Positions 1-64,000 of a DNA stretch of 64,000 nt are shown here, piece after piece. The notes under the pieces were generated by a model. It made no database searches. It saw only the letters and a list, made by a program, of their open reading frames with translations, and had not been told where the DNA came from. A program made the translations under genes and the position numbers. Source of the stretch: Planctomycetes bacterium MalM25. GTDB lineage: Bacteria; Planctomycetota; Planctomycetia; Pirellulales; Lacipirellulaceae. Positions within the stretch are counted from its first letter, which is position 1, and each line of letters begins with the position of its first letter. Where the stretch lies: NCBI GenBank assembly GCA_007745835.1, contig CP036424.1:1821001-1885000 (forward strand), written 5' to 3'.

Positions 1-42
1 CCGGCGGCGGTCAAGCCGTTCCCGCACGAGCCGGTGCGCACG

Positions 43-85
43 ACAAAGCGACGCCGGCGCGCTCAGCGCCCCGGCGTCGCTTTGT
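43..85 (-). terminator. Long perfect hairpin, probable terminator of the CBS gene
   Basis: Two 15-base arms pair perfectly (43-57 with 71-85) around a 13-base loop that can itself pair. It lies 32 bases past the stop of the minus-strand CBS gene. There is no separate T-run, so it may act from either side. Confidence 0.6.
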
Positions 86-116
86 GAGGTTTGTACGTTC
101 TGTGACGCGCCCGCTT

Positions 117-512
117 TCAGCAGGTGGCCACCGGCGCCGACGCTTGGTAGATGGCGTTCAGCACGTCACGGCGGGACACGAGGCCGGTCAGGCACCCGTT
201 CTCGACCACCGGCAGGCGACGCACGCGGTGCACGATGCACAGATCGGCGACCTTGTTGACCGGGTCGCTCGCCTCGACGGTGAGCACCTCGCTGGTCATG
301 TGATCGCACACCTTGTGGTCCGCGACGTTCTGATCGTACGCCAGCGCGAGCAGGGCGAACTCGGTCAGGATGCCGACCAAGCGGTCGCGATTATCGACCA
401 CGGGTAACCCGCTGATGCGGCGTGCTAGCAACAGGTCGATGGCGTCACGGATCGAGGCGTCCGGCGAGATCGTGACGATCTCACGGCTCATGATATTCTT
501 GACGGTCAGCAT
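117..512 (-). CDS. Two-CBS-domain protein
   Basis: A 131-residue protein made almost entirely of a pair of CBS domains (about residues 8-60 and 70-125). Typical CBS signatures are visible: GLPVVD followed by LVGILTE in the first, and RLPVVE followed by LTGLVSRRD in the second. CBS pairs bind adenosine nucleotides and regulate a partner. Here there is no attached enzyme, so it may act as a free sensor. It is transcribed leftwards, alone, toward the hairpin at 43-85. No target can be named from the neighbours. Confidence 0.85.
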   Translation of the reverse strand: MLTVKNIMSREIVTISPDASIRDAIDLLLARRISGLPVVDNRDRLVGILTEFALLALAYDQNVADHKVCDHMTSEVLTVEASDPVNKVADLCIVHRVRRLPVVENGCLTGLVSRRDVLNAIYQASAPVATC

Positions 513-730
513 GAAGAAGTCCTTGGCGAGAGGAGGGCGGACGCAAGCTCCCCAAACCTAGTCCGAGACTCTTACCCTGGCGCCACCCTTGTGGAGCGAG
601 TGTCGTCGTTCGCGTCGTGGCTCAATGCGGATCCTCGGCACAGACGCTACGAGCGACACACGGGCTCACGAACCACGCCATCAGCCACGACGTACTCTTA
701 GTAGCGACTGCGAGCCCCCAGGACGCCGTG

Positions 731-1876
731 ATGATCGCTCTAACGGAACCCCGAATCGCGTCTTCCGCGCTGGCGTTCCGTGGCTACAACCAAACCAACC
801 TGGGACGCACACCCGAACTCCTCGAGATCCCTGCCTACCGCGCCACGATGGAGCGGCGTTTGCTCGAAGCGGCTGATCTTTGCGAGCAGGCGACCGGGCG
901 TCCGACCGACCTGGTCGCCCGCGTGACCGATCGCGCCGAACCCGGCCTGGAGCGCTACGCCGAGGCGATCGCCATCGTCTTCGCCGCCGAGATGGCGCAG
1001 GTCGATTTGCTGCGTGAGGTGCACGGCGTTGAAGTTGGCGGGGCGAAGATGGCCTACGGCTACAGCCTGGGTGAGCTGGTCGCGGTCGCGGTCAGCGGGC
1101 TCTACCCGATCGAACAGATGATGCGTCCCCCGCTTGAGTTGGCGACCGACTGCGCTTCGATGGCGTCCGAATGCACGATGGCCGTCCTCTTCTCAAGGAG
1201 CGAGAGCCTCAACGAAGCCCGCATCCACCGGCTTTGTGAAGAGATCACCGCCGCAGGCGAGGGCGCGGTCGCGGTGTCGGCTGTCTTGTCTCCCAACACC
1301 CTGCTCGTGCTCGGCGAGGGCGAGACGATCCGCCGGTTGAAATCGGAGTGCAAGACGCTCGAAGGCCCGGCGATCCACGTCCGTAACAACGACGGGCTCT
1401 GGCCGCCGCTGCACACGCCGCTGGTCCGCCGCCTGCACGTCCCGGACCGGGCGGCGTTGATGATCCGCGAGTCGACCCGCCTGAGCGAGACGCCCCGCCC
1501 GCCGATTTGGTCGCTCGTGACGGGCCGGCGTGAGTACGAGGAGGACAGCGGCCGTGAGGTGCTCCGCCGCTGGGTCGATTCGCCCCAACGCTTGTGGGAC
1601 GTGGTCGAGGCGACGCTCGCGGCCGACGTGCGGACGGTGATCCACATCGGCCCGGAGCCAAACGTCATCCCCGCGACCTTCACCCGGTTGGCGGACAACG
1701 TCGTCAAGCAGACACTCGCCTGGTCGCTCAGCGGCGTCGGCATGCGAACCGTTCAGCAGATGGCCCATAGTTCCTGGCTCACCCCCCTGCTGCCGCGCAG
1801 CGGCTGCCTGCTCAGGGCCCCGCGCGTCGAGCACGTGGTGCTGGAGGATTGGCTGCTCGAGAACGCCCCGGCGTAG
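731..1876 (+). CDS. Stand-alone malonyl-CoA:ACP transacylase-like protein
   Basis: A 381-residue protein resembling the FabD acyltransferase fold. Visible features are the nucleophile elbow GYSLGEL (expected catalytic Ser), a PPLHTPL segment matching the position of the family's catalytic His, and a late HIGPEPN matching the family's GPG region. The open frame extends upstream to 617, but that extra N-terminus looks unlike the family; ATG at 731 puts the start just before the first strand. No fatty-acid or polyketide genes are adjacent, so the acyl substrate and carrier are unknown. The gene ends one base before the convergent beta-propeller gene. Confidence 0.65.
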   Translation: MIALTEPRIASSALAFRGYNQTNLGRTPELLEIPAYRATMERRLLEAADLCEQATGRPTDLVARVTDRAEPGLERYAEAIAIVFAAEMAQVDLLREVHGVEVGGAKMAYGYSLGELVAVAVSGLYPIEQMMRPPLELATDCASMASECTMAVLFSRSESLNEARIHRLCEEITAAGEGAVAVSAVLSPNTLLVLGEGETIRRLKSECKTLEGPAIHVRNNDGLWPPLHTPLVRRLHVPDRAALMIRESTRLSETPRPPIWSLVTGRREYEEDSGREVLRRWVDSPQRLWDVVEATLAADVRTVIHIGPEPNVIPATFTRLADNVVKQTLAWSLSGVGMRTVQQMAHSSWLTPLLPRSGCLLRAPRVEHVVLEDWLLENAPA

Positions 1877-1877
1877 C

Positions 1878-3599
1878 TCAGAGCGATGCGGTCTCAGCGG
1901 TGGCTTCATCCACAGCGGACGGTTCTTCGGTGGTTCCGGCGAGTGGCAGCCGGTAGGCGGCCGCTTCGGTCGCGCTGCGGATGACCAGCAGGTCGCCAAC
2001 GATGACCGGGTTGTTCCAGCAGAGATCGTCCTTCTTGAGCGCTTGGAGCACGCCCCGTTCGTTGTACTCGTCGGGCGTCGCCTCGATGAGCACGAGCTCG
2101 CCCGACTCCTCGCAGCTCACCAGCAGCAGATCGCCGGCAAGGAGGACCTGCCCGAACCCGAAGGAGGGCCGCCGGCGTTTCCGCCAGACGCTTTCGCCCG
2201 TCTCCAGATTGGCGCACTGCAGCAGCTCGCCCCGCAGGCCGAAGGCGTGGCCATCGCGGACGACGACGTTGCTGAACTTCGTTTGCAGCACCGGCTTGAT
2301 CGGCGGCGACCAGAGGGGCTCAGTTGACCAGTCGTCCCCTTCCTTGCTGACCTGGATGCGCGAGGCGCCCTGGCCGTAGCCCTTGGTCAGCAGCAGTTGG
2401 TTCTCGGGGAGCGTGATCACTTGGCTGCAGATCGGCATGTTGGCGCTCTGCCCGAACCACGGGTGCTCGAAGACGATGGTCCCGTCCGATGCGTTGCGAG
2501 CGACGAGGTGGTCGTCGCACGTTTGCAGAACGAGGCGTTCGCCGTGCAGTGTGGCGAGCTGCGGCGAGGCGTACGACGTTTGACGCCAGCCCGATTTCCA
2601 GACCTCCTCGCCCGTCTCCGCGTTGAAGGCGACGACCGAGGCGTCGTGCGAGCCCTCGGTCGCGCCGGCCGGCGCGCCGACGTTGATCACCACGAGGTCG
2701 GCCTCGCCTTCGTTCTCGATCGGCGCGAACAGCGGCGAGCCGCTCTTGCCCCACACGATCACGTCCACCCCGTACTGCTCCGCCGTGTCGACGCTCCAGA
2801 GCCGCTCGCCCGTGCGGGCGTCGAGGCAGTTGACGAGTCCCTTGCCGCCTTGGGTGTAGACGCGGTCGTTCGCGATGGTCGGTGTGGCGCGTGGGCCTTG
2901 GTAGCCCATCTGGCCTTTGAAGTCCTCCGGGTCGAACCGGACCGGGTCCGAGTGCGACCAGACGGGCTCGCCCGTCCGCAGGTCGTAACAAACGACCAGC
3001 TCCTCTTCGCCCCGCTGCTCCTGGGTCACGCCGTAGTAGCCCAGGACCGCGAAAGAAGACCAGCCGGCGCCGATCTCGCGCCGCCACAGCTCCACCGGCG
3101 GGTTCGCCTGCCAGTCGCGCGCGAGCGCTGGCCCGACCGCCTCGGCCCAGGGGCCTTCGCCCAGGAAGCGGGGGTAGTCGTATTCGCCGGGGCCCCAGTC
3201 GTAGATGCCCGACTCGGCGGATTGATTGTCCGGGACACGGCTCAGCATCTCGTCGGACTTGGAGGCGCCCCGCCGGTGCAAGCCGATGATCTGCCCGGCT
3301 CCGTTGAACCGAAACTCGTAGAACGTCCCGATGAGGTACACGGCGAGAAAGGGAGCGGCAAACAGCCCGATCCGCAGACCGAGTGGGCCTTTGCCGCGTA
3401 CCGCGTACCACCCCGTTAAGCCGAGCAGAAGCAGCAGCAAAACCGCGGTCGACGCCAGGTTCTTGATGTCGACGGTCTGATCGGTCTGTTGAATCGCCAG
3501 GTACCCACCCGCTGCGAGCCCAATCCAGGCCCAGGGAAAGACAACCCGACGCCTCGGAGCGGGGGCGTCGGCGGTCGGGGCGTCTTCGGCAGGGGCCAT
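1878..3599 (-). CDS. Membrane-anchored PQQ-type beta-propeller protein
   Basis: 573 residues. The N-terminus has three hydrophobic segments (about residues 22-40, 50-68 and 78-95), followed by an exported beta-propeller from about residue 150. The propeller has repeated blade signatures such as DLRTGEPVW, DARTGERLW, NAETGEEVW and NLETGESVW, typical of PQQ-binding-like repeats. Such proteins are common in planctomycetes as outward-facing scaffolds or dehydrogenase-like proteins. I see no evidence here for PQQ chemistry itself. The N-terminus is Ala/Pro-rich. The gene diverges from pabB with 88 bases between. Confidence 0.8.
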   Translation of the reverse strand: MAPAEDAPTADAPAPRRRVVFPWAWIGLAAGGYLAIQQTDQTVDIKNLASTAVLLLLLLGLTGWYAVRGKGPLGLRIGLFAAPFLAVYLIGTFYEFRFNGAGQIIGLHRRGASKSDEMLSRVPDNQSAESGIYDWGPGEYDYPRFLGEGPWAEAVGPALARDWQANPPVELWRREIGAGWSSFAVLGYYGVTQEQRGEEELVVCYDLRTGEPVWSHSDPVRFDPEDFKGQMGYQGPRATPTIANDRVYTQGGKGLVNCLDARTGERLWSVDTAEQYGVDVIVWGKSGSPLFAPIENEGEADLVVINVGAPAGATEGSHDASVVAFNAETGEEVWKSGWRQTSYASPQLATLHGERLVLQTCDDHLVARNASDGTIVFEHPWFGQSANMPICSQVITLPENQLLLTKGYGQGASRIQVSKEGDDWSTEPLWSPPIKPVLQTKFSNVVVRDGHAFGLRGELLQCANLETGESVWRKRRRPSFGFGQVLLAGDLLLVSCEESGELVLIEATPDEYNERGVLQALKKDDLCWNNPVIVGDLLVIRSATEAAAYRLPLAGTTEEPSAVDEATAETASL

Positions 3600-3687
3600 G
3601 TTCGTTCTGTCGGCGAATAGCTAACGTGGGAGGTGAGCCCAAATCGTAGCGCCGCCGCCACCGCGCGGCAATCGAGCCCCCTCCCGC

Positions 3688-5127
3688 ATGCCGGCCCCAT
3701 CCCTCCATGCCGAGCCCGCCAACCCGTCGCCGTCGGCGGCGGGGCCGGTGGTCGTGGAGCTCGATCCCGGCACGCGGCCCGAAGCGGCCTTCCGTGCGTT
3801 GGCGGGGGAACCCCACGCGGTCTTCTTCGACAGTGCGCAGCGTCACGAACGGCTGGGGCGGTACTCCTACGTGGCGGCCGACCCGTTCGATTGGTTCACC
3901 GGTTCTCCGGATGAGCCCGACGTCTTGCAGCAATTGCGGCAGCGGTTGGGGCGTTGGATCGTTGAGCCGACATCCGGATTGCCCCCCTGGCAGGGCGGGG
4001 CGGCGGGGCTCATCGGCTACGAGATCGGCCGCGGCCTTGAACGCCTGCCGCGTCCACGCTGGGACGAGTTTCAGACGCCGGCGTTAGCGATGGGGCTCTA
4101 CGACACGGTCGTCGCCTTCGATCACCTCCAGCAGCGGGCGTGGGCCGTCTCCCAAGGCCTGCCCGCCGAGGGCGACGCGCGGAGGCGTCGCGCCGAGCAG
4201 CGGGTGGCGTGGCTGCTCGATCGGCTTGACGGCGGCCCCAGCCCTCAAGGCGAGCGTCATGCGCCGGCGCCCCTTTCGCAGCCGAGCCTGGCCCCGCAGT
4301 TTGCCACGCGGTTCGATGGCGTGCTGAGCGACTTCGCGCGTGAGGACTACCTGCGGGCGGTCGAGCGGGTCGTTGATCACCTGAGAGCGGGCGACGCTTT
4401 CCAGGTGAACCTTTCTCAGCGGTTGCTGCTCGAGGACCCCGGCGACCCGGTCGCGATGTACTTGCGGCTCCGCGAGCGCAACCCGGCGCCGTTCGGCGGC
4501 TACCTCGACGGGGGCGATTGGCAGGTAGCCAGCGCCTCGCCCGAGCGTTTCCTCCGCCTGCAGGACGGCCTCGTGGAGACGCGCCCCATCAAGGGCACGC
4601 GCCCCCTGAGCGGCGTCGCCGAGGAGTTGCTGGCGAGCGAGAAGGATCGGGCTGAGAATGTGATGATCGTCGACCTGCTGCGCAACGACCTGTCGCGTGT
4701 CTGCGAAGACGATTCGATCGACGTGCCCGAGTTGTTCGCCGTCGAACGCTACGCCCACGTGCAGCACCTCGTCTCCGCGGTGACGGGGCGACTGCGGCGG
4801 GATCGCGACGCGACCGACCTGCTCGCCGCGACCCTGCCAGGTGGATCGATAACAGGGGCCCCGAAGGTCCGCGCCCAGGAGATCATCGCCCGCCTCGAAC
4901 CGACCGCCCGCGGCGCTTACTGCGGCTCGCTCGCGTGGATCGGCTTCCCCGATGGGCAAGGCCGACAGGCGATGGACAGCAGCGTGCTGATCCGCACGCT
5001 CACCCGCGCCCGCGGCTGGATTCAGGCGCCGGTGGGCAGTGGCGTCGTCGTGCAGTCCGACCCGGAGGCCGAGTACGAGGAGACCTGGCACAAGGCGGCC
5101 GGACTCATCGAGCCGGTGACGCCGTGA
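3688..5127 (+). CDS. pabB: Aminodeoxychorismate synthase component I
   Basis: 479-residue chorismate-utilising enzyme. With the amidotransferase next door it converts chorismate and glutamine-derived ammonia to 4-amino-4-deoxychorismate for folate synthesis. The C-terminal half carries the family blocks: ASPERFL, PIKGTRP (the Lys favours PabB over the PIAGT of anthranilate synthase TrpE), a DLLRNDL segment and GGSITGAPK. The N-terminal part is the usual less conserved lid region. Start is the ATG at 3688. The stop overlaps the GTG of the amidotransferase, so the two subunits are likely translated together. Confidence 0.9.
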   Translation: MPAPSLHAEPANPSPSAAGPVVVELDPGTRPEAAFRALAGEPHAVFFDSAQRHERLGRYSYVAADPFDWFTGSPDEPDVLQQLRQRLGRWIVEPTSGLPPWQGGAAGLIGYEIGRGLERLPRPRWDEFQTPALAMGLYDTVVAFDHLQQRAWAVSQGLPAEGDARRRRAEQRVAWLLDRLDGGPSPQGERHAPAPLSQPSLAPQFATRFDGVLSDFAREDYLRAVERVVDHLRAGDAFQVNLSQRLLLEDPGDPVAMYLRLRERNPAPFGGYLDGGDWQVASASPERFLRLQDGLVETRPIKGTRPLSGVAEELLASEKDRAENVMIVDLLRNDLSRVCEDDSIDVPELFAVERYAHVQHLVSAVTGRLRRDRDATDLLAATLPGGSITGAPKVRAQEIIARLEPTARGAYCGSLAWIGFPDGQGRQAMDSSVLIRTLTRARGWIQAPVGSGVVVQSDPEAEYEETWHKAAGLIEPVTP

Positions 5128-5693
5128 TCCTGGTTATCGACAACTACGACAGCTTCGTGCATAACCTGGCCCGCCTCGTGCGACTGACGGGACGCGAGAC
5201 CGCGGTCGTGCGGAACGATGCGATCGACCCCCGCCAGATCGCGGAGCGATTGCCCGAAGCGATCGTCCTGTCGCCCGGCCCCGGCACGCCGGCCGAGGCG
5301 GGCTGCTGCGTTGAGGTCGTGCGACGCTTCGACGGCGTTATCCCGCTGCTCGGCGTCTGCCTCGGGCACCAAGCGATCGTGGAGGCGCTCGGCGGGGCCG
5401 TCGCCCGCGCGCCGGAACCGCTGCACGGCCGCACCTCGCTCGTCCGCCACGAAGGCGAGGGGCTGTTCGCCGGGCTGCCCAGCCCGATGACGGTCTGCCG
5501 CTATCACTCGCTCGCCGCCGAGGAGGGAACGTTGCCCGAGGGCCTCGAAGCGACCGCCTGGAGCGACGACGGTGTCGTCATGGCGGTTGAGCGGCGTGGG
5601 ACGCCGACCTTCGGCGTGCAGTTCCACCCGGAGGCGATCCTGACCGAGCACGGCCAGCGGCTGATCGATAACTTCGTCAGGAAGATCGGCTAA
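5124..5693 (+). CDS. pabA: Aminodeoxychorismate/anthranilate synthase glutamine amidotransferase
   Basis: 189-residue class I glutamine amidotransferase that releases ammonia for PabB. It starts with GTG at 5124, overlapping the pabB stop, and opens with [10 protein letters not shown]. The catalytic triad is visible: Cys in GVCLGHQ, and His and Glu in FHPEAI; PGPGTP is also present. It may also serve anthranilate synthase, since bacteria often share this subunit, and no trp genes lie nearby. Its 3' end overlaps the convergent pdxJ by four bases. Confidence 0.92.
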
Positions 5694-6430
5694 GCGGTGG
5701 TGATGAGCCGTTTCATCTCACGCACAGCGCTGTCGATGCCGACCAGCACGGCCCGCGAGACGAGGCTGTGGCCGATGTTCAGCTCGCTCATCTCGGGCAA
5801 CGCCGCGACCGGTTGGACGTTCTGGTAATTGAGCCCGTGCCCCGCGTGTAAGCGGAGGCCGGCGGAGCGCGCCGTCCTGCCGGCGGCGGCGAGGCGGTCG
5901 AGCTGCTCGACGACCGCGCCCCGGAGCCCGCCCGCATCCGCGAAGGCGTGGGCGTAGGGGCCGGTGTGCAGTTCGACGCCGTCGACTCCCTCGCCGAGCG
6001 AAGCGGAGGCTTCGATCTGCGCCGGGTCGGCGTCGATGAACAGGCTGACCAGCACGCCGGCGCCCGCCAACCGCTCGACCGCCGGGGCGACGCGGTCGCG
6101 GCCCCCAATGACATCGAGGCCCCCCTCGGTGGTGACCTCCTCGCGGCGTTCGGGGACGAGCGTCACCTGGTGCGGCTTGGTCTGGCAAGCGATGCCGATC
6201 ATCTCGTCCGTGCAGGCGCACTCGAGGTTGACCGGCACGGTCGCTGTTTGCATCAGGACTTCGAGATCGCGATCCTGGATGTGCCGACGGTCTTCGCGGA
6301 GGTGGATCGTGATCCCGTCGGCGCCCGCCAGTACGGCCATGGCCGCCGCGGTTACGGGGTCCGGTTCGACGGTTCGACGCGCCTGCCGCACGGTCGCGAC
6401 GTGATCGATGTTGACGCCGAGGGTGGCCAC
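5690..6430 (-). CDS. pdxJ: Pyridoxine 5'-phosphate synthase
   Basis: 246 residues. PdxJ condenses 1-deoxyxylulose 5-phosphate with 3-amino-2-oxopropyl phosphate to give pyridoxine 5'-phosphate in the DXP-dependent B6 pathway. Family blocks are clear: [15 protein letters not shown] at the N-terminus, [45 protein letters not shown], and a C-terminal [10 protein letters not shown] then ELNIGH. I chose the GTG at 6430 because it places [13 protein letters not shown] at the start as in the family, although the frame stays open further upstream. It lies 44 bases downstream of a zinc-ribbon protein gene on the same strand. Confidence 0.93.
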
Positions 6431-6474
6431 TGCGGTTCGCCTGTGGTGAGGGGGCGGGAAACGGGCCGGCGAGT

Positions 6475-7140
6475 TTAGCGGCCAACGGGCGGGGGATCGA
6501 TAGGCCGGGCGGCGAATCGGCGGCGTGATTCGTACCGGCCGTCGCCGTCGGCGTCGGTTGCCAGGATCAAGGATTGGGTGTCGGGGGAGTACCGCAGCCG
6601 CCGCCTCGGCCCGGCGCCCGCCTCGCTGTGGAGTGAGACGCCCTCGGCGCTGAGCGCCGATATGAGGGCTTCGAGCGGTTCGTGACGGTCTGGCTCGCGG
6701 TGTGGCTCGGCAGCCGGTTGGTGTGGGACGCGGCGCTTGTCGAATGCCAGGACGCCAACGACCAGCACCCCAGCCAGGACGGCCAACATCCGCCAAGGGT
6801 TCACGCTCAGGACCGGGTCGCGGCTGTCGCGGGAGTCGAAAACCCGCTCGGCGAGCTGGGCGAAGTCGCTATGCGACTCGGCAGCCAGCACGCGTGAGGC
6901 CGCTTGGCGGTCGCTCGCGGCGATGCTCACGGCGTAGGCCGAAGACCAAGCCCCACGAGCCGCGTCGAAGGCCTCCAACGGCCTCGCCACGGCTGGAATG
7001 CCCGCCCCCTCGAGGAGCGAGACGAGGTAGCCCGCTTCGGCGACGGAGTCGAGCCTTGCCAGATCGCACGACGCCGGCTGCCCGGGCGCCGACGATTCCG
7101 CCGACTCAGGGGACCATCCGCAGCTGGGGCAGGCTTTCAT
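6475..7140 (-). CDS. Zinc-ribbon/DUF2007-like membrane protein
   Basis: 221 residues, function unknown. It begins MKACPSCGW, a short CxxC ribbon. Residues about 25-90 resemble the DUF2007-type putative signal-transducing fold ([13 protein letters not shown], then [15 protein letters not shown]). One transmembrane helix follows near residues 118-135 ([18 protein letters not shown]), then a polar C-terminal region ending in an Asp-rich DADGDGRYE stretch. Start is ATG 7140, chosen because the CPSC pair is then N-terminal; the frame stays open upstream to 7215. Probably co-transcribed with pdxJ. Confidence 0.55.
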
Positions 7141-7407
7141 CTTGCAGGAGGTCGCTGTAGGAGGGCTTCGTGGAACCGTAGGGACATTATCCCTTCTCGG
7201 AGCCGACTCGACCACAACGATCCGGCCAGCCGCTACAGGCCAACCCAGACGGGGCAGAAGAGTCCCTAGCTGTGAAAACTGTCACGAGGCGCCGGGCGAG
7301 GATGGTGCTACTCTTCAATCACGACGCAGCCGTACTGGCTCGGACACCCGTCCGCGCCCTCCCTTGAAGCGCGAGACGCCCCGCCGACCCTTCGGCTGAA
7401 TGCTCCA

Positions 7408-7743
7408 ATGACCTGCCAAGAACTCGCCGAACGCATCGAGCAGCTCCAGCCGGAAGCCTCGCCACAAGACGTGGCCCGGCTTTGCCTGCTGCTGTCGAAC
7501 ACCGGGCGTAAGCTGGATGATTTAACGGATGTCCGCACACTGCAGAGCGCCTGGCGAGAGATCGGCCTGCGTTTGCAGCTGGCGACCGACCAGCACGCCG
7601 CGATGACCAGCGAGCTCGAAGAGCTCGCCACGTCCGACCCTAAAGAGTTCTCGCAGGACCAGATCTGGGTGCTGATCCGCGCCATCAAGGTGCAGAGCCA
7701 AGTGCTGCAGATGTACGTCGGCCACCCGGTGCTGGACGTCTGA
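7408..7743 (+). CDS. Small hypothetical protein
   Basis: 111 residues, acidic and mostly helical by composition, no signal peptide and no membrane segment. I do not recognise the family. It has an N-terminal helix (CQELAERIEQLQPEAS) and a C-terminal helical stretch (IRAIKVQSQVLQMYV). It stands alone, converging on mgtE 30 bases further on. The coding call rests on frame length, an ATG start and helix-like composition. Confidence 0.55.
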   Translation: MTCQELAERIEQLQPEASPQDVARLCLLLSNTGRKLDDLTDVRTLQSAWREIGLRLQLATDQHAAMTSELEELATSDPKEFSQDQIWVLIRAIKVQSQVLQMYVGHPVLDV

Positions 7744-7773
7744 GCCCGTGGACGGCTGTGGCCGTGCGGGGGG

Positions 7774-9198
7774 CTAGCCGCCTAGGGCCGCGATCATCGA
7801 GACGGCGACCGTCATGTAGATGACGATGCCGGCGATGTCGATGATGCCCGCGACGAACGGGTTGCTCATGAGCGCCGGGTCGAGTCCCAGCTTCTGGAAC
7901 AGCAGCGGCAAAGCGCCGCCGCAGAGCGTGCCGCAGACCACGACCAGCAGCAGGGTCACCGGCACGACGGCGACTTCGGTGAGCGTCGGAGCCGACTTGG
8001 TCGCTGCGGCGACGGGCGTTGGAGGGGTGTCTGGCGGGTACCGCGTTAACAGCCAGGCGCTCGCGAACCCGACCACGGCCAGGGCCGAACCGAGCGTGAG
8101 GCCCATGATGAGCTCGCGTCGCAGGACGCGGCGCCAGTCGCCTAGCGACACCTCGCCGTCGGTCAGCCCACGGATGACAAGCGTCGCCGATTGGCTGCCC
8201 GAGTTGCCACCGCTGGAGATCACCAGCGGGATGAAGAGCACGAGCCACCAAACCTTGTCGAAGCCCTCCTCGTACCGCAGCAGCGCGAAAGCCGTGAGCA
8301 AGGCCGCCACGAACAAGACACCGAGCCAGATGCCGCGGTTGCACGCGAGCGTGAACCAGTGCGAGCGGAGGTAGCCCGCCTCGAGTGGCGCGACACCGGC
8401 GGAGAGGAGGGCGTCCTCGGTCGCTTCGGCGCGGAAGACGTCGATGATGTCGTCGTGCGTGATGATGCCCAGCAGCCGGCGGTTGTCGTCGACCACGGGG
8501 ATGGCGAGGAAGTCGTAGTCCGCCACTTTCTCGGCGACGGCCTCCTGGTCGTCGTCGGCGCGAACGGTGACCACGTCGCGCTGCATCAGCTCGCTGATCG
8601 GCTGATCGGGGTTCAGGTAGTGCGTGACGAGCTGCCGGGCCGAGAGCAGTCCCAGCAGTCGGTCGTTGTCATCGACCACGTAGTTGTTGTAGACGGTCTC
8701 CACCTCTTGGGCCGCCTTGCTGATCTCGGTCAACGCCTCGGCGACGGTCAGGTGCTCGGGCAGGCGGACCACCTCGGTGGTCATGACGGAGCCGGCGGTC
8801 CCCTCCTCGAACCCGCGGAGGCGGAGCGTCTCGCGGCGGTCGTCGATCGGCAGCAGCGGGAGCAGTTGCTGGACGACCGCCTCGTCGATGTCGTTCAAGA
8901 GGTCGACCCGGTCGTCCGCCGGCAGGTCGGCCACCAGGCCGCTCATCGCCGCGGCGTCGCCCGAGGCGACGAGCGACTCGATCATCTCGGCCTGTTTCTC
9001 GGCGTCGAGGAAGCCGAAGACCTCGGCCCGGCGGTCGTCGTCCGCCACGCGCAGCACGCACCACGACTCGACGGCGCCGAGCCCCTCCATGAACTCCGCG
9101 GCGCGGGCCGGCAGGAGGGCGTCGATGAACTCGCGGAGCGACGCCTCGTCCTCGGTGGCGATCATCTCCCGCAGTTCGGGAAGGTAGAGCGTGTTCAT
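7774..9198 (-). CDS. mgtE: Magnesium transporter
   Basis: 474-residue MgtE-family Mg2+ channel/transporter of the inner membrane. The order is the usual one: N-terminal MgtE_N superhelix (about residues 15-125), two CBS domains that sense Mg2+ (about 130-250; AGSVMTTEVVRL, then MQRDVVTVRADDD), and a C-terminal membrane domain of about five helices from residue 285. The conserved pore-region block SSGGNSGSQSATLVIRGL is present. ATG start at 9198. It diverges from rnc by 89 bases. Confidence 0.93.
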   Translation of the reverse strand: MNTLYLPELREMIATEDEASLREFIDALLPARAAEFMEGLGAVESWCVLRVADDDRRAEVFGFLDAEKQAEMIESLVASGDAAAMSGLVADLPADDRVDLLNDIDEAVVQQLLPLLPIDDRRETLRLRGFEEGTAGSVMTTEVVRLPEHLTVAEALTEISKAAQEVETVYNNYVVDDNDRLLGLLSARQLVTHYLNPDQPISELMQRDVVTVRADDDQEAVAEKVADYDFLAIPVVDDNRRLLGIITHDDIIDVFRAEATEDALLSAGVAPLEAGYLRSHWFTLACNRGIWLGVLFVAALLTAFALLRYEEGFDKVWWLVLFIPLVISSGGNSGSQSATLVIRGLTDGEVSLGDWRRVLRRELIMGLTLGSALAVVGFASAWLLTRYPPDTPPTPVAAATKSAPTLTEVAVVPVTLLLVVVCGTLCGGALPLLFQKLGLDPALMSNPFVAGIIDIAGIVIYMTVAVSMIAALGG

Positions 9199-9287
9199 GG
9201 GGTGTACATTGACTTAGCGGGGCCCCCGCGGCTAGCCTGCAATTTCCGAACTGATTTTCTACTCCTGGCCGTAGTTCTATTCGTCCT

Positions 9288-10028
9288 GTGTGTTCCGACG
9301 ACGCCAGCGAAGCCGTCGATTTCGAGGGCTGCGAAGCGATCCTGCAGTACCGGTTCTCGGATCGGTCGCTGCTGGAATCGGCGTTGACGCACGCTTCCGG
9401 GGCGAACCACCGCCTCTCGTCGAACGAGCGGATGGAGTTCCTCGGGGACGCGATCTTGGGGGCGGTCGTCTGTGAGCGGCTCTACGAGCGGTTCCCCGAC
9501 TTCCTGGAGGGCGACCTCACCAAGCTCAAGAGCGTGGTGGTTAGCCGCCAGACCTGCGCCAAGCTGAGCCGCGAGCTGGGGCTCGAGCGGTTCCTGATCC
9601 TCGGCAAGGGGATGACCACCTCACCGACGGTCCCGATGAGCGTGATGGCCGACGTCTTCGAATCGTTGGTCGCCGCCATCTACCTCGACGGCGGGCGCGA
9701 CGCGGCGGCCGAGTTCGTCAACCGGCTCACCGAGGCCGAGATCGATCAGGCGTCCGCCGACGGAGTCGGCGGCGAGAACTTCAAGTCGCTGCTCCAGCAG
9801 CTCGTGCAACGCGAGGAGGGGACGACGCCCAACTACTGCCTGATCGACGAGCAGGGCCCCGACCACAGCAAGGCGTTCCAGGTCGCGGTGAAGATCGGTG
9901 ATCGCCGGTTCACCGCCGCGTGGGGGAAGACCAAGAAGGAATCGGAGCAACGCGCCGCGGCGAACGCGCTGGCGGAACTCGACAACGAGTCGCCGCCCCA
10001 CCCCGCCGAGTTGAGCGAGTCCGACTGA
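9288..10028 (+). CDS. rnc: Ribonuclease III
   Basis: 246-residue double-strand-specific endoribonuclease for rRNA and mRNA processing. The N-terminal endonuclease domain has the signature NERMEFLGDAILG with metal-binding acidic residues, and a second acidic cluster in MADVFESLVAAIYLD. The C-terminal dsRNA-binding domain spans about residues 165-237 (FKSLLQQLVQ ... KKESEQRAAANAL). Start is GTG at 9288. It converges on the ClC channel gene. Confidence 0.95.
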   Translation: MCSDDASEAVDFEGCEAILQYRFSDRSLLESALTHASGANHRLSSNERMEFLGDAILGAVVCERLYERFPDFLEGDLTKLKSVVVSRQTCAKLSRELGLERFLILGKGMTTSPTVPMSVMADVFESLVAAIYLDGGRDAAAEFVNRLTEAEIDQASADGVGGENFKSLLQQLVQREEGTTPNYCLIDEQGPDHSKAFQVAVKIGDRRFTAAWGKTKKESEQRAAANALAELDNESPPHPAELSESD

Positions 10029-10037
10029 ACGGCTTAA

Positions 10038-12095
10038 TCAATGGCCGGTGAGCATCTCCTGCCGGTAGCGACGCATCACGTCGGCACGCAGCAACAGCCC
10101 AACCAGGCGTCGGCTCTCGCCCACGCCGACTTCGACCGGCAGCGTCTCCACGTCGCGGGCGCCGAAGTCGCGCATCGCTTCGATCAGGTTCTCGGACGGG
10201 TGCACCGAGATCACGCTCCGCAGCGCGATGTCTTCGGCGTTCACCAGCTCCGGTTGCAGGTCGCTGTCGAGGACGCGGTGCAGGTCCTCGGCGCGGATGA
10301 TGCCCACGAGCTTGCCGTCCCCGCCGATGACCGGCAGGCTCTCCATCTCGGGATTGTCGCGGGCGATGCGGATGATCTCCGCGGCGTTGTCCTCCGGTTT
10401 GAGCGTCGGGAAACGCCGGATCATCACGTCCCGCACCATCACGTGGTCGAGGTTATGCAGGTCGTGCCCGCGGGCGATCTGCTCGCCGCGCCGGCTCAGC
10501 TTCTTGTAGTAGATACTCTCGGGATCGACGATCCGCGTGACGATGCTCGCGACGCCCGTGGCGGCCATGATCGGCAGGATGATGGCGTACTGGTCGGTCA
10601 TTTCGTAGACGATCAGGATCGCCGACAGGACGCCCTGCGTCGCCCCGGCGACAACGGCCGCCATGCCGACGATCGCGTAGACGCCCGGCGAGTGACTGAA
10701 CTCCGGGATCAGCAGGTTCATCACGAGCCCGAAAGCCCCGCCCAGCGTGGCGCCCAAGAAGAGCGACGGCGCGAAGACGCCCCCCGAACCGCCGCCGGCG
10801 AGGGTCAGGCTGGTCAGGATCGGCTTGAGCAAGATCAGCGGCGCCAGCCAGAGCAACTCGGTCAGGAGGCGATCGCTTGGCACGAAGACCGCCCGCTCGG
10901 GCGCGGTGCGGAAAAGCTCGGCGAACAGCGTCGAGGCGGGGCGTTCTGCCTGCTCTTTGCCTTCGACCCGCAGGTGCAACGAGTGCTCGACGACCGGGTA
11001 GCCGACGCCCATGAGCGGGGGCAGGGGCGTGGTCACCGAGGATGAGACCTCCGAATTGAAGGGCGCCGCCGCCGGGTAGAGCACGCCGACGACCCCAACG
11101 ATCGACCCGAGCACCAGGGCGCGGATCCGCCAATCGGGGAGCCAGCGTTGGGTGACGTCCTCCAGGCCGTAGAGCACCTTGATGAAGGCCGCCGCCGCCA
11201 AGCCGGCGACCAGCCCGAGCAACAGGTAGCTTGGCAATTGGGCCCAGGCGCCGTCGAACTGGTACTCGAGACTCTGAAAGGCCGGATTGAGACGGTGCTC
11301 GCCGACGTGCTGCTGCACGACATCCGCAATGACACTCGCCAGCACGATCGGCGTGAGCGACTCGACGGCGAACGTCCCGAGGATGATCTCGCTAGCGAAG
11401 ATCACCCCGGCGAGCGGGGCGTTGAACGTCGCGCTGATGCCCGCCGCGGCGCCGGCGGCGACCAGCACCTTGATGTTCTTCGCGGAGAGCCGAAAGAGCT
11501 GACCCGCCGTGCTGCCCAGCGCCGACCCAATCTGGACGATCGGGCCCTCGCGGCCCGCCGAGCCCCCCGTGCCGATTGTTACTCCGCTGGCGAGGATCTT
11601 CACCAGCGCGATCCGCGGGCGGATGACGCCGTCGTGGCGGGCGACCGCGGTGATCACTTCGGGCACGCCGTGACCCTGGGCCTCCGGGGCGAAGGTCCTG
11701 GTCGCCCAGGAGACGAGCAGCAAGCCGATCGCGGGGCTGGCGATGAGGGCGATCGACCAGAGGGCCATCAAGAACCCCGATGCGTCGCAACGGGCGTGGG
11801 CCGCTAGGCCGTAGGTCAGCTCGGTGACCCCCTCGATAAGGTGGCCGAAGAGGGCCGCCCCGAAGCCGGCCAGCAGCCCGACCGCCGCCGCCAGCAGCAT
11901 CGTGAGATAGCCCCCCGGTACGACGCCACGCTCGGCCAGCGAGCGAATCCAGGCGACGAAACGAGCGGCCACGGGCGGCTTGAGGGGAGGATTGAGAGGC
12001 GGGCAGGTGAGTGGCCCCTCACGCCTGCGCGGCGGCGAGAGACGGGTGCGGAGGGCGAGCCCCCCCGACTGAGACCCGTTGAGCCTATTCGCCAC
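10038..12095 (-). CDS. ClC-family chloride channel/transporter with CBS pair
   Basis: 685 residues. The membrane domain (about residues 60-500) carries ClC signatures GSAGREGPIVQIGS (the GREGP anion-binding motif) and a later GGGSGGVFAPSL. Two CBS domains follow (about 545-600 and 615-675). Whether it is a channel or a Cl-/H+ exchanger cannot be settled from these motifs. The GTG at 12095 is the longest start; the first 45 residues are Pro/Arg-rich and may not be translated, and a GTG at 11972 just before the first helix is a good alternative. Confidence 0.9.
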   Translation of the reverse strand: MANRLNGSQSGGLALRTRLSPPRRREGPLTCPPLNPPLKPPVAARFVAWIRSLAERGVVPGGYLTMLLAAAVGLLAGFGAALFGHLIEGVTELTYGLAAHARCDASGFLMALWSIALIASPAIGLLLVSWATRTFAPEAQGHGVPEVITAVARHDGVIRPRIALVKILASGVTIGTGGSAGREGPIVQIGSALGSTAGQLFRLSAKNIKVLVAAGAAAGISATFNAPLAGVIFASEIILGTFAVESLTPIVLASVIADVVQQHVGEHRLNPAFQSLEYQFDGAWAQLPSYLLLGLVAGLAAAAFIKVLYGLEDVTQRWLPDWRIRALVLGSIVGVVGVLYPAAAPFNSEVSSSVTTPLPPLMGVGYPVVEHSLHLRVEGKEQAERPASTLFAELFRTAPERAVFVPSDRLLTELLWLAPLILLKPILTSLTLAGGGSGGVFAPSLFLGATLGGAFGLVMNLLIPEFSHSPGVYAIVGMAAVVAGATQGVLSAILIVYEMTDQYAIILPIMAATGVASIVTRIVDPESIYYKKLSRRGEQIARGHDLHNLDHVMVRDVMIRRFPTLKPEDNAAEIIRIARDNPEMESLPVIGGDGKLVGIIRAEDLHRVLDSDLQPELVNAEDIALRSVISVHPSENLIEAMRDFGARDVETLPVEVGVGESRRLVGLLLRADVMRRYRQEMLTGH

Positions 12096-12316
12096 GCCCG
12101 CGGATCGCTAGCCAGACCAAGGGAAAAGTGCGTCTGCGTCGTTTCGTCGCGTGTGGTGAGGGGCGGCCGACCCCGGCATCGCCAATCCTAGGGGACGCCG
12201 GTAAACTGTCGGGTCTGATCGGTGGCGGCCCGCGAACTTCTCCTGGCGGTCACCGCTCCTGTCTGCCGATCCGACTGTCCACCGATAACCCGCCTCACCC
12301 CCGCCCGACAAAGACG

Positions 12317-13459
12317 ATGGCCACCGCGACGGCGAACCAAGAGCGTGTCTTCAACTTCTCTGCCGGCCCGGCTGTGCTGCCGGTTTCGGTCCTTGAGCAG
12401 GCCCGCGACGAGATGCTGTCGCTCCCCGGCGTGGGGGCCAGCGTGCTGGAGATCAGCCACCGCAGCCCCGCCTTCACCGAGATCATCGAGGCGACCGAAG
12501 CGAACCTCCGCAAGCTGCTGAGCGTGCCCGAGGATTACTCGATCCTCTTCCTCCAGGGGGGCGGGCGGCTGCAATTCTCCATGGCCCCGATGAACCTCAT
12601 TGGCGAGCACGGCGCGTTCAAGGGCAAGTCGGCCAACTACCTCATCACGGGCTCCTGGGGCAAGCAGGCGATGGCCGAGTCGACCAAAGTCGGCCCGACC
12701 AAGGCGGTCTACAACGCCTCGGAAACCAACTTCGACCGGCTCCCCGGTCCCTTCTGCGAGGGGGAGCCCACGCCGGAGTACTCCGACGACGCGGCGTTCG
12801 TCCACTACACCTGCAACGAGACCATCCAGGGCGTGCAGTTCCCGTCCGAGCCGGACACGGGCGGCATCCCGCTGGTGTGCGACGCCTCGAGCGACTTCAT
12901 GCACAAGAAGCTCGACGTCAGCAAGTACGGCCTGATCTACGCCTGTGCCCAGAAAAACGCCGGCCCGGCTGGCGTGACGATCGTCATCGTCAAGAAGGAG
13001 CTGGTCGAGGGCGCGAGCGACGACCTGCCGATTTACTGCAACTACAACACGCACATCAAATCGAACTCGCTGAACAACACGCCGCCGACCTTCTCGATCT
13101 ACGTCGTGAAGCTCGTGACCGAGTGGCTCATGCGTGAGTTCGGCGACCTCGACGCGGTGCACAAGCACAACGCGGCGAAGGCGAAGCTCCTCTACGACGT
13201 GCTCGACGCCTCGCCGGAGTTCTACAAGGGCCACGCGCAGCCCGGCTGCCGCAGCCTGATGAACGTCGCGTTCAATCTGCCCTCCGATGACCTGACCGCG
13301 GCGTTCCTCGCGGGCGGCAAGGAGCGGGGGCTCAGCGACCTGAAGGGCCACCGCAGCGTCGGCGGAGCCCGGGCGTCGATCTACAATGCGATGCCGGTCG
13401 AGGGGGTCGAGGCCCTCCGTGACTACATGATCGAGTTCCGCGATCAAAACGCTTCTTAA
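12317..13459 (+). CDS. serC: Phosphoserine aminotransferase
   Basis: 380 residues. This PLP enzyme makes 3-phosphoserine from 3-phosphohydroxypyruvate. Family blocks are RVFNFSAGPAVLP at the N-terminus, FLQGGGRLQFSMAPMNL, CDASSDF, and the PLP-lysine region YACAQKNAGPAGVTI. Also visible is LNNTPPTFSIY. ATG 12317 is chosen because FNFSAGP should sit near the N-terminus. The next gene is serA, 101 bases on, so two steps of serine synthesis are adjacent. No serB is in the window. Confidence 0.95.
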   Translation: MATATANQERVFNFSAGPAVLPVSVLEQARDEMLSLPGVGASVLEISHRSPAFTEIIEATEANLRKLLSVPEDYSILFLQGGGRLQFSMAPMNLIGEHGAFKGKSANYLITGSWGKQAMAESTKVGPTKAVYNASETNFDRLPGPFCEGEPTPEYSDDAAFVHYTCNETIQGVQFPSEPDTGGIPLVCDASSDFMHKKLDVSKYGLIYACAQKNAGPAGVTIVIVKKELVEGASDDLPIYCNYNTHIKSNSLNNTPPTFSIYVVKLVTEWLMREFGDLDAVHKHNAAKAKLLYDVLDASPEFYKGHAQPGCRSLMNVAFNLPSDDLTAAFLAGGKERGLSDLKGHRSVGGARASIYNAMPVEGVEALRDYMIEFRDQNAS

Positions 13460-13560
13460 GTGCTTCGCCGGGGGGGATCGGTCGGTCTCCGTCGATGGCT
13501 TTGCCCCGTGGCTTGCAAGCTTCCATTCAGCATTCCGTCTCTAGCCTACAGCTTCCCCCA

Positions 13561-15180
13561 ATGCCCAGCGTCATTGTCCTGGACGACCTCGCCCCCGAAG
13601 GCCTCGCTCTGCTCGATGCGGCCGAAGGGATCACCTACGAAGTCCGCACCGGGTTGAAGGGGGACGACCTCAAGTCGGCCCTCAACGAGTTCGACGGCGC
13701 CATCTGCCGCAGCGGGGTGAAGCTCACCCCCGAGGTGCTCGAGGGCAACACGCAACTCAAGGCCGTGGTGCGGGCCGGTGTCGGCACGGACAACATCGAT
13801 AAACCGGCCGCGACACGCGCCGGCATCGTCGTGATGAACACGCCGGCGGGCAACACGGTCAGCACGGCCGAGCACGCCATCGCCCTGATGCTCGCGATGA
13901 GCCGCAACGTGGCGGTCGCCAACCAGTCGCTCATCGAGGGCCGCTGGGACCGCAAGAAGTTCATGGGCTCGCAGCTCGCCGGCAAGACGCTCGGCGTGGT
14001 CGGCCTGGGTCGCATCGGCTTGGCGGTCGCCGCCCGCGCCCACGCCTTCGAGATGGACATCCTCGGCTACGACCCGTTCATGTCCGAAGAGCGTGCGAAG
14101 TCGCTCGGCATCGAGCTGGTCGAGAAGGTCGACGACATGCTCCCACGCATCGACTACCTCAGCGTGCACACGCCGCTGACCGACGAGACACGCGGCATGA
14201 TCTCCGACGCCCAGCTCGAGATCATCAAGCCGGGCGCCCGCCTGGTGAACGGCGCCCGCGGCGGCATCTACGACGAGGCCGCCCTCGTGAAGGGGCTCGA
14301 GTCGGGCAAGCTGGCCGGCGTCGCGCTGGACGTCTACCCGGACGAGCCCTGCACGGAGAACCCGTTGTTCGGCATGCCGGGCGTCGTCTGCACGCCCCAC
14401 CTGGGGGCGAGCACCGAGGAGGCCCAGACGCAGGTCGCCGTCGAGGCGGTCGAGTTGGTCACCGCGTTCCTCAAGACGGGCGCCATCAAGTGCGCCGTCA
14501 ACACGGCCGCCCTCGACCCGACGACGCTCGCGAGCCTCAAGAGCTACATCGACGTGGCCCACCGACTCGGCAAGCTGGCCGAGGGCCTCGCGCCCAGCGG
14601 CATGTCGTCCTGCCGGCTCACGTACCGGGGCGAACTGGCCGACCGCGACACGAAGGTGCTCACCTCGGCGTTCGCCGTCGGGCTCTTGGAGCACGCGATG
14701 GGCGACGACGTGAACCTCGTCAACGCCGAGTCACTGCTCACCGAGCGCGGCATCACGCTGGTGACCGAGAGCAGTTCGCAGCAGGGGGCGTTCCGCTCCT
14801 CGATGACGGTCGAGTTCTCCGCTGGCGAGTCGACCAACTCGATCACCGGCACCCTGCTCGGCGAGGACATGCCCCGTCTGGTCGCTCTGAACGGCTACCG
14901 CCTCGAGGCGTTCCTCGACGGCTGCCTGGTGCTGTTCAAGCACAAGGACGTGCCCGGCATCATCGGCTCGGTCGGCACGATCCTCGGCGAGCACGGCGTC
15001 AACATCGCCCAGATGGCGGTCGGCCGCGACCAGCCCGGGGGCGAGGCGATCGGCGTGCTGAACGTCGATGGCGAGCCCTCCGACGCCTGCCTCGAAGCGA
15101 TCCGGGGCCACGAGGCGATCAGCAGCGCCCGGGTCGTTCACTTGCCGGCGGCGGGCACGCTGCCGTCGTGGCTGGGGTGA
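13561..15180 (+). CDS. serA: D-3-phosphoglycerate dehydrogenase, long ACT-domain form
   Basis: 539 residues. It oxidises 3-phosphoglycerate to 3-phosphohydroxypyruvate, the entry step of serine synthesis. The substrate domain is followed by an NAD-binding fold with GVVGLGRIG, a catalytic Arg region (VNGARGG), and PHLGAST containing the catalytic His. An intervening domain (about residues 315-450) and a C-terminal ACT domain (about 465-530; VPGIIGSVGTILGEHGVNI) make this the long form, in which serine feedback through ACT is known. Start is ATG 13561; 22 further codons upstream are open but do not look like the family. Confidence 0.95.
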   Translation: MPSVIVLDDLAPEGLALLDAAEGITYEVRTGLKGDDLKSALNEFDGAICRSGVKLTPEVLEGNTQLKAVVRAGVGTDNIDKPAATRAGIVVMNTPAGNTVSTAEHAIALMLAMSRNVAVANQSLIEGRWDRKKFMGSQLAGKTLGVVGLGRIGLAVAARAHAFEMDILGYDPFMSEERAKSLGIELVEKVDDMLPRIDYLSVHTPLTDETRGMISDAQLEIIKPGARLVNGARGGIYDEAALVKGLESGKLAGVALDVYPDEPCTENPLFGMPGVVCTPHLGASTEEAQTQVAVEAVELVTAFLKTGAIKCAVNTAALDPTTLASLKSYIDVAHRLGKLAEGLAPSGMSSCRLTYRGELADRDTKVLTSAFAVGLLEHAMGDDVNLVNAESLLTERGITLVTESSSQQGAFRSSMTVEFSAGESTNSITGTLLGEDMPRLVALNGYRLEAFLDGCLVLFKHKDVPGIIGSVGTILGEHGVNIAQMAVGRDQPGGEAIGVLNVDGEPSDACLEAIRGHEAISSARVVHLPAAGTLPSWLG

Positions 15181-15233
15181 GCCAGAGCACGGTTTCGTCC
15201 TCGGCGTCATCCTTCGGCATCGGGCTAGGCAGC

Positions 15234-16091
15234 ATGATCCGCAACTTGATCGCGATGCTCATTTTGTCCGGGCTGCCCCTGGCCGCGCTCGCGGACCTCG
15301 GTGAAGTCGAAGTCCGCCGCGACATCGTTTACCACCGTGTCGGTGAGCGTGAGCTGCTGCTCGACGCCTACCTGCCGAAGGTGGAGGAAGCTCGACCCGC
15401 CGTGCTGGTTGTCCACGGCGGCGGCTGGCGAACGGGGGATCGGCGTCAGTTGCAGGCTTACGCACGTGGGCTCGCAGAACGTGGCTACGTCGGCTTTGCA
15501 ATCGATTACCGCCTGGCGCCGGAGCACAAGTTCCCGGCTCAGATCGAGGACTGCCGCTCGGCGGTGAAGTGGGTGCGTGAGCACGCCGAGGAGTACGGGG
15601 CCGACCCTGGCAAGATCGGCGCGGTCGGGTACTCCGCGGGGGGGCACCTAGCCCTCCTCTTGGGCACGACCGGTGAAGCCGATGCCGAGGCGGACACGCG
15701 TCTGCAGGCGGTCGTGGCCGGCGGAGCGCCGGGCGATTTCGAGTGGTTCCCCGACAACGGTAAGTGGGCCGAGTTCCTGATGGGGGGCGACCTCGACACC
15801 GCCGCCGAGAACTTCCACAACGCGTCGCCCTCGGTCTTCGCCGACAAGGCCGACCCGCCCGTCTTTATGTTCCACGGGGCGGCGGACAAGATCGTCCCGC
15901 TCATCTGGTCCGAGTCGTGCCACAAGTCGCTGGTCGAGGCGGGCGTTCGTGCCGAGTTGCACGTCGTTCCGAAGGCGGACCACATCGGAACGATCGCCGA
16001 TCGGACCTCTCTGGAGAAGGCGTTCGAGTTCCTCTCCCGCGAACTCGGCGGCGGGATGGAAGGGGCGGAACAGCCGGGCGGAGGCGGCTGA
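15234..16091 (+). CDS. Secreted alpha/beta-hydrolase (acetyl-esterase/lipase type)
   Basis: 285 residues. It begins with a signal peptide (MIRNLIAMLILSGLPLAALA). The mature part has the esterase features: oxyanion-hole HGGGWR, then YRLAPEHKFPAQIEDC, the nucleophile elbow GYSAGGH, and a late HGAADKIVP and KADHIG supplying the acid and His. This is the hormone-sensitive-lipase/BD-FAE-like group, common in planctomycetes and often acting on acetylated polysaccharides. ATG 15234 is chosen for the signal peptide; a GTG at 15177 overlapping the serA stop is also in frame. Confidence 0.85.
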   Translation: MIRNLIAMLILSGLPLAALADLGEVEVRRDIVYHRVGERELLLDAYLPKVEEARPAVLVVHGGGWRTGDRRQLQAYARGLAERGYVGFAIDYRLAPEHKFPAQIEDCRSAVKWVREHAEEYGADPGKIGAVGYSAGGHLALLLGTTGEADAEADTRLQAVVAGGAPGDFEWFPDNGKWAEFLMGGDLDTAAENFHNASPSVFADKADPPVFMFHGAADKIVPLIWSESCHKSLVEAGVRAELHVVPKADHIGTIADRTSLEKAFEFLSRELGGGMEGAEQPGGGG

Positions 16092-16257
16092 CCCGTACGG
16101 GTGGTGCGACCCGGCCTTCGAGGGGGTTTTTCGGGGCGGATGACCGGGCTCACGATCAGGAGCGGGGTGGAGCGGACCCGATATCCACAGAGTCCGCCCC
16201 CACGTGTCGGCGTCTCCCCGCCGACACGATCCCTCCCATCGTTCAAGTCCGCACGCC

Positions 16258-16497
16258 ATGATCACCACCGAAGCGACGGCCGCGACGGCCAACACGCTGC
16301 ACGAGACGGTAAGCGAAGCCCTCGAGGCGAGCCCCTACATCACGGGACGACGCCTCCGCATCGAGGCGGGCGACGGCCGCGTCCGGCTGCGGGGCGACGT
16401 CGGCACCTTCTTCGAGAAGCAGATGGCCCAGGAGGTCGTCCGCCGGATCGACGGAGTCGAGCTGGTTGAGAACCACCTGCAAGTCGCTTGGACCTGA
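16258..16497 (+). CDS. Small BON-domain protein
   Basis: 79 residues, essentially one BON domain (ISPYITG-like region, then VRLRGDVGTFFEKQMAQEVVRRI and GVELVENHL). BON domains are usually periplasmic or membrane-associated, but no signal peptide is visible here, so it is probably cytoplasmic. ATG 16258 is preferred to the longer frame from 16204, whose added residues are low-complexity. Confidence 0.75.
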   Translation: MITTEATAATANTLHETVSEALEASPYITGRRLRIEAGDGRVRLRGDVGTFFEKQMAQEVVRRIDGVELVENHLQVAWT

Positions 16498-16544
16498 GGT
16501 AGCGGCTCACGCTTTTGGCCGCGCGTGGGATTACAACCGACGCC

Positions 16545-17045
16545 ATGGCTCAAGACCCCTCACGAAGCCGTGGTCGCCCCGAGGCGCTCGACGCCGCGGC
16601 GCGCGAAGTCCTCGTGGCGTTGCTCACCGTCGGAGTCAGCCGGGCGGCGGCGGCCCGCTACGTTGAGGTCAGCCCGCAGACCCTGGCCAACACGGCCGAC
16701 CGCGACCCCGCGTTCGCCAAGCGGCTCGAGCTGGCCGAGGCGAGCCACCTCTTCGAACACGCCCGGGTCGTCGAGATGGCGAGCCAGAAGAATTGGCGGG
16801 CGAGCGCCTGGGCGCTGGGGCGGCTCGCTCCCGATCGCTTCGGCGATCCCAATCGACGATCGCTTCGGCGTTCGCGGACCAGCCGTCAGAGGCGGTGGTT
16901 GAAGCAGGCGCCCGATCTGATTGGGCGGATCCTCGAAGAAGAACTCCCGGCGAAGGCCTCGGCCGCGGCCAAACGGCGAGTGCGTGATCGCCTGGTCCGC
17001 CTGTGCGAGCGGCTGTTAAACCCGGACCGATCAGCCGGTTCCTAG
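16545..17045 (+). CDS. Helix-turn-helix-like protein of unknown role
   Basis: 166 residues. The N-terminal half (about residues 12-50) looks like a helix-turn-helix: LLTVGVSRAAAARYVEVSPQTLANTADRD. It resembles the small subunit of phage terminases and similar orphan DNA-binding proteins. The middle has a WALGRLAPDRFGD motif and the C-terminus is Arg/Lys-rich. No phage genes are adjacent. ATG 16545 is chosen over a TTG at 16515. Confidence 0.5.
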   Translation: MAQDPSRSRGRPEALDAAAREVLVALLTVGVSRAAAARYVEVSPQTLANTADRDPAFAKRLELAEASHLFEHARVVEMASQKNWRASAWALGRLAPDRFGDPNRRSLRRSRTSRQRRWLKQAPDLIGRILEEELPAKASAAAKRRVRDRLVRLCERLLNPDRSAGS

Positions 17046-17267
17046 GCTGGCGGCAGGGTCGAGCAGGGGCCTGCAAAGCTCGCCGGCCCGGCCGCCTTCG
17101 CTTCACACGGCGATGAGTCCTCAAGGTTTGCCTCACCCGCACCACCGGGGACGCTAGCGTCTTGCGGTAGCGGTGGTGATCCAGGCGTCCTCACTTTGAG
17201 CGTGACGGCGAGACGATCCTGCGAGCTAGGCACGTTGCCGCTCTCTACCGGTCAAGGATCGATCGCC

Positions 17268-17690
17268 GTGAAGTCCCGCCTGCTGTGTGTGCTGACCGTC
17301 GCGGGAATGACCCTGGCCGCGTCGGGGTCGCTCGGCGCGGGATACTACAACATGCCGACCAACCTGCGGCAGTGTCTCGGGTACGGCTACGGACCGGGTT
17401 ACCACGCCCCGATGTTGCTCGGCCCGATGATGAAATCCGGGATCGAAGCCCAACGGCTCCGGCGGACGCCCTCGGCCTTTGCTCCTCCGCCGCGTGCGTG
17501 GGCTCATGGGCCGACGGCGTGGCGCGGCGGATGCGCGGGAACGGGCGGTGGTGGTTGGGAGTCCTACCTGGCGGCTCCTGGCCACCCGGGATCCGGGTCG
17601 CCTTCACTCGCGACGCCCCTCGGTTCCGCGTCGGGCTATGGCGGACCCGAAGTGATCGCCCCCGGGACGAGCCTCGGACCGACTTTCTGA
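17268..17690 (+). CDS. Small secreted Gly/Pro-rich protein
   Basis: 140 residues. A signal peptide (VKSRLLCVLTVAGMTLAASGSLGA) is followed by YYNMPTNLRQCLGYGYGPGYHAPMLLGP. The rest is rich in Gly, Pro and Ser and looks unstructured. I do not assign a function. GTG 17268 is chosen because it starts right before the signal peptide. Confidence 0.55.
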   Translation: MKSRLLCVLTVAGMTLAASGSLGAGYYNMPTNLRQCLGYGYGPGYHAPMLLGPMMKSGIEAQRLRRTPSAFAPPPRAWAHGPTAWRGGCAGTGGGGWESYLAAPGHPGSGSPSLATPLGSASGYGGPEVIAPGTSLGPTF

Positions 17691-17723
17691 GCAGATCCCA
17701 TCGCCGAGAGGGGGGGATTCAAG

Positions 17724-18149
17724 GTGTCCTGGTTGCTGCGACTGGCGTTCTTCCTGGCCTGCGCCGTGTTGGTTTACGCTTGGTTGCGTCGTGGGCTCGC
17801 TCGCATCCGGAGTGAGCGGCGTCATCAGTCAGCCGCGCTGGCGGCTTTCCAACGCGATCGCCCGCGTCTCGCGGAACTTTTTCTTACCGCGGGACGGGCA
17901 GCCGTCGAGGAGCGGCGCGATCGTTGGCGAAGCTGCCGCCTTATGGAGTCGCCGCCTCAGTTGGCTCGTGATCTGGCGACCGCGGAACTCGTCGCCCTCG
18001 CCGGGGTTTGTGTTGAAGGCGAGCCGGCAGAGGGGACCGCCGTGTTCCATTGGCGATCCGGCAGGTGGACCACCGAGGGGCGCCTCGCCGCGGGCCTCAC
18101 ACCGCGTGAAACGCTGGAGCGCTACCGCGACACGCTCGAGCCGCTCTAA
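17724..18149 (+). CDS. Small membrane-anchored hypothetical protein
   Basis: 141 residues. One N-terminal transmembrane helix (WLLRLAFFLACAVLVYAW) is followed by a basic, helical soluble region and a C-terminal part that may be a small alpha/beta domain. A purine-rich stretch (GAGAGGGGGGG) sits just before the GTG start. It follows the small secreted protein by 33 bases, perhaps as one transcript. Its end overlaps the convergent LamG gene by four bases. Confidence 0.5.
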   Translation: MSWLLRLAFFLACAVLVYAWLRRGLARIRSERRHQSAALAAFQRDRPRLAELFLTAGRAAVEERRDRWRSCRLMESPPQLARDLATAELVALAGVCVEGEPAEGTAVFHWRSGRWTTEGRLAAGLTPRETLERYRDTLEPL

Positions 18150-21100
18150 GGATTGGCGACTTCGATCCAACGGACGATCCGAACCCCACCGGAGCCGTTG
18201 TTCCCGGAGAGCTGTCGGATCTCATCGAGCGTGAGCGGACGGTTGTAGACTCGCATGTCGTCCAGCTCGCCGATGAATCGGTAGTAGCTAGAGGAATAGA
18301 ACTCTCCAAGCGTCGTTGTATCCTGAGCGCTATCGAATGGGATGGGGCTCGTTAGCGGGACGCTCGCTCTGAGCGTCCCGTCAACATAGAGATCCGACAT
18401 CAGGGTCGATGCGTTGTAGACCGCAGCGAAGTGCCTCCAGCCGCTGTCCTCGTACATCGTTCCGGTCGTGGCGAGCTCGTAACGGGTGGCGGACCGCGCG
18501 TAGCTAAAGGAGCCATAGTCCCGGTAGGGATAGTCCAACAGGATCCCGAAGTAGTTGCCCAGATTGATGGGAGCCGCGCCGTAGCGGCTGGTGTCGGTTA
18601 GCTGTGCCCAGCCGGCGACGGTGACGCCGTCCTGTCCATCAACGATCACGCTCGGGATCTCCACGTAGTCCGATCCATCGAGCGACAGGGAGCCCGCCCC
18701 CTCTTTCGAGTCGCTCGCCCAGGTGGCGCTGCCAAGGATTGTTCCGTGGTTGCCGGCGCCGCTCGAATCCTCAACGAACGTGCCACCGGTCTCTTCCATA
18801 CGCCACCAGCCGACCAGGCCGTAGTGGTCGGCGACCTCCGCCGGGGTCATCAGGCGGTTGTACGTGCGGACGTCGTCGAGATCGCCGAGCAGGACGACCC
18901 GTCGGTCGAAACGCCCGCCGACACGGTCTTGCTCCTGGCCGATGAGCAGTCCGCCGTGGTCCAGGGTCAGCAATTGGGTGACCGGATGCACGAGCGTCCC
19001 GAGCAACTGCCCGTTTGCGTACAGCCAGGTGTCGCCCGTCTCGCCGTCGTGCATCACGACGAACTGCCGCCACACGCCGTTGTTAACCGCCGGGATCGCC
19101 CAGCTCCGACGGGTGTTGTTCAACGTGATCCGCAGCTCTTCGGGGTCGGGCAGGTCGATGGTCAGCACGTTGGTATTGGATTGGCGGGCGCCACTCAGGA
19201 CGGTCTGTACGCTGTCATCTACCGTCCGCATCCACCACGCGAACGCCCAGCTCTCGGCGTTGTCGAGCGCGGTGTGCGGAAGGTCGACGTAGTCGTTCGT
19301 TCCCGACTCGTTGAGCGTGACGGCGGTTCCCCTGGCGCCTTCGGCGGAGAGAGTGGTCGCCTCCTCGTAGGTCGCGTCGTCGCCGGCGAGGCTCGCGTTG
19401 GCCGCGGTGTCGCCCGCCGTCTCGTCGAGCCGCCAGTGGCCCGTGAGCCCGTACAGCTCACCGATCTCACGCTCGGTGATCATGCGGGCGTAGATGCGGA
19501 CGTCGTCCAGTCCGCCACGCAGCACTTGGTTGCTGTCGAACCCGCCGCCGACGCTGTCTTGTTCTTGAGCGAGCACGAGTCCACCTGGATCGACGTCGAT
19601 CTTTGCTGAGGTCGGGCTGCGCGACCCATCGACTTCGAGTTCGCCATTCACGTACAGGCGTTCGACGCCGGCGGGGCGGTCGAGTTGGTACACGTAGTGA
19701 CGCCACTCGCCCGTGGCGATCGAGTCGATCGAGTAGTTGTTGTAGGATCCGTCGAGGTAGGCCCTGAAGTTCGTGTGGTCGCGGAAGTAGAACAGAAACG
19801 CGTTGTTCTGGTTGCCGCGGGCGCCGCTGAGCGGGGAGGTCTGGCCGGTGTGCGTCGTGTGCATCCACCAAGAGACGCTCACCGTGTCGAGCCCATCGAT
19901 CGCGGTGTGCGGCAGGTCAACGCGGTCGCTCAGGCCCGCGGAGTTGAACTCGGCGCCACGCCGGCGGACCGCCTCCACGCCGAGCCTCGCCGAGCCGACG
20001 TGCGTGCCGTCACGCCCCGAACCCGAGTCATCCGCCGCGGTTGTTCCCGACTTCTCGTCGAGCCGCCAGTGGCCCATAAGGCCCCAGCCGTCACGGTAGA
20101 TGTCGCGGATCGTTGAATCGGTGAGCACGCCGTCCCACAGCTTGAACTCGTCGATCCGACCGCGGAACGGGTAGGATTGACTTGAGGTCGAGTTGTCGTG
20201 GAAGCGATTGCTCGAAGACCTGCCGATGAGCAGGGCGGCCATCTGCCAGACGGGGCCAACATTGGTCGCCGAGTCAAACAGCTCGCCGTTCAGGTAGCCA
20301 CGGATCTGGCCGGTCAGGTCGGTGGTGTTCGCGTCGAGCACCGCGGCGACGTGGTAAGTGCGGCCTGCGGCGATACCGCTCGTGCTGATCCACGACGCCG
20401 GGTTGCCCCACGGGGCGGCGCCGCCCGAACCGTCGTCGTTCGCGCGATTGCTGGCGACGAAGTAGAGCGTGTCGTCTTCCAGGTAGACCGTGAGGTTTCG
20501 CGTGCCGCCCCCCTGCTTGAACAGGACCTGCCGCCCGCCAATGCTGTCGGCGCGGAACCAGAACTCATACGTCCGCTGACTCCAGGGGCTGCCCGGGTCG
20601 CGGTTGACCCCTTTGATATTCCCGCGGCTAGCGTTGCCGCCATAGAAATAGGCCGAACGCCCCCCGTCGGCGACCAGACCCGCTTCGCCTCGCGCGACGT
20701 TTCCGTTGACATTCATGTCGCCGATCGCGCCGAGGGTTCCCCGGTTGACCTCTCGGCCGGAGGTCCCGTCGAAGGTGTACCAGAGGGCTGGCTTGTCTGG
20801 CTCCGGCTGCGAACCGTCGGCCGCCCAGTCGAGGGCTTGCTGGGCGATGAGCAGGCCTTGGCTGTTGAGCGACGACCAGCCGAACCCGCTCCCGCCCCAG
20901 GGCAAGCGCACCCGCCTCCCGAGCGCAGTCGACTCGCCGTTGTACGTGTTCGCCAGGGCGCCGTCGGTATCGACGTACCCGAGCACAAGTTTCCCGTTGG
21001 CGGCCGTGGCCAGCTCTTGGAGCCCGCCCGCCCGCGTCCCCTCGAGCAGGAGGCGTGGTTGGTTCGCGTTGAACACGAACTGATAGCTCGTGCCGACCCC

Positions 21101-21502
21101 CGAGGTGATGGCGTGGCCGTTGTCCGTTACGACGACCTGTGCGGCGTCGCTGGTGCTCGCGTTGGTGGTCGAGAAACCCAACGCGTCGTCCAAGTCGCCT
21201 TCGCCACTGACGACTCCGATGGTCGCTTCTCGCAGCTTGTAGCCGATGCTCGCGGCGCTCGCCTGCTCGGTCACCCAGACCACGTCGGCGTTGGCCAGGG
21301 CCGCGTCGTACTGCGACTGCGAGGAGCCATCGGACAGCGTGGTGACCGTGTGCCCCCAGGATTGGAACTGCGTGACCCGCAGCGATTCCTCTCCGTTCGT
21401 GGCGCCCCCATTCGTGATCAAGAGGACCTCGGCGCCGAGCGCCGGCGCGGCGAGGCAGGTGGCGAACAGCGCGAGTAGGGGCGTGGCGATACGGGTGGGC
21501 AT
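18146..21502 (-). CDS. Large secreted protein with four LamG-like domains
   Basis: 1118 residues. A signal peptide (MPTRIATPLLALFATCLAAPALG) is followed by an alpha/beta domain (about residues 25-225) resembling ThuA/GATase-like folds (EVLLITNGGATNG, ADVVWVTEQ). Four LamG/concanavalin-like domains follow, marked by repeated openings PALWYTFDG, GHWRLDEKSG, GHWRLDETAG and GWWRMEETGG and by repeated closures such as RGRIDEFKLWDG, DDVRIYARM, DDVRTYNRLM and DDMRVYNRPL. LamG folds usually bind glycans or Ca2+. No PEP-CTERM tail is present. ATG 21502 chosen because the signal peptide starts there. Confidence 0.85.
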   Translation of the reverse strand: MPTRIATPLLALFATCLAAPALGAEVLLITNGGATNGEESLRVTQFQSWGHTVTTLSDGSSQSQYDAALANADVVWVTEQASAASIGYKLREATIGVVSGEGDLDDALGFSTTNASTSDAAQVVVTDNGHAITSGVGTSYQFVFNANQPRLLLEGTRAGGLQELATAANGKLVLGYVDTDGALANTYNGESTALGRRVRLPWGGSGFGWSSLNSQGLLIAQQALDWAADGSQPEPDKPALWYTFDGTSGREVNRGTLGAIGDMNVNGNVARGEAGLVADGGRSAYFYGGNASRGNIKGVNRDPGSPWSQRTYEFWFRADSIGGRQVLFKQGGGTRNLTVYLEDDTLYFVASNRANDDGSGGAAPWGNPASWISTSGIAAGRTYHVAAVLDANTTDLTGQIRGYLNGELFDSATNVGPVWQMAALLIGRSSSNRFHDNSTSSQSYPFRGRIDEFKLWDGVLTDSTIRDIYRDGWGLMGHWRLDEKSGTTAADDSGSGRDGTHVGSARLGVEAVRRRGAEFNSAGLSDRVDLPHTAIDGLDTVSVSWWMHTTHTGQTSPLSGARGNQNNAFLFYFRDHTNFRAYLDGSYNNYSIDSIATGEWRHYVYQLDRPAGVERLYVNGELEVDGSRSPTSAKIDVDPGGLVLAQEQDSVGGGFDSNQVLRGGLDDVRIYARMITEREIGELYGLTGHWRLDETAGDTAANASLAGDDATYEEATTLSAEGARGTAVTLNESGTNDYVDLPHTALDNAESWAFAWWMRTVDDSVQTVLSGARQSNTNVLTIDLPDPEELRITLNNTRRSWAIPAVNNGVWRQFVVMHDGETGDTWLYANGQLLGTLVHPVTQLLTLDHGGLLIGQEQDRVGGRFDRRVVLLGDLDDVRTYNRLMTPAEVADHYGLVGWWRMEETGGTFVEDSSGAGNHGTILGSATWASDSKEGAGSLSLDGSDYVEIPSVIVDGQDGVTVAGWAQLTDTSRYGAAPINLGNYFGILLDYPYRDYGSFSYARSATRYELATTGTMYEDSGWRHFAAVYNASTLMSDLYVDGTLRASVPLTSPIPFDSAQDTTTLGEFYSSSYYRFIGELDDMRVYNRPLTLDEIRQLSGNNGSGGVRIVRWIEVANP

Positions 21503-21642
21503 GACGGCGCGCGGGGTCGTGGCGGGGACGCTCTGAGAAGCGTACGTCTCCTCGTGCCGCACGCGCTGCGCGGCGCCCGTCCCGCCCGCCGGTTGGCCTG
21601 CCGGTGGCGCTGGTTGTGCGGCTTGTAACCGCTCATAGAGAA

Positions 21643-21676
21643 AGGGCGCCCCGGACCGGCTGGTCCGAGGCGCCCT
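21643..21676 (-). terminator. Terminator hairpin after the DUF1559 gene
   Basis: A 15-base inverted repeat with one mismatch (21643-21657 with 21662-21676). On the minus strand it is followed by TTTCTCT, 64 bases past the stop of the DUF1559 gene. It separates that gene from the LamG gene. Confidence 0.75.
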
Positions 21677-21739
21677 GATCGTCATTCCGTCGCAACCGCT
21701 ACGGCGTCTTGGCCGTGGGGGTGTGGCTCGGTAGGAGGG

Positions 21740-22876
21740 CTACTCCTCGTTGATCGCCTCACCGCCGTTTCCTGATCCGAGAGCAACATAGATCTCGGGT
21801 GAGATGTCCTCTTGGACGAAGTGGACGCTTCCATCTCCGTAGGCGAATTGAGCGCCGCCTGGGTGGAAGCTGCCGAAAATCATCTCGTTGATGCCCTGTT
21901 CAGGCGTGGGGGCGGGGTTCGGCTTTGGCCCAGGCCGGTCATCCGGCTCATGTTGAGAATAGTACCCAACCGTCTCAAGCTTCGCGTTAGGGGTTAATCG
22001 CCCAGTGATATTCTTGGTCGAGAACGCGGCGGTCCCTTGTATCGGCCTATCGAATCCCTCCCACCATCCGCTCGAAGATCGGTAGTTGGCGACTGCTTCT
22101 GAGGCGCTCATTCCTGATGTCGGGATACCCCAGTAGCCACCCACCGTCCAAGCCCGTAGCTGATACCAACGCTCGCCGAGCAAGAAAGTCTTGCTTAAGC
22201 CATCTGGAACCTGAGCGACCCGCGCACCACGTGCCGGCAGTAAGATGCCGTCTAAGTTAACAGCGCTGAACGAGTTCGTACCGAGGTAGTCGCGGTTAGG
22301 TTGACCCGGCGAAACAAGGTCGGGGTTCTGAAAGCTGTCATTTGTCCGGCTGAACGCCGATCCCATGACACCGTAGTAGTTGGATCCTTTGTAGCCGCGA
22401 TCCTGCTCAAAGCCCCTCTGAGCCGTGTTGTCGTCGTCCGATGCGCATAGGAAAATGGCGCCGATCTCTGATATCAACGGCTCCAAGGCTGTCATATACG
22501 CTAGCCCGTTACCATAAGAACCATTTGTCATGCCGGGATCGTTGCGTTTGCGATCCTCAACCGCTTCGTTGATCAGGTCGGCGGCTGCGGTTTCCTCCAT
22601 GAAGGGAAGCACTAGGACCTGCCAACTGAAACCGTTTACGCCCGTTCCCGGCTTCGTGTAGGTCAGACCAGCAGGGAATCGTTGGTAAGTGGATTCGTAG
22701 TTGATGCAGCCGAGTGCGCAGTTCTTGAGGCTGTTCAAACACGAATTGCGCCTCGCCGCTTCCCGAGCGGCCTGAACCGCCGGTAGCAATAGGGCGACCA
22801 GGATGCCGATGATGGCGATCACCACCAGTAGTTCCACGAGCGTGAAGCCGCTCGGTTTTGCCTTTCTCGGGATCAT
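21740..22876 (-). CDS. DUF1559 pseudopilin-like protein
   Basis: 378 residues. The N-terminus is a class III-like prepilin signal and helix, GFTLVELLVVIAIIGILVALL, then LLPAVQAAREAARR, with the processing point expected at G/FTLVE. The C-terminus carries the H-X9-DG motif (FHPGGAQFAYGDGSVHFV). DUF1559 is expanded in planctomycetes and its role is not established. Export by a type II/IV-pilin route is inferred from the N-terminus. ATG 22876 is chosen to put the prepilin peptide near the start. It follows a PEP-CTERM gene by 48 bases. Confidence 0.9.
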   Translation of the reverse strand: MIPRKAKPSGFTLVELLVVIAIIGILVALLLPAVQAAREAARRNSCLNSLKNCALGCINYESTYQRFPAGLTYTKPGTGVNGFSWQVLVLPFMEETAAADLINEAVEDRKRNDPGMTNGSYGNGLAYMTALEPLISEIGAIFLCASDDDNTAQRGFEQDRGYKGSNYYGVMGSAFSRTNDSFQNPDLVSPGQPNRDYLGTNSFSAVNLDGILLPARGARVAQVPDGLSKTFLLGERWYQLRAWTVGGYWGIPTSGMSASEAVANYRSSSGWWEGFDRPIQGTAAFSTKNITGRLTPNAKLETVGYYSQHEPDDRPGPKPNPAPTPEQGINEMIFGSFHPGGAQFAYGDGSVHFVQEDISPEIYVALGSGNGGEAINEE

Positions 22877-22924
22877 AGTCAAGTCCACAGGGATTCCGGT
22901 TCTCTGTCTTAGGTTTCTCAAGTC

Positions 22925-24058
22925 TCAGTCGTTGCGGGACCGACGAAAGCCGAGCCCCAGCAGCAGCGAGGCCAGGAGAGCCGACGACGGTTCGGGGACC
23001 GCGGTCGCCAGTGACAAGGATGAGTCGCCGTAGTTGTCCGACCAGGCTGTGTAGTCGCCGTTGTCGATGACGCCATTATCGTTGCCGTCCGCGCCCGATC
23101 CGCTCGGGTCTGCCGAGTCGCCCAGCGTGTCACGCCAGACCGTGTAGTCGGCCGCGTCGACGACCCCGTCGTCGTTGTAGTCACCCGTGAGGGGAGCCTC
23201 GGAATCGACGAGCGTCAGCGTGATGTTGTCGTAGATGACGCCACCATAAGTGCCGTTACCCAGCGAGCTGACTCCCGAGGGACCACCGAAGCGGAGGTTG
23301 TTGTAACCGTTCGAGTCGGTCGAGATATCGTAGGTGATCGAGGCGTCCACGCCGGGAGCGGGGTTCTCCGTCCCGTCGTTGGTGAGCCCGTCACGGAAGA
23401 GGTCGAACTCGTACGTGAGGGTGTCTGGCGTGATCGTCACACGGTAGGTGGCCCAAGCCTCCCCGATGTCGCCGATGGTCACCAGGTCGTCGGCATCATC
23501 TTCACGGTCCAATCCCGGGTTCAACTCGAAGAAAGCCCAGTTCGGGTTGGGGTTCTCAACCGTTGAAGGGAAAAGGATCGCGCGGTGGGCGTACCCGATC
23601 GGGTCCGCGTTCCACTGACCGAGCTCAATCAGATTGGCGGCCGGCGCGTCGCTACGCAGGCCGATGCTGACCCGCTTGTTACCAAATCCGCCGACATCGA
23701 AGATGTCTCCCTGCAGCACTATCGATTGCGACGCTGTCGGGGCGATCGGGTTGCCGCCGTTGAGGGAGGCCAAATCGATCTCGAGGAAACCGAGTCCGAG
23801 ATGCTCCGCACCTTGGCCTCCTTGAGGGAATGCGCGGGCGCCGATGTCGGATAGCTCAAAAGAATCATCAATGATGTTCTCGTACGTCTCGTCGACCAGC
23901 GTGCCGTTGGCGTTGTTGATCGTCCACACGCCGTTCATCGCGGCGGTGTTGGCGTACGACTCGAAGTCCTCATCGACCAGCACGATCTGAGCGTGAGCCG
24001 GCGCCCCGATCAGGCAGGCGGCCAGGGTGGCGGCAAACGGCAAGAGTCCGATCTTCAT
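22925..24058 (-). CDS. Secreted PEP-CTERM protein with dockerin-like repeats
   Basis: 377 residues. Signal peptide MKIGLLPFAATLAACLIGAPAHAQ, then a beta-rich domain of about 240 residues that looks like a LamG/jelly-roll fold (VDEDFESYANT start; RVTITPDTLTYEFDLFRDG). Next come two dockerin-like Ca-binding loops (GDYNDDGVVDAADYTVWRD and ADGNDNGVIDNGDY), and finally a PEP-CTERM sorting tail (VPEPSSALLASLLLGLGFRRSR). PEP-CTERM tails are processed by exosortase in other bacteria. No exosortase gene is in the window. Confidence 0.85.
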   Translation of the reverse strand: MKIGLLPFAATLAACLIGAPAHAQIVLVDEDFESYANTAAMNGVWTINNANGTLVDETYENIIDDSFELSDIGARAFPQGGQGAEHLGLGFLEIDLASLNGGNPIAPTASQSIVLQGDIFDVGGFGNKRVSIGLRSDAPAANLIELGQWNADPIGYAHRAILFPSTVENPNPNWAFFELNPGLDREDDADDLVTIGDIGEAWATYRVTITPDTLTYEFDLFRDGLTNDGTENPAPGVDASITYDISTDSNGYNNLRFGGPSGVSSLGNGTYGGVIYDNITLTLVDSEAPLTGDYNDDGVVDAADYTVWRDTLGDSADPSGSGADGNDNGVIDNGDYTAWSDNYGDSSLSLATAVPEPSSALLASLLLGLGFRRSRND

Positions 24059-24384
24059 GGCGGGGGTTCCTCAGGCGATGAGTTGGCTGCGGTGGCAATG
24101 GCCCCGCGGCTTGGCTTGTGGTGGATTCGAGGTCGTTTCGCAAGGACGCCGGCGGCGCGGTGAGGCCGCCCGGGCGAAGAGTCTCTGCATGAATATTAAT
24201 CGTGACCCTCAAATCCCGCTCTCTCTATGTGCGCAAGTCTGTCCTGGAAACGCGCATTTCCGAACGGGCCCAACCGCGAGCCGCGGCCCGTTTGCGTCGA
24301 AGGCAACACAAAAGCCCCGCGGGTTGAAGGGCCCGCGGGGCTCGGTCGGTTGTTGTTCTCGGCGAGAGCTGGGGGCCCTTGTGG
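24059..24384. other. 326-base gap between a PEP-CTERM gene and a DUF1559 gene
   Basis: The gap holds the terminator at 24305-24342 for the minus-strand DUF1559 operon. The right-hand part is presumably leader and promoter for the PEP-CTERM gene. I see no gene-like frame and no clear -35/-10 pair. Confidence 0.6.
24305..24342 (-). terminator. Intrinsic terminator of the DUF1559-lipoprotein-DUF1559 operon
   Basis: A perfect 11-base GC-rich inverted repeat (24313-24323 with 24332-24342) is followed on the minus strand by TTTTGTGT. It lies 42 bases after the stop of the gene ending at 24385, a textbook intrinsic terminator. Confidence 0.88.
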
Positions 24385-25476
24385 CTACTCGAGCGCCACC
24401 TCGCCGTCGAGTCGGTTCGCTTGCCAGCGGTGGACCAGCTGGTCGATGTCGTAGCTGACCAACTGGACCGAGCCGTCGCAGAACGCCATGTTCAGGCCGC
24501 CGGAGTGGGCGCTGCCGAACGCCACGAGCGCTCGGGTGATACTGTCGTCGTTGTCGGCGGCCGGTTGCCAATCCGACTCTTTGGCATTGAACCGGCTGTA
24601 GCGTGCAACCTGACCGGGGCGCCAGGCGACCCGGTGGTTGTCCCACTCGTAACCCCCGTACATCGACTGATTATCACCATCACCTAGCGCAGATTCGCTT
24701 GAGCTGAAATTCTCATTGTCGTCGTACAGCTTGGGCGGCACGAACTTCTCGCCGATCAGGTAGGTGTTGCTGGTGCCGTCGGGGATCTTCGCGAAAGTGA
24801 TCTCGCTCCGCACGAAGGAGACGCCCGTCTGGAAGTCGGGGCTGTCGGGGTTGCTGGTCTCGGGCCAATCGGTGAAGAGCCCCAACTGCACCTGTTGAAC
24901 GGCGAGCGGCATCTTCATGCTCTCGCCGCTGTAGCCGACCGTGGCGTGGCGACGGGCGTCGCCGCTGTTGGCGGCGTAGTCCCCCTTCGCCACGATAGCG
25001 TTCAAGATGAACCGGAACTCCGGAGAGATCGTGGTTGAGCTGCGTACGCCCAACGCGACCTGCCGTCGGCTGGGGCAGTTGAAGGTCTTGATCGGCGTTG
25101 CGATGAGCTGGAGGATGGCGTCCTTCCACGGTTGCTGACCACGCGTCGTGTCGCGGCCCAGGTCACGCAGGGCGTTCGACTCCAGGTAGCTGAACACGCT
25201 GTAGTACCAGCTGCCCGGCTGGTCTTCCCCGTAACCGAGCGTCGGGTCGGCGACGAACCGCGTGCCCCAGCCGCCCGAGGGGAGGTAGCCGTGGGTGTCT
25301 TCGTGCAGCAAGCAGGCGAGGGCGATCTGCTTGAGCTGGTTCTTGCACTGGGTCCGCCGGGCCGCTTCGCGGGCGGCCTGAACGGCCGGCAGGAGCAGGG
25401 CCACGAGGATCCCGATGATCGCGATGACCACGAGGAGCTCGACGAGCGTGAAGGCGGATTGACGGTCTCTTCTCAT
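24385..25476 (-). CDS. DUF1559 pseudopilin-like protein
   Basis: 363 residues. Prepilin-like AFTLVELLVVIAIIGILVALL at the N-terminus, followed by REAARRTQCKNQLKQIALA. The C-terminal motif is HSGGLNMAFCDGSVQLV (H-X9-DG). It is last in a minus-strand series with the lipoprotein gene (73 bases upstream) and another DUF1559 gene, and ends before a strong terminator. ATG 25476 chosen over a more distant upstream start. Function unknown; an extracytoplasmic location is inferred. Confidence 0.9.
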   Translation of the reverse strand: MRRDRQSAFTLVELLVVIAIIGILVALLLPAVQAAREAARRTQCKNQLKQIALACLLHEDTHGYLPSGGWGTRFVADPTLGYGEDQPGSWYYSVFSYLESNALRDLGRDTTRGQQPWKDAILQLIATPIKTFNCPSRRQVALGVRSSTTISPEFRFILNAIVAKGDYAANSGDARRHATVGYSGESMKMPLAVQQVQLGLFTDWPETSNPDSPDFQTGVSFVRSEITFAKIPDGTSNTYLIGEKFVPPKLYDDNENFSSSESALGDGDNQSMYGGYEWDNHRVAWRPGQVARYSRFNAKESDWQPAADNDDSITRALVAFGSAHSGGLNMAFCDGSVQLVSYDIDQLVHRWQANRLDGEVALE

Positions 25477-25549
25477 CGCGTGCCTCGATCTTGTAGCAGC
25501 TTGGTGGTTGGGGATTCTGTTCCGTGGCGCCTCGCTGACGCCGATCCCG

Positions 25550-26020
25550 TCAGAGCTTCTCGATTTGAAAGACGTAGTCGTCCTTGTTCTGTTGCACATC
25601 GACCTTGAAGGGCGTTGTGTTCTTCGAATTGTATTGCTGGGGGATCAGAGATTGGCCGGTCTTGGGGTTGGCGAGCACGGAGAACGTGACCGCGTACTGC
25701 CCCTTGTAGACCCCGTCGCCGGGGCGGATGGTTTTCAATTCGAAGGAACCGTCCTCGGCGATCTGGCCCGAAGCGGCTTTATTTACTTCCGCGGTTGTTT
25801 CTTTCACCGGCTCGAAGCGAATCACGCAGACCGGCGCGGTTACCGGGGTGCCGTCGGTGTACTCGACACGGCCGCTCGCTTGCGCTATTGGTTTGCCGCC
25901 ACAGCCGATCGCAAACGCGATGGTGAAGAGGCCGAGCAGGGCCACGATCGCGTGCGACTCGGTGGCGCCTCGGATCGGCTTCCATGCATCTGATTGATTC
26001 AAGGCCTTCTCCTTGCTCAT
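25550..26020 (-). CDS. Small lipoprotein with a carboxypeptidase-regulatory-like domain
   Basis: 156 residues. A hydrophobic helix (IVALLGLFTIAFAIGCGG) ends in a Cys resembling a lipobox (AIGC). The rest is a small beta-sandwich (VEYTDGTPVTAPVCVIRFEP, DGSFELKTI, YAVTFSV), like the transthyretin/CarboxypepD_reg folds often found beside DUF1559 genes in planctomycetes. Its ATG overlaps the stop of the upstream DUF1559 gene (ATGA), so translation is coupled. A partner role for DUF1559 is inference. Confidence 0.8.
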   Translation of the reverse strand: MSKEKALNQSDAWKPIRGATESHAIVALLGLFTIAFAIGCGGKPIAQASGRVEYTDGTPVTAPVCVIRFEPVKETTAEVNKAASGQIAEDGSFELKTIRPGDGVYKGQYAVTFSVLANPKTGQSLIPQQYNSKNTTPFKVDVQQNKDDYVFQIEKL

Positions 26021-27183
26021 GGTTGGAAATCTTGATCCGCACCCATGATCAAGTGATCCCACACGGAACAACACGGAGCCCAGGCTCCGGTCGTTTCAAT
26101 CTCGTCAGTGATGAAGGCGACGCTCCCGTCCGCGTGGGCGATGAAGACCCCGCCCTGGTGTAGGCTGCGCGGAGCGGCCTGGGCGAAACCGAAGACATCG
26201 CTGTTGCATTGCATGCAAACGGGGTCGGTGCGATTCGCATTGCAGTTGGGGAAGGCCAGCACCCGTGAGATGTCATCGGCCTTCACTTCGCAGACGTTCG
26301 GGCCGTTGGCGTCGCCCCCGGAGCCGTGCGAAGCGACCACACTGCAGCCGGCGTGTGGCAAAGCCCACACGCCGCGCGGGTCGGTCTCGTCGATGCCGGC
26401 TCGGATCTCAGCGATCATCATCGTCTTGCTCGTTCCATCGACGAGTTGGGCCAGCCGAGTGCCGCCGTTGGGGCCCATCGAGCCGCGAACGGATGCTGGC
26501 CAAGTCCGAACCGGCCAGCCGCCCGATCCCAGGTTGGCGTCGCTCGATCCGCTCCAGGGGGCGTCGCGTACGCTGCCAACCGAAGGCGCAACCGCAGCGG
26601 TTTCGCTGCCGGCGCCTTCAGAGTAGATCGCCGCCGCTCCCGAGTTGGCCGCGTAGTTGTTTCGTCCCCAGTTGCCTCCGAGCTTGTCGGGAGGCCCTGA
26701 GCCTTGGTAGCCCTGGTAGAAGACCTGATTGGCTTCATCGCTCGGGCAGAGCAGCACCGCGATCTCGGCTCCGCGGGCCTGCACGTTCTTCCAGTTTGGG
26801 ACCGACTGTCCGTCGGCCAAGTCGTTGCCCGGAATCGGTTGGCTGAAATCGAAGCTGTCGAAGAGCGCCTGCTCTTCTAAGAAGGGGAGGCAAGCGAGCA
26901 GCCAGCCCGATGTGTAGTCCATCGAGTTGCCAATCCCGGCGCCGGGGTTGTTGGAAATGGTCTCGTCGACGATCGACGGCGGCAGCTCCTGGAAAGTCGA
27001 TTCGTAGTTGAGCACCGCGAGGGCGACGTTCTTGATCTGGCTCTGGCATTGCGCTCGGCGGGCCGCTTCGCGGGCGGCTTGGACGGCGGGCAGCAGCAGC
27101 GCGACGAGGATGCCGATGATGGCGATCACCACCAGCAGCTCAACCAGGGTGAAACCGCGGAGTGCTTTGTCTTGTGGCTTCAT
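26017..27183 (-). CDS. DUF1559 pseudopilin-like protein
   Basis: 388 residues. It begins MKPQDKALRGFTLVELLVVI, the G/FTLVE prepilin boundary, and continues QAAREAARRAQCQSQIKNVALA. The C-terminal motif is HQGGVFIAHADGSVAFI. It is the first gene of the unit running down to 24385 and is translationally coupled to the following lipoprotein gene. The central part has several Cys residues, possibly disulfides in an exported protein. Confidence 0.9.
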   Translation of the reverse strand: MKPQDKALRGFTLVELLVVIAIIGILVALLLPAVQAAREAARRAQCQSQIKNVALAVLNYESTFQELPPSIVDETISNNPGAGIGNSMDYTSGWLLACLPFLEEQALFDSFDFSQPIPGNDLADGQSVPNWKNVQARGAEIAVLLCPSDEANQVFYQGYQGSGPPDKLGGNWGRNNYAANSGAAAIYSEGAGSETAAVAPSVGSVRDAPWSGSSDANLGSGGWPVRTWPASVRGSMGPNGGTRLAQLVDGTSKTMMIAEIRAGIDETDPRGVWALPHAGCSVVASHGSGGDANGPNVCEVKADDISRVLAFPNCNANRTDPVCMQCNSDVFGFAQAAPRSLHQGGVFIAHADGSVAFITDEIETTGAWAPCCSVWDHLIMGADQDFQP

Positions 27184-27254
27184 GGCGTTTCCTTCTTCGG
27201 GTTCCTATCGAGATCCGTTCGTAGGGGGACGATGAAAGCGCCGAGAGGCGGGGT

Positions 27255-27291
27255 AAAAAAGTGAGGGCGGAGACGCGAAGCGTCCCCGCCC
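27255..27291 (-). terminator. Intrinsic terminator after a PEP-CTERM gene
   Basis: A 12-base inverted repeat with one mismatch (27265-27276 with 27280-27291) is followed on the minus strand by a run of six T. It lies 24 bases past the stop of the gene ending at 27316. Confidence 0.88.
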
Positions 27292-27315
27292 CCCGTTGCG
27301 TTCAATCCAACTCGA

Positions 27316-28209
27316 TCAGCGGTTGCGGCGGGCCACGAAACCGACCAAGCCGAGGACCGACAGCAGGGCGGTCGAAGGCTCGGGAACGGCGACGACGCTC
27401 AGGTTGTCGTAGATCACGAACTGCGATTGGAAGGGGGTCGCGAGCGACGAGAACAGGTCGCCGTAACCGAGGCTGATGAGATCACCATCGGCGGCGCTGT
27501 ACTCATTGCGGATGATCGGAGTGCCGTTGAATGAGTACTGGATCAAACCGCTGGTCACCAGAACCTCAAGCGTGGCCCAGTTGTTCCCGGGGGAACCCGC
27601 GAAACTGTAGCCATTGGCGTTTGAGAAGATGTCCTGGTAGGTATCGCCGGTGGCGTTGGTCGTGTTGTCCGAGTTCAGGTAGCTCAGGTCACCCGTGTTG
27701 GTGAGGCCGCCGATGGCCGCCGGGCGTGAGTGACGGAAGTCGGAGGACGAGCCGCCCTCGCCGGTGACCGCCAAGAAGTGCCCCGAGCCCGTGATCGGCA
27801 GGAAGAGCGAGTTGACGGTCGCTCCGTCGCCGGCAACGCCGACATGCATGTACTCCGTGGTGCCGCCGGTGCCTTGGACGCCCATGTAGACATCGACGGT
27901 CAGCTTGTAGGGCGAGCCCGTGACGGCGGTGTTGTGGAAGGCGGTGATGGCGTCCGACGCGCCAAGCGTGTCGTTCGCGGTCATCCTGAGTCCGCCGGTG
28001 TCGCCCGGGGCCGAGTTGGGAGCCAGCGGGATGCCCGCGGCGATGTAGTCGAACGCGAAGGTCGCGGTGCTGTCCGGCGTGGCGTCTTGAATCACGGTGT
28101 AGCTGGCCGAAGAATCGACCTCGAAATCGTCCGAGAGCAGCGTTGCGTAAGCGTTGCTCGAGAGACCGAGCGCGGCCACGACGGCCGCAGTTACCAGGTG
28201 TCGGATCAT
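27316..28209 (-). CDS. Secreted PEP-CTERM protein
   Basis: 297 residues. Signal peptide MIRHLVTAAVVAALGLSSNAYA, a beta-rich body of about 230 residues (LLSDDFEVDSS, KLTVDVYMG, YSFNGTPIIRNEY), and a PEP-CTERM tail VPEPSTALLSVLGLVGFVARRNR. It resembles the other PEP-CTERM proteins here in its N-terminal DFEVDS segment. It lacks the dockerin-like loops of its neighbours. It sits between two terminators, so it is probably its own transcript. Confidence 0.85.
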   Translation of the reverse strand: MIRHLVTAAVVAALGLSSNAYATLLSDDFEVDSSASYTVIQDATPDSTATFAFDYIAAGIPLAPNSAPGDTGGLRMTANDTLGASDAITAFHNTAVTGSPYKLTVDVYMGVQGTGGTTEYMHVGVAGDGATVNSLFLPITGSGHFLAVTGEGGSSSDFRHSRPAAIGGLTNTGDLSYLNSDNTTNATGDTYQDIFSNANGYSFAGSPGNNWATLEVLVTSGLIQYSFNGTPIIRNEYSAADGDLISLGYGDLFSSLATPFQSQFVIYDNLSVVAVPEPSTALLSVLGLVGFVARRNR

Positions 28210-28270
28210 GAGTCGGTACCTAAATCAGAGTGGTGGGATTCAACGGAAGAGAAAACAACAACGAAAGCTT

Positions 28271-28314
28271 ATTGAAAGGCCGCCCCGCATGCGGAACCCG
28301 CAGGCGGGGCGGCC
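28271..28314 (-). terminator. Terminator hairpin after a PEP-CTERM gene
   Basis: A perfect 11-base GC inverted repeat (28278-28288 with 28304-28314), followed on the minus strand by a short TTTCAAT tract. It sits just past the stop of the gene ending at 28325. Confidence 0.75.
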
Positions 28315-28324
28315 GTAACGTTCG

Positions 28325-30205
28325 TTAACGGCGGCGCGACGCGAGGGCGCCGAAGCCGACGATCGCCATCAGCAGGGCCGAGGGCTCGGGAACCGCGGTC
28401 GCCAGGGACGAGGCCGTGGCGCCGTAGTTGGTCTGCCAAACGGTGTAGTCCCCCGCGTCGATGACCCCGTTGCCGTTGCCGTCGGCGCCCGAGCCAACCG
28501 AGACCGTGTCGCCGAGGGTGTCGCGGTAGATGGTGTAGTCGGCGGCGTCGACGAGGCCGTCGCCGTTGTAGTCGCCGTCGATCAAGATGAGCTCCTCAAC
28601 GGTGAAGGCGCCGGCCGTCAGGGCGGCGTCGTTCGAGTAGGTCGCCTTGTTCGAGCCACCGGGGGAGAAGATCTGGAAGACCTCGTTCGAGTTGGTCGTG
28701 GCGTAGAGGTTGCCCGCGGCGTCGATCTTGACGTTGCTGCGAGAACCGGCGTTGCCACCCTGGAGATCGATCGACTCCCAGTTGGTGATCTGATCGTTGT
28801 TGGGATCGGCGTCCCCTTGGTCGTCGATCGTGATTTCCGGGATGCCGTTCTCGTCGAGGGGGATGACCAGGACGTCGCCATTCACATCGCTTTCGAGACC
28901 GAGCAGGGGGTTGAAGGTGTCGGAAGCCCCTTCGGGGTTCTCGGCTTCGACGTTGGAACGCGTGACGTACAGCTCCGAGCCGTCCGCGCTGAGCTCAACT
29001 TTGGACGCCCAGCGAAGGATGTCGCTGGTGATGAAGTCGAACTCGAACGGGTAGCCGTCGTATCCGTTGTCGACCGTCCAGTCGAGGGTCGAGAACTCGA
29101 TTGTCGGGCTGTTGCCATCGACGCCGTCCGCCTGCAAGACGAGCAGTCCGGCCTCGTTGCCGCTGGCGCGACGCTGGGTGATGTACCACAGGTCGTTGTC
29201 GGCCGAGTACGCGGCGTCGGCGATGACGTCGATGTTGTTCAGGTTCAGGAAGCTCCGCTCGCCGTTGGCGGCGGTCGGGATGTTGGTGGCGTTGATCACC
29301 AAGTTGGCCGCGCCGGCGTACTCGGTTGCGTTGCCGACGTCCCAACGCCACAGGTGGCTGCCGTCCGCCGCCGCCCCGTTGCCACCAAGGCCGCCTGAGT
29401 CCGACTGGAGGTCTTGGTCGATCGCCCACAGGGTGAGTCCGTTGCCGACCGAGCCGGTGGCGGTCACGTCCGACATGGTTGAGCCGTGGTTGACGCCGGT
29501 GTCGCCCAGTGCGGGGCCCCCTTCGCCGGCCAGCAGCAGGCCGCCGGTTTGCAGGTCGGGGCTGGCGTACTTGATGCCACCGTTGGCGCCCGAGTAGTCC
29601 TGAACGATCAGGTTGTTGGCTTCGTCGAAGGAGATGCCCCAGGGCGAGAACGTGCTGCCACCAACGGTCCAGCCGGGGGCGGCGACCGACGAGGTGTCGT
29701 TCGGGTCGATGATCTCGGCGAAGGTCGCCGGGTTGAGTCCCTTCGAGTCAGCCGTGAGCGCGTAGATGCCGTCGCCCATGGTGCGGGCGCCGGGGACGGT
29801 CACGTTGGAGGTCGTCGCGTTGGCGACGTAGATGGTTCCGAAGAAGGGGCTGCTCGGGTCGCTGTTGACCGCGATGCCGTTGGGCCGCTCGAACCAGGTG
29901 AACGGGTTGCTGGTGTCGCCGATCTCGGACCAGCCTGAGGGGTTCACGCTCGAGACTTCGATGTCGAAGGCGCTCGCGGCGCCCAGATCGAACGTGTGAC
30001 GGCCAGGAGTCAGAGCGCCCAGGTTCAGGGCGCTCTCGCCCGTGCGTTGGATGACCACGTTCGAGGCGTCGTCGTTGAGCACGAACTCGTACATGCTACC
30101 GCCGACATTCCGTACGCCCGAGGCGTAGGAGACGGCCATCGCCGTCGTGCCCGTCAAGCTGAGAGATAGGGCCAGCGCTGAGGCTGCCAGCATGCGGTGA
30201 ATCAT
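28325..30205 (-). CDS. Secreted PEP-CTERM/dockerin-like protein, probable beta-propeller
   Basis: 626 residues. Signal peptide MIHRMLAASALALSLSLTGTTAMA. The body has repeats of the sort seen in secreted propellers (NGIAVNSDPSSPFFGTIYVAN, WGISFDEANNLIV, KIDAAGNLYATTN). Two Ca-binding dockerin-like loops follow (GDYNGDGLVDAADYTIYRD and ADGNGNGVIDAGDY). A PEP-CTERM tail ends the protein (VPEPSALLMAIVGFGALASRRR). It is presumably exported and sorted to the cell surface. Substrate or partner unknown. Confidence 0.85.
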   Translation of the reverse strand: MIHRMLAASALALSLSLTGTTAMAVSYASGVRNVGGSMYEFVLNDDASNVVIQRTGESALNLGALTPGRHTFDLGAASAFDIEVSSVNPSGWSEIGDTSNPFTWFERPNGIAVNSDPSSPFFGTIYVANATTSNVTVPGARTMGDGIYALTADSKGLNPATFAEIIDPNDTSSVAAPGWTVGGSTFSPWGISFDEANNLIVQDYSGANGGIKYASPDLQTGGLLLAGEGGPALGDTGVNHGSTMSDVTATGSVGNGLTLWAIDQDLQSDSGGLGGNGAAADGSHLWRWDVGNATEYAGAANLVINATNIPTAANGERSFLNLNNIDVIADAAYSADNDLWYITQRRASGNEAGLLVLQADGVDGNSPTIEFSTLDWTVDNGYDGYPFEFDFITSDILRWASKVELSADGSELYVTRSNVEAENPEGASDTFNPLLGLESDVNGDVLVIPLDENGIPEITIDDQGDADPNNDQITNWESIDLQGGNAGSRSNVKIDAAGNLYATTNSNEVFQIFSPGGSNKATYSNDAALTAGAFTVEELILIDGDYNGDGLVDAADYTIYRDTLGDTVSVGSGADGNGNGVIDAGDYTVWQTNYGATASSLATAVPEPSALLMAIVGFGALASRRR

Positions 30206-30364
30206 GAAAGTCTCTTCCTTACAGTCTGGTGTAGCGGGGGTGCAGTAGCGCCTGAACTCTATTTGTTGCCGAACTTACAGAATCCGTCGGGATAGCTGCC
30301 GGGATCAACTTCTACGATAACGAGAAGAAATCGATAAGTACTCTCGATCGAGCGCATTACTGTC

Positions 30365-33300
30365 TCAGTAGGGCGCATTTTTGACTCCGCTGGTCAACAC
30401 TTTCTCCGACGAATCCAGTGCCAAATGGGCGTGGGCTTCGTCTTTTGCGGAGTCATCCGAACCCGGCAGCAGGTCCGTTGTGCGCTCCTCAACGGGCTCG
30501 CTGTCGGTTGGGATGAGCAGCAAGGCGCGGTCCCGGTTCGGATGCGAATCGATCGACGTATCGCGATCCGCTCGTGAGGATAGGGACCGGTCGGAGGTGG
30601 GATCGGACGACAACGCCGCGAACGCGGCGTCGGACTCTTCTTCCGCGATCGAGGAGGACGCCGGAGCGAATGACGCACTCTGAGCTGGGGGGGCAGTGGC
30701 GAAACTGACCGCCGCGGGGACCACGAGGCCGTAGGTCGCTCGCCAGATGGCGAGGTCGGGCTCGTCGACCAGGCCGCTGCCGTCCGCGTCGGCGCCGGTC
30801 AGCGGCGTGACGATCTGGCCGAGCGTGTCGCGGTAAACCGTGTAGTCCGCGGCATCAACGACGCCGTTGTTGTTGAAGTCGCCGTTGACCCCGCCGCCCG
30901 CTTGCCCCCGGACGTCGACACGCACTTGGTCCGCGATGACGAGCGAGAACGGAGAGCCTGTGGAAGCTTCCGCATCGACGGTGACCGTGACCGAGCCGAC
31001 GGCGTTCTCAAAAGTGCCCAGCGAGACCCAGCTGAAGTCGTTCTGCTGCTGGTTGACGATCACCTGACGGCTCTCTCCACCGACGGTGACGTTGTAGCGG
31101 ACGCCCGAGGCGCGGTTGGCGGCCGCGTCGTATTTGACGAACACCTCGGCCTCGCCCGAGAGGGGCAACGGACCGGTCCAGGCCGCGGTGTCGGCATTGC
31201 CGATCAGGGTGAAACGCTGGGTGCCGCCGTCGGCGCCCGGATCGCCCGAGGTGATCCAGCCTCCGGTCTCGGTGTAGGTCGGAGACCCATCATCGTTATC
31301 GAGGACGAGGCTCGCCGTTTGGATCCCTTGGGTCGCGAACCCGAAGTAGTCGAGCACGCTGGTCATCACGTCGAGCTGGTTGCTCTCGCCGACGAGCGTC
31401 TCGAATGGGAAGCCGAGCATCACAAGCTGCTCGCCCGTGCCACCGTTCTCGTACTGAATACCGGCCGCACCGCCGCCCCCGCCATAGGTGAGCGCGGTCG
31501 TCGCTCCATTGAGAGGAGAGATCACGTCGGCGAACTCGACGTTGTAGACCTCCGAGCCGTCGTCGAACTGAAGGTTCAAACCCTCAAAGATGGAGCCGGC
31601 GGCGCCGGTGGCGTTGTAAGAGCCGGCGTCGTCAGCGACGTAATCCGCCCTCAGCGAGTTGTTGTAGAACGAGCTGCCGTTGTTCAGGTTATCGAGGTCC
31701 CAGCCGATCTCGGCGCCCGACACGAACAGCTTGCCACCCCCGGTCAGGTAGGCGGCGACAGCGTTCTGCTCATCCGTGTTGAACGTGTCGTCCGCGGACG
31801 ACTCCTCGCCCGCGATCCAGACGACCGCGTCGTAGTCCGACAGGCTCACCACGCCGCTCGCTATCGCCTCGTTCGAGGCGGTGGCGATCGCGGGGGTGGC
31901 GCCGGCCGCCTCGATCGCGGAAGCGACTTGGATCGCGTAGTCGTAGGTGTTTCCTCCTCGGACGCGGACGCGGTCGACCGTGCTGGGGCCACCTCGGAAG
32001 GGGTCCTTCGGAGTGGCGCCGCGATCGAGGCGATCGAAACCGTTAACGATCAGGACCTTCTCGGGCGACGCCGAGGGCTTCACCGCAACGACCTCCGAAT
32101 CGGGGGCCTCGCCGCCCGTGTTGACCGCGGCGACGCGGAAGTAGTACGTCTCGCCGGCGGTGAGGCCGGTGATCGTGTGGGTCGTTGTGCCGCCACCGGG
32201 CACGAACGTCCCGCCATCGAAACCGAGCCCGTCGGTCGAGGCGTAGACCATGTAGCCGGTCGCGGCGCTCCCGCCGAACGACGAGGCCGCGCCAGGGGAC
32301 CAGCGGAGCGTCGCCTCGCCCGGCGCCGAGCTCTCGGCCGACAGCTCGGCGACGCGGGGTGGCGCGTCGACGTTGGGCGTGGCGCCGCCGTCGACCACCC
32401 GGAAGTAATCCACGATGCCCTGGTAGGTCGCCTTCGCGATGGCGTCGCGCACCCGCTGATCGCGGAGCATCTGGGCGTCGAACTGATTGTCGTGGAAGCC
32501 GGTCTCGATGATCGTGGCGTCGAACTCGTTGTTGATCCGCTGATTGTTGATCTCGCCGAACTCGATGTCCGAGCGATCCAGCGTCACCGTGGTGCGGTTC
32601 TGCCAGTTCTGGCCGAAGCTGCCGTTCTGCGCGACGAGGTCGTCGTTGACCTGACCCGCCAGGGTGTCCGCCAGCAAGAACTGGTTGGGCGTCGCGGTTG
32701 CGGGGTTGTTGTTGCCGTTGAGCAAGCCCAAGACGCCTCGCGCATTGCCCCCGCCCGCGTTCGAGTGGAAGCTCACGAAGACCCGGTCCGAAAGCGTGCC
32801 GACCCCCGCTTGGTTCATGTAGGCCGCCATCCGCGGCGGGGCGGAGACGGTCGATGTGCCGTACGCGCTGCTCGGCACGCCTTGGGCGCGGACCGAGTGC
32901 CACTCCATCCAGTAGATGCCCGCCTCGTTCTCACGCGGCTCTCCCGAGACCCCGTTGCCCCGGTTGATGTCCCCCATGCCGTTGCCGAAGCGGATCATGT
33001 CCGCGACGACCACCTTGCCGGCGTCGTCCGACCGGTTGCTGATTTCGACGGCGCCCTCGGTCCCTTCGTTGAAGTGATACGTGCCGAGGTAGACCAAACC
33101 GTTGCCTACCCGGCTGTGATCGATCGTCACCTCCGTGGCGCCACCCGAGTGACGCACCCGGTACAGCTGGTCGACGGCCCGGTTCGAGCCGGCGGGCGAC
33201 CAGGCGTAGACCGGGTAGAAGCCGGCCTCGGGCAGATCGGGACGATAGGTGGCGACCGCCGTCTCGACCGGCGAGGTGGTGGCGAAGCCGTAGCGGACAT

Positions 33301-33757
33301 CGCCGGGCGAGCCGTAGTAAGTCGAGCCGGAGCCGTTGCCCCAAGCACCCTCGAACGACACGCCCAAATCGTCGTTGTCGAGCACGACTTCGTTGACTTG
33401 GTTGCCGACCGGCCGCAGCGGAACGACCGTCGCCCCGGCGTCCCACAGGTAGTTGGCCAGAAAGGTCATCTGATCCTGGTTCCCCAGGTCCTCGACCATG
33501 TCGAGCAACAGCGGCCGCTGATACCCCCAGCCACTGTTGGTTTCCGTGATGCCGTGCCCGCCATGGACGTACACAATCTTGTCGGAGAGGCCCCCGTCCG
33601 GCTGAGCGCCGACATCGACCAGCCCGGCGCCGTCGAGCATCTGCCGCGATTCGAGCGGTTCGGCGGCCAGCACGCGTCGGCGCGCCGCCTTGGCGCGTTC
33701 GCTGGGAGCGAAGCAGGAGAGAATGAATGAGAGCATCAAGATTCGCCTTATTGCCAT
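30365..33757 (-). CDS. Surface LEPRxLL protein with split N-acetylmuramoyl-L-alanine amidase, golvesin, Fn3 and dockerin domains
   Basis: 1130 residues. The N-terminus carries EPLESRQML, a variant of the planctomycete LEPRxLL motif. Order, approximate residues: amidase_3 first half 58-120 (YVHGGHGIT); golvesin-like domain 120-255; amidase second half 280-465 (VSFHSNAGGG and IIETGFHDN, likely zinc His and catalytic Glu); fibronectin III 480-570; ThuA/GATase-like 575-820; second golvesin-like domain 825-935; dockerin-like pair 945-1000; Ser/Asp-rich tail. It would cut the MurNAc-L-Ala bond outside the cell. It lies 56 bases downstream of ggt on the same strand. The first zinc-binding Glu is not obvious, so activity is unproven. 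Confidence 0.75.
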   Translation of the reverse strand: MAIRRILMLSFILSCFAPSERAKAARRRVLAAEPLESRQMLDGAGLVDVGAQPDGGLSDKIVYVHGGHGITETNSGWGYQRPLLLDMVEDLGNQDQMTFLANYLWDAGATVVPLRPVGNQVNEVVLDNDDLGVSFEGAWGNGSGSTYYGSPGDVRYGFATTSPVETAVATYRPDLPEAGFYPVYAWSPAGSNRAVDQLYRVRHSGGATEVTIDHSRVGNGLVYLGTYHFNEGTEGAVEISNRSDDAGKVVVADMIRFGNGMGDINRGNGVSGEPRENEAGIYWMEWHSVRAQGVPSSAYGTSTVSAPPRMAAYMNQAGVGTLSDRVFVSFHSNAGGGNARGVLGLLNGNNNPATATPNQFLLADTLAGQVNDDLVAQNGSFGQNWQNRTTVTLDRSDIEFGEINNQRINNEFDATIIETGFHDNQFDAQMLRDQRVRDAIAKATYQGIVDYFRVVDGGATPNVDAPPRVAELSAESSAPGEATLRWSPGAASSFGGSAATGYMVYASTDGLGFDGGTFVPGGGTTTHTITGLTAGETYYFRVAAVNTGGEAPDSEVVAVKPSASPEKVLIVNGFDRLDRGATPKDPFRGGPSTVDRVRVRGGNTYDYAIQVASAIEAAGATPAIATASNEAIASGVVSLSDYDAVVWIAGEESSADDTFNTDEQNAVAAYLTGGGKLFVSGAEIGWDLDNLNNGSSFYNNSLRADYVADDAGSYNATGAAGSIFEGLNLQFDDGSEVYNVEFADVISPLNGATTALTYGGGGGAAGIQYENGGTGEQLVMLGFPFETLVGESNQLDVMTSVLDYFGFATQGIQTASLVLDNDDGSPTYTETGGWITSGDPGADGGTQRFTLIGNADTAAWTGPLPLSGEAEVFVKYDAAANRASGVRYNVTVGGESRQVIVNQQQNDFSWVSLGTFENAVGSVTVTVDAEASTGSPFSLVIADQVRVDVRGQAGGGVNGDFNNNGVVDAADYTVYRDTLGQIVTPLTGADADGSGLVDEPDLAIWRATYGLVVPAAVSFATAPPAQSASFAPASSSIAEEESDAAFAALSSDPTSDRSLSSRADRDTSIDSHPNRDRALLLIPTDSEPVEERTTDLLPGSDDSAKDEAHAHLALDSSEKVLTSGVKNAPY

Positions 33758-33813
33758 GTTCCGTACGCCCTAGGGCGATCAATTAATCGTAAACACGCTT
33801 TCGCAAAGAGCCA

Positions 33814-35520
33814 TCAATCGGCAGCTGCCTTGCCTGGGATGCGGGGATCCCGTACCGCGGTCAAGCGGCCATCCGCATGCGCCTCGATCCCCTGCGAGAT
33901 GCCTGCCGAGGGAAGAACGCTCAGTTGGTGTCCCAATTCGGACAAAGGCAGGGCTTTGCCGAAAGGCGTCGAGGCCTCCAGGCTCAACCGGTCCGGTCGC
34001 CACTGGTGGTGCCAACGCGGTTGCGCAATCGCCTCGCCGAGCGACATGCCGCCGTCGGTCACGCCGAGGATGGCGAGCAGCACTTGGGTGATGATCTTCG
34101 GTCCACCCGCGGCGCCGACGGTGAGCAGGGGCTCGCCCTGGTCGTCCAAGACGATCGTGGGACTCATGCTCGAGAGAGGCCGTTTGCCAGGAGCGACCGA
34201 GTTGTTTTCGGCGCCGATCAATCCGAAGGCGTTCGGCGCGCCCGGCTGGGCGGAGAAGTCGTCCATCTCGTTGTTCAGCACAACGCCCGTGCCGGGGACG
34301 ATCACCTTGGAGCCAAAGCCGGTGTTGACCGTCGCCGTGATGGCGACCCACCACCCCTCGGCGTCGGCGGCCGCGATGTGCGTCGTGTGCCGGCCGAACA
34401 GGTCCTGCCGCCACTGCGGCGGATCGCCGTGGGCGGGGACGGGGGTCGCTCGCTCGGGGTCGATCTTCGCCGACAATCGGGCGAGGTAATCCGTGTCAAG
34501 CAGGCCACGCGGCACGTCGGCGAAGTCGGAGTCGCCCAGCCAGTGCGCCCGGTCGGCGAAGGCGAGCTTCATTGCCTCGGTTACCAGGTGCATCGCCCGT
34601 GAGCGGTCCTTGCGCAGCACGGTCGCCAGGTCGAAGCGTTCTAGCATCGTCAGCATCTGAGCCACGTGGATGCCGCCGCTGCTGGGGGGCGGGAAGCCGA
34701 CGATCGTTCTGCCGCGGTACTTGGAGACGATCGGCTCGCGCCGCTTCGCTTTGTAGTCGGCGAAGTCCTTGGTGGTGAGCAGCCCGCCGTTCTCCGCCAT
34801 CCATTGACCGACGCGCTGAGCGAACGGGCCGCGGTAGAAGTAGTCGGTCCCGCTGCGGGCGATCCCCTCGTAGGTCGCCGCCAGATCGGGTTGCTTCAGG
34901 ACGTAACCCTCCGGGTGCGGCTGGCCCTCGGGGTCGAGCAGTTGGGCCCTCGACCCCGGGAACCGGCGGAGTCGGCTCGCTGCGCCACGCAGGCGGCCGG
35001 CGTAGCTCGAGTTGAGGGCGAAGCCCTCGCGTGCCGCCTTGATGCCCGGCTGGAGCAGCCGGGCGAGCGGCTTCGTGCCCGCGATGTCGAGCAGCTTGGC
35101 GTACGCCGCCAGCGCCCCGGGCGTGGCGACCGCCAACGGCCCGGTCTGACTGAGCTGGGGGTCGGCCTTGCCATCGACGAGGAACATGTCGCGCGACGCG
35201 GCGGCGGGGGCCATCTCACGACCATCGATCGCGATCAACTCTCCCTGGGGCGACCGCACCAGGATCAGGCAACCTCCGCCGATGCCCGAGTTGTGGTTGT
35301 CGACCACGCTGAGCGTGAGCGCCGCACAAACGGCGGCGTCGACCGCGTTGCCCCCCTCGCGCAGCACGCCCATTGCCGCGTCGGTGGCGACCGGCTGGAC
35401 CGTCGCCACGGCGTAGCGCTCTCCTGTGGCGGTGAAGTCAGCCGGTTCGGCCGCGGTCATCAACGAGCCGCACAGGAGCAGCAGCGGCAGGGATCGGGCG
35501 ATGGTCGCTAATCTTTTCAT
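33814..35520 (-). CDS. ggt: Gamma-glutamyltransferase
   Basis: 568 residues with a signal peptide (MKRLATIARSLPLLLLCGSLMTAA), so periplasmic. GGT self-cleaves at a Thr that becomes the nucleophile; the expected site is the TTHIA block near residue 379. The large-subunit Arg region (VDNHNSGIGGG) and the small-subunit SSMSPTIV and GGPKIITQ blocks are present. It hydrolyses or transfers gamma-glutamyl groups; in muropeptides the D-Glu gamma-linkage is a possible substrate (inference). Its ATG overlaps the stop of the upstream serine hydrolase (ATGA). Confidence 0.92.
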   Translation of the reverse strand: MKRLATIARSLPLLLLCGSLMTAAEPADFTATGERYAVATVQPVATDAAMGVLREGGNAVDAAVCAALTLSVVDNHNSGIGGGCLILVRSPQGELIAIDGREMAPAAASRDMFLVDGKADPQLSQTGPLAVATPGALAAYAKLLDIAGTKPLARLLQPGIKAAREGFALNSSYAGRLRGAASRLRRFPGSRAQLLDPEGQPHPEGYVLKQPDLAATYEGIARSGTDYFYRGPFAQRVGQWMAENGGLLTTKDFADYKAKRREPIVSKYRGRTIVGFPPPSSGGIHVAQMLTMLERFDLATVLRKDRSRAMHLVTEAMKLAFADRAHWLGDSDFADVPRGLLDTDYLARLSAKIDPERATPVPAHGDPPQWRQDLFGRHTTHIAAADAEGWWVAITATVNTGFGSKVIVPGTGVVLNNEMDDFSAQPGAPNAFGLIGAENNSVAPGKRPLSSMSPTIVLDDQGEPLLTVGAAGGPKIITQVLLAILGVTDGGMSLGEAIAQPRWHHQWRPDRLSLEASTPFGKALPLSELGHQLSVLPSAGISQGIEAHADGRLTAVRDPRIPGKAAAD

Positions 35521-36674
35521 GGTTGCTCTATCGACGCGGCGGCGATGGTGGCGATCCGGCCCGCGAGGTCGTTCACGCTGCCGTGGCCGTCGGGGTGCAG
35601 GCGGTTCGAGAGGAAGATCACAAACAGATCGAGGCCCGGGTCGATCCAGATGGCGGTCCCGGTAAACCCGCCGTGGCCGAAGGCGCGGTCGGTCATCAAC
35701 TCGCCCCGGTTGCTGGAGTAACCACTCCGCATGTCCCATCCACCGCCGCGACGGTGGCCGGAGACCTCTCGGGGGCGGGTCATCTCGCGGACCGTGGCGG
35801 GCGAGAGGACGCGGACTCCGTCCAGTTGCCCTTCGCCCAGCATCATCGCCGCGTAGCGCGACAGGTCGGCGGCCGTGCTGAAGAGCCCGGCGTGACCGGC
35901 CACGCCACCCAAGAGGGCCGCGCGAGGGTCGTGGACCTCTCCGACAAGCATCCGACCTTCACGCGGTTCCGAGGCGGCGCTGCGGGCTTGCAGGTCGGCG
36001 GGCGGCAGGTAGGTCGTTTCGTGCATGCCGATTGGCGCGAAGACGCGTTCCCCGGCGAACTCGTTGAGCGGTTGATCGCTGATTCGCTCGACCAGCTTGC
36101 CGAGCAGTTCGAAGTTCACATCCGAGTAGCGGAACCGTGTGCCGGGCGGGTCCTGAGGCTCAAGGGCGAACAGCCGCCGCCACGCCTCCTCAACGCCGTG
36201 ACGGTAGTCTTCGAGCGCGTTGTCGGGGACGTAGCCCGTGTGGTGGGTGAGCAGCCGTTCGATCGTGATCTGATCGGCGTGCTCGTTGGTGATCTCGGGC
36301 AGGTGCTTGCTGATCGGGTCTCGCAGGCGGAGGAGTCCCTCTTCAAGCAGCACCATGACGCTCGTCGCGGTGGCGATCGGCTTTGTCAGCGAGGCGAGAT
36401 CGAAGACCGTGTCGATGGTCATCTCGCGTTGGGCCGGCTCGACCTGGCGGTCGCCGTACGCCCACAGCATCGCGAGCCCCTCGCGACGGCCGATCGCCAC
36501 GACGCAGCCGGCGAACTGGCCTTCGCCGTGTGCCGCCTCGACCTCGCGCTCGATGTGTCTCAGGTGATCGCCCCGCATGCCGAGCCCCGCTGGGTCGAGC
36601 CGCGGAAGCCCGGCAGCGACTGACATCGAGGCGACGAGGGTGCTAGCGACGGCGAACGAACTCAAGCGTTTCAT
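35517..36674 (-). CDS. Secreted beta-lactamase-fold serine hydrolase
   Basis: 385 residues. Signal peptide MKRLSSFAVASTLVASMSVAAG. It belongs to the class C/EstB-like group: SxxK is SLTK (in FDLASLTKPIAT), the Tyr-motif is YSD (RYSDVNFELL), and HGGFTG replaces KTG. These folds cover D-alanyl-peptidases, esterases and beta-lactamases. Context suggests a peptidoglycan-derived substrate. Start ATG 36674 overlaps the symporter stop, and its own stop overlaps the ggt ATG, giving a tightly coupled three-gene operon. Confidence 0.85.
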   Translation of the reverse strand: MKRLSSFAVASTLVASMSVAAGLPRLDPAGLGMRGDHLRHIEREVEAAHGEGQFAGCVVAIGRREGLAMLWAYGDRQVEPAQREMTIDTVFDLASLTKPIATATSVMVLLEEGLLRLRDPISKHLPEITNEHADQITIERLLTHHTGYVPDNALEDYRHGVEEAWRRLFALEPQDPPGTRFRYSDVNFELLGKLVERISDQPLNEFAGERVFAPIGMHETTYLPPADLQARSAASEPREGRMLVGEVHDPRAALLGGVAGHAGLFSTAADLSRYAAMMLGEGQLDGVRVLSPATVREMTRPREVSGHRRGGGWDMRSGYSSNRGELMTDRAFGHGGFTGTAIWIDPGLDLFVIFLSNRLHPDGHGSVNDLAGRIATIAAASIEQP

Positions 36675-38212
36675 GCGGTCTCCTCTCCGATCGTCTCGGA
36701 ATCCTCGTTCCCTTGGATTTGATGGACCAGCCACCCGGCGAGGAAGGTGGTTGAGCAGGCGATGAGGGCGTTCCACATGCCGTTGATCTTGCCAGCGGGG
36801 TCCGAGTTCTCGTTCCAGCCGAAGACGGTCGCCCCCGCGACGACCCCGGTCAGCAGAGCGATCATCGCCGTCGCTTGCCGGCACCTGCCGCAGACCATCC
36901 CAAGGGCGAAGAGCCCCACGAGGACCCCGGTCGTGAATCCCGCGATGCCGAGCACCAAGTAGATGACCGATTGCTCCAGCCCACGGGCGTAGGCCCCCAA
37001 CGCGACGCCCGCTTGCAGCAGGGCGAAAGCGACGGTCGCCAGCTTGGCTAGGCGGACCGAGCCTCCGGTGGATGCCTCAGAACTGTCGGGGCGGATCGCC
37101 TTGAATAGGTCGTTCACGGCCACGCCGGCCGAGGCGTTGAGCGAACTAGAGAGCGTCGAGATCGCCGCGGCGATCACCGCGGCGAAAAGCAGGCCCCGGA
37201 CGCCCGTCGGGGTGTGGTGGGCGAGGAAGGCGGCGAACGCCTGGTCCTTTCCCAGTCCCGCCCCCTCGGGCGTGTTCGCGTAGAAGGCGGCGAGTCCGAC
37301 GCCGATCAGCAAGAACAGCAAGAACTGCACCGCAACCACTGGCCCGCTCAGGCCGAGCGCCACCGCGGCGCTGCGTTTGCTGCGGGCGCACAAGTATCGC
37401 TGCACCATAAGGTGATCGACGCCGTGCGTAGCGAGCGACAAGAACGCCCCGCCGATGAGCCCCGACCAGAGAGTTATGCCCCCGCCGGTCAGGCCCAGAC
37501 GCGGGTCGATCAGACGGAGGCGGCCCGTCTCGGCGCCGAACTCGAAGATCGCTCCCAACCCGCCCGGCACGGCGCGCACCAAGAGCCAAGCGGCGACGAG
37601 GGCGCCGAGCGTGTAGATCAGCAGCTGGAAGGCGTCGTTCCAGACAACGGACGAGACGCCTCCGAGGGTCGCGTACAGGGCGGTCGCCGCCGTGATCGCG
37701 ACGACGCACGTCGGCAGGTCCCAGCCGAGCGCTTGCTGCAAGGCGAGCCCGGTCAGGAAGAGCCGCAGCCCGTCCGCCAGCGTGCGGCAGAGCAAGAACA
37801 GGAGCGAGGCCGCCCTGCGAACCCCCGAACCGAAGCGGCTCTCAAGCACTTCGTACGCGGTAAAAGCCTGCCCGCCGAAGTACTCAGGCAGCAACCAAGC
37901 GATCACGAGCAGGCGGCCGAGCATGTAGCCGAGCGCCACCTGCAGGAAGAAGAGGCTGCCTCCTTCGACGAAAGCCTGCCCGGGCAGGCTCAGGAAGGTG
38001 ACCGTGCTGGTCTCGGTGGCCACGATCGAGAGCAACAGTACCGGCCAGGCCAAGTTCCGACCGCCCAGCAAGTAGCCTTCGGCCGAGTGAGAACTTTTCC
38101 GAGGCCAAGCGCCCCAGACGACCGTGCCGATCAGGTAGACGGCCAGGATCGTTAGGTCGATCGATGAGAGTGTGGCGGAGGCCAAAGGGGACGCTGAACG
38201 GGCTGATATCAA
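36671..38212 (-). CDS. Sodium:solute symporter (SSS family)
   Basis: 513 residues with about 13 transmembrane helices. SSS features include SIDLTILAVYLIGTVVWG at the first helix, the GGRNLAWPVLLLSIVATETSTVTFLSLPG block and LSSSLNASAGVAVNDLF. SSS carriers use the Na+ gradient to import sugars, sialic acid, amino acids or similar. First gene of the operon with the serine hydrolase and ggt; import of a cell-wall fragment is an inference from context. The start is a TTG at 38212; no better in-frame start precedes the first helix. Confidence 0.85.
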   Translation of the reverse strand: MISARSASPLASATLSSIDLTILAVYLIGTVVWGAWPRKSSHSAEGYLLGGRNLAWPVLLLSIVATETSTVTFLSLPGQAFVEGGSLFFLQVALGYMLGRLLVIAWLLPEYFGGQAFTAYEVLESRFGSGVRRAASLLFLLCRTLADGLRLFLTGLALQQALGWDLPTCVVAITAATALYATLGGVSSVVWNDAFQLLIYTLGALVAAWLLVRAVPGGLGAIFEFGAETGRLRLIDPRLGLTGGGITLWSGLIGGAFLSLATHGVDHLMVQRYLCARSKRSAAVALGLSGPVVAVQFLLFLLIGVGLAAFYANTPEGAGLGKDQAFAAFLAHHTPTGVRGLLFAAVIAAAISTLSSSLNASAGVAVNDLFKAIRPDSSEASTGGSVRLAKLATVAFALLQAGVALGAYARGLEQSVIYLVLGIAGFTTGVLVGLFALGMVCGRCRQATAMIALLTGVVAGATVFGWNENSDPAGKINGMWNALIACSTTFLAGWLVHQIQGNEDSETIGEETA

Positions 38213-38318
38213 AGCGGTCGGTGGATCGGTTGCAGCATGATGAGGCTAGCAGTCCGGGGGGCGTTGCCGGGACAAACAGCGCAATCCTGTCGCGCAACTG
38301 CGCAGTGCCTACACCCTT

Positions 38319-38334
38319 ATCGGCCGCCTATCGG
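38319..38334. promoter_or_regulatory. Possible direct-repeat operator between symporter and murQ
   Basis: TATCGG occurs twice, starting exactly 10 bases apart (38319 and 38329), in the divergent control region of the symporter operon and murQ. AraC/XylR-type HTH pairs contact adjacent turns of direct repeats. The motif is short, so this is a weak candidate. Confidence 0.25.
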
Positions 38335-38425
38335 TACAGTAACTGACGTGGAAGCCAATACACGTCCCGCCGACACAACATCCCAGCAACGCGGGGCCGA
38401 GGCCCTCTCCGCGGACGCCGGTGCT

Positions 38426-39361
38426 ATGCACACGGCCCATGGCGTCGGGGGCCCTCACATCCCACACGTGCCGCTCGATCATCTCACGACCGAAGCACGG
38501 AACCCAGCTTCCGAAGGCCTCGATGGGCTCTCCTCGCTCGAGGTGGTCCGGGTGATGAACTCGGAAGACGCCCGCGTCGCCGAGGCAGTGGGACGCGAAT
38601 CGGAGGCGATCGCCACGGTCGTCGATGTGGTGGCCGAGCGTTTGGCTCGTGGCGGACGGCTGATCTACACCGGGGCCGGCACTTCGGGTCGGCTCGGCGT
38701 GCTCGACGCAGCCGAGTGCCCACCAACGTTCAACACCGACCCCTCGATGGTCATCGGCCTGATCGCCGGCGGTCACAAGGCGCTGCTCAAGGCGGTCGAA
38801 GGCGCCGAGGACAACCCGGAGCTGGGCGCCAAGGACTTGGTTGATCTGCATCTCAGCTCGGACGACGTCGTGTTCGGCATCGCCACCAGCGGCCGCACGC
38901 CGTACGTGGTCGGCGGATTGCGTTACGCCGGCGAAGTGGGCGCCTACACGGTCGCTTTGAGTTGCAACGAGCAAGCGGAGATCATCGATTTGGCCGACAC
39001 GGCCATCACGCCGGTCGTCGGTCCCGAGGTGCTGAGCGGCTCGACGCGGCTCAAAGCGGGAACGGCGACCAAGCTGGTGCTCAACATGGTGACCACCGGC
39101 GCGATGATTCGGTTGGGGAAGACCTTCGGCAATCTGATGGTCGACCTGAGGCCCACGAACAGTAAACTGCACTCGCGGGCCGTGCGGATCGTGAGCCACG
39201 CCACCGACCTCGATCGCGAGGCGGCCCAGGCGTTGCTCGAAAGGTGTGGCGGGGAGGTCAAGGTGGCGATCGTCGCCCAGCTGACCGGCGCCACCCCGGA
39301 AGCGGCTCGCGAATCGTTGGCGAAGAGTCAGGGCCACGTCGGACAGGCGGTCGGCCGGTGA
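38426..39361 (+). CDS. murQ: N-acetylmuramic acid 6-phosphate etherase
   Basis: 311 residues. MurQ cleaves the lactyl ether of MurNAc-6-P to give GlcNAc-6-P and D-lactate. The SIS-fold signature YTGAGTSGRLGVLDAAECPPTFN is present, with the Glu of DAAEC and the Glu of GAEDNPELG matching the family's two catalytic positions. Further blocks are RPTNSKLHSRAVRIV and LTGATPEAARESL. ATG 38426 is chosen to give a normal-length N-terminus before LDHLTTEARNP; a GTG at 38348 is also in frame. Divergent from the symporter operon, followed by a sugar kinase 46 bases on. Confidence 0.95.
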   Translation: MHTAHGVGGPHIPHVPLDHLTTEARNPASEGLDGLSSLEVVRVMNSEDARVAEAVGRESEAIATVVDVVAERLARGGRLIYTGAGTSGRLGVLDAAECPPTFNTDPSMVIGLIAGGHKALLKAVEGAEDNPELGAKDLVDLHLSSDDVVFGIATSGRTPYVVGGLRYAGEVGAYTVALSCNEQAEIIDLADTAITPVVGPEVLSGSTRLKAGTATKLVLNMVTTGAMIRLGKTFGNLMVDLRPTNSKLHSRAVRIVSHATDLDREAAQALLERCGGEVKVAIVAQLTGATPEAARESLAKSQGHVGQAVGR

Positions 39362-39407
39362 TTCCCGGTCTTCCATTCCTCTCCACGCACGCTGACGAGC
39401 CCCGACT

Positions 39408-40325
39408 GTGACTCTCGTACTAGGCATCGACGGTGGCGGGACCAAGACCCGAGCGCGGGTGCTCCAGGGGGGCTCCGAGGGGCGACTCTGCCTGCTGGGT
39501 TCCGGAGAGGCTTCCGGCAGCAACCCGTTCAGCGTTGGCTGGGAAGCCGCTCAAGAGGCGATCCAAACCGCAACTCGCGACGCGATGAGGCAGTCGGGCC
39601 AGCAGGCAATCGACTCCGCCGTGCTTGCCGTGGCCGGTTGTGCTTCGGAGGCAGCAGGACGGCGTCTCCAGGCGTGGGCTGAGGAGCACTCGCTCGCTTC
39701 GCGAGTCATGGTCGTGCCGGACACGGAGCCCGTTCTCGCCGAGGTTCGACCGGGCGACACAGCCATCGGGCTCATCGCCGGCACCGGATCAGCGGCTCTC
39801 TTGCGGCGGGGCGACGGTTCGACTGAGGTGATCGGCGGCTGGGGCTATCTGATCGACGACGGCGGCAGCGGCTACACCCTGGGGCGCGACGCCCTCCGGC
39901 ACGCCGCCTCGGCGGCCGACGCCGCCAACGCCCCCGACGCGTTGGCCAAAGCCGTCCTGCTTCAGGCCGGAGTCGATCGCCCCGAAGGGCTGAAGCAGGC
40001 GCTGTACGGAGACTCGGACCCGCGTGGCTGGGCGGCCCGCCTCGCGAGGATGGTGCTCGGTCTCGCCGAGCAGGGCGACCCGGCGGCGTCGGCGATCGCT
40101 GCCCGTGGCGCCCAGTCTTTGTCGGTCCTGGTGAAGCTCGCGACCGAACGGCTGGACGATCACGAGACGCCTCGGCTCCTCTTGGCGGGGGGGCTGCTCG
40201 GCGGCTCGCGGTACTATCGCCGGCGTGTCAGCGAACTGCTCGTGGCCGACGGGTGGACGCCTGATCGCATCACGCTGGCGCCCGACGCGGCGTGCGGCTG
40301 CGGACGCCTCGCCCTGAAGTGCTGA
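39408..40325 (+). CDS. BadF/NagK-type sugar kinase, probable N-acetylglucosamine kinase
   Basis: 305 residues of the ASKHA kinase fold. Phosphate-1 motif GIDGGGTKTRA opens the protein, with the second ATP-side motif in GLIAGTGSAALL and an adenosine-region LLAGGLLGGSRYYRRRV. This BadF/BcrA ATPase group includes the N-acetylglucosamine kinases. Next to murQ and anmK, the likely reaction is GlcNAc to GlcNAc-6-P. MurNAc phosphorylation is an alternative. GTG start at 39408. Converges on anmK (27-base gap). Confidence 0.8.
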   Translation: MTLVLGIDGGGTKTRARVLQGGSEGRLCLLGSGEASGSNPFSVGWEAAQEAIQTATRDAMRQSGQQAIDSAVLAVAGCASEAAGRRLQAWAEEHSLASRVMVVPDTEPVLAEVRPGDTAIGLIAGTGSAALLRRGDGSTEVIGGWGYLIDDGGSGYTLGRDALRHAASAADAANAPDALAKAVLLQAGVDRPEGLKQALYGDSDPRGWAARLARMVLGLAEQGDPAASAIAARGAQSLSVLVKLATERLDDHETPRLLLAGGLLGGSRYYRRRVSELLVADGWTPDRITLAPDAACGCGRLALKC

Positions 40326-40352
40326 ACGAGCAAAGCACCGGCGAACAAAGCC

Positions 40353-41429
40353 TTAGAGCGTGATGGTCCCGCCGCCGAGCGGGGCGGTGCAGCCCGTCGT
40401 CTCGGGGACGGTGATCGGCAGCTCACGGAGCCGACGCACCGCTAGCCAGGCGAAGCACTCGGCTTCGAGTGTCTCGCTGCTGAGCTTCCGGTCTTCGACC
40501 CGGTGCACCTCGTCGAAGTGCTCGGCGAGCATCGACATCATGACGGGGTGTTTGACGCCCCCGCCGGTGACCCAGAGAGCCTTGGGCTTCTGTGGCAACC
40601 GCGCCACGGCTCCCGCGACCGCGCGAACGGTGACGGCGCAGAGTGTTGCGGCGCCGTCCTCAACCGAGAGGGGAGACATATCGACGTGGTCGAAATCGAA
40701 GCGGTCGGCCGCCTTGGGAAGGGGGCGCGAGAAGAAGGGCGCCGAGAGGGACTCGGCGACCAACGACTCATTCACGACGCCCGCCGCGGCGAGTTCGCCG
40801 TCGGCGTCGTGCGAGCGTTCGGCCATCTCTTGGCACCACTCATCGAGCAGCCCGCAGCCCGGTCCGGTGTCGCCTGCGATGAGGGCGCCGTCCTCGCCCA
40901 GCCAGGTGACGTTCGCCACCCCGCCCAGGTTGAGCACGGCGACCGGCTTCTCCTCCGAAGCGAACAGTGCGCGGTGGAACATCGAGGCGAGCGGGGCGCC
41001 CTGGCCCCCGCCGGCGATGTCGTTGCGTCGGAAGTCGGAGACCACTTTCAGACCGGTCGCGTGGGCGAGCTGCCACGGGTTGCCGATCTGCCACGTCAGG
41101 CCCTCGTCCGGCACGTGTCGGACGGTGTGTCCGTGGAAGCCAACCACCTGAGCGTTCTTGGCTTCGGCCGGGTGATTCGCCAGCAGCTGGGTGATCGCGT
41201 CGGCGTGGGCGGAGGTGATCTCCTTTTCCAGCCTCAATAGGTCGCTGGTCGGGATATCGTGCTGCGAGGCCTCGATCAGGCGTTCCTGCAGGTCCCCCTC
41301 GTAGGGGAGCGTGAGGCCGTCAACGACCGTGATCTTGGCTTCCCCATCGGTCTTCAATAGGGCCGCATCGACACCGTCCGCCGACGTGCCACTCATGAGT
41401 CCAATCGCTGTGATCGTTTTCGCAGACAA
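40353..41429 (-). CDS. anmK: Anhydro-N-acetylmuramic acid kinase
   Basis: 358 residues. AnmK hydrolyses the 1,6-anhydro bond and phosphorylates anhMurNAc to MurNAc-6-P, the MurQ substrate. The family start GLMSGTSADGVDAALL is clear, followed by GFHGHTVRH, NLGGVANVTWL, AGDTGPGC and VTGGGVKHP. The start is a TTG at 41429, which keeps the ITAIGL strand before the MSGTS motif; the internal ATG is within that motif and would remove it. It shares the 356-base control region with the XylR-like regulator. Confidence 0.95.
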   Translation of the reverse strand: MSAKTITAIGLMSGTSADGVDAALLKTDGEAKITVVDGLTLPYEGDLQERLIEASQHDIPTSDLLRLEKEITSAHADAITQLLANHPAEAKNAQVVGFHGHTVRHVPDEGLTWQIGNPWQLAHATGLKVVSDFRRNDIAGGGQGAPLASMFHRALFASEEKPVAVLNLGGVANVTWLGEDGALIAGDTGPGCGLLDEWCQEMAERSHDADGELAAAGVVNESLVAESLSAPFFSRPLPKAADRFDFDHVDMSPLSVEDGAATLCAVTVRAVAGAVARLPQKPKALWVTGGGVKHPVMMSMLAEHFDEVHRVEDRKLSSETLEAECFAWLAVRRLRELPITVPETTGCTAPLGGGTITL

Positions 41430-41785
41430 CGTATCTCTTTTGGGCTCGGGCTAGGGGCGGTACGCCTTCGCAGGGTGGGTCATTGCGGGCGACCGGTCCG
41501 ACAGCATCTCGGGGGCGAAAGCCTGCTAATGCCGGCGATTAGGCGGTTTAGGGAGGTTTGGATTGCCAGGACCCGCGAGTGTTTTCGAGAAACACGCGCC
41601 AATCTGCGCAAAAAACCGTCCCACCGAGTAGCATAGGAGTTTCCGCCCAGGCCGTTCTCAGCACAAGGCTCAGCAAGGACCGGGGCGCAAATTCGTGTTT
41701 TTTTGACGCTGCTTTGTGGTCTGTGGGGCGGTTTGGGGCCTGCCCCTGACCGTGGTCTAGGCCGTGCTGTTGCGAGGGTTGTGCT
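41430..41785. other. 356-base control region between anmK and the regulator gene
   Basis: The gap separates two divergent genes. It holds the inverted repeat at 41575-41599, then AT-rich stretches (AATTCGTGTTTTTTTTGACG, 41690-41706). I see no gene-like frame and no reliable promoter hexamers. It is likely the site where both transcripts start. Confidence 0.6.
41575..41599. promoter_or_regulatory. Inverted-repeat operator candidate
   Basis: GTGTTT (41579-41584) and AAACAC (41590-41595) form a perfect inverted repeat around a 5-base centre, extended outward by GCG/CGC (41575-41577 with 41597-41599). It lies in the divergent anmK/XylR-like regulator gap and may be an autoregulatory site. No second copy was found at the murQ region. 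Confidence 0.45.
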
Positions 41786-43030
41786 GTGATACGAGAACCG
41801 ATCTCCACTTCTGGCGCGGGACAGGTCTCCGCCCCGGTCGAGTCGCCCCCCGACTCGCTCAAGCAGATTGCCGTGCTGGTCGAGACCGATTCGAGCGCCG
41901 GTTGCCGGATTATCCGAGGCATCTCGAACTACGCGGAGCGTCACGGCCGGTGGCACCTGCTTCTCGATCCGCGTGACCACGAGCACCGCTCCGCGTTGCC
42001 CGATGGTTGGCAGGGCCACGGCATCATTGCGCGAATCACTTCGCAGAAGCAGCTCGAACAGCTGCAATCGCGTCGTCTGCCCCTGGTGAACGTTGATGAC
42101 GTGATCGAGCCGCAGGAGGGCCTCGCCTCGGTCATCACCGACGAGAGCGCCTTGGCGGAGATGGCTCTCTCGCACCTGCTCGACCGCGGCTTTCGCCAGT
42201 TCGCCTACTTTGCCCCTCCCAGCCTCGATTACTCGAAGCGTCGAAGCTCCGCCTTCGCGCAGAAGGTACAGGATGCAGGCTACCAATGCGCCGTCTACAA
42301 GCCGGGCTACCGCGCCGGACGCCGGCTCAGCTGGGCGGAGCGTCTTAAGCGAGTCGATCGCTGGATCCGGTCACTTCCCCAGCCTATCGGCGTGTTGGCA
42401 GTCGACGCCAACCGCGCCCGGCAGCTCGCCGAGATCTGCCACCTTTCGGGAATCCGCGTGCCGGACGACGTGGCGGTGCTAGCCGGGAGCCTCGATGAGT
42501 TGCTGTGCGATGTCTGCACGCCCCCCTTATCCGCCGTGAATGTCGCCAGCGAGCGGATCGGGCACGACGCGGCCCAGCTGCTCGACGCCATGATCGCCGG
42601 CCACGCCGAGCCCGCCGCCCCGATCGAGATCCCGCCCCGCGGCGTTCAGAGTCGGCAATCGACCGACCTGCTGGCGATCGACGACGAGGAGATCGTCGAC
42701 GCCCTCCGCTACATACGCCACCACGCCTGCCGCGGCATCATTGTGGAGGACATCCTGCGGCAGGTGCCCATCTCGCGTCGGAGCCTGGAGATCCAGTTCC
42801 GTAAGTACCTGGGGCGTTCGCCCGCCCGCGAGATCCGCCGGGTGCAGCTCGAGAAGAGCCGCGACCTCTTGGGACGCCGCGAGCTGTCGATCACCGAGGT
42901 TGCGCTCGCCTGCGGTTTCGCGAACGCGACCCGCTTCGGCGTGGCGTTCAAGAAGGACACCGGCAAGACGCCGCACTCGTTCCGCAAAGAGCTGCTCGCG
43001 GGTCAGCGTCAAACGACGATCGGCGTCTAA
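41786..43030 (+). CDS. XylR-like transcription regulator (LacI-type sensor, AraC HTH)
   Basis: 414 residues. The N-terminal two-thirds (about 30-280) is a periplasmic-binding-protein-like sensor (QIAVLVETDSSAG, RGISNYAERHGRW; DDVAVLAGSLDEL). The C-terminus (about 310-405) is an AraC double HTH (VPISRRSLEIQFRKYLGRSPAREIRRVQLEKS; ITEVALACGFANATRFGVAFKKDTGKTPHSFR). E. coli XylR has this layout and responds to a sugar. Here the position between anmK and wall-peptide genes suggests an amino-sugar or muropeptide ligand (inference). GTG start at 41786. It ends across the convergent serine hydrolase stop. Confidence 0.85.
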   Translation: MIREPISTSGAGQVSAPVESPPDSLKQIAVLVETDSSAGCRIIRGISNYAERHGRWHLLLDPRDHEHRSALPDGWQGHGIIARITSQKQLEQLQSRRLPLVNVDDVIEPQEGLASVITDESALAEMALSHLLDRGFRQFAYFAPPSLDYSKRRSSAFAQKVQDAGYQCAVYKPGYRAGRRLSWAERLKRVDRWIRSLPQPIGVLAVDANRARQLAEICHLSGIRVPDDVAVLAGSLDELLCDVCTPPLSAVNVASERIGHDAAQLLDAMIAGHAEPAAPIEIPPRGVQSRQSTDLLAIDDEEIVDALRYIRHHACRGIIVEDILRQVPISRRSLEIQFRKYLGRSPAREIRRVQLEKSRDLLGRRELSITEVALACGFANATRFGVAFKKDTGKTPHSFRKELLAGQRQTTIGV

Positions 43031-43821
43031 GCTTCTCCTGTCTGCCGGTGGTGGATCGCGAGGGCGAGCTTCCGGAAGAGCGGTTCGAGTTCTGAATCGT
43101 CCGCGCCGTCGGCCATGATCGCGACGCTGTAGTGAACCAAGCGATCGTCTACGACTTGCTCGATGATCGACCACTCGGTGCGTAGCCCCTCGAGCATGCC
43201 TGGCTTTGTCGCCAGGCGGACCTCGCCGGGCAAGGCGGCGGTGACCGGACTCTCTTTCTTGAGTTCGAGCATCTCCTTCACGCGCAAGGCAGCCGGGTCA
43301 CCGGCTTCGCAGTGCTCGGCGAGGCGGAGCATCAGGACCGCGGCGTCACGGGGCGTCGCCGTGTTCTCTCGACCCGCGTCGCGGGCGGCTTGATCGATCA
43401 TCTTGCGTCGCAACCTGGTGTTGGCGCCACCGTGACTGTCTTCGATAAGCTCGTTGACGGCCTCGAACCCGAGTCGCTCGATCAGCAGGTTCGTGGCGAC
43501 GTTGTCGCTCAACACGGTCATCATGACCGCCAAATCACCGAGTGCGATACGTGTTTCGGGTGAAGAAAAGCTCTGCAAGACTCCGCAGCCACCCGCGCCA
43601 TCCCGCGGATCGACGGAAAGGGCCTCGTCGAGAGACAACTCGCCCTCCTCGGCGGCTCGATGAAGGGCCCACAGGATCGGAATCTTGATCGCGCTGGCCT
43701 GCGTGAACACCTCTTCCGGCCTCACCTCGAAGCCGGGGGCGCCACCGATGTTGATCACGCAGAGTCCGACTCGTGCGGAGGTGGCCTTCAGGAGTTCAGC
43801 TATCGCGGGTGGTGTGTCCAT
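43027..43821 (-). CDS. Class A-like serine hydrolase, probably a peptidoglycan peptidase
   Basis: 264 residues, cytoplasmic by sequence (no signal peptide seen). SxxK is SAIK, SDN is present (LSDNVATNLL), and the KTG position reads KPG (ATKPGML). I find no E-x-x-L-N omega-loop motif, so a beta-lactamase role is unlikely; DD-peptidase or amide/ester hydrolase activity is more plausible. ATG 43821 chosen; the frame remains open far upstream but not in a protein-like way. Convergent with the regulator, overlapping its stop. Confidence 0.8.
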   Translation of the reverse strand: MDTPPAIAELLKATSARVGLCVINIGGAPGFEVRPEEVFTQASAIKIPILWALHRAAEEGELSLDEALSVDPRDGAGGCGVLQSFSSPETRIALGDLAVMMTVLSDNVATNLLIERLGFEAVNELIEDSHGGANTRLRRKMIDQAARDAGRENTATPRDAAVLMLRLAEHCEAGDPAALRVKEMLELKKESPVTAALPGEVRLATKPGMLEGLRTEWSIIEQVVDDRLVHYSVAIMADGADDSELEPLFRKLALAIHHRQTGEA

Positions 43822-43936
43822 GCGGGCAGTTTGACCCGCCTTTTTCGCCGCGCGAAGCGGGTGGCGCCTTCGCGCCTTCGCGCCAATGAACAAGACTCTA
43901 GGTCGTCGCCCCGATCCCCCGCGTTGGTGAATCAGA

Positions 43937-45658
43937 ATGCTTCTCTGGGATGATCTCGTCGCCCGTTCGGTCATCACCTGCCCGGAAGGGGGGTGGAAGC
44001 CGACTGCCGTGAGCGCCGCGGTCGAGGCGATCCTTGTGGACGCCGCTGTTCCTGTCGAACGCCAAGTGGTTGGCCATTCGTTCGAGGGGCGCCCGATCGA
44101 GCTGCTCACGCTCGGCGAGGGGCCGAAGCGGGCCATGATGTGGTCGCAGATGCACGGCGACGAGCCGACCCACACCAGCGCGTTGCTGAACTTGCTGCGG
44201 CTGCTGACCGCCGCCGACTCGCCCGCGGAGAAGTTGCTGCGGGGTTTGACGATCGGCATGATCTTGCCGCTCAACCCGGACGGCGCTGAGCGCAACACGC
44301 GGCAGAACGCCCAGGGGATCGACATCAACCGCGACGCGCTCGACTTCGCCACCAGCGAAGGTCGCGCCTTCCGCGCCGCGATCGAAGGCTTCAAGCCCGA
44401 CTACGGCTTCAACCTGCACAACCAGCGGCATCGCTTGGCGGTCGGCAAGCCGCCCGAGCCGGCATCGGTCTCGTTGCTCGTCCCGCCGCTAGACGTGGAG
44501 GACACGCAGACCGACACCGTCCGCGAGGCGAACCGGGTCGCTGCCGTCTTCTGCGAGCGGGTCCGCGAGCACTGCGGCGGCCGGGTTTCTCGCTACGGCG
44601 CCGACTTCATGGCCCGCGCCTTCGGTGAGTGGGTGCAGCGGCAGGGCGTTTCGATCATCCTCGTCGAGGCGGGGGGCTGGCCCGGCAGCGACTTCAAGAC
44701 GCTCGAAGAGATCCACTTTGCCGCGTTCGCCCAAACCCTCGAGGCGATCGCCGCCACCGCCTTGGGCGAGTCCGACGGGCTCGACGCTTGTGACCCGGAT
44801 AGCTACCTGACCCTGCCTCGCTCGTCGGAGTACTTGTTGTACGATCTGGTGATCCGCGGACGCGGCGTCGCGCAGCTGCCCGCCGACAGTGACGAGGCGA
44901 CCCTCGCCGACGCCGCGATCGGAGTCGATTTTCCCTCTCGTAAGGCGGGCGTGCGTTGTGAGCGCGGACTGGTGACCGGGCTCGGCGACCTGCACGAGAA
45001 TGGGGGCGTCGATGTGCTGGAGTCGGATGGCGTCGTGCTGCCCGGCCGCATCCTGTTGGCGACGCCATCGGAGGACGCGTTCGACGAGAGCCCCGCCGAC
45101 TGGGAGTCTCTCGCCGGTTCTGGCGCCACAACAGTCTTGATCCCGATCGATCTGGCCGCGGGTGGGGTTGAGCACCAGGTCGCCGTCGCCAAGCGTTTAA
45201 AAGCCCCGCTCAACGCCGCCCTCATTGCAAGATGGGACGGTGAACTCGAGGGGACCGACAAGGGATTGATCTTGCGCCGGCTCACTCAAGGCCTCGCCGG
45301 GGGCGTCGTGGCGACCATCGGTCCGCTTCCGCAGAAGCTGGTCGAGGCGTGCTGCCGCATGGGCCTGCCCGCGGTCGATCCCGAGACCATCCCGACACGG
45401 CACGATGCGCCGCCCGCGACCGTGGATGACTGGTTGGTCGAGACGCGCCGAGTCGCCGACCAGCTGCGTTGGGAAGAGCGTGGCCGCCTCGGCCTGAACA
45501 CGCCGGCGGACATCGTGCTTGTTGACCCGCAAGATAACGCCATTGCGCAGGACTGCTTGCGGGCCGTCTTGGTGGGCGGTACCGTCGTCCGCGACGCCGA
45601 CGGGTTGAACCACGACTCGCCCGGCCAATGGATCCCGTGGGGCGGGCCGAAGGGATAG
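43937..45658 (+). CDS. M14-family metallopeptidase fused to an amidohydrolase-like C-terminal domain
   Basis: 573 residues. The first 270 are an M14 zinc peptidase: HGDE near 73-76 supplies zinc ligands, NPDG and DINRD are the usual substrate/Arg blocks, NLHN the third ligand, and VEAGG the catalytic Glu. E. coli MpaA of this family cuts the gamma-D-Glu-Dap bond, which fits this context. The C-terminal ~300 residues end in GLNTPADIVLVDP ... VLVGGTVV, like the composite beta-domain of amidohydrolases. No catalytic HxH of an amidohydrolase was seen. First gene of the plus-strand series. Confidence 0.8.
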   Translation: MLLWDDLVARSVITCPEGGWKPTAVSAAVEAILVDAAVPVERQVVGHSFEGRPIELLTLGEGPKRAMMWSQMHGDEPTHTSALLNLLRLLTAADSPAEKLLRGLTIGMILPLNPDGAERNTRQNAQGIDINRDALDFATSEGRAFRAAIEGFKPDYGFNLHNQRHRLAVGKPPEPASVSLLVPPLDVEDTQTDTVREANRVAAVFCERVREHCGGRVSRYGADFMARAFGEWVQRQGVSIILVEAGGWPGSDFKTLEEIHFAAFAQTLEAIAATALGESDGLDACDPDSYLTLPRSSEYLLYDLVIRGRGVAQLPADSDEATLADAAIGVDFPSRKAGVRCERGLVTGLGDLHENGGVDVLESDGVVLPGRILLATPSEDAFDESPADWESLAGSGATTVLIPIDLAAGGVEHQVAVAKRLKAPLNAALIARWDGELEGTDKGLILRRLTQGLAGGVVATIGPLPQKLVEACCRMGLPAVDPETIPTRHDAPPATVDDWLVETRRVADQLRWEERGRLGLNTPADIVLVDPQDNAIAQDCLRAVLVGGTVVRDADGLNHDSPGQWIPWGGPKG

Positions 45659-45692
45659 CCCTCCTCGTTGTTCTGACCAACAAGAGCGGCCG

Positions 45693-46403
45693 ATGCTCAA
45701 TCGCATCTGGTTCTGGCTGATTGTGATCGGCGTGCTGTACGCGCCGGTGCGGTCGGTGGTCAGGCCCCTGGTCGGTTTTCAGCCCGAGTTGATCGTCGCC
45801 GAGGAGGGCGCCGAGCCCCGAGAGGTGACGCTCTCCGACCTGGGCAAGCGCGTGACCGAGTCAGCCATCGACGGCGCGAACGTGGCGGTGGATCTGCTGC
45901 TCAGCCTGATCGGGATCATGGTCCTGTGGCTCGGCCTGATGCAGGTCGCCAAGGACGCCGGCCTGATTGATGCGTTGGCTTGGTTGCTTCGTCCGCTGAT
46001 GCGTTGGCTGTTCCCCGAAGTGCCGGAGGGTCACCCCGCGCAGGGGGCGATGCTCATGAACATCTCCGCTAACGTGCTGGGGCTCGATAACGCGGCCACG
46101 CCCTTCGGGCTCGCCGCCATGAAGGAGTTGCAGGAGCTCAATCCCGATAAAGAGACCGCCACCAACGCGATGGCGACCTTCCTGGCGATCAACACGAGCA
46201 GCGTCACGTTGGTGCCGATTTCGGTGATCGGCTACCGCATCGCCGCCGGCAGCGACAACCCGGCCGGTCCGTTGGCCTACATCATGCTCGCGACGCTCGT
46301 GAGCACCCTGGTGGCGATCATCGCGGTTCGCACGCTCGCCAAGTTGCCGGCCTTCGCGATCAACCCCGCGGCAAGCGGTGCGGCTGAGGAGGAGGAGTTG
46401 TGA
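45693..46403 (+). CDS. spmA: SpmA-like nucleoside-recognition-domain membrane protein
   Basis: 236 residues with about five membrane helices. SpmA signatures are strong: NISANVLGLDNAATPFGLAAMKELQELNP, then ATNAMATFLAINTSSVTLVP. In Bacillus, spmA-spmB follow the DD-carboxypeptidase gene dacB and affect spore core dehydration; outside sporeformers the role is unknown. Here it lies in a wall-peptide gene series, 34 bases after the M14 gene, and overlaps spmB by four bases, so the two subunits are made together. A transport role is an inference. Confidence 0.9.
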   Translation: MLNRIWFWLIVIGVLYAPVRSVVRPLVGFQPELIVAEEGAEPREVTLSDLGKRVTESAIDGANVAVDLLLSLIGIMVLWLGLMQVAKDAGLIDALAWLLRPLMRWLFPEVPEGHPAQGAMLMNISANVLGLDNAATPFGLAAMKELQELNPDKETATNAMATFLAINTSSVTLVPISVIGYRIAAGSDNPAGPLAYIMLATLVSTLVAIIAVRTLAKLPAFAINPAASGAAEEEEL

Positions 46404-46969
46404 GCGGTTTCCCCGAAGCCTTCGTCGCCGGCGCCGAGATCGTCAGCCAATGGACGGTGCCTTGCGTGATCTTTATGATCGTGCTCGCCGCCAAGCTGCG
46501 CGGCGTGGCGATGTACGAGTCGTTTATTGTGGGGGCCAAAGAGGGGTTCAACGTGGTCATCATGATCATCCCCTACTTGGTGGCGATCCTCTTCGCGATC
46601 AAGGTCTTCCTCGCGAGTGGTCTGTTCGAGGACTTGAAGTGGCTGGCGGGCAAAGTGCTCGGATCGGTCGGTCTGGAGGGGCTGACCGAATCGTTCGAAC
46701 TGCTGCCCCTCGCTTTAACCAAGCCGCTGTCGGGCGGAGCCGCACGCGGTGTGCTCGTCGATCTTTTCGACCGCTTCGGACCGGACAGCTTCTTGGGCAA
46801 CACCGGCTCGTTGATGATGGGCAGCACCGAGACGACCTTCTACGTCCTGAGTGTCTATTTTGGTGCGGTTGGAATTAAGCGGTTCCGCCACACCTTGCCA
46901 GCTTGCCTGATTGCCGATCTGGCCGGTCTGGTCGCGGCGCTCTTGCTCGGGTGGTTGCTGTTCACTTGA
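46400..46969 (+). CDS. spmB: SpmB-like nucleoside-recognition-domain membrane protein
   Basis: 189 residues with about four to five membrane helices (TVPCVIFMIVLAAKL, VIMIIPYLVAILFAIKVFL, AALLLGWLLFT). Family blocks are YESFIVGAKEGFNVVIMIIPYLVAILFAI, then LLPLALTKPLSGGAARG and NTGSLMMGSTETTFYVLSVYFGAVGIK. GTG start overlaps the spmA stop. The pair probably forms one membrane complex. ldcA follows after 14 bases. Confidence 0.9.
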   Translation: MSGFPEAFVAGAEIVSQWTVPCVIFMIVLAAKLRGVAMYESFIVGAKEGFNVVIMIIPYLVAILFAIKVFLASGLFEDLKWLAGKVLGSVGLEGLTESFELLPLALTKPLSGGAARGVLVDLFDRFGPDSFLGNTGSLMMGSTETTFYVLSVYFGAVGIKRFRHTLPACLIADLAGLVAALLLGWLLFT

Positions 46970-46983
46970 CCCGGCCCGAAGAC

Positions 46984-47919
46984 ATGCAGCTGACCCGACC
47001 ACCCGCCCTGAAGCCCGGCGATGCGATCTCGGTCGTGGCGCCCGCCAGCTCGCCCCGCCGCGAGGCTTGTGACCGTGCGCTGGAGGCCCTTGCCAGGGCT
47101 GGCTACACGCCGAAGGTCTACCGCGATTTCTGCCAGCCACACGGTTACCTGGCGGGCGTCGACGCGGAGCGGGTCGATGAACTGGAGCAGGCTTTCCGTG
47201 ACCCGGACACCTCGGCCGTTCTTGCCGTTCGCGGTGGTTACGGTGTGGGGCGGATCCTGGACCGCATCGACTTTGGATTGCTGACCGAACGCCCCAAGAT
47301 TGTCTGCGGGTACAGCGACATCACGGCCTTGCACGCCGCGATCCAGCGCCGCTGCGGGATGATCTCGTTCCACGGCCCCAACCTGATGTCCGGGCTAGGC
47401 GATACGGACGACGACACCCAAGCCGAACGCGATGCGGCCCTCGACCTGTTCACGGGACGACGGGGTGAAGGCGCCGACTTGCTGTCCGGCGCCGCCACGC
47501 CCGCGACTCTCACCGGCGGCGTCGCCGAGGGGCGGCTCGTTGGCGGGAACCTGGCGGTGATGATGTCGCTCCTGGGGACGCCCGACCAGCCCGATTTCTA
47601 CGGCGCCATCCTCTTGCTGGAGGACACCGGCGAGGTCCCGTACCGGGTCGATCGCCTGCTCAACCAGCTCCGCATGAGCGGGCTCTTGCAGCGGATCGCC
47701 GGGGCCGTCCTCGGATACTTCAGCAACGCCGAATCCCGCCGGGGGCCTTCGGTCGATGAGGTCCTGGGCGAGTTTTTCGAGCCGTTAGGCGTGCCGGTGA
47801 TCACCGGGGCTCCGATCGGCCACGAGCACCCGAATCTGACGGCGCCGCTCGGGGCCCGTGTCCGCCTGGACGCCGACGGAAGCCGCCTGCTTCTGGATGA
47901 GGCGGTCGTCTCGCTCTGA
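46984..47919 (+). CDS. ldcA: L,D-carboxypeptidase (muramoyltetrapeptide carboxypeptidase)
   Basis: 311 residues. S66-family LdcA removes the terminal D-Ala from murein tetrapeptides on the cytoplasmic side. Catalytic features: RGGYGVGRIL, the nucleophile Ser in GYSDIT, a Glu in LLEDTGE and the His in GAPIGHEHPN, in the family order. No signal peptide, so cytoplasmic. ATG 46984 gives the family N-terminus (LKPGDAISVVAPAS). It lies 14 bases after spmB and supports the recycling reading of the series. Confidence 0.93.
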   Translation: MQLTRPPALKPGDAISVVAPASSPRREACDRALEALARAGYTPKVYRDFCQPHGYLAGVDAERVDELEQAFRDPDTSAVLAVRGGYGVGRILDRIDFGLLTERPKIVCGYSDITALHAAIQRRCGMISFHGPNLMSGLGDTDDDTQAERDAALDLFTGRRGEGADLLSGAATPATLTGGVAEGRLVGGNLAVMMSLLGTPDQPDFYGAILLLEDTGEVPYRVDRLLNQLRMSGLLQRIAGAVLGYFSNAESRRGPSVDEVLGEFFEPLGVPVITGAPIGHEHPNLTAPLGARVRLDADGSRLLLDEAVVSL

Positions 47920-48056
47920 CCGCTCTCTTTTTACGGTTCTGGCGTTCGTTGCGCGGGGGCGAGCATCCGCAGCGCCCCCGGGAGCTAGAGGCCGCTCGTC
48001 CTTTCATCTAGGTTCGGAAGCTGGAAACCCAGGTCCCCCGGGCGAGCGAACTACCG

Positions 48057-49127
48057 ATGGACGCCAACTCGACCCCGTCTCCCAAGATCGGCGGCAGCCG
48101 GATCGTCATCCTCACCGAGGGGAAGACCGACCCACTCACCGCCAAGACGGCGAACGTCCTGCTCCGCTACCGGGGCGAAGACGTCGTTGCCCTGCTCGAT
48201 TCAACCCAAGCGGGCAAGACGGCCGGCGAGTTGCTCGGCGTTGGCGGCGACACGTCGGTGGTCGCTTCGCTCGACGAGGTGGACCGGCCCGACACGCTGC
48301 TGATCGGCGTCGCGACCGCGGGAGGGAAGATCCCCGCCGAGTGGCGCCTGCTCTGCCACGACGCGATCACCCGCGGCATGAGCCTGGTCTCGGGTATGCA
48401 CGAGTTCTTGTCGGACGACAGCGACCTGGTCGCCGCCGCGGCCCAGGCGGGGGTCGCTATCCACGACGTTCGCAAGAACGACGAGAAGCAGGTCGCCACT
48501 CGCACCGGGATCACCGAGGACTGCCTCCGCATCCTGACCGTCGGGCAGGACTGCTCGGTCGGAAAGATGGTCACCGCCCTGGAGATGGCCCGCGGCCTCG
48601 GGCGGCGAGGCGTCGATGCGAAGTTCGTCGCCACCGGCCAGACCGGCATCCTCGTCGAGGGGGACGGACTGCCGATTGACTGCGTCGTCTCTGACTTCGT
48701 GAACGGCGCCTGCGAGAAGCTTGTTCGCGAAAACCAGCACCGCGAGGTGATGGTGGTCGAGGGGCAGGCGACGATCACTCACCCGCGTTTTTCCGCCGTC
48801 TCGTGCGGCTTGCTGCACGGCGTGAACCCGCACGGCTTGATCCTCGGCTACGAAGCGGGCCGCACCCACATCCGAGGCATGGACCACCTGCCGTTGCCAC
48901 CGCTGCGAGCCGTGCTGGAAGCGTACGAGCACCTCGCGTCCTTCGGCGTGCCGGCGAAGGTGATCGCTATCGCGATGAACAGCCGACGCCTCAACGACGA
49001 TGAGGCCGAAGCCGAGCGCGAGCGGATGCGAGGTGAGTACGGCCTGCCAGTCGCCGATCCGATCCGCCACGGACCCGATGAGCTGAACGACGCCGTCTTG
49101 GCGCTGAAAGCTGCTCGTGCAACCTAG
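48057..49127 (+). CDS. DUF1611 protein, probable D-glutamate N-acyltransferase type
   Basis: 356 residues. An N-terminal alpha/beta domain (about 1-145) is followed by a P-loop-like domain with VGQDCSVGKMVTA (Gly-rich loop and Lys), then VVEGQATITHPRF and GYEAGRTHIRGM. DUF1611 members have been reported to work with an enolase-superfamily racemase to recycle D-glutamate through an N-acyl intermediate (from memory of the DgcN/DgcA system; not checked here). The epimerase gene follows with an 11-base overlap, which supports a joint role. Whether the substrate here is D-Glu or the L-Ala-D-Glu dipeptide is unknown. Confidence 0.8.
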   Translation: MDANSTPSPKIGGSRIVILTEGKTDPLTAKTANVLLRYRGEDVVALLDSTQAGKTAGELLGVGGDTSVVASLDEVDRPDTLLIGVATAGGKIPAEWRLLCHDAITRGMSLVSGMHEFLSDDSDLVAAAAQAGVAIHDVRKNDEKQVATRTGITEDCLRILTVGQDCSVGKMVTALEMARGLGRRGVDAKFVATGQTGILVEGDGLPIDCVVSDFVNGACEKLVRENQHREVMVVEGQATITHPRFSAVSCGLLHGVNPHGLILGYEAGRTHIRGMDHLPLPPLRAVLEAYEHLASFGVPAKVIAIAMNSRRLNDDEAEAERERMRGEYGLPVADPIRHGPDELNDAVLALKAARAT

Positions 49128-50193
49128 CCAACCGCACAACGTGATCGAACTCGCCACCACCGCCTACCAGCTCCCTCTGAAGCACGTCTTCACGATCGCG
49201 CGGGGCTCGACGACCGTCCGCGACACGCTGATCGTCTCGCTCTCGTCGGGCGGGCAGACCGGCTACGGCGAGGCGACGGCCAACTCGTACTACAACGCGA
49301 CAATCCCCGAGCTGCAGGCAGACATTGAGGGCGTCACTCCGCTGCTGGCCGAATTCGACGCGACGGAATACAACTCGACGGAACCCGACACGCTGATTGA
49401 TCGGCTCATCCCTCGCCTGGCTGAGGCGTTGGGCCAGAAGTCGTTCGCTCGGTGCGCACTCGACCTCGCTGTCCACGATCTGTGGGGCAAGCTGCGCGGC
49501 GAGCCGCTCTGGAAGCTGTGGGGACTCGACCCTGCCGACGCGCCGACGTCCAACTACACGATCGGCATCGATTCGATCCCCAAGATGGTCGAGAAGGCGA
49601 AGGAGGTTGCCGATTGGCCTTTGCTCAAGATCAAGCTCGGCACGGAAGAGGATCTCGACATCGTTCGCGAGCTGCGACGGCACACAGACGCGGTCTTCCG
49701 GGTCGATGCGAACTGCGGCTGGACCGCTGAACAGACGATCGCCTTCGCGCCGGAGCTGAAGGAGCTGGGCGTCGAGTTCATCGAGCAACCTCTGCCGGCG
49801 GACGACCGCGAGGGCGCCCGTCGGGTGCGTGAAGAGTCGGCCTTGCCGATCATCGCTGACGAGAGTTGCGTCGGCGAGTCGGACGTGGCCCGATGCGACG
49901 GCCACTTCCACGGAATCAACATCAAGCTCACCAAATGCGGCGGCCTCGCGCCCGCTCGCCGGATGGTCGCCGAGGCCCGCCGGCTCGGGCTGCAAGTGAT
50001 GGCGGGTTGCATGACCGAGTCAACGGTTGGCATCTCTGCGCTGGGCCAACTCGCTCCGATGCTCGACTACGTCGACATGGACGGCGCCGCGCTGCTCGCC
50101 GAAGACATCGCCGACGGCGTTCGCGTCGAGGCGGGGAAGGCGCACTACCCGGACCGGGCCGGTTCGGGGATCGAGCTACTCACGAATCTTTGA
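49117..50193 (+). CDS. Dipeptide epimerase, L-Ala-D/L-Glu type (enolase superfamily)
   Basis: 358 residues. The enolase-superfamily layout is clear: KIKLG (catalytic Lys), metal ligands in DANCGW, EQP and ADES, then NIKLTKCGG (second catalytic Lys) and a C-terminal DMDGAA. In murein recycling this enzyme turns L-Ala-D-Glu into L-Ala-L-Glu. Starts with GTG 49117, inside the 3' end of DUF1611. That coupling also allows an N-acyl-D-glutamate racemase role. Confidence 0.9.
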   Translation: MQPSQPHNVIELATTAYQLPLKHVFTIARGSTTVRDTLIVSLSSGGQTGYGEATANSYYNATIPELQADIEGVTPLLAEFDATEYNSTEPDTLIDRLIPRLAEALGQKSFARCALDLAVHDLWGKLRGEPLWKLWGLDPADAPTSNYTIGIDSIPKMVEKAKEVADWPLLKIKLGTEEDLDIVRELRRHTDAVFRVDANCGWTAEQTIAFAPELKELGVEFIEQPLPADDREGARRVREESALPIIADESCVGESDVARCDGHFHGINIKLTKCGGLAPARRMVAEARRLGLQVMAGCMTESTVGISALGQLAPMLDYVDMDGAALLAEDIADGVRVEAGKAHYPDRAGSGIELLTNL

Positions 50194-50224
50194 GACCGAT
50201 TTACCCTGAAGCAAAGCAAGCACC

Positions 50225-52294
50225 ATGAGCAAGCACAACACCTGGCTGGCGGTTGCGGTGGCGATCGCGGTGGCGGCACCGGCCGTCGCCAAGGAATCGG
50301 CGCAGGACGCCTTGGCCGCGGCGCTTGGGCCGATGCTCGAATCGCATCAGGGCGAGGTGACGGTCGCGGTCAAGCACTTGAAGACCGGCCGGACCTACTT
50401 GCACAACGCCGACAAGCCGATGTCATCGGCCAGCCTGATCAAGGCGCCGGTGATGCTTACGGCGTACCGGCTGGCCGCCCTCGGGCAGCTTTCGCTCGAC
50501 GATCCGGTCACGCTACGCGAGGAGGACAAGGTCCCCGGCTCGGGCCTGCTGACACCCCACTTCTCCAACGGGATCCAGGTCCCGCTGAGGGATGTGATCC
50601 ATCTGATGATCGCCTGGAGCGACAACACCGCGACCAATTTGGCCATCGAAGCGATCGGGCGTGCGAGCAAGCTCGAAGGCGAGACCGACGCCGCTCGTGG
50701 CATCGCTGAAACCAACGATCTGATGGAGAAACTCGGTTATGAGAACATTAGGCTCAATTCGCTGGTCTACCGAGGCGACACCACGATCGCACCCGATCGC
50801 AGCGAGGCGTACGGCCTCGGGCTGATGTCCGCCGCCGAGACGCTCGACCTCTTCGAGAAGCTTGCGAAAGGCGATCCGGGTGACGGGATCGATGACGCGG
50901 TGGTCGAGGCGTATCGCGCCGAGATGCTCGATCACCTCCGCGCCTGCCAGTACAACGACATGGTTCCGCGATACCTTCCGAAGGGGACCGTAGTCGCCCA
51001 CAAGACGGGCGGCGTGTCCAACGCCCGTTGCGACGCGGGCCTCATCGAGTCGCCAACCGGCCTGATCGCTTACTGCGTGATGACCGACGAGAACGCCGAC
51101 CTCAGCTGGGAGGAGGATGCGGCGCCACACGTGCTGATCGCCCAGATCGGGAAGGCGGCTTACGACTACTTCACCCAAGGCGCCGGGGCGGTCGATGCGC
51201 CGCGCGTGGCGCGGGTGCTCCGCATGGGTCAAGAAGACCCACTCGTTGTTCCGCTGCAGCGCACCCTCAACCGCCGGGTGAAGCCGAGCCCCAAGCTGGC
51301 GACCGACGGCGACTACGGGCCGAACACCCAGAAGGCGGTGAAGGCGTTTCAGAAGCAAGCCAAGATCGCGGTGACCGGCGAGGTCGACGCGGCGACCTGG
51401 AAGGCGCTCGGGCCCCTCGCGATGAGCGACGACCCCGTCCCCCCGCCTGCCGAAGCCCTCAAGGACTTGTCACCGCTTCTGCCAGTGGACCCGCTCGGCC
51501 AACCGGTCACGACTTGTCCTGCTTGGGCGATCGCCGACGGCGAGACGGGCAAGCTGCTGTGGGGCAAAGACGACTCGGTCGTGCGCGACCCGGCGAGCAC
51601 CACGAAGATCATGACCGCCCACCTCGTCTGCCGGTTGGCCCAGCAGGACGCCAAGGTGCTCGACGAGGTTGTCACCTTCAGCGAGCGCGCCGACAAGACC
51701 AGCGGTTCCACCGCCGACCTCCGTGAGGGCGAGCAAGTCAGCGCCGGCGAGCTGCTTTACGGCCTGATGCTCCCCTCGGGCAACGACGCCTCGGTCGCCT
51801 TCGCCGAACACTTCGGGGCCCGCTTGCCGGGTGAAGAGGGCGACACGCCCTACGACCGGTTCATCGCCGCCATGAACGCCGAGGCGAGGCGTCTCGGCAT
51901 GAACGAAACCGGCTACCGCAACACGCACGGCCTCACCGCCGAGGGGCACGTCACCTCGGCCCGCGATCTGGTGAAGCTAGCCCACGCGGCGATGCAGGAC
52001 GGGACCTTCCGCGAAGTCGTCGCGACGCGGCGCTACGCGACGACCGTCTCCTCGACCACCGGTTACCAGCGGAACGTCGTCTGGAACAACACCGACCAGC
52101 TGTTGAAACGCGAGGGCTTCTACGGGGTGAAGACCGGCACCACCGGGCCGGCTGGGGCATGCCTCGTCTCGGCGGGTGAGCGCGACGGCAAGCCGTTGTA
52201 CGTCGTCGTCCTTGGCGCCAACAGCGGCAGCAACCGCTACCTCGACGCCCGCAATCTGTACCGCTGGGCCTGGAATCAACTGGGAGCCAAGTAA
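50225..52294 (+). CDS. Exported fusion: class A-like serine hydrolase, peptidoglycan-binding domain, D-Ala-D-Ala carboxypeptidase
   Basis: 689 residues with a signal peptide ending AVA-K near residue 22. N-terminal hydrolase (about 30-315): SLIK, SDN (AWSDNTATN), HKTGG. Middle (about 335-395): PG_binding_1, with LQRTLNRR and GDYGPNTQKAVKAFQ. C-terminal S11 peptidase (about 430-685): STTK, SGND, KTGTTGPAGACLV. Two penicillin-binding-type active sites and a wall anchor in one chain is unusual. Likely periplasmic trimming of stem peptides. TAATG: the stop overlaps the dipeptidase ATG. Confidence 0.88.
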   Translation: MSKHNTWLAVAVAIAVAAPAVAKESAQDALAAALGPMLESHQGEVTVAVKHLKTGRTYLHNADKPMSSASLIKAPVMLTAYRLAALGQLSLDDPVTLREEDKVPGSGLLTPHFSNGIQVPLRDVIHLMIAWSDNTATNLAIEAIGRASKLEGETDAARGIAETNDLMEKLGYENIRLNSLVYRGDTTIAPDRSEAYGLGLMSAAETLDLFEKLAKGDPGDGIDDAVVEAYRAEMLDHLRACQYNDMVPRYLPKGTVVAHKTGGVSNARCDAGLIESPTGLIAYCVMTDENADLSWEEDAAPHVLIAQIGKAAYDYFTQGAGAVDAPRVARVLRMGQEDPLVVPLQRTLNRRVKPSPKLATDGDYGPNTQKAVKAFQKQAKIAVTGEVDAATWKALGPLAMSDDPVPPPAEALKDLSPLLPVDPLGQPVTTCPAWAIADGETGKLLWGKDDSVVRDPASTTKIMTAHLVCRLAQQDAKVLDEVVTFSERADKTSGSTADLREGEQVSAGELLYGLMLPSGNDASVAFAEHFGARLPGEEGDTPYDRFIAAMNAEARRLGMNETGYRNTHGLTAEGHVTSARDLVKLAHAAMQDGTFREVVATRRYATTVSSTTGYQRNVVWNNTDQLLKREGFYGVKTGTTGPAGACLVSAGERDGKPLYVVVLGANSGSNRYLDARNLYRWAWNQLGAK

Positions 52295-53502
52295 TGACAC
52301 GGGTGTTTCAACTGCTGGCTTTCGCTTTGCTCAGCGCCTTTACCTTCTCGGCTCACGCCGAAGAGCGTGGGCCGATCGAGGTCTCCGAGGAGGCCTTGCA
52401 GCTGCACAACTCGTGCTTGCTGATCGATGGCCACAACGACTTGCCGTGGGAAATCCGCACGAAGGGATCGAGCAACTTCACGAAACTGGACATCTCGCGC
52501 CCGCAACCGAGCCTGCAGACCGACCTGCCGCGAGCCCGCGAGGGGGGCCTGAAGGCGCAGTTCTGGAGCGTCTGGGTTCCCGCGGAACTCGACGGCACGG
52601 GCAAGGCCTTCTCGACCACGCTCGAGCAGATCGAGCTCGTGCGGCTCATGCTCGACCGCTACCCGGATGACCTCGAGTTTGCCGATACCGCCGATGACAT
52701 CGAGCGCATCGCCGGAGAGGGGAAGATCGCTTCGCTGATCGGCGTTGAAGGAGGGCACTGCATTGAGGAGTCGCTCGGCTCGCTCCGCAAGCTGCACGAG
52801 CTGGGCGCTCGTTACATGACCCTCACCCATGGCGACACGATCTCGTGGGCCGATTCGGGGACCGACGAGGAGCGGAACGGCGGACTGACCGAGTTCGGCC
52901 GCGGGGTGGTGAGCGAGATGAACCGCCTTGGCATGATGGTCGATATCTCGCACGTCTCGGTCCAGGTCATGCACCAAGCGATCGACACGAGTTCCGCGCC
53001 GATCATCTTCAGCCACAGCTCTTCCCGGGCCGTAGCGGACCACCCTCGCAACGTCCCCGACGACGTCCTCCGCCGGCTGCCGGAGAAGGACGGCGTGGTC
53101 ATGGTCAACTTTTTCAGCGCGTTCGTCGTGCCGGCGGCGGTCGAGAACTACGCCACGCTCTTCAAACTCCGCCGCAAGCTCCGCGAAGAGGGCCTCGACG
53201 AGGGCGCCGTCAGCTCGCGGGTTGCCGAGTGGCGGGCCAAGAACCGCATGCCAAAAGGAACGATCCACGACTTGCTCGACCACATCGATCACATCGCCGA
53301 GGTCGCCGGTGTCGAGCACGTGGGGATCGGCTCCGATTTTGACGGCGTGAGTGTCCTTCCCGAGGGACTGGAGGACGTCGCCTGCTACCCGAGGATCACG
53401 CAGGGTATGCTAGACCGTGGATACACGCCCGATCAGATCCGGGGCGTGTTGGGAGGCAACCTCTTGCGTGTGATGCGCAAGGCGGAAGCCGTCCGCGAGT
53501 GA
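52294..53502 (+). CDS. Membrane dipeptidase (M19, renal-dipeptidase type)
   Basis: 402 residues with a signal peptide (MTRVFQLLAFALLSAFTFSAHA), so exported. Zinc and catalytic residues are visible: HND in IDGHNDLPW, Glu in GVEGGHCIE, His in DISHVS and FSHSS. M19 enzymes cleave dipeptides including L-Ala-D-Glu-like or D-amino-acid-containing ones. One-base overlap with the upstream fusion gene implies coupled translation. It may release free amino acids from wall dipeptides (inference). Confidence 0.92.
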   Translation: MTRVFQLLAFALLSAFTFSAHAEERGPIEVSEEALQLHNSCLLIDGHNDLPWEIRTKGSSNFTKLDISRPQPSLQTDLPRAREGGLKAQFWSVWVPAELDGTGKAFSTTLEQIELVRLMLDRYPDDLEFADTADDIERIAGEGKIASLIGVEGGHCIEESLGSLRKLHELGARYMTLTHGDTISWADSGTDEERNGGLTEFGRGVVSEMNRLGMMVDISHVSVQVMHQAIDTSSAPIIFSHSSSRAVADHPRNVPDDVLRRLPEKDGVVMVNFFSAFVVPAAVENYATLFKLRRKLREEGLDEGAVSSRVAEWRAKNRMPKGTIHDLLDHIDHIAEVAGVEHVGIGSDFDGVSVLPEGLEDVACYPRITQGMLDRGYTPDQIRGVLGGNLLRVMRKAEAVRE

Positions 53503-53527
53503 CCCCCGCACGCCTGCTGAGACGGCG

Positions 53528-54943
53528 ATGGCCCTCATCGAAACGACCCCAAACCGGCACAACCGAGCCGACGAAGCGCTTGTCACCGCGCTCCGCCAGC
53601 TCGTCGGCGCTGAGAACGTGCTGACCGAGCCGGTCGACGTCACGCCTTACGCGTTCGACGGCACCGCCGCTTTAAAGCAGCGTCCGGGCTGCGTCGTGCT
53701 GCCGCGTGAAGCGAAACACATTGCGGCGTGCGTCACCACCGTGACCGCCGCGGGGGTTCCGTTGGTGACTCGCGGTAGTGGCACCGGGTTGTCAGGCGGT
53801 AGCGTGCCGCTCGACGGGTGCGTGGTGCTCGGGCTGAATCACCTCGATAGCATTCTGGAGGTCGACACGGCGAACCTGACGATGCGGGTCGAGCCGGGCG
53901 TCATCACGATGCGAGTCGATGAGGAGGCCGCCAAGCACGGCCTCTTTTACCCGCCCGACCCCGGCTCGCAGAAGATCAGCACGATCGGGGGCAACGTCGC
54001 GGAGAATTCGGGCGGGCTGCGCGGTCTCAAGTACGGCGTCACACGCGACTACGTCATGGGGCTTCGAGTCGTCTTGGCAGACGGCCAGGAGGTCTGGCTC
54101 GGCAACCAGTGCGTGAAGGACGTCGCCGGCTACAACCTGAAGGACCTGTTCATCGGCAGCGAGGGGACGCTCGGCGTGGTGACGGAGGTCCTGCTCAAGC
54201 TCCTCCCACGCCCCACCGCCCGTCGGACGATGGTGGCTCAGTTCAGCGAGATCGGCGCCGCGGCGCAGGCGGTCTCGGACATCATCTCGCGAAAGATCGT
54301 CCCTTGCACGGTCGAGTTCCTCGACCAGACGACGATCCGCTGCGTCGAAGACTTCGCGAACCTCGGCCTGCCGATCGGAGCGGCCGCGCTTTTGCTCTTG
54401 GAGTCCGATGGCCACCCCACGGTGGTGGAAGAGGAGACCGAGGCGATGCGTCAGGCGCTCGCGGACAACGGCGCCACAGGCATCGAAGTCGCCAGCGACG
54501 AGCACGAGGCGGAACGCCTTCGCACGGCCCGCCGAGCCGCCTTTTCGGCGCTCGCCCGCGTGAGCCCGACGACGATCCTCGAGGACGTGACCGTCCCCCG
54601 CAGCGAGCTGGCCGATATGGTCCGCTTCATCGCCGCGTGCGCGGATCGACACCGACTCCGGGTCGGCGTCTTCGGCCACATGGGCGACGGCAACTTGCAC
54701 CCGACCTTCCTCACCGACGAGCGGGACGAGGAAGAGATGCCCCGTGTCGAGGCGGCCCTCGCCGAGATCGTCGACGAGACCCTCCGCCGTGGCGGCACCA
54801 TCACGGGCGAGCACGGGGTCGGTCTGGCTAAGAAGCCGTTCCTGCGTCAGCAGCTGGGGGACGCGAGCTACGAGCTGCTGGGTCGAGTCAAAAGGTCGCT
54901 CGATCCCGAAGGCCTCCTGAATCCGGGCAAGGTCTTCGATTGA
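53528..54943 (+). CDS. glcD: FAD-linked 2-hydroxyacid oxidase, GlcD/D-lactate dehydrogenase type
   Basis: 471 residues. An FAD_binding_4 domain (about 45-220; VTRGSGTGLSGGSVP, NVAENSGGLRGLKYG) and an FAD-oxidase C domain (about 225-470; ending EHGVGLAKKPFL and DPEGLLNPGKVF). Family members oxidise glycolate or D-lactate and pass electrons to a partner Fe-S protein. Next to the MurQ island, D-lactate released from MurNAc-6-P is the likeliest substrate, but glycolate cannot be excluded. The stop overlaps the next start. Confidence 0.9.
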   Translation: MALIETTPNRHNRADEALVTALRQLVGAENVLTEPVDVTPYAFDGTAALKQRPGCVVLPREAKHIAACVTTVTAAGVPLVTRGSGTGLSGGSVPLDGCVVLGLNHLDSILEVDTANLTMRVEPGVITMRVDEEAAKHGLFYPPDPGSQKISTIGGNVAENSGGLRGLKYGVTRDYVMGLRVVLADGQEVWLGNQCVKDVAGYNLKDLFIGSEGTLGVVTEVLLKLLPRPTARRTMVAQFSEIGAAAQAVSDIISRKIVPCTVEFLDQTTIRCVEDFANLGLPIGAAALLLLESDGHPTVVEEETEAMRQALADNGATGIEVASDEHEAERLRTARRAAFSALARVSPTTILEDVTVPRSELADMVRFIAACADRHRLRVGVFGHMGDGNLHPTFLTDERDEEEMPRVEAALAEIVDETLRRGGTITGEHGVGLAKKPFLRQQLGDASYELLGRVKRSLDPEGLLNPGKVFD

Positions 54944-56394
54944 GCGAACACGAAACCTCTTTGAATCGCCTGCAAGCTCTGGACTACTCAGTCGTTCAGC
55001 AGTGCATGCATTGCGGCTTGTGCTTGCCGACCTGCCCAACCTATGTGGAGACGGGGCGCGAGCGTTCCAGCCCCCGCGGTCGCATCGCCTTGATGCGCTC
55101 GGTGGCCGATGGCGATCTCGAGTTGTCGCGTGACCTTGCCGAGGAGCTCGACTACTGCGTCGGCTGCTTGGCCTGCCAGACCGCTTGCCCCGCGGGGGTC
55201 GAGTACGTGTCGCTGCTCGAGGCGGGCCGCGCCGCCGGCGAAGAGGCCAAGCTGCTCAGCACGCCCTCGCGGTCGGTCTACCGTTGGCTCGGCATGAAGT
55301 TGCTGATGACCCGGCCGTGGCTCCTGCGCCTGATGGCCCGGGGCGTGTCGATCCAGCAGATCCCGTGGATACGCAAGACACTCTACCGACTCGGCCTGAT
55401 GTACCTTTCACCGCCGGCCCTGAGGAAGCTCGAGCCGACCGCGCCGCTGATGGACCCGCCGTTCAGCGATGCACGCATCGACTCGGTTGAATCGCCCCCC
55501 GCAAAGTGGTGGAAGGGTGAACCTCGCGCCCGGGTCGCGTTGCTTACCGGCTGCGTGCAGGACATTTCTTACGCGCGGGTGAACCGGGCGACCGCCGACG
55601 TGCTGCTCGCCGCGGGCTGCGAGGTGGTAACCCCGCGCGCTCAGCCCTGTTGCGGCTCGCTCCACGCCCACAACGGCGAGGTCGATCTTGCCAAACAGAT
55701 GGCTCGCCGAACGCTCGACCAGTTCGCCCCGGGCGCGTTGACGCCTCTCGACCGCCTTGACGCGGTCATTAGCAACGCGGGCGGGTGCGGCAGCCACCTG
55801 AGACACTACACGAACCTCCTAGGCGATGATCCGGCGTACGCGGAGTTGGCGTCGTCGTGGGACGCCAAGGTCCGCGACGCGCAGGAGTTCGTGTGGCATT
55901 TAGTAGGCGGTAGGCAGAAGGCAGAGGGCAGCAAAGAGGCACCGCCATCGCGGCTTGAAACGGTGCTAGAAGAATCCCCCTCCCCCACAGGGGGAGGGGC
56001 TAGGGGAGGGGGCGCCCCGGGGACGACCTCTTCATCATCAAAACGCCTCACCTACGACGCCTCGTGCCACCTCTGCCACGGCCAGAAGGTGGTGAACCAG
56101 CCGGTCGAGCTTCTCCGCCGCCTGCCCGGGTACGAGTTCGTCCCGCTTGCCGAGTCGGACTGGTGCTGCGGCGCCGCGGGGGTCTACACGATCACCCAGC
56201 CGGAGCAGGCCGGGAAGCTCCTCGAGCGGAAGCTCGGCAACCTGCGGGCGGCCGAACCGGACGTGATCGCGACCGCGAACCCCGGCTGTATGCACCAGCT
56301 GAACCTGGCCAGCCGGGGCGATGAGAGCTTGAAAATAGCCCGGGTCGTCCATCCGATGGAGCTGCTCGCCGAAGCGGTCCACGGATCGAGGTAG
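54940..56394 (+). CDS. glcF: GlcF-type iron-sulfur subunit with an in-frame repeat insertion
   Basis: 484 residues, longer than the usual ~400-430. N-terminal two 4Fe-4S motifs (QCMHCGLCLPTCP; CVGCLACQTACP) and two C-terminal CCG domains (QPCCGSLHAH; DWCCGAAGVYTI). Between them, residues about 321-366 are a low-complexity insert (AEGSKE ... GGGARGGGAP) coded by the repeat element at 55903-56038. The core is otherwise normal. It partners GlcD, taking electrons to quinone. TTG start overlapping the glcD stop. Confidence 0.88.
   Translation: MSEHETSLNRLQALDYSVVQQCMHCGLCLPTCPTYVETGRERSSPRGRIALMRSVADGDLELSRDLAEELDYCVGCLACQTACPAGVEYVSLLEAGRAAGEEAKLLSTPSRSVYRWLGMKLLMTRPWLLRLMARGVSIQQIPWIRKTLYRLGLMYLSPPALRKLEPTAPLMDPPFSDARIDSVESPPAKWWKGEPRARVALLTGCVQDISYARVNRATADVLLAAGCEVVTPRAQPCCGSLHAHNGEVDLAKQMARRTLDQFAPGALTPLDRLDAVISNAGGCGSHLRHYTNLLGDDPAYAELASSWDAKVRDAQEFVWHLVGGRQKAEGSKEAPPSRLETVLEESPSPTGGGARGGGAPGTTSSSSKRLTYDASCHLCHGQKVVNQPVELLRRLPGYEFVPLAESDWCCGAAGVYTITQPEQAGKLLERKLGNLRAAEPDVIATANPGCMHQLNLASRGDESLKIARVVHPMELLAEAVHGSR
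55903..56038. repeat. Repeat/palindrome element inserted in frame in glcF
   Basis: Four degenerate 7-base units G(T/A/G)(A/G)GGC(A/G) stand side by side at 55903-55930. Then a perfect hairpin of C-rich and G-rich arms (55977-55986 with 55990-55999, 3-base loop) is followed by a partial extra G-rich arm. This composition matches dispersed intergenic repeats common in planctomycetes (from general knowledge), but here it is inside an open frame. Ends are approximate. Confidence 0.6.
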
Positions 56395-56489
56395 CGGCGA
56401 GCGGCCGTTTCGCCTATCTCTTGGCGCTGCTGGTGGTTATAGTCATCGCCACGTTCCTGTCATCTGACGGGGATGCCCCACCAATACCC

Positions 56490-56509
56490 GGGGGTTCGGC
56501 AGAACCCCC
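56490..56509 (+). terminator. Hairpin downstream of glcF
   Basis: A perfect 8-base inverted repeat GGGGGTTC/GAACCCCC with a 4-base loop, 96 bases past glcF. A short TTTT occurs about 11 bases further on. It probably ends the plus-strand salvage series before the SulP gene. Confidence 0.6.
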
Positions 56510-56602
56510 CTCCCGCCCGCTTTTCGCCCCCCCTCTGAGAGTCTCCGGCCACGCCTCAAGGCGTGTTGGGCGTGCTCTCGGACCGCGCCCGAGGCCCCGC
56601 CG

Positions 56603-58297
56603 ATGATCGATCTGCTAATCAAGCGCGACGTCAGCCTGAAGACCGAGCTGCTTTCCGGCCTGACGGTTGCCCTGGCGCTGGTCCCCGAGGCGGTCGCCTT
56701 CGCGTTTGTGGCGGGCGTCGATCCCTCGGTCGGTCTGTGGGCGGCGTTCTTCGTCGGCTTCATCACCTCGCTCCTGGGTGGCCGCCCCGGCATGATCTCC
56801 GGCGCCACCGGCGCGATGGCCGTTGTCATGACGGCGTTCGTTGTGCTTTACGGCCTCGAGTACCTGTTCGCCGCCGTGCTGCTGTGCGGTGTGGTTCAGA
56901 TCGCCTGCGGGCTGTTCGGCGTGGGTAAGTACATCCGGCTGCTGCCGCACTCGGTGATGCTCGGCTTCGTGAACGGCCTGGCGATCGTGATCGGCATGGC
57001 CCAGTTCGAGCAACTCAAGACCAATCATCGCGTCGAGTACGACGCCCTCGAAGGGACCTTCGCCATCACGGGCGACTGGCTCAGCGGCGGCGCCATGGCG
57101 CTCACCGCGGCCCTGATCCTAGCGACGATGGCGATCATCCACTTCGTCCCCAAGTTCACTAAGGCGGTGCCCGGCACGCTGGTGGCGATCGTCGCGATGA
57201 CGCTGCTCTGCCACTTGGCGCCGATCGACACGGTGACCGTCAACGACACCGTTCACGAGATGAAGGCCCTCGCCGCCGAGAAGAAGGCCAAGACCGACCT
57301 CTTCGAGGCGGAGAAGCCCGGTTTGCTGTACGCCAAGGTCGACGAGCGGGGCGAGGAGATCGCCGCCGCGGAGATCGCCCTCGACGAGCAGGCCAACACC
57401 CCCGCCGAGCGTGTCGCCGGTCGCTTCGAGATCCCGCACATTCCGCTGACCTTCGAGAGCCTGCTGATCATCGGCGGCCTGGCGGTGACGCTCGCCTCGA
57501 TCGGGCTGATCGAATCGCTCATGACCCTCACGCTCATTGACGAGCTCACCGAGACCCGCGGCTCCAGCAACCGCGAGTGCATGGCCCAGGGCCTCGCCAA
57601 CATGGTCTGCGGCCTGTTCGGCGCCATGGGGGGCTGTGCGATGATCGGCCAGTCGATGATCAACATCCGCTCCGGCGGTCGCCACCGCCTGTCGGGCGTA
57701 TCGGCGGCGCTCTTCTTGCTCGCGTTCATCCTGATCCCGCCCCTCTGGCAGGCGATCGGCATGATCCCTGTGCCCGCTCTCATCGGGGTGATGTTCATCG
57801 TGGTGATCGCCACCTTCGAGTGGACGAGCCTCCGCCTGTGGAACAAGATCCCAGCGAGCGACATGCTGGTGATCGTCGCCGTGTCGGCGATCACGGTGCT
57901 GGCCGACCTGGCGATCGCGGTCGCCTCGGGCGTGGTGATCTCGGCCCTGGTCTTCGCCTGGAAGAAGTCGCACGCGATCCAGGCCGACATCAGCGAGACC
58001 GACGGCGTGAAGACCTACAAACTGGACGGGCCGCTCTTCTTCGGCGCCGTGACGAGCTTCAAGGAGATCTTCACCCCCGCCGAGGATCCGCAGCGTGTCC
58101 GCATCGAGTTCGCCGGCACGAAGGTCTACGACCACTCGGCCCTCGAAGCGATCAATGGTCTCTGCGCGAAGTACCGCGAGCTGGGCAAGGAGGTCACGCT
58201 GAACGACCTGTCTGAGGATTGCCTCGAACTGATCGATCGCGCTGACCGCATCCTCGACGTGAATGTCGAGGAAGACACCGCCCAGGTGGCGGTCTAA
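56603..58297 (+). CDS. SulP-family anion transporter with STAS domain
   Basis: 564 residues. About 10-12 helices with SulP features (ELLSGLTVALALVPEAVAFAFVAGVDP, SLLGGRPGMISGATGA, SLMTLTLIDE) and a C-terminal STAS domain (about 475-560; KVYDHSALEAINGL). These carry sulfate, bicarbonate or related anions. Residues about 209-273 form an unusually charged stretch between membrane helices. The substrate cannot be read from the sequence. ATG 56603. Confidence 0.88.
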   Translation: MIDLLIKRDVSLKTELLSGLTVALALVPEAVAFAFVAGVDPSVGLWAAFFVGFITSLLGGRPGMISGATGAMAVVMTAFVVLYGLEYLFAAVLLCGVVQIACGLFGVGKYIRLLPHSVMLGFVNGLAIVIGMAQFEQLKTNHRVEYDALEGTFAITGDWLSGGAMALTAALILATMAIIHFVPKFTKAVPGTLVAIVAMTLLCHLAPIDTVTVNDTVHEMKALAAEKKAKTDLFEAEKPGLLYAKVDERGEEIAAAEIALDEQANTPAERVAGRFEIPHIPLTFESLLIIGGLAVTLASIGLIESLMTLTLIDELTETRGSSNRECMAQGLANMVCGLFGAMGGCAMIGQSMINIRSGGRHRLSGVSAALFLLAFILIPPLWQAIGMIPVPALIGVMFIVVIATFEWTSLRLWNKIPASDMLVIVAVSAITVLADLAIAVASGVVISALVFAWKKSHAIQADISETDGVKTYKLDGPLFFGAVTSFKEIFTPAEDPQRVRIEFAGTKVYDHSALEAINGLCAKYRELGKEVTLNDLSEDCLELIDRADRILDVNVEEDTAQVAV

Positions 58298-58302
58298 GGG
58301 AC

Positions 58303-59370
58303 TCACTCCCCCACTCGCATCTTCGCGCCGCGGTACAGGATCTCCTTTGCCGCCGCGTAGCGCTTCTCGAGCTTCGGCAGCTCGCCGGCGTGGCCCAGCA
58401 CGATGACGGCGTCGCCACCCGCCAGAGGGCAATCACCCGGCGGGTCGAGCAGCATCGTCCCGTCAGCCCGCCGGACCGCGACGATCAAGAAGCCCCGGTT
58501 GCCGCCCAGGTCGATGTCGCTCAGCTTGTGCCCGTCGAGTGGCGAGTCGGGCGTGATGGGCAGCTCGTCGAGCTTCATGCCGAGCTGACCGAGCTCGTGC
58601 TGCAGGTCGGCGTTGCCGCCGGAGTCGGCGAGCATCTGCTCGGCGCCGGGTCGGGTAATCAGTTGCGCCATCCGCTGCCCGCCGATCACGGCTGGCAGGA
58701 CGACGCGGTCCGCGCCGCTACGGATCAGCTTCTTCTCCGTCGAGGGGTTCTCCGCGCGGGCGATGATCTCCACGTCCGGGTTGAGCTCGCGGGCTGTGAG
58801 CGTGATGAAGACGTTCGCCGCGTCGTCGGGCAGGACGGTCGCCAGCACGCGGGCGCGTTCGACGCCGGCTCGGGAAAGGACTTCCTCTTCGACGGCGTTG
58901 CCCTCAACGATCAGCATGCCGGCGGCTTCGGCGTCGTTGAGTTTCTCCTCGTCCTGATCGACGACGACGAACGCCGCTCCGGAACGCTGCAGCTCGGCCG
59001 CCAGGATGCGCCCGGCGCGGCCGTACCCGCAGAGGATCGTGTGGTCAGACAACGCCTCGATGCCGTGGGTCATCCGCCGGCGGTTGAGCGCGCGGTTGAT
59101 TTCGCCTTCCATCACCATCTGAACAAACCCTCCCGCGATGTAGATGACGCAACCGTAAGAGACGACGATCAGCATCATCGTCACGGTGCGGAGCGTGAGT
59201 GTGTCGACCGGGCGGACCTCGCCGTAGCCGACGCCGAAGATCGTGATCACGACCATGTAGATCGCGTCCGCCAGGCCCCAGCCGTGGGCCGCGTAGACCG
59301 CCGCGGCGACGGCGCAGGTCGTCAAGAAGAAGACGACCGTCGTCAGCAGGCGTTTGAGGGGCACGTGCAC
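58303..59370 (-). CDS. Two-helix K+ channel with RCK (TrkA-N/TrkA-C) domains
   Basis: 355 residues. Two N-terminal helices flank a pore loop with the filter TIFGVGYGE (GVGYG in place of TVGYG). Then a RCK_N Rossmann domain (ILCGYGRAGRILA, VVVDQDEEKLN) and a RCK_C domain. Such proteins are ligand-gated K+ channels of the MthK type. Converges on the SulP gene (5 bases). GTG start at 59370. Confidence 0.88.
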   Translation of the reverse strand: MHVPLKRLLTTVVFFLTTCAVAAAVYAAHGWGLADAIYMVVITIFGVGYGEVRPVDTLTLRTVTMMLIVVSYGCVIYIAGGFVQMVMEGEINRALNRRRMTHGIEALSDHTILCGYGRAGRILAAELQRSGAAFVVVDQDEEKLNDAEAAGMLIVEGNAVEEEVLSRAGVERARVLATVLPDDAANVFITLTARELNPDVEIIARAENPSTEKKLIRSGADRVVLPAVIGGQRMAQLITRPGAEQMLADSGGNADLQHELGQLGMKLDELPITPDSPLDGHKLSDIDLGGNRGFLIVAVRRADGTMLLDPPGDCPLAGGDAVIVLGHAGELPKLEKRYAAAKEILYRGAKMRVGE

Positions 59371-59451
59371 GGGTGGACCGGGGGTGTGGCCATGTCCCGC
59401 CTGAGACGACTCCGAGTCTAATCGAAACCGTCGCGAACAGTATAGATCTCG

Positions 59452-59862
59452 CTACGGGGCCGGCAGATTGAGATCGAAGACGTTGCCGCCCGGCTCGATC
59501 ACGGTCAGGTTGGGCGACGTCTTGCGATTGGAGTGCTCGACGCCGACGATCCGCAGGGCGTCGACCTCGGCCGCGCTCATGTTGGGGCTGGGCGTCCGCG
59601 TGTAGCCGCTGACGGTTACCCGGTACTCGCCCGGCATGAGGCCCCGCGCCTTACCGGTCCGGATCGTGTAGTTGCCATCGGCGTCGGTCTTGCTGATCGC
59701 GGTCGCCCCACCGGCTTGGGGGATGAAGCCGACCCGCAGCCCTTCGTGGGCCTCGCCTCCTACGGTGACTCGGCCGCTAACCGTTGCCGGCATCTCGCTG
59801 CACCCTCCCGCCGTGAGTAGGGCGGAGAGGATCAGCAGGCAACGGAGGGCGATGCTTGGCAT
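59452..59862 (-). CDS. Small lipoprotein with carboxypeptidase-regulatory-like domain
   Basis: 136 residues. Signal peptide with a lipobox (ALLTAGGC), then a compact beta-sandwich (TVSGRVTVGGEAHEGLRVGFIPQ, DADGNYTIRTG, GEYRVTVSGY). It matches the small lipoprotein at 25550-26020 in design and, like it, sits directly downstream of a DUF1559 gene (61-base gap). ATG 59862 chosen for the signal peptide. Confidence 0.82.
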   Translation of the reverse strand: MPSIALRCLLILSALLTAGGCSEMPATVSGRVTVGGEAHEGLRVGFIPQAGGATAISKTDADGNYTIRTGKARGLMPGEYRVTVSGYTRTPSPNMSAAEVDALRIVGVEHSNRKTSPNLTVIEPGGNVFDLNLPAP

Positions 59863-59923
59863 GTTCGTGATCGCTGTCGAGAAGAGAGGGAGTGAGTTGA
59901 GCGGGGGCATAACTGAGCGTCCG

Positions 59924-60943
59924 CTACGGCTTCTCGACAACCTCGTCGCCGCCACGCGTGGAGAGCCGTTGGTAGACATCGTGGTCGATGCCTTCGTTGA
60001 TGAAGCTGACGCTTCCGTCGCACCAGGCGAAGTTGGCCCCGCCGGGGTGCAGGCTGCGGAAGCCCGACTCCTCGTACCAGGCGAAGCTGCCGGGCGGGTC
60101 GGCGAAGTAGTTGAGCGGCACCACGGTGCTGCAGTAGTTGGTGTTGGAGTAGAAAGTAGCGCTGTGCTTGTTCTGCTCCGCCACGTCTTCGCCCAGCATC
60201 ATGGTGTTCGACGTGCCGTCCGTGATGTGCTTGAACTTGGTGGGGCTCAGGTAACTCGCGTAGTAGAAGACGCCCGGCGCCGGAGCGCCGCTGTAGCCCT
60301 TGTAGCGGTCGTAGTCGGTGTTGTGCGGGAACTCCGGCATGAGGTCGTTGCCCTGAAACACATGGATCGGGTTGCCCGCGTTCCCCTTGTAGCTGAGCAT
60401 CGAGACCGGGATGCCGCTCCATTGGGCCTGTTCCTCGGATAAGCCGATCACCGACTGGTCAGAGGGGCACTGCAGCATCTTCAACTCGGTCTGAACCAGT
60501 TGCCGCGCCTCGGGCCGTTTCAGCCCAAGCCCGGAAGCGTTGCCCTGTTGGAAGAAGCCTTCGAAGACATTGGCCTCGGCGAACTGATCGTACAGGCCCG
60601 ACTCCTCGAGGTACGGCAGCACCTCGAGGATCCAGCCAACGCCGGTCTCGTCCTCCCGACGCGAAGCGATCGAGGAACGCTGGCCAGCGCCGAAATTGAA
60701 ACCGCCGTAGCAGGCGGGGAACCGCCCTGTTGCGGACTCGTAGTTCATCACCGCCAGGGCGAGCTGCTTCTGGCCGTTGACGCATTGACTGCGCCGCGCG
60801 GCCTCGCGTGCCGCTTGCACCGCGGGCAGCAAGAGGGCGACCAGGATCCCGATGATCGCGATCACGACCAGCAGTTCGACCAGGGTGAAAGCGGTCGCGG
60901 AGGGGCGAGAAGCCCTCCGCAGCGAAGAGTTGCTCAAGATCAT
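59924..60943 (-). CDS. DUF1559 pseudopilin-like protein
   Basis: 339 residues. The prepilin-like helix is AFTLVELLVVIAIIGILVALL after a basic N-terminus, then QAAREAARRSQCVNGQKQLALAVMNYESA. The C-terminal H-X9-DG motif is HPGGANFAWCDGSVSFI. The companion lipoprotein gene follows. ATG 60943 chosen; the frame is open further upstream. Confidence 0.9.
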   Translation of the reverse strand: MILSNSSLRRASRPSATAFTLVELLVVIAIIGILVALLLPAVQAAREAARRSQCVNGQKQLALAVMNYESATGRFPACYGGFNFGAGQRSSIASRREDETGVGWILEVLPYLEESGLYDQFAEANVFEGFFQQGNASGLGLKRPEARQLVQTELKMLQCPSDQSVIGLSEEQAQWSGIPVSMLSYKGNAGNPIHVFQGNDLMPEFPHNTDYDRYKGYSGAPAPGVFYYASYLSPTKFKHITDGTSNTMMLGEDVAEQNKHSATFYSNTNYCSTVVPLNYFADPPGSFAWYEESGFRSLHPGGANFAWCDGSVSFINEGIDHDVYQRLSTRGGDEVVEKP

Positions 60944-61016
60944 TGCTTCAGGCGCCAGTTGATGAGCGAACCTGGCGGGGCGCGTGCTGGTACGCACACG
61001 CCTCCACGCAGTGTCC

Positions 61017-61036
61017 GGGACAACAGATTATGTCCC
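61017..61036. promoter_or_regulatory. Inverted repeat upstream of a DUF1559 gene
   Basis: GGGACA (61017-61022) and TGTCCC (61031-61036) form a perfect inverted repeat with an 8-base centre, 74 bases upstream of the DUF1559 start. It could be an operator. No T-run marks it as a terminator. Confidence 0.3.
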
Positions 61037-61063
61037 GCCCCGACCGAGTCGGCCATAAAAAGG

Positions 61064-61393
61064 TCACGCCTCGGCCGGTTCGGCCTTAGCCTCTTCGGGC
61101 TTCTGAGCCTTCTTGCGGACCCGCTTGCGCTTGGGGGCCGGGGCGGCCCACTCCTTGGTGAGCGTCTCGAAGACCTCGGGCGACTCGTAGCGGACGATCC
61201 CCTTGGCGTCGGGCATCGGTCCGATCAGGCCACGGAACACGGGCAGTCCACGCAGCGAGAGATCGGTCGAGCAATCGTCGATTCCGATCTGCGTGTGCAT
61301 CCTGAGCAAGTCGTCCGTGTGCGGGTAGTCCTTACTGCGGATCTCCCCATTCGCGCCACGGGTGACGATGCGGATGGTCTTGGCGGCGGGCAT
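61064..61393 (-). CDS. Possible small chromosomal protein with Lys/Ala-rich tail
   Basis: 109 residues, in the same frame as the integrase read-through (see 61064-63214). From the ATG at 61393 the sequence is compact (AAKTIRIVTRGANGEIRSKDYPH, GLPVFRGLIGPMPDAKGIVRY) and ends in a basic Lys/Ala tail (KRKRVRKKAQKPEEAK). I do not recognise it. It lies on the host side of the tRNA, so it is likely an independent gene whose frame happens to join the integrase. Confidence 0.5.
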   Translation of the reverse strand: MPAAKTIRIVTRGANGEIRSKDYPHTDDLLRMHTQIGIDDCSTDLSLRGLPVFRGLIGPMPDAKGIVRYESPEVFETLTKEWAAPAPKRKRVRKKAQKPEEAKAEPAEA

Positions 61394-63214
61394 AGGAGGG
61401 GCTCCGGGGGGCGCACACGATCGGGTTCGATTCGGTCGGCTACGGAGCCCTCCTTCCTGGCCTGGTCCGTTGCGGCGGCGACGCGATCCCCGGGGCCGTC
61501 CTTCGGCCCCCGTTGGGGTTCTGGTTGCGTTGCCATCGAGAGGGATCGGCCAGCCTGCTAGCATCGCGTGAGGCGGCATCTTGGGCCCCCTCGCAGCGGG
61601 TATTGCCCGCAGAACCGCGCCCTCGATCGACCCGACCGGTCCTGCGGGTTCTAGGGAGGGAAGCATGGCGGACCCTCGCTTGTCAGCGGGGCTGCCGACA
61701 GATAACTTCATAGCTTCGGACGCACGGACAAGCGGTTCGCCGCAAACCCGTCGCCCGTCCAGGAGGGTATGCGAATGGCTAGCAGACTGATTCGAAATCA
61801 GTTGCCGGGTAACCGGTTGAGGGTTCGAGTCCCTTGCCCTCCGCTCTGCTTCTGTGGCCGCTGGTGAGCGGCTGGGACCGTCTAAAGCCGGTCTATCAGG
61901 CGATTTACGCCGGACGTCCCAAAGCGATCTTCGCCCGTCTGCGGGCGTGTCAGCTTCGCATCCACTCGCACCGTTTCGCCCCGAAGGGCATGCTGCGCGC
62001 TGTCGTTTGCGCTGCGCTTCTTCAGTTGGATCAAGGTTCGCAGATACCATCCGTCCTAGGTGCTCGGTCGCCAGATGCTGCGATCGATCGGACTGCCTTG
62101 TATAGACGTCTAGTGTGAGGGCGGCGTGGGCGTGTCGCATGATCCCCTGGGCAACCTTGATATCGGCGCCCGAACCGATCAGCCACGAGGCGGTCGTCAC
62201 CCGGAGGCTCTTGAAGTCGATCCGCTCCCCCGCGTGGTTCCGCTCAGCAAGGAAATCGGACGCCGTCATCTGGCCAAGCTGATCGGCTCCTTGAGCACCC
62301 ACCAACCATTGCGTGCGGGCGTGTGCAACGTCTTTACGAAGCATCTCCGCGAGCTTAGAGCCATCAGGCAAGCGGAAGAGGACGCCACTGGCACGGTCGC
62401 CTAGGTGACCCCGAAGATCCTCGGCGAGCCGGTCATCGATAGCCTGACTGGCTGCTTGTCCATTCTTGGTGCCGCCTTCAGGCAGAGACAGATACCAGCC
62501 AGAACGGGACTGCAAGCTGCTGACTGTGAGTCGTCGCAACTCGCTCGGCCGATATCCGGTAGCGACCGCTACCCGGTAAAGGAGTGCTCTCTCTTGACCG
62601 GTCAATCCACGACGCGTCGGCCCCTCGCTCGTAGCGAGGATGAGCCAGGGCCATTCCTCGCTTGTGATGCAACGGCTGACGCGTCGTTTATCGCGTCGCG
62701 GATCGGGTCGCGAAACGGCCGTGAGAGGATCACGTAACAATCGCCCTGATTGATGCGCCCAGCTACTGAACCGCTTAGCCGCCGTGATGGCGGCTTGCAC
62801 AGTCCGGGCGGAACGACCTTGCTCGTGGTAGGATTTGGCGAGTCTCTCGACCGCCGAGGCCTCGATGTCCGAAAGGGATTGGATCCGCCCCACCTCGATC
62901 AACCGGACTAAGTAGCGTCGCGTGTCGGCTAGGTGCTTCTCGGTGCGGCCCGAGGTGCGCAGCTGATCGAAAAACTCTTCCGTCTGTTGATGGATGGGAC
63001 GCTTCGACTCTTGGGTGGCGCGGTCCGTGGATGGATCGATGACACCCTCCTTGCGCAACGCCGCGTCGGCCTCCTGCTTGGCCGCGATCCGTTCGGCGGT
63101 CGCCTTATCGGTCGTCTTAGCCGACCGGGTGACCCGCTTCCCGGTGTGATCAACGAAGCTGTAGTAGTAGTTGCCCTTGGAGCGTTTGCCGCCCCGCTTA
63201 TAAACCGAAGCCAC
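61064..63214 (-). CDS. Tyrosine recombinase (integrase), frame open through the tRNA
   Basis: Residues 1 to about 400 are a phage-type integrase: N-terminal arm-binding and core-binding parts, then catalytic Arg near 222 (GYRPSELRRL), K-S-L-R near 335-338 where H-x-x-R is usual, His361 (MRHAHAAL), and nucleophile Tyr371 (LDVYTR). GTG start. There is no stop for 716 codons: about 458-485 are antisense to tRNA-Ser, and the last 109 match the possible small gene at 61064-61393. The true C-terminus is probably before the tRNA; the end given is only where the frame stops. Confidence 0.75.
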   Translation of the reverse strand: MASVYKRGGKRSKGNYYYSFVDHTGKRVTRSAKTTDKATAERIAAKQEADAALRKEGVIDPSTDRATQESKRPIHQQTEEFFDQLRTSGRTEKHLADTRRYLVRLIEVGRIQSLSDIEASAVERLAKSYHEQGRSARTVQAAITAAKRFSSWAHQSGRLLRDPLTAVSRPDPRRDKRRVSRCITSEEWPWLILATSEGPTRRGLTGQERALLYRVAVATGYRPSELRRLTVSSLQSRSGWYLSLPEGGTKNGQAASQAIDDRLAEDLRGHLGDRASGVLFRLPDGSKLAEMLRKDVAHARTQWLVGAQGADQLGQMTASDFLAERNHAGERIDFKSLRVTTASWLIGSGADIKVAQGIMRHAHAALTLDVYTRQSDRSQHLATEHLGRMVSANLDPTEEAQRKRQRAACPSGRNGASGCEADTPADGRRSLWDVRRKSPDRPALDGPSRSPAATEAERRARDSNPQPVTRQLISNQSASHSHTLLDGRRVCGEPLVRASEAMKLSVGSPADKRGSAMLPSLEPAGPVGSIEGAVLRAIPAARGPKMPPHAMLAGWPIPLDGNATRTPTGAEGRPRGSRRRRNGPGQEGGLRSRPNRTRSCAPPGAPPMPAAKTIRIVTRGANGEIRSKDYPHTDDLLRMHTQIGIDDCSTDLSLRGLPVFRGLIGPMPDAKGIVRYESPEVFETLTKEWAAPAPKRKRVRKKAQKPEEAKAEPAEA
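61762..61843 (+). tRNA. tRNA-Ser(CGA)
   Basis: Full cloverleaf by eye: acceptor GGAGGGT with GCCCTCC, 3-bp D stem TGC/GCA, anticodon stem ACTGA/TCAGT with loop TTCGAAA (anticodon CGA), a long variable arm (GCCGG/CCGGT), T stem GAGGG/CCCTT with TTCGAGT, and discriminator G73 as expected for Ser. CCA is not encoded. It reads UCG codons. Its 3' end is the insertion site of the element to its right. Confidence 0.93.
61821..61843. other. Probable attachment site (attL side) in the tRNA 3' end
   Basis: The T-arm and acceptor 3' half of tRNA-Ser directly precede the element that encodes the integrase. Integrases of this class typically use this part of tRNA genes. The other copy (attR) must lie beyond the right edge, so the core cannot be defined here. 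Confidence 0.5.
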
Positions 63215-64000
63215 GCCTGGCCTCCTTGCTATTTGAGGATGCTTATTCGTAATCGTAGCCGTTGACGCCTCGACACTGACAGAACCGCCTAAACCCCGTC
63301 ATCGAAGCCGGTTGTGTCGTCGCCCTCCTGCTCGAGGACGAACTGCCGAGTCGGTCGTCCTCCCTTGGGGCCAGGGGGCACGACCTCCCAGTCGCCCTTA
63401 CCTGCTTCCTTGAGCCGCTCGAAGGCCTTGGTCGCCGCTTCGTTGGTCTCCCAACGCTTGCCGCAACGCTGCAGGTCCCTCACGGACATCGAGCCCCCCT
63501 TCTGGATCAGCTTCTCGACCACGGCGTCCTCTTCCCGCTCTTCCGAATCCTCGCGGAACGAGGCGTACGCCCGCCGGTTTTCATGCTTGAACCACCCGAC
63601 CAAGCCGATGCCCCGCCGCATCGATTCCGCGGAGATCTGTTCGCCAGAAACGCCCGTCTGAACATCCTCCACTAACTGGATCACCAGCGCCAGCCTGGCG
63701 GCCATCCCCTCCAGCTTGGCCCAGGCGGCCGCCAGGTCGCCCGTCTCGATGGCGGACTCCTCGGCGTGCTCGTTGTAGAAGTCGACCCAGACCCGCTTGG
63801 CCGCCGATGAGAGCGAGACAGAGATTGGAACGATCTCGTCACCGTTGGGATCACCCTGCAGCTCGTAGAGCCCCTCAAAGACCTGTTGGACCGCCCCGGT
63901 CCGATCCGAACCGAGCTCCGCCTCGGTCCATACCTTGGGCTTACGCGGTGGGTTCGCCAGCAGGAGGCGGGCGGCCAAGCCGCTCTCACGGTGCTGCGGC
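61844..64000. mobile_element. Left end of an integrative element in tRNA-Ser(CGA)
   Basis: It starts at the 3' end of tRNA-Ser, carries the tyrosine recombinase pointing toward the tRNA, then a DUF3987-type protein gene, and continues past the window. This is the standard layout of an integrated phage or genomic island. The right end is not seen. Confidence 0.75.
63289..64000 (-). CDS. DUF3987-type protein, N-terminus beyond the window
   Basis: About 237 residues of the C-terminal part are visible; the frame stays open to the right edge. The visible start reads ESGLAARLLLANPPRKPKVWTEAEL, typical of the DUF3987 (YfjI-like) proteins of integrated elements that combine primase/helicase-like regions. 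Later, a winged-helix-like portion (SVRDLQRCGKRW) and an acidic tail. Replication or maintenance role in the element is inferred from family and position. Confidence 0.75.
   Translation of the reverse strand, partial: PQHRESGLAARLLLANPPRKPKVWTEAELGSDRTGAVQQVFEGLYELQGDPNGDEIVPISVSLSSAAKRVWVDFYNEHAEESAIETGDLAAAWAKLEGMAARLALVIQLVEDVQTGVSGEQISAESMRRGIGLVGWFKHENRRAYASFREDSEEREEDAVVEKLIQKGGSMSVRDLQRCGKRWETNEAATKAFERLKEAGKGDWEVVPPGPKGGRPTRQFVLEQEGDDTTGFDDGV

Follow-up and report, generated by a model that had tools for sequence, protein, structure and literature searches.

A DUF1611-epimerase gene pair, probably of the DgcN/DgcA type, inside a peptidoglycan-recycling cluster of a planctomycete

In the window (the whole stretch of 64,000 nucleotides of Planctomycetes bacterium MalM25 analysed here), a DUF1611 gene is directly followed by a gene for an enolase-superfamily epimerase, and both lie inside a peptidoglycan-recycling cluster. 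With moderate confidence, we propose that the two proteins form a DgcN/DgcA-type module, in which acylation precedes racemisation. This reading rests on homology and intact catalytic residues, on a linkage that is conserved and genes that are inherited together, on the surrounding cluster and on the lack of a MurI match. A DgcN-DgcA pathway for D-glutamate was reportedly described by Yu et al. (ISME J, 2023) in marine Proteobacteria and haloarchaea. The D-Glu pathway that a preliminary description of this DNA had invoked does exist, as indicated by the PDB title of 7xrj (N-acetyltransferase DgcN), by the NCBIfam family names (N-acetyltransferase DgcN, N-acetyl-D-Glu racemase DgcA) and by two papers that mention a DgcN-DgcA route for D-Glu (PMC10845958, PMC12363236). 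The pathway itself is already published; what is new is its setting in wall recycling. Among the papers searched, none treats DUF1611 and D-glutamate jointly. The features of the pair are as follows.

48057-49127, + strand: DUF1611 protein, predicted DgcN-like D-amino-acid N-acyltransferase (ATG start, 356 aa; Pfam, NCBIfam and PDB matches)
49117-49127, + strand: apparent 11-base ORF overlap, probably not translated as epimerase (homologue starts)
49141-50193, + strand: enolase-superfamily epimerase/racemase (conserved start, MR_MLE domains, 3iji/3ijq, catalytic residues; first possible GTG at 49117)

The DUF1611 protein comprises a Rossmann-like N-domain and a P-loop C-domain, with matches to PF17396 (91 bits) and PF07755 (224 bits). 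Its best PDB match by sequence is 7xrj (E 6e-61), nearly tied with 2obn, and the homology to DgcN extends over the full length. The structure model (middling confidence, mean pLDDT 71.9, as only 5 sequences were usable), which serves fold confirmation and PDB titles only, matches 2obn best (Z 24.0) and 7xrj second best (Z 21.9, rmsd 7.8, 309 aligned). Together, both Pfam domains and the fold match identify the two-domain fold of the 7xrj type. On the NCBIfam DgcN model NF041892, the protein scores 281 bits over residues 23-346, under the curated cut-off of 480, whereas the DgcN of Vibrio tritonius and Ruegeria score 556 and 551 bits. By analogy with DgcN, it would acylate D-Glu. Below its own family, the fold list contains many succinyl-CoA synthetase alpha chains and related proteins, which match the N-domain, and, lower, dethiobiotin synthetase, which matches the C-domain. 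The 50 fold matches listed include no GNAT-titled entry, which proves nothing.

The epimerase contains the MR_MLE N and C domains (PF02746, PF13378), and 3iji/3ijq are its best PDB matches by sequence and by fold. Its model (also of middling confidence, mean pLDDT 64.9, as only 3 sequences were usable), again limited to fold confirmation and PDB titles, aligns with 3iji at Z 33.9 (rmsd 2.4, 317 aligned). Domains and fold thus place the protein in the MR_MLE enolase superfamily. In the alignment, the KxK, DxN, E, D and K residues, which we take to be the catalytic ones, are all present, as is the DxD motif that presumably binds the dipeptide amine in this family. Scores remain under the cut-offs for the DgcA model NF042940 (242.5 bits, cut-off 400; known DgcA reach 487 and 508) and for the L-Ala-D/L-Glu epimerase models NF011708 (143 bits, cut-off 343) and NF041118 (119 bits, cut-off 500). 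In the epimerase tree, midpoint-rooted like the DUF1611 tree, the window protein groups with the Bacteroides L-Ala-D-Glu epimerase 3ijq (branch support 94/89, without a star). Proteobacterial DgcA and 1jpd form a separate group (100/100). Rows of this tree carry locus labels, so that L082_5408, another kind of enolase encoded at a paired locus, is wrongly counted as linked; the paired Aeoliella epimerase (L135/L142) is left out.

Naming the enzyme by its best HMM match was rejected. The DgcA model fails to separate the two functions: it also gives 222 bits to a Bacteroides dipeptide epimerase that has no DUF1611, and puts a Citrobacter YcjG above its cut-off (430 bits), making automatic names in this branch unsafe. 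A residue signature for N-acetyl versus dipeptide substrates was also discarded, as the ten compared motifs do not separate the two; DxD is kept in the DgcA rows except Rhodococcus (HxD). Nor was Arg29 retained as a marker: among the displayed clade III rows linked to DUF1611, most have Arg at this position and some have His, and the Bacteroides type lacks it.

The nearest solved relative binds L-Ala-D-Glu. The enzyme could be a plain L-Ala-D/L-Glu epimerase, converting the dipeptide in muropeptide recycling before its hydrolysis, with DUF1611 a mere neighbour working on free D-Glu or on something else. We consider this unlikely. It agrees with 3iji/3ijq having been crystallised with L-Ala-D-Glu and belonging to the same clade, with the M14, LdcA and dipeptidase genes close by, and with the clade relatives away from DUF1611, which adjoin a C40 peptidase (Bacteroides) or an M14 peptidase (L088). 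In addition, the epimerase is the sole match at E 1e-40 in its genome among 15 candidates scored (the next listed has 28% identity). The window epimerase shares fold, catalytic residues, DxD and muropeptide-recycling context with the known L-Ala-D/L-Glu epimerases (YcjG/1jpd; Bacteroides 3ijq). Unlike them, it is linked to and co-occurs with DUF1611, whereas the Bacteroides and Citrobacter epimerases lie next to a peptidase (C40 or MpaA), and the stretches examined there hold no DUF1611. A passage of a review names such epimerases partly for want of a reported L-Ala-D-Glu peptidase (PMC5808125).

What argues against this reading, and for a joint module, is that the two genes are nearly always both present or both absent and are inherited as pairs; with a plain dipeptide epimerase, DUF1611 would be needless. 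In 246 Planctomycetota genomes, an epimerase of the same kind lies directly downstream on the same strand at 42 of the 64 full-length DUF1611 loci, and 22 lack an adjacent one (full-length meaning DUF1611 matches of at least 130 bits, and epimerase matches going down to about E 1e-28 only). The adjacency is more than chance, and the window pair shows the same arrangement. In the order sample of 117 genomes, with DUF1611 matches accepted up to E 1e-3 and epimerase matches up to E 1e-40, 37 contain both genes, 2 DUF1611 only, 1 the epimerase only and 77 neither. Outside the window's family the counts are 22, 2, 1 and 76, versus 13, 11, 20 and 57 in the same categories for the control gene AnmK (E 1e-3). 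In 8 of those 22 genomes, the two genes are on different contigs. Proteins on the DUF1611 tree group according to the clade of their partner epimerase, which requires 2 changes, the minimum (shuffled mean 10.5; 0/200 as low), a count that leaves out 21 rows without a group and assigns the Aeoliella DUF1611 to group III via the 47% identity of its epimerase to the window protein. Taken by itself, group III requires 2 changes, and in 38% of bootstrap trees a single branch separates it from the rest. Overall, the pairing is real and old. Against the proposed module count the scores of both proteins under the DgcN and DgcA cut-offs, the clade of the epimerase, the 22 loci without an adjacent one, and Aeoliella, where the cluster has kept DUF1611 and is missing the epimerase. 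In viral contigs, 25 pattern matches included 0 relatives.

The two ORFs lie where the preliminary description had placed them; the 11-base overlap reported there exists on paper only, as it needs the first GTG at 49117 (49117-50193, + strand, 358 aa). GTG 49141, residue 9 of this ORF and 13 bases past the DUF1611 stop, is the most likely start, judging from homologues. A first comparison covered 39 other same-strand DUF1611/epimerase combinations, or 38 with L123 left out, where the gene is 2.5 kb away. All 38 pairs have a start codon at residues 7-10 of the window protein (residue 10 in 28, residue 9 in 3), and in 22 a start there gives a 4-base overlap with the DUF1611 stop. In a second comparison, in which L154 is locus L062 of the first, a start at residues 8-10 is found in 17 of 18 pairs (L156 has no start codon there), with 4-base overlaps in 7 of 18. 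L161 likewise repeats L063, from a genome reached twice. Three genomes of the same genus start at residue 9, with gaps to DUF1611 of 83, 85 and 90 bases. Because homologues and same-genus genomes start at about the equivalent of GTG 49141, the 11-base overlap is probably an artefact of start choice; the tight adjacency of the genes is real. The idea that the overlap forces joint expression is not supported, given congeners without overlap and the 8 genomes with the genes on separate contigs. A promoter and terminator scan yielded 0 promoters, and 2 terminator-like elements versus 1.3 by chance, an uninformative result.

The pair is surrounded by the following genes.

33814-35958, - strand: gamma-glutamyltranspeptidase (TIGR00066, 458 bits, cut-off 357.85)
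36671-38212, - strand: sodium:solute symporter, candidate importer of wall fragments (PF00474, 116 bits; TIGR00813, 187 bits, cut-off 184)
38237-39361, + strand: MurQ, MurNAc-6-phosphate etherase (TIGR00274, 386 bits, cut-off 302)
39408-40325, + strand: BadF/NagK-like amino-sugar kinase (PF01869, 75 bits; NagK 98 bits, cut-off 370)
40353-41429, - strand: AnmK, anhydro-MurNAc kinase (NF007141, 410.6 bits, cut-off 352)
41786-43030, + strand: XylR-type regulator, periplasmic-binding-like sensor and AraC HTH (domain search; homologues in most family clusters)
43937-45658, + strand: M14 zinc peptidase, weakly MpaA-like (PF00246, 47 bits; MpaA model 27 bits, cut-off 157)
45693-46403 and 46400-46969, + strand: two Gate-domain membrane proteins, possible transporter (PF07670, 58.6 bits and 25.1, the latter under the cut-off of 29.6)
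46903-47919, + strand: LD-carboxypeptidase (S66, LdcA-like), exact start uncertain (PF02016, PF17676)
50225-52294, + strand: fusion of class A beta-lactamase-like, PG-binding and S11 D-Ala-D-Ala carboxypeptidase parts (Pfam), N-terminus signal-peptide-like by eye; homologue after the pair in most family clusters
52294-53502, + strand: M19 membrane-type dipeptidase, candidate splitter of L-Ala-D-Glu (PF01244, 376 bits)
53528-54943, + strand: GlcD-like FAD oxidase (GlcD 494 bits, cut-off 567.9)
54940-56394, + strand: GlcF-like Fe-S protein (GlcF 250 bits, cut-off 333)

Thus, the pair lies among AnmK, MurQ, LdcA, M14, M19 and D,D-carboxypeptidase genes, in a cluster largely conserved in the family. 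AnmK shares a contig with DUF1611 in all 15 family genomes having DUF1611, at a distance of 10 kb or less in 11; outside the family, most examined pairs are without wall-recycling neighbours. Anhydromuropeptide recycling in Gram-negative bacteria relies on AnmK, MurQ, NagK, LdcA and MpaA. The window resembles this set in its AnmK and MurQ, both over cut-off, and its LdcA and M14 genes. It differs in its candidate transporters, the symporter and the Gate proteins, and in holding the DUF1611 pair and the GlcDF-like proteins, a candidate oxidase for D-lactate released by MurQ. As for DgcN-DgcA loci, the gene order and the conserved catalytic residues are alike, whereas in the window both proteins are under the cut-offs, the epimerase belongs to another clade and the pair is within an anhydromuropeptide-recycling cluster. 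Moreover, the Vibrio fortis locus has a LysR regulator and the Vibrio tritonius and Ruegeria loci a D-amino-acid transaminase, neither of which is among the genes annotated at 33.8-56.4 kb.

The earlier proposal that both proteins act on D-Glu from stem peptides is backed by co-occurrence, co-inheritance and this cluster. As to all substrates, the acyl donor and the order of steps, we infer the following route. LdcA would take off D-Ala, the M14 peptidase would cut the gamma-D-Glu-DAP bond, and M19 or another peptidase would release D-Glu from L-Ala-D-Glu. DUF1611 would then N-acylate D-Glu, with acetyl-CoA as donor by analogy with DgcN. The epimerase would remove and return the alpha-proton by means of its two lysines, which flank a bound metal ion, to yield N-acyl-L-Glu. 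Finally, a deacylase would give L-Glu, or N-acetyl-L-Glu would enter arginine synthesis. No deacylase was identified among the cluster genes of the window; in the genome, ArgJ and one M20D amidohydrolase score over cut-off. In one other family (10 genomes with DUF1611, 8 neighbourhoods examined), 7 of the 8 loci have an M20D amidohydrolase gene after that of the epimerase, one member scoring 360 bits on TIGR01891 (cut-off 153.75), which would supply the expected deacylase step. Such neighbour counts come from chosen loci (59, 20 and three stretches) and are not a random sample, a limit that does not concern the 64-locus and the order and family co-occurrence counts.

The epimerase might also serve two uses, accepting muropeptide-derived L-Ala-D-Glu as well as the N-acyl-D-Glu that DUF1611 forms from free D-Glu; we regard this as quite unlikely. 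Both substrates are N-acylated D-Glu, the genome has one such enzyme, and the recycling and DUF1611 contexts meet in this cluster. The two activities are found in proteins closely related to each other, as the named DgcA and the YcjG/1jpd epimerases fall in one clade and differ little in their catalytic and DxD residues. Against this, such dual use is deduced from chemistry.

MurI has no match in the genome and none over cut-off among the 117 order genomes, which gave 4 weak partial matches. Because the cell has no recognisable MurI, it would need the dedicated D-Glu route proposed above. Alternatively, the pair could run toward D-Glu, with N-acetyl-L-Glu racemised and then deacylated, ArgJ being present, for wall synthesis. 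This seems highly improbable: since only 37 of the 117 genomes have the pair and none has MurI over cut-off, most must obtain D-Glu otherwise, and the window pair sits among degradative genes. DapF is proposed as the D-Glu source for the superphylum in a passage of PMC5885031. Under the degradative module that we favour, the pair is a direct, testable planctomycete candidate for the fate of own or scavenged wall D-Glu in bacteria without glutamate racemase.

More speculatively, and with low confidence, DUF1611 proteins may be a family of D-amino-acid N-acyltransferases in which each lineage is co-inherited with its own lineage of enolase-superfamily epimerase, making "acylate, racemise, deacylate" a general scheme for different D-amino acids. 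In the MurI-less Lacipirellulaceae, the module would be wired into anhydromuropeptide recycling and may send wall D-Glu as N-acetyl-L-Glu to arginine synthesis. In one Planctomycetota DUF1611 lineage (3rit-like), the partners are akin to an epimerase whose crystals contain L-Arg-D-Lys, a hint that the substrates may be cationic.

The pair considered here is a DUF1611 gene followed by an enolase-superfamily epimerase gene, and it lies among these features of the window:

48057-49127 (+): DUF1611 gene
ending at 50193 (+): epimerase gene
50225-52294: beta-lactamase/S11 fusion, one protein with class A beta-lactamase-like, PG-binding and S11 D-Ala-D-Ala carboxypeptidase domains
neighbours above cut-off: MurQ, AnmK
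other neighbours: NagK-like kinase, sodium:solute symporter, gamma-glutamyltranspeptidase, M14 peptidase, Gate proteins, LdcA, M19 dipeptidase, GlcDF-like oxidase
30365-33769 (-), upstream of the cluster: one large protein carrying Golvesin_C and fn3 domains plus a weak Amidase_3 domain
21740-22924, 24385-25644, 26017-27204 and 59924-61027 (-): ORFs with a prepilin-like motif, or its start

The host genome (4.72 Mb, single contig) is that of a Lacipirellulaceae planctomycete, probably of the genus Botrimarina; three sample genomes belong to the same genus. Among named relatives, Botrimarina hoheduenensis comes closest at this locus (80%, DUF1611 protein), followed by Aeoliella straminimaris (60%); judging from coordinates, one of the three sample genomes is this B. 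hoheduenensis.

Both Pfam domains are matched in the window DUF1611 protein, which resembles PDB 7xrj ('N-acetyltransferase DgcN-25328') by sequence (E 6e-61) and in predicted structure (fold Z 21.9, rmsd 7.8, 309 aligned). It scores 281 bits with the DgcN model, under the cut-off of 480; two named DgcN proteins reach 551 and 556. The epimerase has MR_MLE domains; its catalytic residues are as expected and the DxD motif is present. Its nearest solved relatives, 3iji and 3ijq, are a Bacteroides thetaiotaomicron dipeptide epimerase with L-Ala-D-Glu. It scores 242 bits with the DgcA model, under the cut-off of 400, and 143 and 119 bits with two models for AEE, the L-Ala-D/L-Glu epimerase. As controls, a Bacteroides epimerase encoded beside a C40 peptidase, without DUF1611, scores 222 bits with the DgcA model and Citrobacter YcjG 430 bits; the DgcA model cannot tell the two functions apart. 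Given these scores and this control, our claim is limited to the pair working like DgcN-DgcA (N-acetyltransferase and N-acetyl-D-Glu racemase of the known D-Glu route), a function predicted for both proteins. For the same reasons, equivalog status (DgcN, DgcA or AEE) was not assigned to either protein.

In the DUF1611 structure model (m9b343b92b76e, 48057-49127), the N-domain resembles the CoA-binding domains of ATP citrate lyase and succinyl-CoA synthetase (for example 6hxj, Z 11.1, rmsd 3.0, 118 aligned), and the C-domain fold resembles dethiobiotin synthetase 3of5 (Z 8.3, rmsd 3.9, 175 aligned). Although the protein is a predicted acetyltransferase, a P-loop-like GxDxxxGKM motif is invariant in 5/5 aligned proteins.

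The pairing of DUF1611 with the epimerase is real. Across the 246 Planctomycetota genomes searched, 64 full-length DUF1611 loci are spread over 60 genomes, and in 42 of the 64 the next gene downstream, on the same strand, is the epimerase; DUF1611 adjoins 32 of the 42 epimerase matches of at least 213 bits. In the sample of 117 genomes of the order Pirellulales (limits E 1e-3 for DUF1611 and E 1e-40 for the epimerase, the latter chosen to exclude other enolases), DUF1611 occurs in 39 and the epimerase in 38: both are present in 37, DUF1611 alone in 2, the epimerase alone in 1 and neither in 77. Outside the window's family these numbers are 22, 2, 1 and 76, compared with 13, 11, 20 and 57 for the control gene AnmK (any match); given the non-independence of the genomes, no probability is attached to the counts. 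The two genes are on separate contigs in 8 of these 22 both-gene genomes, which are drafts. Contig breaks cannot account for all separated pairs, because some lie deep inside contigs, as in genomes G351 and G328, the latter with no epimerase within 9 kb after DUF1611. As exceptions, 22 of the 64 DUF1611 loci lack an adjacent epimerase, 11 of them lying in two DUF1611 branches that have no epimerase partners. In a Fimbriimonadaceae MAG (L065, 2752-4921) the order is reversed, with the epimerase ORF upstream of the DUF1611 ORF and overlapping it.

DUF1611-adjacent epimerases fall mainly into three deep groups of the epimerase tree, in which the Fimbriimonadaceae row was left unplaced. Group I includes proteobacterial DgcA as well as E. 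coli 1jpd (support 100/100), group II includes Methylococcus 3rit (100/96), and group III (94/89, not starred) unites the window epimerase with a 3iji relative from Bacteroides finegoldii, which matches 3iji with 722 bits across all 338 residues. The DUF1611 tree sorts by the same three groups (minimum 2 changes; shuffled mean 10.5, with 0/200 shuffles reaching the minimum; 21 ungrouped rows excluded), a signal to which shared genome ancestry contributes.

The DgcN-DgcA route is already described in excerpts of PMC10845958 and PMC12363236. In those of the latter, dgcN carriers include Bacteroidetes, Marinisomatia and Woeseiales, and Planctomycetia are named separately as possible D-amino acid recyclers, not joined to dgcN. 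A limited literature search found no paper that links the route to planctomycetes or to the recycling of peptidoglycan. Three elements are new: the pair's setting in wall recycling, an epimerase of a different group, and a DUF1611 tree that sorts by partner.

In the family sample, DUF1611 is present in 15 of 16 genomes. AnmK lies on the DUF1611 contig in every one of these 15, at most 10 kb away in 11 and at most 36 kb away in all, and the epimerase adjoins DUF1611 in 14 (13 of 14 neighbourhoods compared, plus the window). Only Aeoliella departs from this: its wall-recycling cluster (L063/L161) has DUF1611 but no epimerase, and a second DUF1611-epimerase pair (L142), with a XylR-type regulator, lies elsewhere. 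Homologues of the 50225-52294 fusion lie 3' of the pair in most family clusters. Among the loci chosen for comparison outside the family, neighbours are mostly different. An M20D amidohydrolase lies 3' of the epimerase in 7/8 loci of another family, an Amidohydro_3 gene is found upstream in L077 (group III), a similar gene downstream in L110 (group II), and a third match of this kind overlaps the pair on the opposite strand in L108. The model that these three genes match was formerly named D-glutamate deacylase. M19 is directly upstream of DUF1611 in L105 (group II). Such M20D, Amidohydro_3-type and M19 neighbours would be expected if N-acyl-D-Glu is an intermediate; as a counter-case, a group III epimerase not adjoining DUF1611 (L088) has an M14 peptidase neighbour. 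A D-amino-acid transaminase lies 3' of dgcN-dgcA in the known systems of Ruegeria TM1040 (L067) and Vibrio tritonius (L066); in the latter, the two dgc genes share 1 base.

Alternatively, the window epimerase may act on the dipeptide itself, a reading favoured by excerpts of the review PMC5808125, where the E. coli and Bacillus epimerases are proposed partly because a peptidase for L-Ala-D-Glu is unreported. The most likely flow would run from LdcA through M14 and a dipeptidase to DUF1611 and the epimerase, and then to a deacylase or arginine synthesis; M19 as the dipeptidase step is a guess. M19 enzymes accept L-D dipeptides. The window's genome has a match over cut-off to ArgJ and one to an M20D amidohydrolase. 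MurI (TIGR00067) had no match there and none over cut-off in the order (0/117 genomes, four weak partial hits); the same model matched 10 of 14 control genomes, 8 over cut-off. Because MurI was not found, recycled D-Glu would need another way back to L-Glu. Excerpts of PMC5885031 state that many superphylum members are without MurI, with DapF proposed instead. It does not follow that the pair is the general D-Glu source, since 77 of the 117 order genomes have neither gene.

The preliminary description had the two genes overlapping by 11 bases. Their ORF coordinates are confirmed, and bases 49117-49127 are common to both, provided that the epimerase begins at its first GTG. The overlap itself is probably an ORF-calling artefact, because homologues start at residue 7-10, congeners have gaps and the upstream frame is unconserved. 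A start codon occurs at window-protein residue 7-10, mostly 9 or 10, in 38/38 other pairs (39 lines minus L123) and in 17/18 pairs of a separate set; in 22/38 and 7/18 this conserved start and the DUF1611 stop share 4 bases. Residue 9 of the window epimerase is GTG 49141, 13 bases beyond the DUF1611 stop. All three congeners start the epimerase at residue 9, after intergenic gaps of 83, 85 and 90 bases, with no conservation of its frame upstream of that residue. By eye, neither candidate start in the window has an obvious Shine-Dalgarno sequence. An inverted repeat that the window lacks (GGAACGAAGGAAC type, by eye) is present in the 83-85 base gap of two congeners (L152, L153).
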